A stretch of 64,000 bases of DNA from contig CM041198.1 of NCBI GenBank assembly GCA_023078555.1, forward strand, positions 8,293,836 to 8,357,835, read 5' to 3'. The DNA is from Ulva prolifera. Taxonomy: Eukaryota > Chlorophyta > Ulvophyceae > Ulvales > Ulvaceae. The position numbers and the translations under genes are program-made. Shown one piece after another: positions 1 to 64,000 of the stretch (positions are counted from its first letter, which is position 1; each line of letters begins with the position of its first letter). Under the pieces are notes generated by a model. It searched no databases. It was given only the letters and a program-made list of their open reading frames with translations, and was not told where the DNA came from.

Positions 1-1878
1 CTGCAGACCTGGTTCGACGGTGCAGAGCCAGTACCAATACAGCTCCAAGAAGAAGATAAAGCAATGTTCAGGACAGGAACGCTTGATGATGCAATTCTGA
101 GCTTATGTGCTGGGCAAGCTGCCTTCGGAATGTTTCTTGACGATCTGGCAGGATAAAGCGCGTGGATTGGTGTGCTCGATCTTCGAGATGCGTGGGGATT
201 GTCACTGCCTGTTGTCTACTCAGTGCTGCAGGTCTCAGGGAAGTTGCCGATGTGCAGTGACGTACTGTGGCATCCCCACATCTTCACTGACCCCATAGAT
301 AAGACGTCATTGCTCCATGTTGCGCGCCTGACACTGAAGGACATGTACAGGCATGTGGGACAATCTCATATCAAATCCAATGTGGCAACTGCTGCTGCAA
401 GATCAGAGAGACCACAAACCATGGAGCCGTGCTCGCGACAAGTCAGATGCATCTGTGACCAGTAGTCGAGATCGGCCTGACATGGTGCTTCTGTTCTCTT
501 CGGTCCTCCTCTTCAAGGGCGAGGAGCAGGAAAGGCCAGAGATGCAGAACGTTGCAGAGGATGAGCTACTGAGCAAGATGCAGCAGCGGTGGGCCAAGTT
601 GAGATATGGGAACAAGGTGGGTATGATTGCGGGGACAAATGCGTGTGCGTGGGGCTTGCATAATCTGGCCAGGTGCCACCCTGTTCTTTGCTGATGGTCC
701 CTGGTGCCCTGTTTCAGGTGAAATACATCCTCGCCTACACTGCGTGCGGCCCTCGAGTGCAATTCTGGGCAGTGCTGCGGCCCACTGTGGAGAATGGCTT
801 CAAGCTTTCCACCCTCCGCTTAGGACAACAGATGAACATGTCTGACCCACGCCAACGCATGATCATCATCCGACAAGCTTTGCTCAGCGCTGCAATATTG
901 TACCGCTTGAGCAGGTGTCTTCCACCGACACAGCCACCGTTATTACTAACAGCAGGCGCCTTGCCGCACCGCTCCAAGGTGGAGGTCAAAGTGGGTGGAG
1001 CAAGGACTGTGGTGCGGAAGCACATCAGCCACGAGAGCCAGCAGCAGCTGCAATGTCCAGAAAGGCTGACAAAGCTGATGGCTCTGTACACTGAGCTGCG
1101 GAGTCGGCCGAGCATATACATCATCCATCCCGTCAGCATCAAGCATTTGAACCACGGCTGGCCGGCGTACATTGATTTCACTCCGTTGGGTGTGCCCATC
1201 CATCTTTGGCTGCTTCGATGATTGCACAAATCGAGCAGTGGGAAGTTGCGCATATGTCGTCAATGCCAATGGTCATATGATGTGTTGGAGGTTCTGGACT
1301 CATATTGGTAATAAGTTTTCAGCTTTGTTGATTGCTAGCACGGCGCTTGTGCATGTGACATGCCAGCTGCAATGCATAGAAACTGCATGATTGATCGAAA
1401 GCATTGTGCAGGAACTCCAGTCATGATGATCATGGGTTGTCAGGATGAGTCGCTTGAGCTCACTTGGCACGGAATCATTTTGCATGTTTTGAAGGGCATT
1501 TGCCACTTGCACACATTGAAGTACATCCACTGTGACTTGCGATGGGACAATGTTGTGATTTGTGATCAAGACCACAATGGTGAAGGCATACAGCAGCATG
1601 CACGAATCATCGATCTAGAGCATGCTGTTCCGCTCAACTCGGAAGTGAATGAGGAGGATGAGCACATCAAAGCCTGGGGAGAGGCGAACGATGCCCTATT
1701 TGGCGGCATGAAGGTGACCGTGCAAGTCGACCTGTACTGCATCGGCAACATGATTCTGTGGCTGCTGGATCGCAGAATGGGCAATGCAAGCTGGCGTGGT
1801 TTTGGGCTCAGACTGGTTGCAGGTGAATATGCGTCTGCACAGGCTGCAGCCGACGTGTGGCAGGAAGAGTCCTCATAG
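1..1878 (+). CDS. Protein kinase-like gene, 5'-partial, spliced
   Basis: The region encodes a probable phosphotransferase of the divergent kinase group that includes fungal FunK1 and Crinkler-associated kinases. The last exon (about 1411-1878) carries a catalytic-loop motif HCDLRWDN (the HxDxxxxN pattern), a metal-binding IIDLE motif in place of DFG, and a DLYCIGNMILWLL helix typical of the C-lobe, then stops at TAG 1876-1878. An upstream exon around 470-616 encodes RPDMVLLFSSVLLFKGEE, which resembles the N-lobe start in this group. It splices in frame to KYILAYTACG from 718. The exon 2 to exon 3 junction (between about 1190 and 1411) and exons before 470 are not resolved. A reading frame open from base 1 to 153 may be another exon. 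Substrate and cellular role are unknown. This is the only likely host gene in the window. Family assignment is by motif recognition only. Confidence 0.5.
617..717 (+). other. Intron in the kinase-like gene (phase 0)
   Basis: The donor is aag|gtgggt and the acceptor is tgtttcag|gtg after a pyrimidine-containing tract. Removing the 101 bases joins codon AAG (614-616) to GTG (718-720) and gives a continuous protein, LRYGNK then VKYILAY, which fits the kinase-like fold on both sides. Confidence 0.55.
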
Positions 1879-2887
1879 CTGCTGTAACTTCATCATATTT
1901 TTTCAACACCCTTTCAGTGCTAATTTGCTGGCGTGTACGTCCATGTGCTTGCATATGTTGCGTGTGATAGTGTGGACCTCCTTTACATTGACACATCTGT
2001 GGTCGGGGATAGGCCGGTGTGCACAATTCATGTCTGCAAGAGTATGTATGTAGTTACAAAGGACAGAGGCCGGGGAGCGAGCCGTTGCCAGGAATACACC
2101 CGCAAATCCACTCACGCGGTCATGGCACTAGGCCGGGTATGAGCACGTACCACAGCTCGGCCGGTGATGCCAGCCAAAGATTGAAGCCCCGCACTGTCAT
2201 GATCTTACAAACGCTTTGAACCAGGATGGTTCCAAGGCAGCTAGGCATGTGGGTGGCCTAGACAACGCAAGCTTATGGGCTCAAGTAATAGGGAGTAAGC
2301 TGAACTAACTGTCACCATGCGAATTGATGCAGTCTTAAGTGCTAATACAATGCCCTAAAGTACCTATGAGAACGCCAGTCTTGCTTGATCTTGACTTGGC
2401 ACTGCTTGACTTGAACTCGAATCTTGTATCTTGATCTCTTTATTAGTTTGAATGCACCATCTTACACTCCCTTTCAACACTGCTCTGCACTGACGCCTTT
2501 GCTTCCCCTTACATGCTCATAACACGGAGCACTGCCTATTCTTCACTGTTACCTCGGCATGTCACAACATATGCCATTCATCCCGATCTAGTAATTTAAT
2601 TTCGTTCTCAGCCCCAATCGGCCGAGCTTCCTCAAGGATGAGAAGGCTTATGAGCACTACAACTACACCAAGCAGTGCAGAGACAAGTGTGCATCAGAGC
2701 TGATGTCACGGCTGAGCGCACTGTCGCGCATGCATGCATGTGCAGATGTATGCACGCAGCGTGAGTGCATTTGCGCGCAGCTGCGCTGGCTCGAGCAATG
2801 CTAGCAACGAGCATCGCTCAGCTACATAGCTAGGCCACGACATTCATGTCATGATCTTACAAAGGCGCCGATGGGGCCAGCGTGCGC
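1879..2887. other. Stretch with no recognisable gene
   Basis: No convincing coding frame is seen. The stretch contains a 17-bp direct repeat (2195-2211 and 2847-2863, tgtcatgatcttacaaa). It is T/C-rich around 2440-2540 and includes ordinary AT-richer DNA likely to be the kinase gene 3' flank and the edge of the adjacent gypsy element. Confidence 0.4.
2195..2863. repeat. 17-bp direct repeats 652 bp apart
   Basis: tgtcatgatcttacaaa occurs exactly at 2195-2211 and 2847-2863. The second copy lies just beyond the 3' end of the gypsy pol region (minus strand), so the pair could mark LTR-related ends or a duplication. No longer similarity between the flanks was seen. Confidence 0.35.
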
Positions 2888-5306
2888 TAGCTCGTGAGCT
2901 GCGCCACCGCGTGATCGGACGGTGGCCACATCGACATGCCTGCGGCGTGCAAGAGCTTCTCTAACACGTCCGTCACAATCGTGCATCGGGCCTCACGTTC
3001 TAAGTGTATTGGAAAGTGGCGCACTTCCTGACCTGGCACTTGCCGCGTTGTACGCAGGAAAGCGTGATTTTCAGATATGCTTTCGAAAACAAATGGGCCT
3101 GCAGGTGACCGCATTTTTCTTGCCCAGTCCGCGTTCTAGGACATAAGCAAGGTCTCCAGCTTGCAATTTCCTCCCCCTCCTAGGCTTGCGGATGGCCAGA
3201 AGGTGGGCTTGCCTGTCAGCATTACGTTGCTGTGAACGGAGGATGCGATCGTATACGCGCGCAGCCACACGCTTTGCGCGGGCGTCGCGCTCACGCACAT
3301 AATTGTCCCCGGGCATGGCAGAAATCTCGACGGCTGCCATGCGGGGGCGCGCATCGCGCGCGCCCACCGGTGGCGGCGTGCCAATATCAACTCATTCGGC
3401 GCATGACCGGTCACTGTATGCCGGCATTGCATGTATTCCATGCGTGTCTGTGGAAGCAGCGCGGGCCAGTCATGGATGGCACCGGCAACTTTTGCCGCCA
3501 ACATGGTCTTCATTGTGCGCACGAGTCGCTCGACGGCGCCGTTGGACTGGGGATGGTACGCAGAGGTCTGGACGTGGTCAATGCCAAACCGTTCTAGTTG
3601 GTGCCGGAAGGCCCCGGCAAACTCTGTCCCGTTATCCGTGGTCACTCATTCCGGGATGTCGTAGCGCATGAACCAGAAGTCATGCACGGCACGAGCCACT
3701 GTGTCGGCACTCTTGTCTCGCAGCGGTGCGAATTCCGCTGCCTTTGTGAAATAATCCACCATCAGGCACACATACCCTTGGCCGGTCTGTGCAGTGGACA
3801 AGGTGGCTTTGGTGCGCCCTGCCTTAAGCTTGCCACACAGTGGCCGCTTTCACCTCCCGAAGGGGAAACGGGCCAGCCAGGTCAATGTGCACATGGCAGA
3901 ACGGCTTGCCCATGCGGGGAAGCTGCACATGTGCCACATGTTGCAATTCCAACCGCTTGACTTGGCAAGCATGGCACTATTCAACATAAGCTGCTACATC
4001 CAGCTTGATGCCTTGCCAGTGGTAGTGCTGATGTAGCACGGCCAGTGTTTGGCTTACGCCGGCATATCCCATGAGATCATGATACGCTCGAATTAGTCCC
4101 TAGCGGTACTCCACTGGGGGCACCGCTTGCCACAAACGGTCGCCCGTGCGCAATTGCGTATGCTCGAGCAGCCATTCCGGGCGAGTCGGATGCAATCGCA
4201 AGGTGGCAAACCTTCTTACAGACTTTGCGTTTCAGCGCTTTGGGCATGTCGGGGTGGGAACACTGCTTCCGCCGCAGCACGCGCGTGCTGCGACGCTGCT
4301 TCCCGGTCGCGGTCACCGCTTGATGCATGGAAGTTCAAGGACTCGACCACGGCACGCTCCTGACGCTCAACATACACACGTACCAAATCCGCTAAATCTG
4401 GGTGGTGCGGATCTCCACGCCGCGCAAACAAGATCGGGTCGCTGCGGCGGAGTTCGTCGACGTTGGAATACGCTCATCGCATTGATGGCAGTGCCACGCT
4501 CATCAGGTACCACAGACCGTCGGGGGTGCATACAGTGCAGGTGGTATGGCCGGTTGCAGGTATCACATAACACCTCATAACACCTGTTATAAAACGAGAA
4601 CCTATTATGTGTGCATTAGGAGGTTAGTAGTGCCTATACCTGGAGAGCCGCCACGTCGTACGAAAGGTCACTACACAGATCAGGGAGTACACTGCACTGG
4701 ATGCAAGACAGTGCAGGAACCTATGGAAGATGTAAGAGAAAGGTTACTTCAGACTTGGACGCATACAACTATATGCAACCATTCGTGCATGTCTACCGTG
4801 GCCCAATGACAATGGCCCGGGGCGAGCCGCTCACGGAGCGCCCCATGTATGCTCATGCATACTATCCTAACATAACACGGGTTGGGGCCTTGGCCACCAT
4901 ACCCATGCGCAGACTTGCGCGTCATGCATTGCATGTGTACCTAGACACTGATTTATGACAACACCATGTGAGCGTAACCCTCTGCAGCACCGCAAATGGT
5001 GCAGGGTTGCTTGTTCTTTGCTTGTGTGTCGCCCGATGACCACAGCTCTTGCAGGCTATGCATGCACCATGACTGGGGATCGAACACATCATGGCCCTCG
5101 TCTTCAATATCAAGAACGCGGCCCTCGGTAGCAAAGGCCAGGTGACCAGCAACTGCGGTCACACTGCCCGCTTCCATGTGGGAGTAGTGTCTCGACAGGT
5201 GGTCGGCCACAACATTCTGATCTCCCGGCCGGTACTCAACTTCATAGTCGAATTCCTGTAGGCGCATCGCCCATCGCTCTAGCTTAGAATTTCCGAAGCG
5301 AGCCGT
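2888..5306 (-). mobile_element. Ty3/gypsy retrotransposon pol remnant
   Basis: Fossil element on the minus strand, read from high to low coordinates. The end of an RT-RNase H region is at about 5267-4953 (EVEYRPGDQNVVADHLSRH, the Ty3-type RNase H tail). A Cys/His finger resembling a PHD or integrase zinc module is at about 4573-4490 (CDTCNRPYHLHC). The integrase core is at about 3645-3400 (TTDNGTEF, then YHPQSNGAVERLVRTMK), and an integrase C-terminal region follows to about 2888. The element is clearly broken, with several interruptions, and looks old. gag and RT proper are not in the window: the element is cut at its 5' side by the satellite array at 5307. LTRs were not identified with confidence. 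Confidence 0.8.
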
Positions 5307-5307
5307 N
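5307..5307. other. Ambiguous base (N) at the gypsy/satellite join
   Basis: The only N in the window lies exactly where gypsy sequence changes to the 121-bp satellite. The junction may be a weak assembly point rather than a true biological breakpoint. Confidence 0.9.
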
Positions 5308-6508
5308 TTAACTTTTCAAGCGGACGATGGCCGTCCAGATGCACAATCCACATGGACGTGTTCACTCTTGACGGACACGTTCACTTCCCACGGATCGCGG
5401 GAAGGTCTTGTCCATGCGGATGTGTTCATTAACATTTCGAGCGGACAATGGCCGTCCAGATGCACACTCCACACGGACGTGTTCACCTTTTGACGGACAC
5501 GTTCACTTCTCACGGATCGCGGGAAGGTCCAATCCATGCGGATGTGTTCATTCACACGTGACACGGACGATCGCCGTCCCGATGGGCACTCCACACGGAC
5601 ACGTTCACTCATGACGGACACGTTCAATTCTCACGGATCGCGGGAAGGTCTTGTCCATGCGGATGTGTTCATTCACATTTCAAGCGGACGATGGCCGTCC
5701 AGATGCGCAATCCACACGGACGTGTTCACTCTTGACGGACACGTTCACTTCACACGGATCGCGGGAAGGTCTTGTCCATGCGGATGTGTTCATTAACTTT
5801 TCAAGCGGACGATGGCCGTCCAGATGCACAATCCACATGGACGTGTTCACTCTTGACGGACACGTTCACTTCCCACGGATCGCGGGAAGGTCTTGTCCAT
5901 GCGGATGTGTTCATTAACATTTCAAGCGGATAATGGCCGTCCAGATGCACACTCCACACGGACGTGTTCACTCTTGACGGACACGTTCACTTCCCACGGA
6001 TCGCGGGAAGGTCTTGTCCATGCGGATGTGTTCATTCACACGTGACACGGACGATCGCCGTCCCGATGGGCACTCCACACGGACACGTTCACTCATGACG
6101 GACACGTTCACTTCTCACGGATCGCGGGAAGGTCTTGTCCATGCGGATGTGTTCATTAACATTTCAAGCGGACGATGGCCGTCCAGATGCACAATCCACA
6201 CGGACGTGTTCACCTTTTGACGGACACGTTCACTTCTCACGGATCGCGGGAAGGTCCAATCCATGCGGATGTGTTCATTCACACGTGACACGGACGATCG
6301 CCGTCCCGATGGGCACTCCACACGGACACGTTCACTCATGACGGACACGTTCACTTCTCACGGATCGCGGGAAGGTCTTGTCCATGCGGATGTGTTCATT
6401 AACATTTCAAGCGGACGATGGCCGTCCAGATGCACAATCCACACGGACGTGTTCACCTTTTGACGGACACGTTCACTTCTCACGGATCGCAGGAAGGTCC
6501 AATCCATG
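5308..6508 (+). repeat. 121-bp satellite array, block 1 (about 10 monomers)
   Basis: Tandem monomers of 121 bp (122 bp where cactcttga is replaced by caccttttga). Each has the landmarks cggatcgcgggaaggtc, ccatgcggatgtgttcatt, cggacgatggccgtcc and cggacgtgttcac in order. Two main variants are mixed: an aacatttcaag/dgcacaatcc type and a cacacgtgacac/gggcactcc type. The last monomer ends in the 8-bp target duplication of the LINE A/B insertion (aatccatg, 6501-6508). The many short ORFs starting at the ccATGcgg of each monomer are periodic artefacts, because 121 is not a multiple of three. Confidence 0.95.
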
Positions 6509-6513
6509 TTGAC

Positions 6514-9500
6514 TTTCACTCCTGACTCTTCGTCCATTGTACTCGTGACGCTACTGTGGCGCTCTGCTCCTGTGCGCCGCAGGCCTGCGAACACGATTCG
6601 CAGTAGATATTGGCATCTGAATATTTAGTTTGGTTGTTTGGTATGTTTGTCTGTGTTTTCAGCTGCGCTGAGGAAGTTCCGAGCGCTGTAACGACAGCGG
6701 TCGTGCAGCCCAGCGCCTAGGAGCACGAGCGTTCTCGTGAATTCAATGCCAATATGCTTTATCTATTTCGTTAAATAGACTGCTGCGTTTAGTTTAGGTC
6801 CTCGCGTTCCGGACGGTGCCTTGTTGCCGTGGCTGTAAGTTGCAGTCCCGGTGGCTCTGTCTGTGAAGCGACTAGGAGCGGAGCTAAAATAACCCGCCCG
6901 CGAAGCACAAAAAGAAAACAAAGTGCCAGGATTACATTTTATGACGACGCTCGGTTAGCGCATGTCCTCGACGTCGAAGAGAAGGCGTTCTGGGACGCCT
7001 GAAGGCGTCGCAGCTCCAGCACGCTCGCCCATCAAGCTCCAGCGCGGGCAGCTGCATCCAGAAGCAGAAGAGGAAGCAGCAGCAGCAAGATCCGCGGGCG
7101 AGTGCTGCTTGCAAGGCAGCCACGCAGAGGTCGTAGCTGAGGACAGCAAAGTAGATGAGACTCCAAAGCAACCGCCTGCAGCCGCTAGCCGGCTCCAGAA
7201 GCAGCTCGCAACCAAGTTACGAGTTGATTCTGTGCCAGCTAGCGCTCCGCGGTCGCGGAGGGCGAAGCTGAGAGAGGATCCCGGTGCTCTCTCGGGCCAG
7301 CCCTCCCGGAGCTGCTCTGAGGAACCTCCCTGCACTGAAGAAGCAGCCAACGCTGCTCCAGCTGCTGAAGGTCCGTCAAGCACATCAGCCACGCCAGCCC
7401 CAGCGCCCACCCCTGCAGCAGCCACCGGAGCAGCGACGCCTACAGACGCACCACCAGCGCATCGACCATCCTCCGACCGCCCGATTCCCACCAATGATGA
7501 ACCCACCGACCGGGGAGCCACAGCCAGCGCAGGCGCCGCGCACCCTGTGGTGCAGCCTCAACCGGACCTTCCCCCGCCGTCATGGAGAAGTTGCGTGCGT
7601 TGCACCCGGCGGCGGCGCCGCCGCCGCCCCTCGAGTGCGACGTGCCTGCTCTCCAGATTGACAGCACCCTGCTTGTGAGGGTGCTTGACCGCATCAAGAA
7701 CCACAAAAAAGGCCGAGCTGGGGGCCCCTCGGGTTGGACCTTTGAGATGATCCTTGCGGTCACTGGGGGTACTGCCCGGGGGTTCCAAGCGGCCCTCGAT
7801 TTTGTGAACTTGATGCTGTCCGGTATGCTGCCCCGCGAGTGCGGACTCCTCGACTCGAAGCTCCTCGCTCTCCAGAAGCAGACAGGAGGTGTCCGGCCCA
7901 TCGCCATCGGCGAGGTCTGGTACCGCCTTGCAGCGATGTGCGCGATCGAGGCTGTCGGCAAAGCCGCGGGGCGGGACCTTGCGCCCCTGCAGGTGGGCGT
8001 CGGCACGGCCGGCGGGACGGACGCAGTGGCGCACAGCGTCGCGGCGGCGCTGGAGAAGGACCCCCACGCCATCGCGCTAACGGCGGACATGCGGAATGCT
8101 TTCAACGAGATCCACCGCACCGCCGTCGCGCGCGGGGTCTTGAAGGCGCTGCCGGAGCTGCTCCCGTTCTTCCAATTCGGGTACGGTGCTGCCACCCAAC
8201 TCCATGTGGTGGGTGCCGCCAGCGGCACTGTGATCGAATCGCAGCGTGGGGTGCGGCAGGGCGACCCGCTGGGGCCGCTACTGTTTGCGTTGGGCTTCCA
8301 AGAGGTCTTGACGGCGCTTGCGGCAGCAGTCCCGGAGGCGCCCTGCATGTCGTACCTCGATGACTTCACTGCCGTGGGCCGCGGGCCTGCGTTGCGCAAG
8401 CTCCTGGGCCGCCTCTGCGGGGACGGTCCGGGCAGCGCGCGCTCGGTCGGCCTCACCATCGTGCCGGGCAAGAGTGGCTTGTTTGCGCCTTGTGCCGAGG
8501 CACATGAGGAGTGTCGTGCCGTCCAGCAGTCCACCGGCGTGCCCCACAGAGAGGACGGCATCACAGTGGTCGGCACCCACGTCGGCACTGACGCCTTCGT
8601 CCGTGCGCGGCTGAAAGCCGCTGCCGCGAAGGCAATCGGGGAGATCGATCTGCTCATGCGCTTGCCGGTCACCAAGCAGGTGCAGCTGCTGCTGCTCCGG
8701 CAGTCATTTGCCGTCCGCTTGGTGCACCACCAGCGCACGACCAGGTGGGAGCTCCTGGCCGAGTCGACACGCGCCCTCGAAGGCGCTGTCGTCGCCGCGG
8801 TGGCGAGCATTGCGCAGGTGCCGGTCACGCTGGATCCGTCTGGCGTGCTCGTGCAGATGAGCTCGGCAGTGCAGCAGATGTTGTTGCCGATTCGCCACGG
8901 CGGCCTTGGGTTGCGCATGACCCACCCGGTTGAGGCGAAAGCTGCGTTGCTCACCGGCGTTGCGGTGGCTCACCGGGTCGTCGCTGACGGCCCCGCCGCG
9001 TTCCAGCGGCTCGACGGGCCGGCCGCGCCGGTCCTGCAGCACGACTGGGACTGCGTCCGCGGCATTTTGCCCGACATCGAGGAGTGGGTCACGAAGATCT
9101 CCGGGAAGATCGACGGTGGCTCACCGGCGGACCTCTCCAGCAAAGGCGTGCGTCTTGTTCTCCCCTCCTTGCAGCATACTGTGTCTAGGTCCATGGGTGA
9201 CAAGGCCGGCAAGGCGTTCTTGGACGGGATGGACTTGAGCACGGAGGCAGGCAGGCTCGGTGCCGCTCGTGTGCGCAGTGCCCGCGGCGCCCCCGGTAGC
9301 GCCTTCTTGTCCGCCCTCCCCGGCCGGCGGCGGTTGGACACCACCATCGGTAACCACTCCCTTACCACCATCCTTCGCCACCGCCTCGGTGAGCGAGTCT
9401 GCGGCCCTGTGGAGATGCCGCCGTGCGATTGCTCCGGCGAGAGCATCGGACGCGGCGACCATGCTATGCTGTGCACCCGAAATAACAAGTGTCTTTCGTC

Positions 9501-10267
9501 GCGCCATGATAAATTTGCTTATGCAATGCGCCGTGTTCACACTTGTGCTGGGGTGTCCACGAGCATGGAGCCGCCGTACGCCGGCGTGCATGGGGATGCC
9601 GGAGCTGGGAAAGTGGGGCGGCACAGGGCTGACATCCTCGCCATCCTGCCAGGTGGGCGTCATGTCATGGTGGACGTGACGGTGACGCATCCGCTTGGGA
9701 AGGATGCTTTGCGTAAGGGGTCGCATAGGGAGGATGCCTCGGCGGCGAAGGTCGCGGAGAAGCTCAAGCGGGATGATTGGGAGAAGTTTGCCGATAAGCC
9801 GCAATATGAGTTTGTTCCGTTTGCTGTTGAGTCCTATGGGAAGCTCGCGCCGCGGGCGGAGGAGTACATCCGGGAGTTGGGTGAGATTGCTGCGGCATCA
9901 GGCCGCGTCTCCAAGTCGGTGTTTGTGATGAATGCGTACAAGTTGCTTTCGTGTGTGCTTCAGAAGGGCAATGCGGAGATGTACGCGCACACGCTGACGG
10001 CCGTCGCCCGGTCGTGCGGCAAGCATTTCACCCAAGGCCTTGATGTGCCGGTGGATGCCTTTCTGGGTTGAGAGCTCTGTTCCTAGAGCGTTTGATGATC
10101 TTGATTTTGGTTGATGTCCGGGTTGTGTGTTGGGATGCGTTCTAGTTCCCCAAGTTCTGGTGGTTGCTCGTTTGGCGGCCGCTCGCTTGTCTTCCTGGCT
10201 TGTTGTGTGTGTTAGCTTGATGTATTGATTTGCTTTGCCATACAATGGCCCGGTATGTGTAACTTGA
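6514..10267 (+). mobile_element. LINE-1 copy A (R2-like endonuclease LINE), internally deleted
   Basis: A near full-length non-LTR element. The 5' end is at the family start tttcactcctgactc and the 5' UTR runs to 6961. The ORF starts at ATG 6962 and the 3' UTR ends aacttga at 10267. Compared with intact copy G it lacks 694 bp at position 7579, where two copies of cccc(c)gccg have been joined. The 5' flank is the satellite with TSD aatccatg at 6501-6508 plus five extra bases. The matching TSD is not after A but after the adjoining copy B (13668-13675), so A and B together behave as one insertion. Confidence 0.9.
6962..10071 (+). pseudogene. LINE-1 copy A ORF: RT-endonuclease polyprotein, frameshifted by a 694-bp deletion
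   Basis: The N-terminal Ala/Pro-rich part reads from ATG 6962 (MSSTSKRRRSGTPEG). The 694-bp deletion at about 7579 puts it out of frame with the rest. After the deletion, a second open frame of 829 codons (7582-10071) has all downstream domains: GGPSGWTFEM, motif A ADMRNAFNEIH, motif B GVRQGDPLGPLLF, catalytic YLDDF, the CCHC knuckle, the endonuclease motif and the terminal VDAFLG. Apart from the deletion it is nearly identical to G and B, so it broke recently. An internal start at ATG 7582 could express RT plus endonuclease without the N-terminus, but there is no evidence for this. Confidence 0.85.
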
Positions 10268-13200
10268 AAGAATCCCCCGCCGCCACCCCCGCCGCCAGCC
10301 CAGCCCGCCCCTGCCGACCCGCCTGCAGCCACTGCTAAACAGTCAGCACCTGGCGCGGGTGCCGGCACGCGCGAGCAGCCCGTCCGGCCCGCAGCCGCCG
10401 CCCCAGGCGCCGGTACGAGCCGCGGTGGCGCCGGCAGAGCGGCAAAGGGGCGTGGAGGCGGCCGGAAGCAAGCGCCGAGGAAGCACAAAGGGCTGCGCGC
10501 CGCCCAAGCCTGTCCACGCACAGGCCAACAACACGGCGGCGGCACCACCCGCAAGTTCATCAGGCGGGCAGTGTCAGAACATCTCACCCGCGACTTTAGC
10601 CTCTGCTCTGCACAAGCCCTCGAGGCCATCTCGTCGGCAGCGGCAGAGGCAGGTGGCCGAAGTGCGCTGAACCAGGTGCTAGCCCCCATCGCTGCACTCC
10701 TCCGCCTCCCATCGCTTGTCCTTGCTGAGCCGCGAGGTGGCAGCGACACCGACAAGCGTGACAAGCGCATGCTGGCCATCATGGCCAAGTATCGGCGTGG
10801 GGAGCTGGAGGACGAGGAGGGGGGCTTCGCGCCATCTGTGACCCATCGGCGGAAGGAGATGACTGAGGAAGCGCGCCTAGCAGAGCGCGTGGAGTCAGGA
10901 GTGAAAGGCGGGAGCATCCACATCGCCGCCCGTCGCCTGAACGACGAGAAGCCGGCCGACACGACGTGCCCCGCCGTCATGGAGAAGTTGCGTGCGTTGC
11001 ACCCGGCGGCGGCGCCGCCGCCGCCCCTCGAGTGCGACGTGCCTGCTCTCCAGATTGACAGCACCCTGCTTGTGAGGGTGCTTGACCGCATCAAGAACCA
11101 CAAAAAAGGCCGAGCTGGGGGCCCCTCGGGTTGGACCTTTGAGATGATCCTTGCGGTCACTGGGGGTACTGCCCGGGGGTTCCAAGCGGCCCTCGATTTT
11201 GTGAACTTGATGCTGTCCGGTATGCTGCCCCGCGAGTGCGGACTCCTCGACTCGAAGCTCCTCGCTCTCCAGAAGCAGACAGGAGGTGTCCGGCCCATCG
11301 CCATCGGCGAGGTCTGGTACCGCCTTGCAGCGATGTGCGCGATCGAGGCTGTCGGCAAAGCCGCGGGGCGGGACCTTGCGCCCCTGCAGGTGGGCGTCGG
11401 CACGGCCGGCGGGACGGACGCAGTGGCGCACAGCGTCGCGGCGGCGCTGGAGAAGGACCCCCACGCCATCGCGCTAACGGCGGACATGCGGAATGCTTTC
11501 AACGAGATCCACCGCACCGCCGTCGCGCGCGGGGTCTTGAAGGCGCTGCCGGAGCTGCTCCCGTTCTTCCAATTCGGGTACGGTGCTGCCACCCAACTCC
11601 ATGTGGTGGGTGCCGCCAGCGGCACTGTGATCGAATCGCAGCGTGGGGTGCGGCAGGGCGACCCGCTGGGGCCGCTACTGTTTGCGTTGGGCTTCCAAGA
11701 GGTCTTGACGGCGCTTGCGGCAGCAGTCCCGGAGGCGCCCTGCATGTCGTACCTCGATGACTTCACTGCCGTGGGCCGCGGGCCTGCGTTGCGCAAGCTC
11801 CTGGGCCGCCTCTGCGGGGACGGTCCGGGCAGCGCGCGCTCGGTCGGCCTCACCATCGTGCCGGGCAAGAGTGGCTTGTTTGCGCCTTGTGCCGAGGCAC
11901 ATGAGGAGTGTCGTGCCGTCCAGCAGTCCACCGGCGTGCCCCACAGAGAGGACGGCATCACAGTGGTCGGCACCCACGTCGGCACTGACGCCTTCGTCCG
12001 CGCGCGGCTGAAAGCCGCTGCCGCGAAGGCAATCGGGGAGATCGATCTGCTCATGCGCTTGCCGGTCACCAAGCAGGTGCAGCTGCTGCTGCTCCGGCAG
12101 TCATTTGCCGTCCGCTTGGTGCACCACCAGCGCACGACCAGGTGGGAGCTCCTGGCCGAGTCGACACGCGCCCTCGAAGGCGCTGTCGTCGCCGCGGTGG
12201 CGAGCATTGCGCAGGTGCCGGTCACGCTGGATCCGTCTGGCGTGCTCGTGCAGATGAGCTCGGCAGTTCAGCAGATGTTGTTGCCGATTCGCCACGGCGG
12301 CCTTGGGTTGCGCATGACCCACCCGGTTGAGGCGAAAGCTGCGTTGCTCACCGGCGTTGCGGTGGCTCACCGGGTCGTCGCTGACGGCCCCGCCGCGTTC
12401 CAGCGGCTCGACGGGCCGGCCGCGCCGGTCCTGCAGCACGACTGGGACTGCGTCCGCGGCATCTTGCCCGACATCTAGGAGTGGGTCACGAAGATCTCCG
12501 GGAAGATCGACGGTGGCTCACCGGCGGACCTCTCCAGCAAAGGCGTGCGTCTTGTTCTCCCCTCCTTGCAGCATACTGTGTCTAGGTCCATGGGTGACAA
12601 GGCCGGCAAGGCGTTCTTGGACGGGATGGACTTGAGCACGGAGGCAGGCAGGCTCGGTGCCGCTCGTGTGCGCAGTGCCCGCGGCGCCCCCGGTAGCGCC
12701 TTCTTGTCCGCCCTCCCCGGCCGGCGGCGGTTGGACACCACCATCGGTAACCACTCCCTTACCACCATCCTTCGCCACCGCCTCGGTGAGCGAGTCTGCG
12801 GCCCTGTGGAGATGCCGCCGTGCGATTGCTCCGGCGAGAGCATCGGACGCGGCGACCATGCTATGCTGTGCACCCGAAATAACAAGTGTCTTTCGTCGCG
12901 CCATGATAAATTTGCTTATGCAATGCGCCGTGTTCACACTTGTGCTGGGGTGTCCACGAGCATGGAGCCGCCGTACGCCGGCGTGCATGGGGATGCCGGA
13001 GCTGGGAAAGTGGGGCGGCACAGGGCTGACATCCTCGCCATCCTGCCAGGTGGGCGTCATGTCATGGTGGACGTGACGGTGACGCATCCGCTTGGGAAGG
13101 ATGCTTTGCGTAAGGGGTCGCATAGGGAGGATGCCTCGGCGGCGAAGGTCGCGGAGAAGCTCAAGCGGGATGATTGGGAGAAGTTTGCCGATAAGCCGCA

Positions 13201-13664
13201 ATATGAGTTTGTTCCGTTTGCTGTTGAGTCCTATGGGAAGCTCGCGCCGCGGGCGGAGGAGTACATCCGGGAGTTGGGTGAGATTGCTGCGGCATCAGGC
13301 CGCGTCTCCAAGTCGGTGTTTGTGATGAATGCGTACAAGTTGCTTTCGTGTGTGCTTCAGAAGGGCAATGCGGAGATGTACGCGCACACGCTGACGGCCG
13401 TCGCCCGGTCGTGCGGCAAGCATTTCACCCAAGGCCTTGATGTGCCGGTGGATGCCTTTCTGGGTTGAGAGCTCTGTTCCTAGAGCGTTTGATGATCTTG
13501 ATTTTGGTTGATGTCCGGGTTGTGTGTTGGGATGCGTTCTAGTTCCCCAAGTTCTGGTGGTTGCTCGTTTGGCGGCCGCTCGCTTGTCTTCCTGGCTTGT
13601 TGTGTGTGTTAGCTTGATGTATTGATTTGCTTTGCCATACAATGGCCCGGTATGTGTAACTTGA
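10268..13664 (+). mobile_element. LINE-1 copy B, tandem partner of copy A
   Basis: It follows A directly. After the A 3' end come the eight bases aagaatcc, then LINE sequence beginning exactly at the cccccgccgcc tract where A is deleted, then the entire downstream ORF and 3' UTR. It ends aacttga at 13664, followed by the same aagaatcc and the satellite, with TSD aatccatg at 13668-13675. It is almost identical to A, with few substitutions. It therefore looks like an in-place duplication, not an independent insertion. Confidence 0.85.
10272..13468 (+). pseudogene. LINE-1 copy B ORF, 5'-truncated, one nonsense codon
   Basis: The frame is open from the start of the copy through the Pro-rich region and the RT with YLDDF, then meets TAG at 12476-12478 where A and G have GAG (Glu, in DIEEWVTK). 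The rest, about 330 codons containing the CCHC knuckle and the R2-like endonuclease, continues in the same frame to the stop after VDAFLG at 13468. The normal initiator ATG region is absent. Confidence 0.85.
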
Positions 13665-13667
13665 AAG

Positions 13668-16600
13668 AATCCATGCGGATGTGTTCATTCACACGTGACA
13701 CGGACGATCGCCGTCCCGATGGGCACTCCACACGGACACGTTCACTCATGACGGACACGTTCACTTCTCACGGATCGCGGGAAGGTCTTGTCCATGCGGA
13801 TGTGTTCATTAACATTTCAAGCGGACGATGGCCGTCCAGATGCACAATCCACACGGACGTGTTCACTCATGACGGACACGTTCACTTCTCACGGATCGCG
13901 GGAAGGTCCAATCCATGCGGATGTGTTCATTCACACGTGACACGGACGATCGCCGTCCCGATGGGCACTCCACACGGACACGTTCACTCATGACGGACAC
14001 GTTCACTTCTCACGGATCGCGGGAAGGTCTTGTCCATGCGGATGTGCTCATTAACATTTCAAGCGGACGATGGCCGTCCCGATAGGCACTCCACACGGAC
14101 ACGTTCACTCATGACGGACACGTTCACTTCTCACGGGTCGCGGGAAGGTCTTGTCCATGCGGATGTGCTCATTAACATTTCAAGCGGACGATGGCCGTCC
14201 AGATGGACACTCCACACGGACGTGTTCACTCATGACGGACACGTTCACTTCTCACGGATCGCGGGAAGGTCTTGTCCATGCGAAGGTGTTCATTAAGATT
14301 TCAAGCGGACGATGGCCGTCCAGATGGACACTCCACACGGACGTGTTCACTCATGACGGACACGTTCACTTTTCACGGATCGTGGGAAGGTCTTGTCCAT
14401 GCGGATGTGTTCATTAACATTTCAAACGGACGATGGCCGTCCAGATGGACACTCCACACGGACGCGTTCACTCTTGACGGACACGTTCACTTCTCAAGGA
14501 TCGCGGGAAGGTCCAATCCATGCGGATGTGTTCATTAACATTTCAAGCGGACGATGGCTGTCCAGATGCACACTCCACACAGACGTGTTCACTCTTGACG
14601 GACACGTTCACTTCTCACGAATCGCGGGAAGGTCTTGTCCATGCGGATGTGTTCATTCACACGTGACACGGACGATCGCCGTCCCGATGGGCACTCCACA
14701 CGAACACGTTCACTCATGACGGACACGTTCACTTCTCACGGATCGCGGGAAGGTCTTGTCCATGCGGATGTGTTCATTCACATTTCAAGCGGACGATGGC
14801 CGTCCAGATGCGCAATCCACACGGACGTGTTCACTCTTGACGGACACGTTCACTTCACACGGATCGCGGGAAGGTCTTGTCCATGCGGATGTGTTCATTC
14901 ACACGTGACACGGACGACCGCCGTCCCGATGGGCACTCCACACGAACACGTTCACTCATGACGGACACGTGCACTTCTCACGGATCGCGGGAAGGTCTTG
15001 TCCATGCGGATGTGTTTATTAACATTTCAAGCGGACGATGGCCGTCCAGATGCACACTCCACACGGACGTGTTCACTCATGACGGACACGTTCACTTGTC
15101 ACGGATCGCGGGAAGGTCTTGTCCATGCGGATGTGTTCATTAACATTTCAAGCGGACGATGGCCGTCCCGATGGGCACTCCACACGGACGTGTTCACTCA
15201 TGACGGACACGTTCACTTGTCACGGATCGCGGGAAGGTCTTGTCCATGCGGATGTGTTCATTAACATTTCAAGCGGACGATGGCCGTCCCGATGGGCACT
15301 CCACACGGACGTGTTCACTCATGACGGACACGTTCACTTCTCACGGATCGCGGGAAGGTCTTGTCCATGCGGATGTGTTTATTAACATTTCAAGCGGACG
15401 ATGGCCGTCCAGATGCACACTCCACACGGACGTGTTCACTCATGACGGACACGTTCACTTCTCACGGATCGCGGGAAGGTCTTGTCCATGCGGATGTGTT
15501 CATTAACATTTCAAGCGGACGATGGCCGTCCCGATGGGCACTCCACACGGACACGTTCACTCATGACGGACACGTTCACTTCTCACGGATCGCGGGAAGG
15601 TCTTGTCCATGCGGATGTGTTTATTAACATTTCAAGCGGACGATGGCCGTCCAGATGGACACTCCACACGGACGTGTTCACTCATGACGGACACGTTCAC
15701 TTCTCACGGATCGCGGGAAGGTCTTGTCCATGCGGATGTGTTCATTAACATTTCAAGCGGACGATGGCCGTCCAGATGCACAATCCACACGGACGTGTTC
15801 ACTCTTGACGGACACGTTCACTTCCCACGGATCGCGGGAAGGTCTTGTCCATGCGGATGTGTTCATTGACATTTCAAGCGGACAATGGCCGTCCAGATGC
15901 ACACTCCACACGGACGTGTTCACCTTTTGACGGACACGTTCATTTCTCACGGATCGCAGGAAGGTCCAATCCATGCGGATGTGTTCATTCACACGTGACA
16001 CGGACGATCGCCGTCCCGATGGGCACTCCACACGGACACGTTCACTCATGACGGACACGTTCACTTCTCACGGATCGCGGGAAGGTCTTGTCCATGCGGA
16101 TGTGTTCATTAACATTTCAAGCGGACGATGGCCGTCCAGATGGACACTCCACACGGATGTGTTCACTCATGACGGACACGTTCACTTCTCACGGATCGCG
16201 GGAAGGTCTTGTCCATGCGGATGTGCTCATTAACATTTCAAGCGGACGATGGCCGTCCCGATGGGCACTCCACACGGACACGTTAATTCATGACGGACAC
16301 GTTCACTTCTCACGGATCGCGGGAAGGTCTTGTCCATGCGGATGTGCTCATTAACATTTCAAGCGGACAATGGCCGTCCGGATGCACACTCCACACGGAC
16401 GTGTTCACCTTTTGACGGACACGTTCACTTCTCACGGATCGCGGGAAGGTCCAATCCACGTTCACTCATGACAGACACGCTCACTTCTCACGGATCGCGG
16501 GAAGGTCTTGTCCATGCGGATGTGTTCATTAACATTTCAAGCGGACGATGGCCGTCCAGATGGACACTCCACACGGACACGTTCACTCATGACGGACACG

Positions 16601-16871
16601 CTCACTTCTCACGGATCGCGGGAAGGTCTTGTCCATGCGGATGTGTTCATTAACATTTCAAACGGACGATGGCCGTCCAGATGGACACTCCACACGGACG
16701 CGTTCACTCTTGACGGACACGTTCACTTCTCAAGGATCGCGGGAAGGTCCAATCCATGCGGATGTGTTCATTAACATTTCAAGCGGACGATGGCTGTCCA
16801 GATGCACACTCCACACAGACGTGTTCACTCTTGACGGACACGTTCACTTCTCACGGATCGCGGGAAGGTCT
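13668..16871 (+). repeat. 121-bp satellite array, block 2 (about 26 monomers)
   Basis: Same monomer and orientation as block 1. The phase continues across the LINE A/B insertion once the 8-bp TSD is allowed for. Monomers between about 14900 and 15800 are especially uniform. One monomer near 16459 is shortened. The block ends in the TSD gcgggaaggtct (16860-16871) of the next LINE fragment. Confidence 0.95.
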
Positions 16872-16877
16872 AATTGT

Positions 16878-17459
16878 TCAAGTTACACATACCGGGCCAT
16901 TGTATGGCAAAGCAAATCAATACATCAAGCTAACACACACAACAAGCCAGTAAGACAAGCGAGCGGCCGCCAAACGAGCAACCACCAGAACTTGGGGAAC
17001 TAGAACGCATCCCAACACACAACCCGGACATCAACCAAAAACAAGATCATCAAACGCTCTAGGAACAGAGCTCTCAACCCAGAAAGGCATCCACCGGCAC
17101 ATCAGGGCCTTGGGTGAAATGCTTGCCGCACGACCGGGCGACGGCCGTCAGCGTGTGCGCGTACATTTCCGCATTGCCCTTCTGCAGCACACACGAAAGC
17201 AACTTGTACGCATTCATCACAAACACCGACTTGGAGACGCGGCCTGATGCCGCAGCAATCTCACCCAACTCCCGGATGTACTCCTCCGCCCGCGGCGCGA
17301 GCTTCCCATAGGACTCAACAGCAAACGGAACAAACTCATATTGCGGCTTATCGGCAAACTTCTCCCAATCATCCCGCTTGAGCTTCTCCGCGACCTTCGC
17401 CGCCTCGGCATCCTCCCTATGCGACCCCTTACGCAAAGCATCCTTCCCAAGCGGATGCG
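16878..17459 (-). mobile_element. LINE-1 3' fragment in the satellite
   Basis: Minus-strand, 5'-truncated copy covering the last part of the ORF (endonuclease C-terminus, from HPLGKDALRKG to VDAFLG) and the complete 3' UTR. The 12-bp TSD gcgggaaggtct lies at 16860-16871 and 17457-17468, overlapping the LINE by three bases of microhomology. Six extra bases (aattgt) sit between the TSD and the 3' end. Confidence 0.9.
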
Positions 17460-20400
17460 GGAAGGTCTTGTCCATGCGGATGTGTTCATTCACACGTGAC
17501 ACGGACGATCGCCGTCCCGATGGGCACTCCACACGAACACGTTCACTCATGACGGACACGTTCACTTCTCACGGATCGCGGGAAGGTCTTGTCCATGCGG
17601 ATGTGTTCATTCACATTTCAAGCGGACGATGGCCGTCCAGATGCGCAATCCACACGGACGTGTTCACTCTTGACGGACACGTTCACTTCACACGGATCGC
17701 GGGAAGGTCTTGTCCATGCGGATGTGTTCATTCACACGTGACACGGACGATCGCCGTCCCGATGGGCACTCCACACGAAAACGTTCACTCATGACGGACA
17801 CGTTCACTTCTCACGGATCGCGGGAAGGTCTTGTCCATGCGGATGTGTTCATTAACCTTTCAAGCGGACGATGGCCGTTCAGATGGACACTCCACACGGA
17901 CGTGTTCACTCATGACGGACACGTTCACTTCTCACGGATTGCGGGAAGGTCTTGTCCATGCGGATGTGTTTATTAACATTTCAAGCGGACGATGGCCGTC
18001 CAGATGCACAATCCACACGGACACGTTCACTCATGACGGACACGTTCACTTCTCACGGATCGCGGGAAGGTCTTGTCCATGCGGATGTTTTTATTAACAT
18101 TTCAAGCGGACAATGGCCGTCCAGATGCACACTCCACACGGACGTGTTCACTCTTGACGGACACGTTCACTTCTCACGGATCGCGGGAAGGTCTTGTCCA
18201 TGCGGATGTGTTCATTAACCTTTCAAGCGGACGATGGCCGTCCAGATGCACAATCCACACGGACGTGTTCACTCTTGACGGACACGTTCACTTCTCACGG
18301 ATCGCGGGAAGGTCTTGTCCATGCGGATGTTTTTATTAACATTTCAAGCGGACAATGGCCGTCCAGATGCACACTCCACACGGACGTGTTCACTCTTGAC
18401 GGACACGTTCACTTCTCACGGATCGCGGGAAGGTCTTGTCCATGCGGATGTGTTCATTAACCTTTCAAGCGGACGATGGCCGTCCAGATGCACAATCCAC
18501 ACGGACGTGTTCACTCTTGACGGACACGTTCACTTCCCACGGATCGCGGGAAGGTCTTGTCCATGCGGATGTTTTTATTAACATTTCAAGCGGACAATGG
18601 CCGTCCAGATGCACACTCCACACGGACGTGTTCACCTTTTGACGGACACGTTCACTTCTCACGGATCGCGGGAAGGTCCAATCCATGCGGATGTGTTCAT
18701 TCACACGTGACACGGACGATCGCCGTCCCGATGGGCACTCCACACGGACACGTTCACTCATGACGGACACGTTCACTTCTCACGGAACGCGGGAAGGTCT
18801 TGTCCATGCGGATGTGCTCATTAACATTTCAAGCGGACGATGGCCGTCCCGATGGGCACTCCACACGGACACGTTCACTCATGACGGACACGTTCACTTT
18901 TCACGGATCGCGGGAAGGTCTTGTCCATGCGGATGTGCTCATCAACATTTCAAGCGGACGATGGCCGTCCCGATGGGCACTCCACACGGACACGTTCACT
19001 CATGACGGACACGTTCACTTCTCACGGATCGCGGGAAGGTCTTGTCCATGCGGATGTGCTCATTAACATTTCAAGCGGACGATGGCCGTCCCAATGGGCA
19101 CTCCACACGGACACGTTCACTCATGACGGACACGTTCACTTCTCACGGATCGCGGGAAGGTCTTGTCCATGCGGATGTGCTCATTAACATTTCAAGCGGA
19201 CGATGGCCGTCCCGATGGGCACTCCACACGGACACGTTCACTCATGACGGACACGTTCACTTCTCACGGATCGCGGGAAGGTCTTGTCCATGCGGATGTG
19301 CTCATTAACATTTCAAGCGGACGATGGCCGTCCAGATGCACAATCCACACGGACGTGTTCACTCTTGACGGACACGTTCACTTTCCACGGATCGCGGGAA
19401 GGTCTTGTCCATGCGGATGTGTTTATTAACATTTCAAGCGGACAATGGCCGTCCAGATGCACACTCCACACGGACGTGTTCACTCTTGACGGACACGTTC
19501 ACTTCTCACGGATCGCGGGAAGGTCTTGTCCATGCGGATGTGTTCATTAACCTTTCAAGCGGACGATGGCCGTCCAGATGCACAATCCACACGGACGTGT
19601 TCACTCTTGACGGACACGTTCACTTCTCACGGATCGCGGGAAGGTCTTGTCCATGCGGATGTGTTCATTAACATTTCAAGCGGACGATGGCCGTCCAGAT
19701 GCACAATCCACACGGACGTGTTCACTCTTGACGGACACGTTCACTTCCCACGGATCGCGGGAAGGTCTTGTCCATGCGGATGTGTTCATTAACATTTCGA
19801 GCGGACAATGGCCGTCCAGATGCACACTCCACACGGACGTGTTCACCTTTTGACGGACACGTTCACTTCTCACGGATCGCGGGAAGGTCCAATCCATGCG
19901 GATGTGTTCATTCACACGTGACACGGACGATCGCCGTCCCGATGGGCACTCCACACGGACACGTTCACTCATGACGGACACGTTCACTTCTCACGGATCG
20001 CGGGAAGGTCTTGTCCATGCGGATGTGTTCATTAACATTTCAAGCGGACGATGGCCGTCCAGATGCACAATCCACACGGACGTGTTCACTCTTGACGGAC
20101 ACGTTCACTTCTCACGGATCGCGGGAAGGTCTTGTCCATGCGGATGTGTTCATTAACCTTTCAAGCGGACGATGGCCGTCCAGATGCACAATCCACACGG
20201 ACGTGTTCACCCTTGACGGACACGTTCACTTCTCACGGATCGCGGGAAGGTCTTGTCCATGCGGATGTGTTCATTAAATATTCGAGCGGACAATGGCCGT
20301 CCAGATGCACACTCCACACGGACGTGTTCACCTTTTGACGGACACGTTCACTTCTCACGGATCGCGGGAAGGTCCAATCCATGCGGATGTGTTCATTCAC

Positions 20401-22158
20401 ACGTGACACGGACGATCGCCGTCCCGATGGGCACTCCACACGGACACGTTCACTCATGACGGACACGTTCACTTCTCACGGATCGCGGGAAGGTCTTGTC
20501 CATGCGGATGTGCTCATTAACATTTCAAGCGGACGATGGCCGTCCCGATGGGCACTCCACACGGACACGTTCACTCATGACGGACACGTTCACTTCTCAC
20601 GGATCGCGGGAAGGTCTTGTCCATGCGGATGTGCTCATTAACATTTCAAGCGGACGATGGCCGTCCAGATGCACAATCCACACGGACGTGTTCACTCTTG
20701 ACGGACACGTTCACTTTCCACGGATCGCGGGAAGGTCTTGTCCATGCGGATGTGTTCATTAACATTTCGAGCGGACAATGGCCGTCCAGATGCACACTCC
20801 ACACGGACGTGTTCACCTTTTGACGGACACGTTCACTTCTCACGGATCGCGGGAAGGTCTTGTCCATGCGGATGTGTTCATTAACCTTTCAAGCGGACGA
20901 TGGCCGTCCAGATGCACAATCCACACGGACGTGTTCACCCTTGACGGACACGTTCACTTCTCACGGATCGCGGGAAGGTCTTGTCCATGCGGATGTGCTC
21001 ATTAACATTTCAAGCGGACGATGGCCGTCCAGATGCACAATCCACACGGACGTGTTCACTCTTGACGGACACGTTCACTTTCCACGGATCGCGGGAAGGT
21101 CTTGTCCATGCGGATGTGTTTATTAACATTTCAAGCGGACAATGGCCGTCCAGATGCACACTCCACACGGACGTGTTCACTCTTGACGGACACGTTCACT
21201 TCTCACGGATCGCGGGAAGGTCTTGTCCATGCGGATGTGTTCATTAACCTTTCAAGCGGACGATGGCCGTCCAGATGCACAATCCACACGGACGTGTTCA
21301 CTCTTGACGGACACGTTCACTTCTCACGGATCGCGGGAAGGTCTTGTCCATGCGGATGTGTTCATTAACATTTCAAGCGGACGATGGCCGTCCAGATGCA
21401 CAATCCACACGGACGTGTTCACTCTTGACGGACACGTTCACTTCCCACGGATCGCGGGAAGGTCTTGTCCATGCGGATGTGTTCATTAACATTTCGAGCG
21501 GACAATGGCCGTCCAGATGCACACTCCACACGGACGTGTTCACCTTTTGACGGACACGTTCACTTCTCACGGATCGCGGGAAGGTCCAATCCATGCGGAT
21601 GTGTTCATTCACACGTGACACGGACGATCGCCGTCCCGATGGGCACTCCACACGGACACGTTCACTCATGACGGACACGTTCACTTCTCACGGATCGCGG
21701 GAAGGTCTTGTCCATGCGGATGTGTTCATTAACATTTCAAGCGGACGATGGCCGTCCAGATGCACAATCCACACGGACGTGTTCACTCTTGACGGACACG
21801 TTCACTTCTCACGGATCGCGGGAAGGTCTTGTCCATGCGGATGTGTTCATTAACCTTTCAAGCGGACGATGGCCGTCCAGATGCACAATCCACACGGACG
21901 TGTTCACCCTTGACGGACACGTTCACTTCTCACGGATCGCGGGAAGGTCTTGTCCATGCGGATGTGTTCATTAACATTTCGAGCGGACAATGGCCGTCCA
22001 GATGCACACTCCACACGGACGTGTTCACCTTTTGACGGACACGTTCACTTCTCACGGATCGCGGGAAGGTCCAATCCATGCGGATGTGTTCATTCACACG
22101 TGACACGGACGATCGCCGTCCCGATGGGCACTCCACACGGACACGTTCACTCATGACG
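17457..22158 (+). repeat. 121-bp satellite array, block 3 (about 39 monomers)
   Basis: Same satellite. It contains a clear higher-order duplication: the variant pattern at 19284-20338 repeats at 20981-22035, offset 1697 bp (14 monomers with three 122-bp variants). It ends in the TSD actcatgacg (22149-22158). Confidence 0.95.
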
Positions 22159-22304
22159 TGTGTGTGTTGGGATGCGTTCTGGTTCCCCAACATCTGGTGG
22201 TTGCTCGTTTGGCGGCCGCTCGCTTGTCTTACTGGCTTGTTGTGTGTGTTAGCTTGATGTATTGATTTGCTTTGCCATACAATGGCCCGGTATGTGTAAC
22301 TTGA
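22159..22304 (+). mobile_element. LINE-1 3' UTR fragment in the satellite
   Basis: Only the last about 145 bases of the 3' UTR, ending aacttga. The 10-bp TSD actcatgacg lies at 22149-22158 and 22308-22317, with three extra bases ctt after the 3' end. It shares the variants ctggttccccaacatc and gtcttactgg with full-length copy G, and G is also followed by ctt in its own flank. Confidence 0.9.
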
Positions 22305-22307
22305 CTT

Positions 22308-25300
22308 ACTCATGACGGACACGTTCACTTCTCACGGATCGCGGGAAGGTCTTGTCCATGCGGATGTGCTCATTAACATTTCAAGCGGACGATGGCCGTC
22401 CCGATGGGCACTCCACACGGACACGTTCACTCATGACGGACACGTTCACTTCTCACGGATCGCGGGAAGGTCTTGTCCATGCGGATGTGCTCATCAACAT
22501 TTCAAGCGGACGATGGCCGTCCCGATGGGCACTCCACACGGACACGTTCACTAATGACGGACACGTTCACTTCTCACGGATCGCGGGAAGGTCTTGTCCA
22601 TGCGGATGTGCTCATTAACATTTCAAGCGGACGATGGCCGTCCCGATGGGCACTCCACACGGACACGTTCACTCATGACGGACACGTTCACTTCTCACGG
22701 ATCGCGGGAAGGTCTTGTCCATGCGGATGTGTTCATTAACATTTCAAGCGGACGATGGCCGTCCAGATGGACGCTCCACACGGACGTGTTCACTCATGAC
22801 GGACACGTTCACTTCTCACGGATCGCGGGAAGGTCTTGTCCATGCGGATGTGCTCATTAACATTTCAAGCGGACGATGGCCGTCCCGATGGGCACTCCAC
22901 ACGGACACGTTCACTCATGACGGACACGTTCACTTCTCACGGATCGCGGGAAGGTCTTGTCCATGCGGATGTGCTCATCAACATTTCAAGCGGACAATGG
23001 CCGTCCAGATGCACACTCCACACGGACGTGTTCACCTTTTGACGGACACGTTCACTTCTCACGGATCGCGGGAAGGTCCAATCCATGCGGATGTGTTCAT
23101 TCACACGTGACACGGACGATCGCCGTCCCGATGGGCACTCCACACGGACACGTTCACTCATGACGGACACGTTCACTTCTCACGGATCGCGGGAAGGTCT
23201 TGTCCATGCGGATGTGTTCATTAACATTTCAAGCGGACGATGGCCGTACAGATGGACACTCCACACGGACACGTTCACTCATGACGGACACGTTCACTTT
23301 TCACGGATCGTGGGAAGGTCTTGTCCATGCGGATGTGTTCATTAACATTTCAAACGGACGATGGCCGTCCAGATGGACACTCCACACGGACGCGTTCACT
23401 CTTGACGGAAACGTTCACTTCTCAAGGATCGCGGGAAGGTCCAATCCATGCGGATGTGTTCATTAACATTTCAAGCGGACGATGGCTGTCCAGATGCACA
23501 CTCCACACAGACGTGTTCACTCTTGACGGACACGTTCACTTCTCACGGATCGCGGGAAGGTCTTGTCCATGCGGATGTGTTCATTCACACGTGACACGGA
23601 CGATCGCCGTCCCGATGGGCCCTCCACACGAACACGTTCACTCATGACGGACATGTTCACTTCCCACGGATCGCGGGAAGGTCTTGTCCATGCGGATGTG
23701 TTCATTAACATTTCGAGCGGACAATGGCCGTCAAGATGCACACTCCACACGGACGTGTTCACCTTTTGACGGACACGTTCACTTCTCACGGATCGCGGGA
23801 AGGTCTTGTCCATGCGGATGTGTTCATTAACCTTTCAAGCAAACGATGGCCGTCCAGATGCACAATCCACACGGACGTGTTCACTCTTGACGGACACGTT
23901 CACTTCTCACGGATCGCGGGAAGGTCTTGTCCATGCGGATGTGTTCATTAACATTTCAAGCGGACGATGGCCGTCCAGATGCACAATCCACACGGACGTG
24001 TCCACTCTTGACGGACACGTTCACTTCCCACGGATCGCGGGAAGGTCTTGTCCATGCGGATGTGTTCATTCACACGTGACACGGACGATCGCCGTCCCGA
24101 TGGGCACTCCACACGAACACGTTCACTCATGACGGACACATTCACTTCTCACGGATCGCGGGAAGGTCTTGTCCATGCGGATGTGTTCATTCACACGTGA
24201 CACGGACGATCGCCGTCCCGATGGGCACTCCACACGAACACGTTCACTCATGACGGACACGTTCACTTCTCACGGATCGCGGGAAGGTCCAATCCATGCG
24301 GATGTGTTCATTAACATTTCAAGCGGACGATGGCTGTCCAGATGCACACTCCACACAGACGTGTTCACTCTTGACGGACACGTTCACTTCTCACGGATCG
24401 CGGGAAGGTCTTGTCCATGCGGATGTGTTCATTCACACGTGACACGGACGATCGCCGTCCCGATGGGCACTCCACACGAACACGTTCACTCATGACGGAC
24501 ACGTTCACTTCTCACGGATCGCGGGAAGGTCTTGTCCATGCGGATGTGTTCATTCACACGTGACACGGACGATCGCCGTCCCGATGGGCACTCCACACGA
24601 ACACGTTCACTCATGACGGACACGTTCACTTCTCACGGATTGCGGGAAGGTCTTGTCCATGCGGATGTGTTCATTAACCTTTCAAGCAAACGATGGCCGT
24701 CCAGATGCACAATCCACACGGACGTGTTCACTCTTGACGGACACGTTAACTTCTCACGGATCGCGGGAAGGTCTTGTCCATGCGGATGTGTTCATTAACA
24801 TTTCGAGCGGACAATGGCCGTCCAGATGCACACTCCACACGGACGTGTTCACCTTTTGACGGACACGTTCACTTCTCACGGATCGCGGGAAGGTCTTGTC
24901 CATGCGGATGTGTTCATTAACCTTTCAAGCAAACGATGGCCGTCCAGATGCACAATCCACACGGACGTGTTCACTCTTGACGGACACGTTCACTTCTCAC
25001 GGATCGCGGGAAGGTCTTGTCCATGCGGATGTGTTCATTAACATTTCAAGCAGACGATGGCCGTCCAGATGCACAATCCACACGGATGTGTCCACTCTTG
25101 ACGGACACGTTCACTTCCCACGGATCGCGGGAAGGTCTTGTCCATGCGGATGTGTTCATTAACATTTCGAGCGGACAATGGCCGTCCAGATGCACACTCC
25201 ACACGGACGTGTTCACCTTTTGACGGACACGTTCACTTCTCACGGATCGCGGGAAGGTCTTGTCCATGCGGATGTGTTCATTAACATTTCAAGCGGACAA

Positions 25301-28300
25301 TAGCCGTCCAGATGCACACTCCACACGGACGTGTTCACCTTTTGACGGACACGTTAACTTCTCACGGATCGCGGGAAGGTCTTGTCCATGCGGATGTGTT
25401 CATTAACATTTCAAGCGGACGGTGGCCGTCCAGATGCACAATCCACACGGACGTGTTCACTCTTGACGGACAAGTTCACTTCCCACGGATCGCGGGAAGG
25501 TCTTGTCCATGCGGATGTGTTCATTAACATTTCAAGCGGACAATAGCCGTCCAGATGCACACTCCACACGGACGTGTTCACCTTTTGACGGACACGTTAA
25601 CTTCTCACGGATCGCGGGAAGGTCTTGTCCATGCGGATGTGCTCATTAACATTTCAAGCGGACGATGGCCGTCCCGATGGGCACTCCACACGGACACGTT
25701 CACTCATGACGGACACGTTCACTTCTCACGGATCGCGGGAAGGTCCAATCCATGCGGATGTGTTCATTCACACGTGACACGGACGATCGCCGTCCCGATG
25801 GGCACTCCACACGGACGTGTTCACTCATGACGGACACGTTAACTTCTCACGGATCGCGGGAAGGTCTTGTCCATGCGGATGTGTTCATTCACATTTCAAG
25901 CGGACGATGGCCGTCCAGATGGACACTCCACACGGACGTGTTCACTCATGACGGACACGTTCACTTCTCACGGATCGCGGGAAGGTCTTGTCCATGCGGA
26001 TGTGCTCATTAACATTTCAAGCGGACGATAGCCGTCCCGATGGGCACTCCACACGGACACGTTCACTCATGACGGACACGTTCACTTCTCACGGATCGCG
26101 GGAAGGTCTTGTCCATGCGGATGTGTTCATTAACATTTCAAGCGGACGATGGCCGTCCAGATGCACAATCCACACGGACGTGTTCACTCTTGACGGACAC
26201 GTTCACTTCTCACAGATCGCGGGAAGGTCTTGTCCATGCGGATGTGTTCATTAACATTTCAAGCGGACGATGGCCGTCTAGATGCACAATCCACACGGAC
26301 GTGTTCACTCTTGACGGACACGTTCACTTCTCACGGATCGCGGGAAGGTCTTGTCCATGCGGATGTGTTCATTAACATTTCAAGCGGACGATGGCCGTCC
26401 AGATGCACAATCCACACGGACGTGTTCACTCATGACGGACACGTTCACTTCCCACGGATCGCGGGAAGGTCTTGTCCATGCGGATGTGTTCATTAACATT
26501 TCAAGCGGACGATGGCCATCCAGATGCACAATCCACACGGACGTGTTCACTCTTGACGGACACGTTCACTTCCCACGGATCGTGGGAAGGTCTTGTCCAT
26601 GCGGATGTGTTCATTAACATTTCAAGCGGACAATGGCCGTCCAGATGCACACTCCACACGGACACGTTCACTCATGACGGACACGTTCAATTCTCACGGA
26701 TCGCGGGAAGGTCTTGTCCATGCGGATGTGTTCATTAACATTTCAAGCGGACGATGGCCGTCCAGATGCACAATCCACACGGACGTGTTCACTCTTGACG
26801 GACACGTTCACTTCCCATGGATCGCGGGAAGGTCTTGTCCATGCGGATGTGTTCATTCACATTTCAAGCGGACGATGGCCGTCCAGATGGACACTCCACA
26901 CGGACGTGTTCACTCATGACGGACACGTTCAATTCTCACGGATCGCGGGAAGGTCTTGTCCATGCGGATGTGTTCATTCACATTTCAAGCGGACGATGGC
27001 CGTCCAGATGGACACTCCACACGGACGTGTTCACTCATGACGGACACGTTAACTTCTCACGGATCGCGGGAAGGTCTTGTCCATGCGGATGTGTTCATTA
27101 ACATTTCGAGCGGACGATGGCCGTCCAGATGCACAATCCACACGGACGTGTTCACTCTTGACGGACACGTTCACTTCCCACGGATCGCGGGAAGGTCTTG
27201 TCCATGCGGATGTGTTCATTAACATTTCAAGCGGACGATGGCCATCCAGATGCACAATCCACACGGACGTGTTCACTCTTGACGGACACGTTCACTTCCC
27301 ACGGATCGCGGGAAGGTCTTGTCCATGCGGATGTGCTCATTAACATTTCAAGCGGACGATGGCCGTCCCGATGGGCACTCCACACGGACACGTTCACTCA
27401 TGACGGACACGTTCACTTCTCACGGATCGCGGGAAGGTCTTGTCCATGCGGATGTGTTCATTAACATTTCAAGCGGACGATGGCCGTCCAGATGCACAAT
27501 CCACACGGACGTGTTCACTCTTGACGGACACGTTCACTTCTCACGGATCGCGGGAAGGTCTTGTCCATGCGGATGTGTTCATTAACATTTCAAGCGGACG
27601 ATGGCCGTCCAGATGCACAATCCACACGGACGTGTTCACTCTTGACGGACACGTTCACTTCCCACGGATCGCGGGAAGGTCTTGTCCATGCGGATGTGTT
27701 CATTAACATTTCAAGCGGACAATGGCCGTCCAGATGCACACTCCACACGGACGTGTTCACCTTTTGACGGACACCTTCACTTCTCACGGATCGCGGGAAG
27801 GTCTTGTCCATGCGGATGTGTTCATTCACATTTCAAGCGGACGATTGCCGTCCAGATGGACACTCCACACGGACGTGTTCACTCTTGACGGACACGTTCA
27901 CTTCACACGGATCGCGGGAAGGTCTTGTCCATGCGGATGTGTTCATTAACATTTCAAGCGGACGATGGCCGTCCAGATGCACACTCCACACGGACGTGTT
28001 CACTCTTGACGGACACGTTCACTTCACACGGATCGCGGGAAGGTCTTGTCCATGCGGATGTGTTCATTAACATTTCAAACGGACGATGGCCGTCCAGATG
28101 GACACTCCACACGGACGCGTTCACTATTGACGGACACGTTCACTTCTAACGGATCGCGGGAAGGTCCAATCCATGCGGATGTGTTCATTAACATTTCAAG
28201 CGGACGATGGCCGTCCAGATGCACACTCCACACGGACGTGTTCACCTTTTGACGGACACGTTCACTTCTCACGGATCGCGGGAAGGTCCAATCCATGCGG

Positions 28301-31300
28301 ATGTGTTCATTCACACGTGACACGGACGATCGCCGTCCCGATGGGCACTCCACACGGACACGTTCACTCATGACGGACACGTTCAATTCTCACGGATCGC
28401 GGGAAGGTCTTGTCCATGCGGATGTGTTCATTCACATTTCAAGCGGACGATGGCCGTCCAGATGGACACTCCACACGGACGTGTTCACTCTTGACGGACA
28501 CGTTCACTTCCCACGGATCGTAGGAAGGTCTTGTCCATGCGGATGTGTTCATTAACATTTCAAGCGGACGATGGCCGTCCAGATGCACAATCCACACGGA
28601 CGTGTTCACTCTTGACGGACACGTTCACTTCCCACGGATCGCGGGAAGGTCTTGTCCATGCGGATGTGTTCATTCACACGTGACACGGACGATCGCCGTC
28701 CCGATGGGCACTCCACACGGACGCGTCTACTCTTGACGGACACGTTCACTTCTCACGGATCGCGGGAAGGTCTTGTCCATGCGGATGTGTTCAGTCACAC
28801 GTGACACGGACGATCGCCGTCCCGATGGGCACTCCACGCGGACAAGTTCACTCATGACGGACATGTTCACTTCTCACGGATCGCGGGAAGGTCTTGTCCA
28901 TGCGGATGTGTTCATTAACATTTCAAGCGGACGATGGCCGTCCAGATGCACAATCCACACACACGTGTTCACTCTTGACGGACACGTTCACTTCTCACGG
29001 ATCGCGGGAAGGTCTTGTCGATGCGGATGTGTTCATTAACATTTCAAGCGGACAATGGCCGTCCAGATGCACACTCCACACGGACGTGTTCACCTTTTGA
29101 CGGACACGTTCACTTCTCACGGATCGCGGGAAGGTCTTGTCCATGCGGATGTGTTCAGTCACACGTGACACGGACGATCGCCGTCCCGATGGGCACTCCA
29201 CGCGGACACGTTCACTCATGACCGACACGTTCACTTTTCACGGATCGCGGGAAGGTCTTGTCCATGCGGATGTGTTCATTAACATTTCAAGCGGACGATG
29301 GCCGTCCAGATGCACAATCCACACACACGTGTTCACTCTTGACGGACACGTTCACTTCTCACGGATCGCGGGAAGGTCTTGTCGATGCGGATGTGTTCAT
29401 TAACATTTCAAGCGGACAATGGCCGTCCAGATGCACACTCCACACGGACGTGTTCACCTTTTGACGGACACGTTCACTTCTCACGGATCGCGGGAAGGTC
29501 TTGTCCATGCGGATGTGTTCAGTCACACGTGACACGGACGATCGCCGTCCCGATGGGCACTCCACGCGGACACGTTCACTCATGACCGACACGTTCACTT
29601 TTCACGGATCGCGGGAAGGTCTTGTCCATGCGGATGTGTTCATTAACATTTCAAACGGACGATGGCCGTCCAGATGGACACTCCACACGGACGCGTTCAC
29701 TCTTGACGGACACGTTCACTTCTAACGGATCGCGGGAAGGTCCAATCCATGCGGATGTGTTCATTCACATTTCATGCGGACGATGGCCGTCCAGATGCGC
29801 AATCCACACGGACGTGTTCACTCTTGACGGACACGTTCACTTCACACGGATCGCGGGAAGGTCTTGTCCACGCGGATGTGTTCATTAACATTTCAAACGG
29901 ACGATGGCCGTCCAGATGGACACTCCACACGGACGCGTTCACTCTTGACGGACACGTTCACTTCTAACGGATCGCGGGAAGGTCCAATCCATGCGGATGT
30001 GTTCATTCACATTTCAAGCGGACGATGGCCGTCCAGATGCGCAATCCACACGGACGTGTTCACTCTTGACGGACACGTTCACTTCACACGGATCGCGGGA
30101 AGGTCTTGTCCATGCGGATGTGTTCATTAACATTTCAAGCGGACGATGGCCGTCCAGATGCACAATCCACACGGACGTGTTCACTCTTGACGGACACGTT
30201 CACTTCTCACGGATCGCGGGAAGGGCTTGTCCATGCGGATGTGTTCATTAACATTTCAAGCGGACGATGGCCGTCCAGATGCACAATCCACACGGACGTC
30301 TTCACTCTTGACGGACACGTTCACTTCTCACGGATCGCGGGAAGGTCTTGTCCATGCGGATGTGTTCATTAACATTTCAAGCGGACGATGTCCGTCCAGA
30401 TGCACAATCCACACGGACGTGTTCACTCTTGACGGACACGTTCACTTCTCACGGATCGCGGGAAGGTCTTGTCCATGCGGATGTGTTCATTCACATTTCA
30501 AGCGGATGATGGCCGTCCCGATGGGCACTCCACACGGACACGTTCACTCATGACGGACACGTTCACTTCTCACGGATCGCGGGAAGGTCTTGTCCATGCG
30601 GATGTGCTCATTAACATTTCAAGCGGACGATGGCCGTCCCGATGGGCACTCCACACGGACACGTTCACTCATGACGGACACGTTCAATTCTCACGGATCG
30701 CGGGAAGGTCTTGTCCATGCGGATGTGTTCATTCACATTTCAAGCGGACGATGGCCGTCCAGATGGACACTCCACACGGACGTGTTCACTCATGACGGAC
30801 ACGTTAACTTCTCACGGATCGCGGGAAGGTCTTGTCCATGCGGATGTGTTCATTCACATTTCAAGCGGACGATGGCCGTCGAGATGGACACTCCACACGG
30901 ACGTGTTCACTCATGACGGACACGTTCACTTCTCACGGATCGCGGGAAGGTCCAATCCATGCGGATGTGTTCATTCACACGTGACACGGACGACCGCCGT
31001 CCCGATGGGCACTCCACACGAACACGTTCACTCATGACGGACACGTTCACTTTTCACGGATCGCGGGAAGGTCTTGTCCACGCGGATGTGTTCATTAACA
31101 TTTCAAACGGACGATGGCCGTCCAGATGCACAATCCACACGGACGTGTTCACTCTTGACGGACACGTTCACTTCTCACGGATCGCGGGAAGGTCTTGTCC
31201 ATGCGGATGTGTTCAGTCACACGTGACACGGACGATCGCCGTCCCGATGCGCAATCCACACGGACGTGTTCACTCTTGACGGACACGTTCACTTCACACG

Positions 31301-31504
31301 GATCGCGGGAAGGTCTTGTCCATGCGGATGTGTTCATTAACATTTCAAGCGGACGATGGCCGTCCAGATGCACAATCCACACGGACGTGTTCACTCTTGA
31401 CGGACACGTTCACTTCTCACGGATCGCGGGAAGGGCTTGTCCATGCGGATGTGTTCATTAACATTTCAAGCGGACGATGGCCGTCCAGATGCACAATCCA
31501 CACG
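22308..31504 (+). repeat. 121-bp satellite array, block 4 (about 76 monomers)
   Basis: The longest uninterrupted block. Higher-order units are visible: a three-monomer unit of 364 bp starts at about 28773, 29137 and 29501. It ends with the TSD acaatccacacg (31493-31504). Confidence 0.95.
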
Positions 31505-31568
31505 TGTGTGTGTTAGCTTGGTGTATTGATTTGCTTTGCCATACAATGGCCCGGTATGTGTAACTTGA
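31505..31568 (+). mobile_element. LINE-1 3' terminal fragment (64 bp) in the satellite
   Basis: The shortest kind of insertion, only the last 64 bases including the 3' hairpin gccatacaatggc and the end aacttga. The 12-bp TSD acaatccacacg is at 31493-31504 and 31573-31584, with the tail atgt between. It carries the ttggtgtattg variant that marks a sub-lineage. Confidence 0.9.
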
Positions 31569-31572
31569 ATGT

Positions 31573-34500
31573 ACAATCCACACGTACGTCTTCACTCTTG
31601 ACGGACACGTTCACTTCTCACGGATCGCGGGAAGGTGTTGTCCATGCGGATGTGTTCAATAACATTTCAAGCGGACGATGGCCGTCCAGATGCACAATCC
31701 ACACGGACGTGTTCACTCTTGACGGACACGTTCACTTCTCACGGATCGCGGGAAGGTGTTGTCCATGCGGATGTGTTCAATAACATTTCAAGCGGACGAT
31801 GGCCGTCCAGATGCACAATCCACACGGACGTGTTCACTCTTGACGGACACGTTCACTTCTCACGGATCGCGGGAAGGTGTTGTCCAAACGGATGTGTTCA
31901 ATAACATTTCAAGCGGACGATGGCCGTCCAGATGCACAATCCACACGGACGTGTTCACTCCTGACGGACACGTTCACTTCTAACGGATCGCGGGAAGGTC
32001 TTGTCCATGCGGATGTGTTCAGTCACACGTGACACGGACGATCGCCGTCCCGATGGGCACTCCACGCGGACACGTTCACTCATGACGGACACGTTCACTT
32101 CTCACGGATCGCGGGAAGGTGTTGTCCATGCGGATGTGTTCAATAACATTTCAAGCGGACGATGGCCGTCCAGATGCACAATCCACACGGACGTGTTCAC
32201 TCTTGACGGACACGTTCACTTCTCACGGATCGCGGGAAGGTCCAATCCATGCGGATGTGTTCATTCACACGTGACACGGACGATCGCCGTCCCGATGGGC
32301 ACTCCACACGGACGCGTCTACTCTTGACGGACACGTTCACTTCTCACGGATCGCGGGAAGGTCTTGTCCATGCGGATGTGTTCAGTCACACGTGACACGG
32401 ACGATCGCCGTCCCGATGGGCACTCCACGCGGACAAGTTCACTCATGACGGACATGTTCACTTCTCACGGATCGCGGGAAGGTCTTGTCCATGCGGATGT
32501 GTTCATTAACATTTCAAGCGGACGATGGCCGTCCAGATGCACAATCCACACACACGTGTTCACTCTTGACGGACACGTTCACTTCTCACGGATCGCGGGA
32601 AGGTCTTGTCGATGCGGATGTGTTCATTAACATTTCAAGCGGACAATGGCCGTCCAGATGCACACTCCACACGGACGTGTTCACCTTTTGACGGACACGT
32701 TCACTTCTCACGGATCGCGGGAAGGTCTTGTCCATGCGGATGTGTTCAGTCACACGTGACACGGACGATCGCCGTCCCGATGGGCACTCCACGCGGACAC
32801 GTTCACTCATGACCGACACGTTCACTTCTCACGGATCGCGGGAAGGTGTTGTCCATGCGGATGTGTTCAATAACATTTCAAGCGGACGATGGCCGTCCAG
32901 ATGCACAATCCACACGGACGTGTTCACTCTTGACGGACACGTTCACTTCTCACGGATCGCGGGAAGGTCCAATCCATGCGGATGTGTTCATTCACACGTG
33001 ACACGGACGATCGCCGTCCCGATGGGCACTCCACACGGACGCGTCTACTCTTGACGGACACGTTCACTTCTCACGGATCGCGGGAAGGTCTTGTCCATGC
33101 GGATGTGTTCAGTCACACGTGACACGGACGATCGCCGTCCCGATGGGCACTCCACGCGGACACGTTCACTCATGACGGACACGTTCACTTCTAACGGATC
33201 GCGGGAAGGTCTTGTCCATGCGGATGTGTTCATTAACATTTCAAGCGGACGATGGCTGTCCAGATGCACACTCCACACACACGTGTTCACTCTTGACGGA
33301 CACGTTCACTTCTCACGGATCGCAGGAAGGTCTTGTCGATGCGGATGTGTTCATTAACATTTCAAGCGGACGATGGCTGTCCAGATGCACACTCCACACA
33401 CACGTGTTCACTCTTGACGGACACGTTCACTTCTCACGGATCGCGGGAAGGTCTTGTCGATGCGGATGTGTTCATTAACATTTCAAGCGGACGATGGCCG
33501 TCCAGATGCACAATCCACACGGACGTGTTCACTCCTGACGGACACGTTCACTTCTAACGGATCGCGGGAAGGTCTTGTCCATGCGGATGTGTTCAGTCAC
33601 ACGTGACACGGACGATCGCCGTCCCGATGGGCACTCCACGCGGACACGTTCACTCATGACGGACACGTTCACTTCTCACGGATCGCGGGAAGGTGTTGTC
33701 CAAACGGATGTGTTCAATAACATTTCAAGCGGACGATGGCCGTCCAGATGCAAAATCCACACGGACGTGTTCACTCTTGACGGACACGTTCACTTCTCAC
33801 GGATCGCGGGAAGGTCCAATCCATGCGGATGTGTTCATTCACACGTGACACGGACGATCGCCGTCCCGATGGGCACTCCACACGGACGCGTCTACTCTTG
33901 ACGGACACGTTCACTTCTCACGGATCGCGGGAAGGTCTTGTCCATGCGGATGTGTTCAGTCACACGTGACACGGACGATCGCCGTCCCGATGGGCACTCC
34001 ACGCGGACACGTTCACTCATGACGGACACGTTCACTTCTAACGGATCGCGGGAAGGTCTTGTCCATGCGGATGTGTTCATTAACATTTCAAGCGGACGAT
34101 GGCTGTCCAGATGCACACTCCACACACACGTGTTCACTCTTGACGGACACGTTCACTTCTCACGGATCGCGGGAAGGTCTTGTCGATGCGGATGTGTTCA
34201 TTAACATTTCAAGCGGACGATGGCTGTCCAGATGCACACTCCACACACACGTGTTCACTCTTGACGGACACGTTCACTTCTCACGGATCGCGGGAAGGTC
34301 TTGTCGATGCGGATGTGTTCATTAACATTTCAAGCGGACGATGGCCGTCCAGATGCACAATCCACACGGACGTGTTCACTCCTGACGGACACGTTCACTC
34401 ATGACGGACACGTTCACTTCTCACGGATCGCGGGAAGGTGTTGTCCATGCGGATGTGTTCAATAACATTTCAAGCGGACGATGGCCGTCCAGATGCACAC

Positions 34501-37300
34501 TCCACACACACGTGTTCACTCTTGACGGACACGTTCACTTCTCACGGATCGCGGGAAGGTGTTGTCCATGCGGATGTGTTCAATAACATTTCAAGCGGAC
34601 GATGGCCGTCCAGATGCACAATCCACACGGACGTGTTCACTCTTGACGGACACGTTCACTTCTCACGGATCGCGGGAAGGTCCAATCCATGCGGATGTGT
34701 TCATTAAAATTTCAAGCGGACGATGGCCGTCCAGAACAATCCACACGGACGTGTCCACTCTTGACGGACACGTTCACTTCTCACGGATCGCGGGAAGGTC
34801 CAATCCATGCGGATGTGTTCATTCACACGTGACACGGACGATCGCCGTCCCGATGGGCACTCCACACGGACGCGTCTACTCTTGACGGACACGTTCACTT
34901 CTCACGGATCGCGGGAAGGTCTTGTCCATGCGGATGTGTTCAGTCACACGTGACACGGACGATCGCCGTCCCGATGGGCACTCCACGCGGACACGTTCAC
35001 TCATGACGGACATGTTCACTTCTCACGGATCGCGGGAAGGTCTTGTCCATGCGGATGTGTTCATTAACATTTCAAGCGGACGATGGCCGTGTAGATGGAC
35101 GCTCCACACGGACGCGTTCACTCTTGACGGACACGTTCACTTCTCACGGATCGCGGGAAGGTCTTGTCCATGCAAATGTGTTCATTCACACGTGACACGG
35201 ACGATCGCCGTCCCGATGGGCACTCCACACGGACGTGTTCACTCATGACGGACACGTTCACTTCTCACGGATCGCGGGAAGGTCTTGTCCATGCGGATGT
35301 GTTCATTAACATTTCAAGCGGACGATGGCCGTCCAGATGCACAATCCACACGGACGTGTTCACTCTTGACGGACACGTTCACTTCTAACGGATCGCGGGA
35401 AGGTCTTGTCCATGCGGATGTGTTCATTAACATTTCAAGCGGACGATGGCCGTCCAGATGCACAATCCACACGGACACGTTCACTCATGACGGACACGTT
35501 CACTTCTCACGGATTGCGGGAAGGTCCAATCCATGCGGATGTGTACATTAACATTTCAAGCTGACTGTGGCCGTCCAGATGGACACTCCACACGGACGCG
35601 TTTACTCTTGACGGATACGTTCACTTCTCACGGATCGCGGGAAGGTCCAATCCATGCGGATGTGTTCATTAACATTTCAAGCGGACGATGGCTGTCCAGA
35701 TGCACACTCCACACACACGTGTTCACTCTTGACGGACACGTTCACTTCTCACGGATCGCGGGAAGGTCTTGTCGATGCGGATGTATTCATTAACATTTCA
35801 AGCGGACGATGGCCGTCCAGATGCACAATCCACACGGACGTGTTCACTCCTGACGGACACGTTCACTTCTAACGGATCGCGGGAAGGTCTTGTCCATGCG
35901 GATGTGTTCAGTCACACGTGACACGGACGATCGCCGTCCCGATGGGCACTCCACGCGGACACGTTCACTCATGACGGACACGTTCACTTCTCACGGATCG
36001 CGGGAAGGTCTTGTCCATGCGGATGTGTTCATTAACATTTCAAGCGGACGATGGCCGTCCAGATGCACAATCCACACGGACGTGTTCACTCTTGACGGAC
36101 ACGTTCACTTCTAACGGATCGCGGGAAGGTCTTGTCCATGCGGATGTGTTCATTAACATTTCAAGCGGACGATGGCCGTCCAGATGCACAATCCACACGG
36201 ACACGTTCACTCATGACGGACACGTTCACTTCTCACGGATTGCGGGAAGGTCCAATCCATGCGGATGTGTACATTAACATTTCAAGCTGACTGTGGCCGT
36301 CCAGATGGACACTCCACACGGACGCGTTTACTCTTGACGGATACGTTCACTTCTCACGGATCGCGGGAAGGTCCAATCCATGCGGATGTGTTCATTAACA
36401 TTTCAAGCGGACGATGGCTGTCCAGATGCACACTCCACACACACGTGTTCACTCTTGACGGACACGTTCACTTCTCACGGATCGCGGGAAGGTCTTGTCG
36501 ATGCGGATGTGTTCATTAACATTTCAAGCGGACGATGGCCGTCCAGATGCACAATCCACACGGACACGTTCACTCATGACGGACACGTTCACTTCTCACG
36601 GATCGCGGGAAGGTCTTGTCCATGCGGATGTGTTCATTAACATTTCAAGCGGACGATGGCCGTCCAGATGCACAATCCACACGGACGTGTTCACTCTTGA
36701 CGGACACGTTCACTTCTCACGGATCGCGGGAAGGTCTTGTCCATGCGGATGTGTTCATTAACATTTCAAGCGGACGATGGCCGTGTAGATGGACGCTCCA
36801 CACGGACGCGTTCACTCTTGACGGACACGTTCACTTCTCACGGATCGCGGGAAGGTCTTGTCCATGCGGATGTGTTCATTAACATTTCAAGCGGACGATG
36901 GCCGTCCAGATGCACAATCCACACGGACGTGTTCACGCTTGACGGACACGTTCACTTCTAACGCATCGCGGGAAGGTCTTGTCCATGCGGATGTGTTCAT
37001 TAACATTTCAAGCGGACGATGGCCGTGTAGATGGACGCTCCACACGGACGCGTTCACTCTCGACGGACACGTTCACTTCTCACGGATCGCGGGAAGGTCT
37101 TGTCCATGCAAATGTGTTCATTCACACGTGACACGGACGATCGCCGTCCCGATGGGCACTCCACACGGACGTGTTCACTCATGACGGACACGTTCACTTC
37201 TCACGGATCGCGGGAAGGTCTTGTCCATGCGGATGTGTTCATTAACATTTCAAGCGGACGATGGCCGTCCAGATGGACACTCCACACGGACGCTCACTTC
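31573..37300 (+). repeat. 121-bp satellite array, block 5 (about 47 monomers)
   Basis: Same satellite with more monomer variants (ttcagtcacacgtgac, ttcaataacatttc, cacacacgtgttc). Higher-order units: the 364-bp trimer type again at 32364 and 32728; a seven-monomer unit (847 bp, 33091 and 33938); and a six-monomer tandem duplication (726 bp, 35285-36010 and 36011-36736). The last monomer breaks off at about 37300 before LINE copy D. Confidence 0.95.
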
Positions 37301-37500
37301 CATAGTCACTTTGTCTTTCACTCCTGACTCTTCGTCCATTGTATTCGTGACGCTACTGTGGCGCTCTGCTCCTGTGCGCCGCAGGCCTGCGAACACGATT
37401 CGCAGTAGATATTGGCATCCGATTAATTAGATTTGTTTTATGGTCCATTTGTCTGTGTTTAGAGCTGCGCTGTGGAAGTTTCGAGTGCTGTAACGACTAC

Positions 37501-38976
37501 TAAGTTACACATATCTGGCCATTGTATGGCAAAGCAAACAAACAACATCAAGCCAACCCAGCGACCGGCTGCCACACCAGCAACCACAAGAAAGCAACAC
37601 AGCAAAAAAACCCCAGACAACAACCAACCACAAATGCATCAAACGCCCCACGGCCACAGCACTCAACCCACAAAGTCATCCACCGGCACATCAAAGCCAT
37701 GGGTGAAATGCTTGCCGCACGATCGGGCGACGGCCGTCAGTGTGCGCGCATACATTGTCGCATTGCCCTTCTGCAACACACACGAAAGCAACCTGTACGC
37801 ATTCATCACAAACACCGACTTGGAGACCCGGCCTGATGCCGCAGCAATCTCACCCAACTCCCTGATGTACTCCTCAGCCCGCGGCCCGAACTTCCCATAG
37901 GACTCAACGGCAAACGGAACAAACTCATACTGCGGCTTATCAGCAAACTTCTCCCAATCAGCCCGCTTGAGCTTCTCCGCGACCTTCGCCGCTGAGGCAT
38001 CCTCCCGGTGCGACCCCCTACTCAAAGCTTTCTTCCCGAGCGGGTGCGTCACCGTCACGTCCACCATGACATGACGCCCCCCCGGCAAGATCGCGAGGAT
38101 GTCCGCTCGGTGCTCCCCCACGGCCCCTGCTCCGTGCTCCCCATGCACGCCGGCATACGGCGGCTCTATGCTCGTCGTCACTGAAGCACAAGAATGAAGA
38201 TGGCGCATTGCAAGAGCAAAATCATCATGGCGCGACGAAATATCCTTGTTGTTTCGGGTACACAGCATAGCATGGTCTCCGCGGCCGACGCTCTCGCCAG
38301 AGCAATCGCATGGCGGCATCTCCACGGGGCCACTGACTCGCTCACCGAGGCGGTGGCGAAGGATGGTGGTGAGGGAGTGGTTACCGATGGTGGTGTACAG
38401 CCGCCGCCGGCCAGGGAGGGCGGACAAGAAGGCGCTGCCAGGGGCACCGCGGGCACTGCGCACTCGAGCAGCTTCGAGCCTGCCTGCCTCTGTGCTCAAG
38501 TCCATGCCATCCAGGAACGCCTTGCCGGCCTTGTCAGTCATGGACCTAGACACTGCATGCTGATCTTGATTTTGGTTGATGTCCGGGTTGTGTGTTGGGA
38601 GGCGTTCTAGTTCCCCAAGTTCTGGTGGTTGCTCGTTTGGCGGCCGCTCGCTTGTCTTATTGGCTTGTTGTGTGTGTTAGCTTGGTGTATTGATTTGCTT
38701 TGCCATACAATGGCCCGGTATGTGTAACTTGAATGAGACACTGCATGCTGCAAAAAAGGGAGAACATGACGCACTCCTTTGCTGGAAAAGTCCGCCGGTG
38801 AGCCACCGTCGATCTTGTCGGAGACCTTCGTGACCCACTCCTCGACGTCGGGCAAAACGCCGCGGATGCAGTCCCAGGCGCGCTGCATCGCCGGCGCGGC
38901 AGGCCCGTCGAGCCGCTGGAACACGGCAGGGCCGTCAGCAACGACCCGTTGAGCCACCGCGACGCCGGTGAGCAAC
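37501..38976 (-). mobile_element. LINE-2 3' half inserted (reversed) in the 5' UTR of copy D
   Basis: Minus-strand, 5'-truncated LINE-2 with 11-bp TSD gctgtaacgac (37487-37497 and 38977-38987). It holds the thumb region, CCHC knuckle (CDCSGESVGRGDHAMLC) and endonuclease (RADILAILPGGRHVMVDVTV), ending VDDFVG with stop near 37663, and the 3' UTR ending aactta at 37501. The reading frame is open on each side of a nested LINE-1 fragment at 38561-38732, so it was little decayed before that insertion. Confidence 0.9.
38561..38732 (+). mobile_element. LINE-1 3' UTR fragment inside the reversed LINE-2
   Basis: Last about 172 bases of LINE-1, ending aacttga. The 15-bp TSD agacactgcatgctg lies at 38548-38562 and 38736-38750, with the tail atg between the 3' end and the TSD. 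It carries the ttggtgtattg sub-lineage variant. This shows LINE-1 activity after LINE-2 insertion. Confidence 0.92.
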
Positions 38977-41390
38977 GCTGTAACGACAGCGGTCGTACAG
39001 CCCAGCGCCTAGGAGCACGAGCGTTCTCGTGAACTCAATGCCAATATGCTTTATCTATTTCGTTAAATAGACTGCTGCGTTTAGTTTAGGTCCTCGCGTT
39101 CCGGACGGTGCCTTGTTGCCGTGGCTGTAAGTTGCAGTCCCGGTGGCTCTGTCTGTGAAGCGACTAGAAGCGGAGCTAAAAGAACCCGCCCGCGAAGCAC
39201 AAAAAGAAAACAAAGTGCCAGGATTATATTTTATGACGACGCTCGGTTAGAGCATGTCCTCGACGTCGAAGAGAAGGCGTTCTGGGACGCCTGAAGGTGT
39301 CGCAGCTCCAGCACGCTCGCCCATCAAGCTCCAGCTGGCTGTGCTACATCCAGAAGCAATAGATGAAGCAGCAGCTGCTAGATCTGATTGCGAGTGCTGC
39401 TTGCAAGGCAGCCCCGTAGAGGTCGAAGCTGAGGACAGCAAAGCAGATGAGACTCCACATGAACCGCCAGCAGCCGCTAGCAGGCTCCAGAACCTCGGCT
39501 CGCAACCAAGTTGCGAGTTGCATCTGTGCCAGCTAGCGCTCCGCGGTCACGGCGGGCGAAGCTGAGAGAGGATCCCGGTCCACCCTCGGGCCAGCCTTCC
39601 CGGAGCAGCTCTGAGGAACCTCCCTGCACTGAAGAAGCAGCCAAGGCTGCTCCAGCTGCTGAAGGTCCGTCAAGCACATCAGCCACGCCAGCCCCAGCGC
39701 CCACCCCTGCAGCAGCCACCGGAGCAGCGACGCCTACAGACGCACCACCAGCGCATCGACCATCCTCCGACCGCCCGATCCCCACCAATGATGAACCCAC
39801 CGACCGTGGAGCCACAGCCAGCGCAGGCGCCGCGCACCCCGTGGTGCAGCCTCAGCCGGACCTTCCCCCGCCGCCACCCCCGCCGCCAGCCCAGCCCGCC
39901 CCTGCCGACCCGCCTGCAGCCACTGCTGAACAGTCAGCACCTGGCGCGGGTGCCGGCACGCGCGAGCAGCCCGCCCGGCCCGCAGCCGCCACCCCAGGCG
40001 CCGGTACGAGCCGCGGTGGCGCCGGCCGAGCGGCAAAGGGGCGTGGAGGCGGCCGGAAGCAAGCGCCGAGGAAGCACAAAGGGCTGCGCGCCGCCCAAGC
40101 CTGTCCACGCACAGGCCAACAACACGGCGGCGGCACCACCCGCAAGTTCATCAGACGGGCAGTGTCAGAACAGCTCACCCGCAACTTTAGCCTCTGCTCT
40201 GCACAAGCCCTCGAGGCCATCTCGTCGGCAGCGGCAGAGGCAGGTGGCCGAAGTGCGCTGAACCAGGTGCTAGCCCCCATCGCCGCACTCCTCCGTCTCC
40301 CTTCGCTTGTCCTTGCTGAGCCACGTGGCGGCAGCGACACCGACAAGCGTGACAAGCGCATGCTGGCCATTATGGCCAAGTACCGGCGTGGGGAGCTGGA
40401 GGACGAGGAGGGCGGCTTTGTGCCTTCGGTGACCCATCGGCGAAAGGAGATGACCGAGGAGGCGCGTCTAGCAGAGCGCGTGGAGTCCGGAGTGAAAGGC
40501 GGGAGCATTCACATCCCCGCCCGCCGTCTGAAGAATGAGTAGCCGGCTGATACGACGTCCGCTGCCGTCATGGAGAAGCTGCGTGCGCTGCACCCGGCGG
40601 CGGCGCCACCGCCGCCTCTCGAGTGCGACGTGCCTGCTCTTCAGATTGACAGCATCCTGCTCCGCAGGGTGCTTGACCGCATCAAGAACCACAAAAAAGG
40701 CCGCGCCGGGGGACCCTCGGGTTGGACCTTCGAGATGATCCTTGCGGTCACCGGGGGTACCGCCCGGGGGTTCCGAGCGGCCCTCGATTTTGTGAACTTG
40801 ATGTTGTCCGGCATGCTGCCCCGCAAGTGCGGCCTCCTCGACTCGAAGCTCCTCGCTCTCCAGAAGGATGCAGGGGGTGTCCGGCCCATCGCCATCGGCG
40901 AGGTCTTGTACCGCCTTGCAGCGATGTGCGCGATCGAGGCTGTCGGCAAAGCCGCGGGGCGGGACCTCGCGCCCCTGCAAGTGGGCGTCGGCACGGCTGG
41001 CGGGACGGAAGCGGTAGCGCACAGCGTCGCGGCGGCGCTGGAGAAGGACCCCCACGCCATCGCGCTGATGGTGGACATGCGGAATGCTTTCAACGAGATC
41101 CACCGCAACGCCGTCGCGCGCGGGGTTTTGAAAGCGCTGCCGGAGCTGCTCCCGTTCTTCCATTACGGGTACGGTGCTGCCACCCAACTCCATGTGGTGG
41201 GTGCCGCTAGCGGCACTGTGATTGAGTCGCAGCGTGGGGTGCGGCAGGGCGACCCGCTGGGGCCGCTGCTGTTTGCATTGGGCTTCCAGGAAGTCTTGAC
41301 GGCACTAGCGGCAGCAGTCCCGGAGGCGCCCAGCATGTCGTACCTCGATGACTTCTCTGCCGTGGGCCGCGGGCATGCGTTGCGCAAGGT

Positions 41391-41433
41391 CCTAGGCCGC
41401 CTCTGCGGGGATGGTCCGCAGAGGCGGCCTAGG
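41391..41433. repeat. Perfect 18-bp palindrome at a LINE 5' junction
   Basis: Arms cctaggccgcctctgcgg (41391-41408) and its exact reverse complement (41416-41433) around a 7-base loop. The left arm is native LINE D coding sequence. The right arm is filler between the left TSD (41405-41418) and the start of the inserted LINE-2 3' end at 41434. Confidence 0.92.
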
Positions 41434-41553
41434 GTTTGTCTGGGGTTTTTGCTGTGCTGCTTTCTTGTGGTTGCTGGTGTGGCAGCCGGTCGCTGTTTTG
41501 GCTTGGTGTTGTTTGTTTGCTTTGCCATACAATGGCCAGATATGTGTAACTTA
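41434..41553 (+). mobile_element. LINE-2 3' UTR fragment in the RT of copy D
   Basis: About 120 bases of the LINE-2 3' UTR, ending aactta. The 14-bp TSD gcggggatggtccg is at 41405-41418 and 41562-41575. The 5' side carries a 15-base filler that is an inverted copy of the adjacent target (see the palindrome entry). Confidence 0.9.
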
Positions 41554-41707
41554 TTAGCCACGCGGGGATGGTCCGGGCAGCGCGCGCTCGGTCGGCCTCA
41601 CCATCGTGCCGGGTAAGAGTGGCGTGTTTGCGCCCTGTGCCGAGGCGCACGAAGAGTGTCGTGCCATCCAGCAGTCCACCGGCGTGCCCCACAGAGAGGA
41701 GCATTTA

Positions 41708-41952
41708 GCATTTCACCCAAGGCCTTGATGTGCCGGTGGATGCCTTTCTGGGTTGAGAGCTCTGTTCCTGGAGCGTTTGATGATCTTGATTTTGGTTGAT
41801 GTCCGGGTTGTGTGTTGGGATGCGTTCTAGTTCCCCAAGTTCTGGTGGTTGCTCGTTTGGCGGCCGCTCGCTTGTCTTCCTGGCTTGTTGTGTGTGTTAG
41901 CTTGATGTATTGATTTGCTTTGCCATACAATGGCCCGGTATGTGTAACTTGA
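41708..41952 (+). mobile_element. LINE-1 3' fragment in copy D
   Basis: Begins at gcatttcaccc in the last codons of the ORF (FTQGLDVPVDAFLG) and includes the full 3' UTR to aacttga. The TSD cacagagagga is at 41690-41700 and 41957-41967. Seven extra bases (gcattta) at the 5' junction nearly repeat the start of the fragment, suggesting slippage. Confidence 0.9.
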
Positions 41953-42182
41953 AAATCACAGAGAGGACGGCATCACAGTGGTCGGCACCCACGTCGGCAC
42001 CGATGCCTTCGTCCGCGCGCGGCTGAAAGCCGCTGCCGCGAAGGCAATTGGGGAGATCGACCTGCTCATGCGCTTGCCGGTCACCAAGCAGGTGCAGCTG
42101 CTGCTGCTCCGGCAGTCATTTGCTGTCCGCTTGGTGCACCACCAGCGCACGACCAGGTGGGAGCTCCTGGCCGAGTCGACAC

Positions 42183-42507
42183 TGTCATGATGAGTCATCA
42201 AGCACTCAAGTATATATATATGACCAGATCCTCGAAGGAAGTAGTACACCTTCGGGTGGGCGCTTTTACTGACATGGTATCGGTGAGAGTGGTCATAGAG
42301 AGGATCTTAACCTCCATAGACGCAGGTTCGAATCCGGGTAGCTGCATCCGGATCCGCGTCCGCCTCCAAGTTTGTCTCCTCGGATCCTAGTCAGCGGTCC
42401 TTGAGTGAGGGGAGGTGTCATGATGAGTCATCAAGCACTCAAGTATATATATATGACCAGATCCTCGAAGGAAGTAGTACACCTTCGGGTGGGCGCTTTT
42501 CCTGACA
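42183..42507 (+). mobile_element. TRIM: 325-bp non-coding miniature LTR retrotransposon
   Basis: Two 92-bp LTRs (42183-42274 and 42416-42507), TGTCA...TGACA, differ at one base, so insertion is recent. Each contains a tatatatata box. A primer-binding site tggtatcggtgag directly follows the 5' LTR, and a purine tract gtgaggggagg directly precedes the 3' LTR. The 5-bp TSD gacac is at 42178-42182 and 42508-42512. The 141-bp interior has no ORF but holds a tRNA-like stretch with a perfect B-box-like ggttcgaatcc. It looks whole for its class and must use enzymes from another LTR element. The copia element at 51800 has the same LTR tips and primer site. Confidence 0.88.
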
Positions 42508-42928
42508 GACACGCGCCCTCGAAGGCGCTGTCGTCGCCGCGGTGGCGAGCATTGCGCAGGTGCCGGTCACGCAGGATCCGTCTGGCGTGCTCGTTCAGAT
42601 GAGCTCGGCAGTGCAGCAGATGTTGTTGCCGATTCGCCACGGCGGCCTTGGGCTGCGTATGACCCACCCAGTTGAGGCGAAAGCAGCGTTGCTCACCGGC
42701 GTCGCGGTGGCTCAACGGGTCGTTGCTGACGGCCCTGCCGTGTTCCAGCGGCTCGACGGGCCTGCCGCGCCGGCGATGCAGCGCGACTGGGACTGCATCC
42801 GCGGCGTCTTGCCCGACGTCGAGGAGTGGGTCACGAAGGTCTCCGACAAGATCGACGGTGGCTCACCGGCGGACTTCTCCAGCAAAGGAGTGCGTCATGT
42901 TCTCCCCTTTTTGCAGCATGCAGTGTCC

Positions 42929-44397
42929 GCGCGCGGCTGAAAGCCGCTGCCGCGAAGGCAATCGGGGAGATCGATCTGCTCATGCGCTTGCCGGTCACCA
43001 AGCAGGTGCAGCTGCTGCTGCTCCGGCAGTCATTTGCCGTCCGCTTGGTGCACCACCAGCGCACGACCAGGTGGGAGCTCCTGGCCGAGTCGACACGCGC
43101 CCTCGAAGGCGCTGTCGTCGCCGCGGTGGCGAGCATTGCGCAGGTGCCGGTCACGCAGGATCCGTCTGGCGTGCTCGTGCAGATGAGCTCGGCAGTGCAG
43201 CAGATGTTGTTGCCGATTCGCCACGGCGGCCTTGGGTTGCGCATGACCCACCCGGTTGAGGCGAAAGCTGCGTTGCTCACCGGCGTTGCGGTGGCTCACC
43301 GGGTCGTCGCTGACGGCCCCGCCGCGTTCCAGCGGCTCGACGGGCCGGCCGCGCCGGTCCTCCAGCACGACTGGGACTGCGTCCGCGGCATCTTGCCCGA
43401 CATCGAGGAGTGGGTCACGAAGATCTCCGGGAAGATCGACGGTGGCTCACCGGCGGACCTCTCCAGCAAAGGCGTGCGTCTTGTTCTCCCCTCCTTGCAG
43501 CATACTGTGTCTAGGTCCATGGGTGACAAGGCAGGCAAGGCGTTCTTGGACGGGATGGACTTGAGCACGGAGGCAGGCAGGCTCGGTGCTGCTCGTGTGC
43601 GCAGTGCCCGCGGCGCCCCCGGTAGCGCCTTCTTGTCCGCCCTCCCCGGCCGGCGGCGGCTGGACACCACCATCGGTAACCACTCCCTTACCACCATCCT
43701 TCGCCACCGCCTCGGTGAGCGAGTCTGCGGCCCTGTGGAGATGCCGCCGTGCGATTGCTCCGGCGAGAGCATCGGACGCGGCGACCATGCTATGCTGTGC
43801 ACCCGAAATAACAAGTGTCTTTCGTCGCGCCATGATAAATTTGCTTATGCAATGCGCCGTGTTCACACTTGTGCTGGGGTGTCCACGAGCATGGAGCCGC
43901 CGTACGCCGGCGTGCATGGGGATGCCGGAGCAGGGAACGTGGGGCGGCACAGGGCTGACATCCTCGCCATCCTGCCAGGTGGGCGTCATGTCATGGTGGA
44001 CGTGACGGTGACGCATCCGCTTGGGAAGGATGCTTTGCGTAAGGGGTCGCATAGGGAGGATGCCTCGGCGGCGAAGGTCGCGGAGAAGCTCAAGCGGGAT
44101 GATTGGGAGAAGTTTGCCGATAAGCCGCAATATGAGTTTGTTCCGTTTGCTGTTGAGTCCTATGGGAAGCTCGCCCCGCGGGCGGAGGAGTACATCCGGG
44201 AGTTGGGTGAGATTGCTGCGGCATCAGGCCGCGTCTCCAAGTCGGTGTTTGTGATGAATGCGTACAAGTTGCTTTCGTGTGTGCTGCAGAAGGGCAATGC
44301 GGAAATGTACGCGCACACGCTGACGGCCGTCGCCCGGTCGTGCGGCAAGCATTTCACCCAAGGCCTTGATGTGCCGGTGGATGCCTTTCTGGGTTGA
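42929..44397 (+). pseudogene. LINE-1 copy E ORF fragment: thumb, CCHC knuckle and endonuclease
   Basis: Open throughout, from VRARLKAAAAK to VDAFLG with stop ending at 44397. It has the CCHC knuckle and the R2-like endonuclease motif (RADILAILPGG, MVDVTVTHPLG). The N-terminal region and the RT catalytic box are missing, so it cannot act alone. No stop has accumulated, so it is young. Confidence 0.85.
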
Positions 44398-44476
44398 GAG
44401 CTCTGTCCCTAGAGCGTTTGATGATCTTGATTTTGGTTGATGTCCGGGTTGTGTGTTGGGTTGCGTTCTCTGTCAT

Positions 44477-44678
44477 TCAAGTTACACATACCGGGCCATT
44501 GTATGGCAAAGCAAATCAATACATCAAGCTAACACACACAACAAGCCAGTAAGACAAGCGAGCGGCCGCCAAACGAGCAACCACCAGAACTTGGGGAACT
44601 AGAACGCATCCCAACACACAACCCGGACATCAACCAAAATCAAGATCATCAAACGCTCTAGGAACAGAGCTCTCAACC
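44477..44678 (-). mobile_element. LINE-1 3' UTR fragment in copy E, carrying a 7-base transduced tag
   Basis: Reversed fragment truncated at the ORF stop codon. The 11-bp TSD ggttgcgttct is at 44459-44469 and 44679-44689. Between the left TSD and the LINE 3' end lie seven bases (ctgtcat) found at the same place beside LINE copy H at 61847, where they belong to the copia host. The two 3' UTRs appear identical over about 200 bases. Confidence 0.9.
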
Positions 44679-45536
44679 GGTTGCGTTCTAGTTCCCCAAG
44701 TTCTGGTGGTTGCTCGTTTGGCGGCCGCTCGCTTGTCTTACTGGCTTGTTGTGTGTGTTAGCTTGATGTATTGATTTGCTTTGCCATACAATGGCCCGGT
44801 ATGTGTAACTTGAGTGATTTTTCAAAGGCCCAACCAGCAGCTCTGTACGCTGATCCCTGAGGATGATTTTGTTGTTTTGGCCAGAGTAGGACAAACCTGC
44901 TTCGTCTGCACGGCTGAGAGAGATGAGGTTGTGCTGTAGAGTGGGGACGAGCAAGACGCCTTTGAGAGTGACCTGGTTACCATGATGGTTGGTGAGCTGC
45001 ACAGTGCCAACTGCGGTGACTTCGGCTGTCTGTTTGTTGGCAACTGTGCACTTGGAGCTGAAGGACTTGGCATCATGGAGAACGGCGGGGTCATTCACCA
45101 TGTGGTCAGTCGAAGCTGAGTCGAATAACCACTTGGACCTGTCAATTTCAACCTTGTTTGCAGCGGTGCAGACAAATGCACTGGTGTGGTTGGCATAGGA
45201 GCCACGGCCACGACCTCTACCTCGGCCTCTGCCTCGGCCACGGCCTCTGCCACGGCCTCTGCCTTGCTTGTACCCGGGATCACTCTGCGCTGCTTGCTGA
45301 TCATTCTTCAATTTGAAACATTGAAGGATATGATGACCCTTGTGGTGGCAGTAGTCACACTCTTGCTGAGAGTGGGTACTACCTATCTGGTAAGCCTCGG
45401 ACTGCGAGGTGCTACCGGTGGTGTGCAACTTCTGGTAAAACGTACCACGAAGATTCTCTGTCACATCCGCGAATGTGGGCAGCTCTGCTTGGGCTGCGAT
45501 TGCTTGCGCCCATGACGTACATGAGTTAATAAGTTC

Positions 45537-45604
45537 TTGTTGTGTGTGTTAGCTTGGTGTATTGATTTGCTTTGCCATACAATGGCCCGGTATGTGTAAC
45601 TTGA
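45537..45604 (+). mobile_element. LINE-1 3' terminal fragment (68 bp) in copia element 1
   Basis: Last 68 bases of LINE-1, ending aacttga, with the ttggtgtattg variant. The 15-bp TSD catgacgtacatgag is at 45511-45525 and 45610-45624. There are eleven extra bases at the 5' junction and a five-base tail atgta at the 3' junction. Confidence 0.9.
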
Positions 45605-46086
45605 ATGTACATGACGTACATGAGGATTCATCTAAAGCTGCAAGGAAGACTAGAACAAATTCTTCTTCTTTCAACATCTGTGCTGATGCTAGTTCAGCTC
45701 GGAGCTGCTCTGCTCTCGTTATGAACTGATCGAGTGACTCATCTGCAGACTTTCGGAAGCAAGCTTGGCTGCGAGATGAAGCCATCTTCCGTGCTGCGCT
45801 CACGCCTGAGAACTGCTTCTTCAGGGCATCCCATATCTCTTTGGGAGTAGCTGACGTGCTGACAATATGTATCAGGTCGTCTCCGACGTTGCATGAGATT
45901 GCAAGCCGGGCAGCATTTTTGATCGACTCTGTGCCTTCGTCCTCTGTGACCACCTTCCAGCAACTGACGCTGCGCAGCAATAGCTCCATACGATGGAACC
46001 ATTGGACTGCGTTGGTGGGAGTTAGATCTAAGCCTAACTTCACATCTTTGAGATTCATCGCAGTGGATCCGTAAAAAGGCCCATAA

Positions 46087-46205
46087 CCTGTCGTGACAGA
46101 GGGAAGGTCAGTGAGACTCGATTTACAGAGACGGGAGCATGACATGAACGATGCAGAGATGTAGACATACCTGTCGTGACAGAGAGAAGGTCAGTGAGAC
46201 TCGAT
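46087..46205. repeat. 36-bp direct repeat upstream of copia element 1 gag
   Basis: cctgtcgtgacagag... occurs at 46087-46122 and 46170-46205 with one mismatch, 83 bp apart. Each copy contains the small palindrome ctgtcgtgacag. It may belong to the leader or LTR of the copia element. Confidence 0.6.
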
Positions 46206-47132
46206 AGAGCTCACTGCCCACAACTAGACTATATATGCAGAGTACGCCCTTCTGTCACGACCCTCATGATCACACAAGTGAGTCAACTACATGCATGTTC
46301 ACACTGGCCTAAACTAAACCTATTTCTCTCGACAGGGAGCGGAGCAGGGCAAACAAGAGTATGCTCTGCAAGCTCAGGGCAAGTCTGGAAGCTCAGGTAA
46401 GCAGATAAATGGAGACAGCACATTGACTTGAATGGTAGGGTACATCATAAGACCGGGGCATTGTGGTATTTACAGAGAAGAGTCTACTCATCTGGAATAC
46501 GGATGAGTGACCTTGTTGGAAATAAGGCTAGTTCTAGAGCTGGCTGGGGAACTCATCGCAGAGGTCGTGGAAGTACTCTGGCAACAACCGTCGACCTGAG
46601 TAGCGGTTTATCATTTCACTCATGGCCTCATCTAGGTCTAGGACTGCATCATGCAGCCTGCGAGTAAATCTTCTGACATGGCAGAGGTCAGTGAGGTACT
46701 GAGAGTGGTAGTCTCCAAGCGCTGGCATTGTAGTGGCATCTAGCATCAACTGGCGGACGTTCTGGAGAAAGCGTCGACGCTGGACGAGGGAATGGGATGT
46801 CGGATCTTGTGGGATCTCAGGGACTGGCAAGTTTCTTACTGCACACATAGGTGGGTTCAGGGATGATGGGATTGGGTCTGTCGGGTTTTATGGAAGTCTC
46901 ATGATGGAAAAACAGGTTGGTGCCCTGCGACATGCAACCTGGCGGATCAGATTTAGGCAGGGGTTGGCCTTGCTCCCGGGAGGCCCCTCCTCACATCACC
47001 TATGGCCTGGAAATCCCCGGCCTCATAGAGGCAGTCTGCTTACATCCAGGCGTCCCCTTCAGCATCACAGCGGGGGGGCAGCATTAGCGCACATGCGCTT
47101 TGCGGACTCAGTCCGCATCCTACCACAATAAC
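46206..47132. other. Unassigned stretch
   Basis: No recognised protein. A minus-strand frame of 104 codons (46848-46534, starting MCAVRNLPVPEIPQDP, with a charged helical-looking middle) might be an exon or an unknown element, but nothing supports expression. The stretch ends at the TSD of a LINE-2 fragment. Confidence 0.3.
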
Positions 47133-47144
47133 TGCAGTAGGTGA

Positions 47145-47276
47145 GTTGTGGTTGGTTGTTGTTTGGGGTTTTTGCTGTGATGCTTTCTTGTGGTTGCTAG
47201 TGTGGCAGCCGGTCGCTGGTTTGGCTTGATGTTGTTTGTTTGCTTTGCCATACAATGGCCAGATATGTGTAACTTA
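47145..47276 (+). mobile_element. LINE-2 3' UTR fragment
   Basis: About 130 bases ending aactta. The 12-bp TSD tgcagtaggtga is at 47133-47144 and 47285-47296. An eight-base tail (tcagacgg) sits between the 3' end and the TSD. Confidence 0.88.
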
Positions 47277-47450
47277 TCAGACGGTGCAGTAGGTGACCCT
47301 GGAAAGTGCTGCCTTATGGGATTCGCTCAACCGAGAACTACGTCTACGCGGTTTGCGTTTGGGATCGTCGATGTTGCTGCCACCCGCGGGCACCTTCCCC
47401 CCAGCGACGGGACGCCTGGTGGATTCAGCCTTGGCTGCTATATGGGACAG

Positions 47451-47737
47451 CTTTCGTGTGTGTTGCAGAAGGGCAATGCGACAATGTATGCGCGCACACT
47501 GACGGCCGTCGCCCGGTCATGCGGCAAGCATTTCACCCATGGCTTTGATGTGCCGGTGGATGACTTTGTGGGTTGAGTGCTTTGCCCGTGGGGCGTTTGA
47601 TGCATTTGTGGTTGGTTGTTGTCTGGGGTTTTTGGCTGTGATGCTTTGTTGTGGTTGCTGGTGTGGCGGCTAGTCGCTGAGTTGGCTTGATGTTGTCTGT
47701 TTGCTTTGCCATACAATGGCCAGATATGTGTAACTTA
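47451..47737 (+). mobile_element. LINE-2 3' fragment next to diverged satellite
   Basis: Starts in the last codons of the ORF (SCVLQKGNATMYARTLTAVA), reaches stop after VDDFVG at 47576, and continues through the 3' UTR to aactta at 47737. The right flank is diverged 121-bp satellite. No TSD was identified. Confidence 0.85.
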
Positions 47738-48770
47738 CGATACTCATGGATCGCGCGAAGGTCTTGTCCATGCGGATGTGTTTATTCACATGTTAAGCGG
47801 ACGATGGCCGTCCAGATGGACACTCCACATGGACTTGTTCACTCATAACGGACACGTTCACTTCTCACGGATCGCGTGAAGGTCTAATCCTTGCGAATGG
47901 CGTGTCACGTGTGAATGAACACATCTGCATGGATTGGACCTTCCCGCGATGCGTGAGAAGTGAACATGTCCGTCAAGAGTGACGTGTTGAATGATCGGGT
48001 AGCGCAGGGAGCTGGGCACCCTAGCCTAATCCTTGTGAATGCGAATGGATGTAATGATGGATGTAATGTGCCCCTAAAGGCCTAATCCTTGCGAATGCGA
48101 ATGGATGTGTTCATTCGCACTTTTCACGGACAATCACCGTCTAGATGGGCACTCCACACATTCACTTATGACGGACACGTTCACCCCTCATGGATCGCGC
48201 AAAGGTCTTGTGCATGCGGATGTGTTTATTCACATGTTAAGCGGACGATGGCCGTCTAGATGGACACTCCACATGGACTTGTTCACTCTTGACGGACACG
48301 TCCTGTTCTCACGGGTTGCGGGAAGGTCTTGTCTATGCGGATGTGTTTATTCACATGTTAAGCGGACGATGGCCGTCTAGATGGACACTCAACACGGACT
48401 TGTTCACTCATGACGGACACGTTCACTTCTCACGGATCACGGGAAGGTCCAATCCATGCAGATGTGTTCATTCAGACGTGACACGGAGAATCACCGTCCA
48501 CATGGACACTCAACACGGACTTGTTCACTCATGACGCACACGTTCACTTTTCACCGATCGCGTGAAAGGCCAATCCATGCGGATGTGTTTATTCACACGT
48601 GACACGGACGATCGCCGTCCAGATGGGCACTCCACACGGACACATTCACTCATGACGGACACGTCCTGTTCTCACGGATCGCGGGAAGGTCTTGTCCATG
48701 CGGATGTGTTCAATAACATTTCAAGTGGACGATGGCCGTCCAGATGCACACTCCACACGGACGCGTTCTG
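47738..48770 (+). repeat. Diverged 121-bp satellite, with an inverted segment
   Basis: Monomers recognisable as the same family but diverged (tttattcacatgttaagcgg, atggacttgttcac, tcctgttctcacgg). Positions 47903-48026 are in the opposite orientation and match 49524-49647. About 70 bp around 48031-48100 repeats cctaatccttg(t/c)gaatgcgaatgg. The greater divergence fits the edge of an array. Confidence 0.85.
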
Positions 48771-49647
48771 TTGTAATGGCCAAATCTGTCTGCTCAGATG
48801 CACACATATTCCAGATATGCAGACACCAACTGTGGATACATGTGTATGTATCTCAGGCTAGTGCCTTGCAAACTTGAGCCAGGCGAAAGTATACCAAAGA
48901 ATACCTCAGAATGCCAGCCTATACCACGTCACAGCTGTGCACATGAGCTGCATGCATACAGCTACATGTGCGTAATTCCAAATGCCCATAAGTGCCACTA
49001 GCATTCCTCAACATGTATAATCTCGCATACCAACCCCATGTATCATGCCACCTTATGCCACAGCCTTTTGGCAGTGCGAAGTGCCAGCTCAGTACATGAC
49101 ACGTCATGCATGCGGCGCATGCATACCCCTGGTCTGCGCTTGCGCAAGCCAAGGGTGCAGCGTCAAAGACCATGCCGGCCAGTCTACGTCTGCGTATCCA
49201 TGCAGCACGATCTTGCTGCATTGGATTGACGGAGGATGATACATGCCAAATCCCAGTGCCCGCAGAAGATCGCCACATCTCGCGGGATGCTGCACCCTGA
49301 TTCGCACAGAGATCAACGAGCAGCGCGATTCCACAGTTCCACAGAGCTATCAGTAGCGAGGACAACACAAAGCAGGGATGGGCCTGGGCACATATATTCC
49401 AAGTGTTTTGCTGTGATCGACACAATTACCTTTGGTCGATTGGGGCGCTTCTGTTCCAGTCATTCCATCTGTGCTGCATTGTTACCCCTGTCTTTCTCTC
49501 CTGTCGTTTCTGTACGCTCGCTAGGGTGCCCAGCTCCCTGCGCTACCCGATCATTCAACACGTCACTCTTGACGGACATGTTCACTTCTCACGCATCGCG
49601 GAAAGGTCCAATCCATGCAGATGTGTTCATTCACACGTGACACGGAC
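47903..49647. repeat. Inverted repeat pair of about 124 bp
   Basis: 47903-48026 is the reverse complement of 49524-49647, with a single mismatch noticed. Both arms consist of a satellite piece plus the non-satellite segment ctagggtgcccagctccctg. The interval of 1.5 kb contains diverged satellite and unassigned DNA. Confidence 0.8.
48775..49520. other. Unassigned stretch between satellite blocks
   Basis: Non-repetitive DNA with many gcatgc/tgcatg words. Several overlapping frames of 60-168 codons exist on both strands, but none has a recognisable domain, and their Cys/His/Trp-rich composition looks like chance reading of this word bias. Confidence 0.4.
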
Positions 49648-50790
49648 CATCGCCGTCCACATAGACACTCAACACGGACACGTTCACTCATGACGGACAC
49701 ATCCTGTTCTCACGGATTGCGGGAAGGTCTTGTCCATGCGGATGTGTTTATTCACATGTTAAGCGGACGATGGCCGTCCAGATGGACACTCCACATGGAC
49801 TTGTTCACTCATAACGGACACGTTCACTTCTCACGGATCGCGTGAAGGTCTAATCCTTGCGGATGTGTTCATTCACACTTTACACGGACAATCACCGTCC
49901 AGATGGGCACTCCACACATTCACTTATGACGGACACGTTCACCCCTCATGGATCGCGCGAAAATCTGGTCCATGCGGATGTGTTCATTAACATTTCAAGC
50001 GGACGATGGCCGTCCAGATGCACAATCCACACGGACGTGTTCACCTTTTGACGGACACGTTCACTTCTCACGGATCGCAGGAAGGTCCAATCCATGCGGA
50101 TGTGTTCATTCACACGTGACACGGACGATCGCCGTCCCGATGGGCACTCCACACGGACACGTTCACTCATGACGGACACGTTCACTTCTCACGGATCGCG
50201 GGAAGGTCTTGTCCATGCGGATGTGTTCATTAACCTTTCAAGAAGACGATGGCCGTCCAGATGCACAATCCACACGGACGTGTTCACTCTTGACGGACAC
50301 GTTCACTTCTCACGGATCGCGGGAAGGTCTTGTCCATGCGTATGTGTTCATTAACATTTCAAGCGGACGATGGCCGTCCAGATGCACAATCCACACGGAC
50401 GTGTTCACTCTTGACGGACACGTTCACTTCTCACGGATCGCGGGAAGGTCCAATCCATGCGGATGTGTTCATTCACACGTGACACGGACGATCGCCGTCC
50501 CGATGGGCACTCCACACGGACACGTTCACTCATGACGGACACGTTCACTTCGCACGGATCGCGGGAAGGTCTTGTCCATGCGGATGTGTTCAATAACATT
50601 TCAAGCGGACGATGGCCGTCCAGATGCACACTCCACACGGACGCGTTCACTCTTGACGGACTTATTCACTTCTCACGGATCGCGGGAAGGTCCAATCCAT
50701 GCAGATGTGTTCATTCACACGTGACACGGACCATCGTCGTCCACATAGACACTCAACACGGACACGATCACTCATCACTAAAATATTCAA
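49550..50790 (+). repeat. 121-bp satellite, diverged then ordinary monomers (about 10)
   Basis: The first three monomers resemble the diverged type at 47760-48230. From about 49970 the monomers match the main array closely. The array decays at about 50770 into about 45 bp of other sequence before LINE copy F. Confidence 0.9.
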
Positions 50791-50834
50791 TCTTGACGCG
50801 TCGCATTGCATCGCGTCGCATGAAGGCTGGATCT

Positions 50835-51799
50835 TTTCACTCCTGACTCTTCGTCCATTGTATTCATGACGCTACTGTGGCGCTCTGCTCCTGTGCGCCG
50901 CAGGCCTGCGAACACGATTCGCGGTAGATATTGGCATTTGATTTATTTCTTTTGTTTTATGATCCGTTTGTCTGTGTTTTGAGCTGCGCTGTGGAAGTTT
51001 CGAGTGCTGTAACGAAAGCGGTCGTACAGCCCAGCGCCTAGGAGCACGAGCGTTCTCGTGAATTCAATGCCAATATGCTTTATCTATTTCGTGAAATAGA
51101 CTGCTGCGTTTAGTTTAGGCCCTCGCGTTCAGGACGGTGCCTTGTTGCTGTGGCTGCAAGTTGCAGTCCCGGTGGCTCTGTCCTTGAAGCGACTAGGAGC
51201 GGAGCAAAAGAACCCGCCCGCGAAGCACAATAGAAAACAATGTGCCAGGATTGTACTTTATGACGACTTCCTGTTAGAGCATGTCCTTGACGTCGCAGCT
51301 CCAGCATGCTCGCTCATCAAGCTCCAGCGCGCTATGCTACATCCAGAAGCAAACGATGAAGCAGCAGCTGCAAGATCTGATTGCGAGTGCTGCTTGCAAG
51401 GCAGCCCCGTAGAGGTCGAAGCTGAGGACAGCAAAGCAGATGAGACTCCACATGATCCGCCAGCAGCCACTAGCCGGTTCCAGAAGCAGCTCGCAACCAA
51501 GTTACGAGTTGAGTCTGTGCCAGCTAGCGCTCCGCGGTCACGGCGGGCGAAGCTGAGAGAGGATCCCGGTCCACCCTCGGGCCAGCCTTCCCGGAGCAGC
51601 TCCGAGGAACCTCCCTGCACTGAAGAAGCATCCAAGGCTGCTCCAGCTGCTGAAGGTCCGTCAAGCACATCAGCCACACCAGCCCCAGCGCCCACCCCTG
51701 CAGCAGCCACCGGAGCAGCGACGCCTACAGACGCACCACCAGCGCATCGACCTTCCTCCGACCGCCCGATCCCCACCAATGATGCACCCACCGACCGTG
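50835..51799 (+). mobile_element. LINE-2 copy F, 5' part only
   Basis: 5' UTR from tttcactcc at 50835, with the conserved hairpins. The ORF start region follows, from the ATG in gagcATGtccttgacg (about 51279). A 34-bp deletion just after the ATG, between two gtcg copies, shifts the frame. The Ala/Pro-rich N-terminal region then continues to TNDAPTDR. It is cut at 51799 by the 5' LTR of copia element 2. The subfamily is assigned by the 5' UTR variants shared with copy D (tgtggaagtttcgagtgc). Confidence 0.85.
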
Positions 51800-52147
51800 T
51801 GTCACAATGCATGCGCCTGCGGGCAGCAGCGTGGTGACAGGTGCACCCATGCACGGATGATCCGCGGATCGTGTGTAGGGGTAAGCCGCCAGTCAGGATT
51901 GTCTCGATGTAGTGAGGGAGATCCTGAGAGGGTTTCCCGGCGTAACCTTGAGTGTTCAGTGTGCATATAGGCATGTGCACACTGAGATCTGTAACCATTC
52001 TTTCTCACTGTTTCACGGTACTAGCTGTACTTGTCTCCCCTTGCATCTCTCTGGTTCTACCTCTGTGCGCAGCAGGTATGAGATGCTGGTTTCCTGACTT
52101 GCTGTTAAGACTGCGTGTCTGACCTGCGACAGATAGCCTTTCTGACA
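51800..52147 (+). repeat. 5' LTR of copia element 2 (348 bp) and adjoining primer site
   Basis: Starts TGTCACAATG right after LINE-2 sequence (accgaccgtg) and ends TCTGACA, with 5-bp inverted tips TGTCA/TGACA. The next bases, tggtatcggtga (52148-52159), form a tRNA primer-binding site. The 3' LTR is outside the window, so the boundary rests on the LINE interruption and on the match to the TRIM LTR tips. Confidence 0.75.
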
Positions 52148-52973
52148 TGGTATCGGTGAAAGTTTGCGCTATGTCTTTTACGGTCTTGTTCAGGAAGCCG
52201 TCGGCCAAAGTCTGTGCGCAGACACGGCGGGCATTCCACTGTTCTGCCGGCGCTCAGACCGCGGTCATAAGCGCAGGCATCATTAAGCGATCTCGTAGCA
52301 CATTGTTATTAGATACAATTCGACACGTTTGTTTATAATGATCAGCGCTGGGAAAAGCGAATGCGTTCGCTCTTTTTCTCAACCTGTCGGCTTGCGAGCC
52401 AACCCATCGGTTAGTCGCCGCGCGCTGCAAACTACCGTACGTCCTACTGCAGGATGTCTAGCTCCGATCGCTCCAACGCTAACTCTCCTCGCGAGGAGAG
52501 GCAGGACGAGGCTGACCAGCAGCCAATCGTCAACAGGGACGCTGACCAGCAGCTCCCTGAAGGAGAACAGCCCGCGGGCATGAAACTTCGTGGCGGACGA
52601 GTCATTCGACCACGTCCCTCTTCCCAGACTGGGCAGAGCAGCCAGCAGGTGCCTTTTTCCTCTCATGTTGTGAACGATCATAGTCGCACTGAGTCATTCA
52701 TCACACTCGAGACGTTAACCGAAGCGCTGCGTGCATCTCGGGGACGTAACGAGCCTGATTTATCCAAAGGAAAATTGCCTGAGTGGAATTTTAAGACCGA
52801 AAGCTTCGTTGCGTACGAGCAGAAAGTCTTTTTGTGGTTAGGACAGTTCGAGTTAGATCATCTGTTGCAGCACGCACCGTCCGCGGACGAACAGCGTGTC
52901 CACGCTAGAGCGAGGACTCAAGTCCTTATGTCTTTGCCTGACGCGGATAGGACCACTGTCTATCGCATGTTTT

Positions 52974-53127
52974 TCCGGGTTGTGTGTTGGGATGCGTTCT
53001 AGTTCCCCAAGTTCTGGTGGTTGCTCGTTTGGCGGCCGCTCGATTGTCTTACTGGCTTGTTGTGTGTGTTAGCTTGATGTATTGATTTGCTTTGCCATAC
53101 AATGGCCCGGTATGTGTTACTTGAATG
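52974..53127 (+). mobile_element. LINE-1 3' UTR fragment, upstream half of a chimeric insertion
   Basis: Begins tccgggttgtgtgttggg and ends acttga plus atg, directly followed by a LINE-2 fragment. The only TSD is shared with that fragment: actgtctatcgcatgt at 52955-52970 and 53309-53324. Confidence 0.88.
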
Positions 53128-53302
53128 CACTTTGTGGGTTGAGTGCTCTGGCCTGTTGGCGTTTGATGCATTTGTGGTTGGTTGTTCTCTGGGGTTTTTG
53201 GCTGTGTTGCTTTCTTGTGGTTGCTAGTGTGGCAGCCGGTCGCTGGTTTGGCTTGATGTTGTTTGTTTGCTTTGCCATACAATGGCCAGATATGTGTAAC
53301 TT
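53128..53302 (+). mobile_element. LINE-2 3' UTR fragment, downstream half of a chimeric insertion
   Basis: Starts at actttgtgggttgag (stop-codon region of LINE-2) directly after the LINE-1 3' end and ends aactta at 53302. The 16-bp TSD actgtctatcgcatgt flanks the pair, not each part. Confidence 0.88.
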
Positions 53303-53365
53303 AATCCAACTGTCTATCGCATGTCACATCTGTGTGAGGCATGGGCCTATCTCACTGCTAAGTAT

Positions 53366-53529
53366 TCAAGTTACACATACCGGGCCATTGTATGGCAAAG
53401 CAAATCAATACACCAAGCTAACACACACAACAAGCCAATAAGACAAGCGAGCGGCCGCCAAACGAGCAACCACCAGAACTTGGGGAACTAGAACGCCTCC
53501 CAACACACAACCCGGACATCAACCAAAAC
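53366..53529 (-). mobile_element. LINE-1 3' UTR fragment in copia element 2
   Basis: Reversed fragment of about 164 bases with the 3' end at 53366. The TSD gctaagtat is at 53357-53365 and 53533-53541. It carries the ttggtgtattg and cttattggc variants, also seen in the fragment at 38561. Confidence 0.9.
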
Positions 53530-54870
53530 TAAGCTAAGTATAGGCCTAGCACTGAAGCCGAGATCCACAGACTGTGGAGTCGCTTCAACTCTTTGTCACA
53601 GCGAAATAGAGACGTTGGGTCTTACTGTGGTGAAGTGATGAGTGTGTACACTCAATTGGAGGCACTAGGTGCCGATGTGGGCCAGCGATGGCTCCGATTA
53701 AAACTTTTAGAAGTGGGTGAGGAGTTCAATGCCGTGCGCGGCGAAGTCCAACACTCCTCCCCCCATGTCATCATTGCACGTTTGACTGAACATGCTGATT
53801 TGCTCAAGCAGCAGCGGCTGCAGGCTAGGTCTGGTCCGCCCGCGGGCAAACCAGTTGCAGTTGCCGCGCTCGACGCTGGCAAGGCTCCTCGCGAGGAGAC
53901 CAGGACCTGCTTCTTCTGCAAGAAGAAGGGACACTTGCGTGCGAACTGCCCCCAGCGCAAACAGGCCGCGGCCAAAGATGTTTGTGCTGTAGAACTGCCT
54001 GAAGAGTTCCCGGATCATGATGCATTGGCACCGTGGAATTTTATCATTGATAGTGGTTCTGACATTCACATTGTGGGCAATCGCGAAATGTTCACTGAGT
54101 ATGGTCCGTGCCAGAGGACTGCCAATCCCGCGGGACCAGGCAAGATCCCCATTATGGGCAGGGGAACCATTCAGGTGAACCTGGGCACTTATGTGGATGA
54201 GCATGGGAATAAGCATCCTCTGGATGTGGAAATCCCGGGTGTGTACTATGCTCCTGAGTGTCCATACAACATACTGAGTACTATGGGTCTTCGCCATGAG
54301 CAGATATACTTAGACACGCGTAGGAGTGTGTTGTATGTCCCCGGTCTCGGAGATATGGCGACTGGTATTGAGGATGCGTCCAAATACCAGGAGCTGGACG
54401 AGGATAAGTGTCGTGTCTTTGCTTTCAAAATGTGTTCTGTCAAGAAGCCTGTTCTTCAGGGTCATCCTGTCAACAGGGGAGTGGTCTGGTCTGACCAGAG
54501 CAGTCCAACCTCTGTTGTGGAGGATCAACAGCAGTGGTGTCATGTGGCTGCTGCGGCAATTGACCTGAAGCGCCCCAATGCTGGGGGAGCTGAGGTCCCA
54601 CATGATGCTTACTTGCTGGAACCTGCATTTCTCGCCCATTTGTCCTTTCACCAGTCAAATTGGGTCTTGAAGCGTATGCAGTCAAATGATGATTTTTATG
54701 GTGAATTGAATTTAAAGGTTGACCCCGAGCCAATGGGGAATCGGTGTCACAGCTGTAGAATTGGCAAAGTGCCCGCGGGCAAAATCTCAGCCAATAATCG
54801 TGAGCTCTTAGGCCAGGCGAAATACCCTGGCGAGCAATTGCATGCTGATTTGGCTGGTCCCATCACTCCA

Positions 54871-55010
54871 GTTGGGATGCGTTCTAGTTCCCCAAGTTCT
54901 GGTGGTTGCTCGTTTGGCGGCCGCTCGCTTGTCTTCCTGGCTTGTTGTGTGTGTTAGCTTGATGTATTGATTTGCTTTGCCATACAATGGCCCGGTATGT
55001 GTAACTTGAA
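54871..55010 (+). mobile_element. LINE-1 3' UTR fragment in the copia integrase region
   Basis: About 140 bases ending aacttgaa. The 9-bp TSD agttgggat is at 54870-54878 and 55011-55019, overlapping the LINE sequence gttgggat by microhomology at the 5' junction. Confidence 0.9.
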
Positions 55011-55793
55011 AGTTGGGATCGGCGGTGTGAAATATGTCTTGTTTGTGATGTGCGCCTTCACGCGTTATACTTTCATTGTCGGTCTGCGTAAGAAGAGTGA
55101 GGCTGCGGCCATGATCTCTTACATCATTGAGCGTATTCGGGTGAATGTGGTGAAGCCAGGTGAACCGGGTGTGCGCATCCTTCACACCGACAAAGGGGGG
55201 GAGTTCATGGTTGAGGCCTTAAAGCTCTACCTCCAGCTTCGTGGCATCACACACCGCACCACCCCCACAGCTGATCATCGCTGTAATGGCATGATTGAGC
55301 GGAGGATCGGTATTGCCTTTGAGGCACTCCGAGCTGCACTGCTTGCGAGCGGTCTTCCTCTGTTCCTGTGGATTGAATGCCTTGCTAGTGTTGTCCATGG
55401 TCACAACCTCACGCCGTGCTCGGCGCTGTACCACGACAAACTAGCAATAATGATGAAAGCCCAGAAAGCTGCCAATGCTGCCAATACAGCTGCGGATGTA
55501 CAGCAGGCTGAGCGGGCTAACAAGCGCATGAAAAAGGCCGAACGTGATAAGTTGCGTGAGGAGGAAAAGCGCAAGTGGGAGTTGCTCACTATGACAGAGC
55601 TGGACAAGTTTTTGTCCAGGTCTTGTGACAGGGATATCATTCCCTACATGGCCTTTTTCAGAGACACCTCCGTTGAGGTGTTCCAGGATTTAGTGAAGCA
55701 GCAGCGTCCATGGGGGGTTGAGGTGTACGCGTACCCTAGGGATGATCACTTGCGAATAACATCAACTGGACTGTCCTACTGTTATCGTCGGCT

Positions 55794-56241
55794 TTTCACT
55801 CCTGACTCTTCGTCCATTGTATTCGTGACGCTACTGTGGCGCTCTGCTCCTGTGCGCCGCAGGCCTGCGAACACGATTCGCAGTAGGTATTGGCATCTGA
55901 ATATTTAGTTTTGTTGTTTGGTATGTTTGTCTGTGTTTTCAGCTGCGCTGAGGAAGTTCCGAGCGCTGTAACGACAGCGGTCGTGCAGCCCAGCGCCTAG
56001 GAGCACGAGCGTTCTCGTGAATTCAATGCCAATATGCTTTATCTATTTCGTTAAATAGACTGCTGCGTTTAGTTTAGGTCCTCGCGTTCTGGACGGTGCC
56101 TTGTTGCCGTGGCTGTAAGTTGCAGTCCCGGTGGCTCTGTCTGTGAAGCGACTAGGAGCGGAGCTAAAAGAACCCGCCCGCGAAGCACAAAAAGAAAACA
56201 AAGTGCCAGGATTACATTTTATGACGACGCTCGGTTAGCGC
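55794..56241 (+). promoter_or_regulatory. LINE-1 5' UTR with conserved hairpins (copy G)
   Basis: The start is structured: ctactg (55831) can pair with cagtag (55881) around two inner hairpins, ggcgc/gcgcc (55838/55854) and tgcgaa/ttcgca (55866/55877). Two more perfect hairpins follow: cacgag-cgtt-ctcgtg (56004-56019) and ctattt-cgtt-aaatag (56043-56058). The same folds are possible in copies A, D and F. A promoter inside this UTR is expected for an autonomous LINE, but none can be pinpointed. Confidence 0.5.
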
Positions 56242-59200
56242 ATGTCCTCGACGTCGAAGAGAAGGCGTTCTGGGACGCCTGAAGGCGTCGCAGCTCCAGC
56301 ACGCTCGCCCATCAAGCTCCAGCGCGCGCAGCTGCATCCAGAAGCAGAAGAGGAAGCAGCAGCAGCAAGATCTGCGGGCGAGTGCTGCTTGCAAGGCAGC
56401 CACGCAGAGGTCGAAGCTGAGGACAGCAAAGCGGATGAGACTCCAAAGCAACCGCCTGCAGCCGCTAGCCGGCTCCAGAAGCAGCTCGCAACCAAGTTAC
56501 GAGTTGATTCTGTGCCAGCTAGCGCTCCGCGGTCGCGGAGGGCGAAGCTGAGAGAGGATCCCGGTGCTCTCTTGGGCCAGCCCTCCCGGAGCTGCTCTGA
56601 GGAACCTCCCTGCACTGAAGAAGCAGCCAACGCTGCTCCAGCTGCTGAAGGTCCGTCAAGCACATCAGCCACGCCAGCCCCAGCGCCAACCCCTGCAGCA
56701 GCCACCGGAGCAGCGACGCCTACAGAAGCACCACCAGCGCACCGACCATCTTCCAACCGCCCGATTCCCGCCAATGATGGACTCGCCGACCGTGGAGCCA
56801 CAGCCAGCGCAGGCGCCGCGCACCCCGTGGAGCAGCCTCAGCCGGACCTTCCCCTGCCACCACCCCCGCCGCCAGCCCAGCCCGCCCCTGCCGACCCGCC
56901 TGCAGCCACCGCTGAACAGTCAGCATCTGGCGCGGGTGCCGGCACGCGCGAGCAGCCCGCCCGGCCCGCAGCCGCCGCCCCAGGCGCCGGCACGAGCCGC
57001 AGTGGCGCCGGCAGAGCGGCAAAGGGACGCGGAGGCGGCCGGAAGCAAGCGCCAAGGAAGCACAAAGGGCTGCGCGCCGCTCAAGCCTGTCCACGCACAG
57101 GCCAACAACATGGCGGCGGCACCACTCGCAAGTTCATCAGGCGGGCAGTGTCAGACCAGCTCACCCGCGACTTTAGCCTCTGCTCTGCCCAGGCCCTCGA
57201 GGCTATCTCGTCGGCTGCGGCAGAGGCAGGAGGCCGAAGTGCGTTGAACCAGGTGCTAGCCCCCATCGCTGCACTCCTCCGCCTCCCATCGCTTGTCCTT
57301 GCTGAGCCGCGAGGTGGCAGCGACACCGACAAGCGTGACAAGCGCATGCTGGCCATCATGGCCAAGTATCGGCGTGGGGAGCTGGAGGACGAGGAGGGGG
57401 GCTTCGCGCCATCTGTGACCCATCGGCGGAAGGAGATGACTGAGGAAGCGCGCCTAGCAGAGCGAGTGGAGTCAGGAGTGAAAGGCGGGAGCATCCACAT
57501 CGCCGCCCGTCGCCTGAACGACGAGAAGCCGGCCGACACGACGTGCCCCGCCGTCATGGAGAAGTTGCGTGCGTTGCACCCGGCGGCGGCGCCGCCGCCG
57601 CCTCTCGAGTGCGACGTGCCTGCTCTCCAAATTGACAGCACCCTGCTTGTGAGGGTGCTTGACCGCATCAAGAACCACAAAAAAGGCCGAGCTGGGGGCC
57701 CCTCGGGTTGGACCTTTGAGATGATCCTTGCGGTCACTGGGGGTACTGCCCGGGGGTTCCAAGCGGCCCTCGATTTTGTGAACTTGATGCTGTCCGGTAT
57801 GCTGCCCCGCGAGTGCGGACTCCTCGACTCGAAGCTCCTCGCTCTCCAGAAGCAGACAGGAGGTGTCCGGCCCATCGCCATCGGCGAGGTCTGGTACCGC
57901 CTTGCAGCGATGTGCGCGATCGAGGCTGTCGGCAAAGCCGCGGGGCGGGACCTTGCGCCCCTGCAGGTGGGCGTCGGCACGGCCGGCGGGACGGACGCAG
58001 TGGCGCACAGCGTCGCGGCGGCGCTGGAGAAGGACCCCCACGCCATCGCGCTAACGGCGGACATGCGGAATGCTTTCAACGAGATCCACCGCACCGCCGT
58101 CGCGCGCGGGGTCTTGAAGGCGCTGCCGGAGCTGCTCCCGTTCTTCCAATTCGGGTACGGTGCTGCCACCCATCTCCATGTGGTGGGTGCCGCCAGCGGC
58201 ACTGTGATCGAATCGCAGCGTGGGGTGCGGCAGGGCGACCCGCTGGGGCCGCTACTGTTTGCGTTGGGCTTCCAAGAGGTCTTGACGGCGCTTGCGGAAG
58301 CAGTCCCGGAGGCGCCCTGCATGTCGTACCTCGATGACTTCACTGCCGTGGGCCGCGGGCCTGCGTTGCGCAAGCTCCTGGGCCGCCTCTGCGGGGACGG
58401 TCCGGGCAGCGCGCGCTCGGTCGGCCTCACCATCGTGCCGGGCAAGAGTGGCTTGTTTGCGCCTTGTGCCGAGGCACATGAGGAGTGTCGTGCCGTCCAG
58501 CAGTCCACCGGCGTGCCCCACAGAGAGGACGGCATCACAGTGGTCGGCACCCACGTCGGCACTGACGCCTTCGTCCGTGCGCGGCTGAAAGCCGCTGCCG
58601 CGAAGGCAATCGGGGAGATCGATCTGCTCATGCGCTTGCCGGTCACCAAGCAGGTGCAGCTGCTGCTGCTCCGGCAGTCATTTGCCGTCCGCTTGGTGCA
58701 CCACCAGCGCACGACCAGGTGGGAGCTCCTGGCCGAGTCGACACGCGCCCTCGAAGGCGCTGTCGTCGCCGCGGTGGCGAGCATTGCGCAGGTGCCGGTC
58801 ACGCAGGATCCGTCTGGCGTGCTCGTGCAGATGAGCTCGGCAGTGCAGCAGATGTTGTTGCCGATTCGCCACGGCGGCCTTGGGTTGCGCATGACCCACC
58901 CGGTTGAGGCGAAAGCTGCGTTGCTCACCGGCGTTGCGGTGGCTCACCGGGTCGTCGCTGACGGCCCCGCCGCGTTCCAGCGGCTCGACGGGCCGGCCGC
59001 GCCGGTCCTGCAGCACGACTGGGACTGCGTCCGCGGCATCTTGCCCGACATCGAGGAGTGGGTCACGAAGATCTCCGGGAAGATCGACGGTGGCTCACCG
59101 GCGGACCTCTCCAGCAAAGGCGTGCGTCTTGTTCTCCCCTCCTTGCAGCATACTGTGTCTAGGTCCATGGGTGACAAGGCCGGCAAGGCGTTCTTGGACG

Positions 59201-60045
59201 GGATGGACTTGAGCACGGAGGCAGGCAGGCTCGGTGCCGCTCGTGTGCGCAGTGCCCGCGGCGCCCCCGGTAGCGCCTTCTTGTCCGCCCTCCCCGGCCG
59301 GCGGCGGCTGGACACCACCATCGGTAACCACTCCCTTACCACCATCCTTCGCCACCGCCTCGGTGAGCGAGTCTGCGGCCCTGTGGAGATGCCGCCGTGC
59401 GATTGCTCCGGCGAGAGCATCGGACGCGGCGACCATGCTATGCTGTGCACCCGAAATAACAAGTGTCTTTCGTCGCGCCATGATAAATTTGCTTATGCAA
59501 TGCGCCGTGTTCACACTTGTGCTGGGGTGTCCACGAGCATGGAGCCGCCGTACGCCGGCGTGCATGGGGATGCCGGAGCTGGGAAAGTGGGGCGGCACAG
59601 GGCGGACATCCTCGCCATCCTGCCAGGTGGGCGTCATGTCATGGTGGACGTGACGGTGACGCATCCGCTTGGGAAGGATGCTTTGCGTAAGGGGTCGCAT
59701 AGGGAGGATGCCTCGGCGGCGAAGGTCGCGGAGAAGCTCAAGCGGGATGATTGGGAGAAGTTTGCCGATAAGCCGCAATATGAGTTTGTTCCGTTTGCTG
59801 TTGAGTCCTATGGGAAGCTCGCGCCGCGGGCGGAGGAGTACATCCGGGAGTTGGGTGAGATTGCTGCGGCATCAGGCCGCGTCTCCAAGTCGGTGTTTGT
59901 GATGAATGCGTACAAGTTGCTTTCGTGTGTGCTGCAGAAGGGCAATGCGGAAATGTACGCGCACACGCTGACGGCCGTCGCCCGGTCGTGCGGCAAGCAT
60001 TTCACCCAAGGCCTTGATGTGCCGGTGGATGCCTTTCTGGGTTGA
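56242..60045 (+). CDS. LINE-1 polyprotein: reverse transcriptase with R2-like endonuclease (1267 aa)
   Basis: A single protein that would nick the target and reverse transcribe the element RNA there (target-primed reverse transcription). Residues 1-260 are Ala/Pro-rich and disordered-looking, with a basic KRRRSG start. A basic segment (GRAAKGRGGGRKQAPRKHKG, about 255-275) may bind nucleic acid. RT: GGPSGWTFEM (about 483), motif A ADMRNAFNEIH (about 606), motif B GVRQGDPLGPLLFA (about 661), catalytic YLDDF (about 696). CCHC knuckle: C1053, C1055, H1065, C1069. Endonuclease: RAD (D1122) and VDV (D1136), spaced as in the R2-type K/R-PD-X12-14-D/E motif. There is no apurinic endonuclease domain. 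The start is the first ATG after the 5' UTR and is conserved in copies A and D. The frame is uninterrupted. Confidence 0.93.
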   Translation: MSSTSKRRRSGTPEGVAAPARSPIKLQRAQLHPEAEEEAAAARSAGECCLQGSHAEVEAEDSKADETPKQPPAAASRLQKQLATKLRVDSVPASAPRSRRAKLREDPGALLGQPSRSCSEEPPCTEEAANAAPAAEGPSSTSATPAPAPTPAAATGAATPTEAPPAHRPSSNRPIPANDGLADRGATASAGAAHPVEQPQPDLPLPPPPPPAQPAPADPPAATAEQSASGAGAGTREQPARPAAAAPGAGTSRSGAGRAAKGRGGGRKQAPRKHKGLRAAQACPRTGQQHGGGTTRKFIRRAVSDQLTRDFSLCSAQALEAISSAAAEAGGRSALNQVLAPIAALLRLPSLVLAEPRGGSDTDKRDKRMLAIMAKYRRGELEDEEGGFAPSVTHRRKEMTEEARLAERVESGVKGGSIHIAARRLNDEKPADTTCPAVMEKLRALHPAAAPPPPLECDVPALQIDSTLLVRVLDRIKNHKKGRAGGPSGWTFEMILAVTGGTARGFQAALDFVNLMLSGMLPRECGLLDSKLLALQKQTGGVRPIAIGEVWYRLAAMCAIEAVGKAAGRDLAPLQVGVGTAGGTDAVAHSVAAALEKDPHAIALTADMRNAFNEIHRTAVARGVLKALPELLPFFQFGYGAATHLHVVGAASGTVIESQRGVRQGDPLGPLLFALGFQEVLTALAEAVPEAPCMSYLDDFTAVGRGPALRKLLGRLCGDGPGSARSVGLTIVPGKSGLFAPCAEAHEECRAVQQSTGVPHREDGITVVGTHVGTDAFVRARLKAAAAKAIGEIDLLMRLPVTKQVQLLLLRQSFAVRLVHHQRTTRWELLAESTRALEGAVVAAVASIAQVPVTQDPSGVLVQMSSAVQQMLLPIRHGGLGLRMTHPVEAKAALLTGVAVAHRVVADGPAAFQRLDGPAAPVLQHDWDCVRGILPDIEEWVTKISGKIDGGSPADLSSKGVRLVLPSLQHTVSRSMGDKAGKAFLDGMDLSTEAGRLGAARVRSARGAPGSAFLSALPGRRRLDTTIGNHSLTTILRHRLGERVCGPVEMPPCDCSGESIGRGDHAMLCTRNNKCLSSRHDKFAYAMRRVHTCAGVSTSMEPPYAGVHGDAGAGKVGRHRADILAILPGGRHVMVDVTVTHPLGKDALRKGSHREDASAAKVAEKLKRDDWEKFADKPQYEFVPFAVESYGKLAPRAEEYIRELGEIAAASGRVSKSVFVMNAYKLLSCVLQKGNAEMYAHTLTAVARSCGKHFTQGLDVPVDAFLG

Positions 60046-60241
60046 GAGCTCTGTTCTTAGGGCGTTTGATGATCTTGTTTTTGGTTGATGTCCGGGTTGT
60101 GTGTTGGGATGCGTTCTGGTTCCCCAACATCTGGTGGTTGCTCGTTTGGCGGCCGCTCGCTTGTCTTACTGGCTTGTTGTGTGTGTTAGCTTGATGTATT
60201 GATTTGCTTTGCCATACAATGGCCCGGTATGTGTAACTTGA
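60046..60241 (+). other. LINE-1 3' UTR with terminal hairpin (copy G)
   Basis: G/T-rich 3' UTR. The terminal 31 bases contain the hairpin gccat-aca-atggc (60211-60223) and the end tatgtgtaacttga. Hairpin and tail are shared with LINE-2, whose 3' UTR otherwise differs greatly, so they are the likely RT recognition site. All truncated copies in the window keep this end. Confidence 0.7.
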
Positions 60242-61846
60242 CTTGCGAAAGTTGTCTGCACGGGGTATGGTCGCATACTGGGTTGGTGCTGGGCTGGGGC
60301 CCAGCATGCAGCGTGTGTACGCCCAGGATGTTCCTGGGGGTAGGGTTGTGGTGGTGCGGCAAATCATGTGCACCACGGATCAGATGATCCGGCACGTACG
60401 CAAGTACGATGCGTCCGCTGTTGTGGACAAGAGAGAGCCTGCAGAGTTTGCGAACTCCCTACAGGTTGTCTTTGAGGGTGATAACGAGGGTGTCCGCGTG
60501 ACTGACAGTGATGTCCCCTCGTTTATGACTGACTCCACGCATGATGGGGGAGTGCTGAGACGTCTGCGTGAATTCTCGCACGCCCCCCCTGGTCATGGTA
60601 GGGTGCCTGTCATGGACATGACGTTCAGGCAGGACGCACTGCCCGATATAGCAGTGTACTCTCCGCGTTTCGGCGCAGGCTCCTCTGCTGAGGTGCTCCG
60701 GCGTGACCCTGCGCGGGACACACCGGAGGTGGCCAGGCACGCCGTGCATCGCACGCGTGCGATTGCCCGTGCCGCTGCCCACCCTGATGTTGCAGTCCCC
60801 CCTCGGGTCCCAGGCCAGGCGCGCCTATCTGGGGCCCCTCCAGCGCGCACTATCGAGTACGTTGCGACTCGTAATGCTCAGCTCCACGACCCTGGCATCG
60901 AGGCTGCATTTGTCCTGCCCATGTCTCCGCCGTCAGCAGATGATCCGATGGATGATGATGAAGATGACGACGGTCCTGGCATCTACGATGACGATGCAGA
61001 TGAGATGGAGGAGTACACCATCAGCGATGATGAACGGGCTGCGGCTCATCAGAATCGCGAGGCTCTGCGGGTTCGAACAGGGGGTAATTCGGCTGCGGCC
61101 TCAACATCTGGCGCGGGAGCAGTAGCTAAGCCCCTGCGAGGGGCTGAGGGGCTGAGACCTTCCTGGGAGGATGAGCCAGATGAAATTGAGATGGAGTCCG
61201 GATCCGAATTAGGGGGAGAGATCCGGGCTGCCCCCTCTGCCGCTGCCGGGGTTGATTTGCCTGATGAGGTAAGAGCCATTCCAGCTGCTCTTCCCCGCAT
61301 TAAAGTCAATCCTCTTGTACGTAGACGCCTTGTTCCTTTGGCTGTGGATGTAGCTGCTGTGCATGAGCCCGCGGGCTCTGATCGTGCTAGTAGTGAAACA
61401 GTAGTAGCTGACATCAAGTTTTCAGGCTGCAATCAGGACACATCAGCCGCGGCTGACTGTGGAGTGTCCGGTGCAGGCCTGAAGGATCAGCATGGGGAGT
61501 CTGGTGAGCAGCACAATGCTCAGCGTCGTGGGTCGCGCAGAGCAGCTGCCGCCAGGAAGCAGAAGCCTTCCGACCCTGATCTGCCTTCTATGAAGGAAGG
61601 ACTCGCGGGTCCAGACAGGGATGCTTGGCTGCGTGCCATGCAGGAGGAGGTGGAAGCACTGGGTGAGCACGGGACATTTAGCTTGTGCTATCTGCCTGCG
61701 GGTAAGAAAGCTATCTCGGGCAAGTGGGTGTTCAAGATCAAGCGCGGACCCGCTGGTGAGATTCAGCGTTACAAGGCACGTTATGTAGCTCGTGGTTTTT
61801 CTCAGGTAGAAGGGATAGATTTCTTCGAGACTTGGTCCCCTGTCAT

Positions 61847-64000
61847 TCAAGTTACACATACCGGGCCATTGTATGGCAAAGCAAATCAATACATCAAGCT
61901 AACACACACAACAAGCCAGTAAGACAAGCGAGCGGCCGCCAAACGAGCAACCACCAGAACTTGGGGAACTAGAACGCATCCCAACACACAACCCGGACAT
62001 CAACCAAAATCAAGATCATCAAACGCTCTAGGAACAGAGCTCTCAACCCAGAAAGGCATCCACCGGCACATCAAGGCCTTGGGTGAAATGCTTGCCGCAC
62101 GACCGGGCGACGGCCGTCAGCGTGTGCGCGTACATTTCCGCATTGCCCTTCTGCAGCACACACGAAAGCAACTTGTACGCATTCATCACAAACACCGACT
62201 TGGAGACGCGGCCTGATGCCGCAGCAATCTCACCCAACTCCCGGATGTACTCCTCCGCCCGCGGCGCGAGCTTCCCATAGGACTCAACAGCAAACGGAAC
62301 AAACTCATATTGCGGCTTATCGGCAAACTTCTCCCAATCATCCCGCTTGAGCTTCTCCGCGACCTTCGCCGCCGAGGCATCCTCCCTATGCGACCCCTTA
62401 CGCAAAGCATCCTTCCCAAGCGGATGCGTCACCGTCACGTCCACCATGACATGACGCCCACCTGGCAGGATGGCGAGGATGTCAGCCCTGTGCCGCCCCA
62501 CTTTCCCTGCTCCGGCATCCCCATGCACGCCGGCGTACGGCGGCTCCATGCTCGTGGACACCCCATCACAAGTGTGAACACGGCGCATTGCATAAGCAAA
62601 TTTATCATGGCGCGACGAAAGACACTTGTTATTTCGGGTGCACAGCATAGCATGGTCGCCGCGTCCGATGCTCTCGCCGGAGCAATCGCACGGCGGCATC
62701 TCCACAGGGCCGCAGACTCGCTCACCGAGGCGGTGGCGAAGGATGGTGGTAAGGGAGTGGTTACCGATGGTGGTGTCCAGCCGCCGCCGGCCGGGGAGGG
62801 CGGACAAGAAGGCGCTACCGGGGGCGCCGCGGGCACTGCGCACACGAGCAGCACCGAGCCTGCCTGCCTCCGTGCTCAAGTCCATCCCGTCCAAGAACGC
62901 CTTGCCTGCCTTGTCACCCATGGACCTAGACACAGTATGCTGCAAGGAGGGGAGAACAAGACGCACGCCTTTGCTGGAGAGGTCCGCCGGTGAGCCACCG
63001 TCGATCTTCCCGGAGATCTTCGTGACCCACTCCTCGATGTCGGGCAAGATGCCGCGGACGCAGTCCCAGTCGTGCTGGAGGACCGGCGCGGCCGGCCCGT
63101 CGAGCCGCTGGAACGCGGCGGGGCCGTCAGCGACGACCCGGTGAGCCACCGCAACGCCGGTGAGCAACGCAGCTTTCGCCTCAACCGGGTGGGTCATGCG
63201 CAACCCAAGGCCGCCGTGGCGAATCGGCAACAACATCTGCTGAACTGCCGAGCTCATCTGCACGAGCACGCCAGACGGATCCTGCGTGACCGGCACCTGC
63301 GCAATGCTCGCCACCGCGGCGACGACAGCGCCTTCGAGGGCGCGTGTCGACTCGGCCAGGAGCTCCCACCTGGTCGTGCGCTGGTGGTGCACCAAGCGGA
63401 CGGCAAATGACTGCCGGAGCAGCAGCAGCTGCACCTGCTTGGTGACCGGCAAGCGCATGAGCAGATCGATCTCCCCGATTGCCTTCGCGGCAGCGGCTTT
63501 CAGCCGCGCGCGGACGAAGGCGTCAGTGCCGACGTGGGTGCCGACCACTGTGATGCCGTCCTCTCTGTGGGGCACGCCGGTGGACTGCTGGACGGCACGA
63601 CACTCCTCATGTGCCTCGGCACAGGGCGCAAACACGCCACTCTTACCCGGCACGATGGTGAGGCCGACCGAGCGCGCGCTGCCCGGACCGTCCCCGCAGA
63701 GGCGGCCCAGGAGCTTGCGCAACGCAGGCCCGCGGCCCACGGCAGTGAAGTCATCGAGGTACGACATGCAGGGCGCCTCCGGGACTGCTGCCGCAAGCGC
63801 CGTCAAGACCTCCTGGAAGCCCAACGCAAACAGTAGCGGCCCCAGCGGGTCGCCCTGCCGCACCCCACGCTGCGATTCGATCACAGTGCCGCTGGCGGCA
63901 CCCACCACATGGAGTTGGGTGGCAGCACCGTACCCGAATTGGAAGAACGGGAGCAGCTCCGGCAGCGCCTTCGAGACCCCGCGCGCGACGGCGGTGCGGA
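61847..64000 (-). mobile_element. LINE-1 copy H, reversed, runs off the window
   Basis: The 3' end is at 61847 (reverse complement of aacttga), inserted in the copia RT region, with LINE sequence to the right edge. Its 5' end and second TSD are outside the window. The adjacent copia bases ctgtcat reappear as a tag at the fragment at 44477, marking H as a likely source. Confidence 0.92.
62043..64000 (-). CDS. LINE-1 copy H polyprotein, C-terminal about 650 codons (partial)
   Basis: Open from the window edge (within the RT, before motif B) to the stop after VDAFLG. It contains GVRQGDPLGPLLFA, the YLDDF box, the thumb region, the CCHC knuckle and the endonuclease RAD...VDV pair. No stop or frameshift is seen in the visible part. 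Only a few substitutions separate it from copies E and G, so it may be intact. Confidence 0.88.
   Translation of the reverse strand, partial: RTAVARGVSKALPELLPFFQFGYGAATQLHVVGAASGTVIESQRGVRQGDPLGPLLFALGFQEVLTALAAAVPEAPCMSYLDDFTAVGRGPALRKLLGRLCGDGPGSARSVGLTIVPGKSGVFAPCAEAHEECRAVQQSTGVPHREDGITVVGTHVGTDAFVRARLKAAAAKAIGEIDLLMRLPVTKQVQLLLLRQSFAVRLVHHQRTTRWELLAESTRALEGAVVAAVASIAQVPVTQDPSGVLVQMSSAVQQMLLPIRHGGLGLRMTHPVEAKAALLTGVAVAHRVVADGPAAFQRLDGPAAPVLQHDWDCVRGILPDIEEWVTKISGKIDGGSPADLSSKGVRLVLPSLQHTVSRSMGDKAGKAFLDGMDLSTEAGRLGAARVRSARGAPGSAFLSALPGRRRLDTTIGNHSLTTILRHRLGERVCGPVEMPPCDCSGESIGRGDHAMLCTRNNKCLSSRHDKFAYAMRRVHTCDGVSTSMEPPYAGVHGDAGAGKVGRHRADILAILPGGRHVMVDVTVTHPLGKDALRKGSHREDASAAKVAEKLKRDDWEKFADKPQYEFVPFAVESYGKLAPRAEEYIRELGEIAAASGRVSKSVFVMNAYKLLSCVLQKGNAEMYAHTLTAVARSCGKHFTQGLDVPVDAFLG

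Follow-up and report, generated by a model that had tools for sequence, protein, structure and literature searches.

The LINE family in the window

The window we investigated, by which we mean the whole 64-kb stretch of DNA, contains a full-length LINE, copy G, that lies inside a copia-type LTR element and belongs to a family with further copies on both sides (Table 1). Self-comparison counts 22 insertions of this family (A-F, H-K, N, O, Q-Y and G), which occupy about 23.6 kb of the 64 kb. The ends that the first-pass annotation had assigned to copy G (55794 and 60241) and its uninterrupted ORF of 1267 codons (56242-60045) were both confirmed. Four copies begin at a common 5' end (A at 6514, F at 37316, T at about 50833 and G at 55794), and all others whose 5' junction can be read are 5'-truncated. 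At the other end, all 20 copies that keep their 3' end stop at element position 4446-4448, that is, within 2 nt. A search for a ribozyme at the 5' end of copy G (55700-56300) found nothing in Rfam at E up to 5; the RNA folding z values of this copy are -1.52 for the first 147 nt, -2.86 for the last 147 nt and -0.12 for the last 67 nt.

Table 1. Copies of the LINE family in the window and features of copy G
Feature	Position	Strand	Host, TSD and remarks	Basis
Copy A	6514..13664	+	full-length, in satellite, interrupted by copy B; TSD AATCCATG; one in-frame stop	self-blastn, TSD table, tblastn
Copy B	7572..10267	+	5'-truncated, within copy A; TSD TCCCCCGCC	self-blastn, TSD table
Copy C	16878..17459	-	5'-truncated, in satellite; 12-bp TSD	self-blastn, TSD table
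Copy D	22161..22304	+	5'-truncated, in satellite; 10-bp TSD picked by eye	self-blastn, TSD table
Copy E	31505..31568	+	5'-truncated, in satellite; 13-bp TSD	self-blastn, TSD table
Copy F	37316..42927	+	full 5' end, diverged, 3' part lost; holds H, J, K and a 325-bp small LTR element	self-blastn
Copy H	37502..38978	-	diverged subfamily, within F; 11-bp TSD	self-blastn, TSD table
Copy I	38558..38732	+	5'-truncated, within H; 15-bp TSD	self-blastn, TSD table
Copy J	41419..41552	+	diverged subfamily, within F; 14-bp TSD	TSD table
Copy K	41707..41952	+	5'-truncated, within F; 11-bp TSD	self-blastn, TSD table
Copy N	42925..44813	+	5'-truncated, interrupted by copy O; no clear TSD	self-blastn
Copy O	44477..44678	-	5'-truncated, within N; 11-bp TSD	self-blastn, TSD table
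Copy Q	45536..45604	+	5'-truncated, in second copia-type element; 15-bp TSD	self-blastn, TSD table, host domains
Copy R	47140..47275	+	diverged subfamily; 12-bp TSD by eye; 5' limit approximate	self-blastn, TSD table
Copy S	47450..47736	+	diverged subfamily; no clear TSD	self-blastn
Copy T	50833..51799	+	full 5' end, cut by the LTR element bearing U-Y	self-blastn
Copy U	52974..53124	+	5'-truncated, immediately upstream of V	self-blastn
Copy V	53125..53302	+	diverged subfamily; 15-bp TSD around U and V together	TSD table
Copy W	53366..53528	-	5'-truncated, in LTR element; 9-bp TSD	self-blastn, TSD table
Copy X	54871..55009	+	5'-truncated, in LTR element; 9-bp TSD	self-blastn, TSD table
Copy G	55794..60241	+	full-length, 4448 bp, within copia-type LTR element	self-blastn, junctions, host domains
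G, 5' untranslated region	55794..56241	+		no Rfam match
G, single ORF (P0001)	56242..60045	+	1267 aa	open reading frame
G, reverse transcriptase (RT) core	57847..58449	+	residues 536-736 (RPIAIG, ADMRNAF, RQGDPLGPLLF, YLDD)	Pfam RVT_1, E 1.2e-10
G, zinc-knuckle-like motif	59398..59448	+	C1053-x1-C1055-x9-H1065-x3-C1069	regular expression, positions
G, restriction-like endonuclease (RLE) motifs	59470..59814	+	residues 1077-1191: R1079-H1080, A-D1122, D1136, K1167-x2-D-W	positions
G, 3' untranslated region	60046..60241	+		alignment of 15 of the 20 copies keeping the 3' end
Copy Y	61847..63999	-	in LTR element, 99% identical to G; 5' end past the window edge	self-blastn

The first 15 nt of copy J repeat, in inverted orientation, the target flank at 41391 (41391-41433), which may reflect template switching at the 5' junction. 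Copies U and V, one from each of the two subfamilies, are arranged head to tail within a single target site duplication (TSD; 52974-53302), as if a single insertion event had copied two RNAs in a template jump; the alternative is a nested insertion without a TSD.

The protein encoded by copy G

The predicted protein, P0001, is alanine/proline-rich over residues 1-290, and a regular-expression search upstream of residue 1053 found no CCHH or CCHC pattern. Beyond the RVT_1 match, Pfam gives nothing else at E up to 1. The best matches of known structure are the R2 retrotransposon proteins 9nl2 (E 8e-5), 9nl3 and 9dou, which align over the RT with E values from 8e-5 to 5e-3; the RT also matches an NCBIfam group II intron model (E 7.7e-5), with 22 bits against a cut-off of 300.

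P0001 shares with RLE-encoding LINEs the arrangement of a single ORF with the RT upstream of the endonuclease region. For such elements, PMC5678591 describes, in this order, a knuckle of the form CX2-3CX7-8HX4C, an RH at the first helix, a variant of PD-(D/E)XK and a KX2KY motif. The order is kept in P0001, the P of PD is replaced by A and KX2KY by K-x2-D-W (with K1167 assigned by eye), and the spacing of the knuckle (x1, x9, x3) falls outside the published form (PMC5678591). Copy H, with 89% protein identity, keeps the RH, AD, D and K of the RLE at the same places. With an E cut-off of 10, neither Pfam nor NCBIfam nor PDB yielded a match to the endonuclease region, and AlphaFold models of the RLE and of the RT-RLE part are unusable, with pLDDT values of 31.4 and 33.6. 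Because no profile or solved structure spans the region and both models have low pLDDT, the RLE is a motif-based assignment. The R2-type endonuclease of the first-pass annotation was not confirmed beyond this ordered motif series and found no backing in profiles, PDB entries or models; judged from these motifs, copy G probably carries an RLE.

Host sequences

The hosts proposed earlier, namely a satellite, two different copia-type elements and other LINE copies, were all confirmed. A satellite with a 121-bp unit hosts A, C, D and E, and these four insertions occupy three positions of the unit, with A and C at the same position in opposite orientation. The family's own copies host B, H, I, J, K and O. 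Around V, W, X, G and Y, Pfam recognises Pol_BBD, a weak rve match below the cut-off and RVT_2 of one copia-type element, whose presumed first ORF has no Pfam match; the second copia-type element, around Q, is marked by a copia-type gag (PF14223) and Pol_BBD. A search of the literature for a 121-bp satellite associated with a LINE gave no mention of '121-bp' among the matches listed.

The first copia-type element (51800-61846) is itself inserted in LINE copy T and was later struck by U/V, W, X, G and Y, which amounts to five or six LINE insertions in about 5 kb of host sequence.

Target site duplications and a weak nick preference

Exact TSDs of 8-15 bp flank 15 of the 22 insertions (A, B, C, D, E, H, I, J, K, O, Q, R, V, W and X), with 0-9 extra nucleotides between the element end and the TSD and no poly(A). 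The other seven insertions do not enter this count: the 3' end is missing from F and T and the 5' end from Y, no clear TSD surrounds G, N or S, and U has its 5' side in common with V. The 8-16 bp TSDs given for the family by the first-pass annotation do not hold for copy G, which it had singled out: the flanks of this copy contain no such duplication, and the best candidates there are 7-8 bp long, carry one mismatch and are misplaced. The TSDs of D and R were set by eye, in the case of D within a tandem repeat that gives longer chance matches, and for B and V, longer candidates were trimmed.

Target-primed insertion places the first-strand nick at the left edge of the TSD, and we took the nick position from the TSD edges. 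At this edge, C occupies position -2 in 12 of the 15 sites, a pyrimidine position -1 in 14 and A position +1 in nine, so that C-Y precedes the inferred first-strand nick at 11 of 15 sites; D and R, the two set by eye, are not among the 11. Compared to random sites within 300 bp, the largest information content of a single column has a P of 0.0085 and the best four-column window a P of 0.00055. A bias at position -1 is possible, since extension of a TSD stops only where it and the tail no longer agree, and a second null applies the same extension. Under this second null, for all 15 sites, none of 1000 runs contained a dinucleotide of equal strength at any of the columns scanned. Outside the satellite C-Y is found at 10 of 11 sites, and again none of 1000 null runs was as strong; for the main subfamily alone the count is 8 of 11 (13/1000 null runs as strong), and for the diverged subfamily alone it is 3 of 4, where the scan is not significant (152/300). 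Inside the satellite C-Y occurs at one of four sites, which is the chance level (null 6510/20000), and the best word is A/C followed by A (2/300). At 6 of 15 sites GGNC lies no more than 6 nt upstream of the nick, against an average of 0.91 in the null (P 0.00014); this word was selected with the data already in view. C-Y too was picked after the sites had been viewed, and the best-dinucleotide scan corrects for this choice for C-Y only.

Because C-Y is enriched before the nick at most of the 15 sites, yet no fixed target is visible, the family seems to have a short nick preference instead of a fixed site; the motif is weak and comes from 15 sites in one window. The hosts, with satellite, copia-type elements and own copies among them, agree with the first-pass annotation in that no fixed target site is seen. 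The same annotation had described the TSDs as unrelated and 8-16 bp long, and had named a clear shared motif at most genomic insertion sites as one result that would speak against it. Exact TSDs of 8-15 bp are indeed found at 15 of the 22 insertions, and the sites share a short word after all, weakly, as the C-Y at 11 of the 15 window sites.

Age, selection and the 3' end

Identity to G reaches about 99% in copies B, N and Y, so the activity of the family is recent. For dN/dS against G we compared 11 of the 16 non-G tblastn segments, omitting residues 1-80 of F, the F/J piece 714-763, the 15-residue piece of K, and S and T. The ratio is 0.54 for the N-terminal piece of A and 0.00-0.43 in nine segments, among which copy H has 0.28; for copy C it is undefined, with three replacement changes and zero synonymous ones. 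Across the 11 segments, an in-frame stop occurs twice, once each in A and F. From ratios of 0.00-0.54 we conclude that the protein has been under selection.

The two 3' UTR subfamilies differ over most of the UTR, and 34 of 37 positions are invariant at 60203-60239 (15 of the 20 3' ends aligned). Such a conserved terminus would fit recognition of the RNA by the RT at this place.

Interpretation and alternative explanations

We consider it very likely that the family is a non-LTR retrotransposon of the R2 type with an RLE, recently active and probably autonomous, which would insert by target priming at loosely chosen sites. The signs of target-primed insertion are present: 5' truncation, a constant 3' end and a TSD at 15 of the 22 insertions. 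Target-primed reverse transcription is well established, and the mechanism we propose is drawn from that knowledge. The RLE would nick the antisense strand beside a short C-Y word, and the RT, recognising the RNA by its conserved 3' end, would start at the nick. In a protein with no recognisable N-terminal zinc-finger module, specificity would be left to the nick itself, and it may be because of this that copies land in the satellite, in LTR elements and in other copies of the family.

One could assume instead that the family is truly specific for a repeated target, be it the satellite, its own copies or a sequence outside the window, and that the other sites were hit off-target. Four of the 22 insertions in the satellite and six in own copies, as well as the satellite position shared by A and C in opposite orientation, are what such a preference would produce; however, D and E sit at other positions of the satellite unit, the sites within own copies all differ, and one copia-type element received V, W, X, G and Y and another received Q, which makes this explanation very unlikely. 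Recombination, or insertion into breaks that already existed and not under the direction of the RLE, might also account for some of the nesting. This would suit G, N and S, which lack a clean TSD, F and T, which lack the 3' part, and J with its inverted flank patch. Such an origin may hold for a minority of the insertions, but with exact TSDs at 15 of 22, agreeing 3' ends and non-random bases at the nick we find it hardly probable as the explanation to be preferred to target priming.

The assignment of the C-terminal region deserves the same scrutiny. If this region were not an active RLE, the family would have to use another endonuclease in trans, an idea to which the altered motif residues and a domain without database or structural support lend some weight. 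Against it, the motifs occur in the published order (PMC5678591) and persist in copy H, which has 89% protein identity and a dN/dS of 0.28, and we regard an endonuclease acting in trans as highly improbable. A more far-reaching reading of the family sees in it a deep, undescribed lineage of RLE LINEs from a microbial eukaryote that lacks N-terminal DNA-binding fingers, depends on its nuclease alone, nicks at a word close to (GG)NCY^A as seen on the sense strand, and often inserts into its own copies; we consider this reading rather unlikely.

Comparison with described elements

Returning to target-primed insertion at loosely chosen sites, this behaviour has published parallels. Two non-specific R2 families are reported in PMC5035012, according to which all other target-specific clades also contain non-specific families; HERO has many (PMC4640811); EhRLE3, three HERO families and YURECi are listed as non-specific RLE elements (PMC3636483); and BLAG of the German cockroach comprises non-site-specific R2-like elements (PMC7650587). 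Because every target-specific clade is reported to have non-specific families (PMC5035012), an RLE LINE without a fixed site is not unusual. The relaxed targeting suggested by the first-pass annotation for a LINE with RLE motifs is supported by the varied hosts and the lack of a fixed target, and its further suggestion of a poorly described clade found no support. The family is one more young LINE family in a field where non-specific RLE elements have already been published (PMC7650587, PMC4640811, PMC3636483, PMC5035012).

R2, as represented by 9nl2, 9nl3 and 9dou, has the same succession of RT, knuckle and RLE in one ORF that the motifs of P0001 suggest; however, our family shows no N-terminal zinc-finger pattern and its knuckle is spaced differently. 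The R2 clade carries one to three N-terminal zinc fingers (PMC7650587), for which no CCHH or CCHC pattern was found before residue 1053, and insertion in 28S rDNA, another feature of that clade, was not seen, with no Rfam match in the window at the gathering score. R2NS-1_SMed and R2NS-1_CSi, which are animal R2 elements, are RLE-type LINEs without a fixed target (PMC5035012), as our family probably is, and HERO elements (HEROFr, HEROTn, HERODr) likewise combine an RLE with often non-specific insertion (PMC4640811, PMC3636483); both are likened here by description only. BLAG resembles the family in being non-site-specific but has a varying number of N-terminal zinc fingers (PMC7650587), none of which we recognise in P0001. 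The EhLINE1 endonuclease of Entamoeba histolytica nicks preferentially at 5'-GTATT-3' (PMC3118788); it too favours a short word, but a different one from the C-Y on the sense strand found here. Utopia, of the NeSL clade, has one to three N-terminal zinc fingers and targets the U2 snRNA gene (PMC4640811); neither an N-terminal finger pattern in P0001 nor an Rfam match in the window at the gathering score was found. Dualen/RandI, reported in green algae (PMC8226300), encodes a PD-(D/E)XK-like nuclease (PMC3636483) and combines an APE with an RLE, whereas Pfam at E up to 1 found no APE in P0001.

Relatives of P0001 were confirmed in none of the viral contigs, bacterial and archaeal genomes, phages and plasmids searched, and a literature search joining RLE, non-LTR and green algae found no paper. 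The family itself may be undescribed, as far as these viral, prokaryote, phage and plasmid collections go. If the short nick preference were true genome-wide, the family would offer a useful comparison for how an RLE chooses its sites in a protein without recognisable N-terminal DNA-binding fingers.

Other features of the window

Inside copy F lies a 325-bp element (42183-42507) with terminal direct repeats of 92 bp that are 99% identical. Its first repeat is followed by TGGTATCGGTGA, as in the LTR element near 52148, and its interior contains GGTTCGAATCC, which resembles a tRNA B box; ARAGORN reports no tRNA. The element looks like a TRIM. Helenus has a tRNA-like piece within its LTRs (PMC10886601), whereas the piece in the 325-bp element is located outside the terminal repeats. 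Elsewhere, a stretch of about 45 bp, identified by eye, is present at 47990-48032 and, inverted, at 49519-49560, and bounds a segment between satellite pieces. An ORF resembling a protein kinase (Pfam Pkinase, E 1.6e-8) and a minus-strand integrase piece (rve_3, E 6e-4, below the cut-off) are found at 1360-1878 and 3136-3645, respectively.
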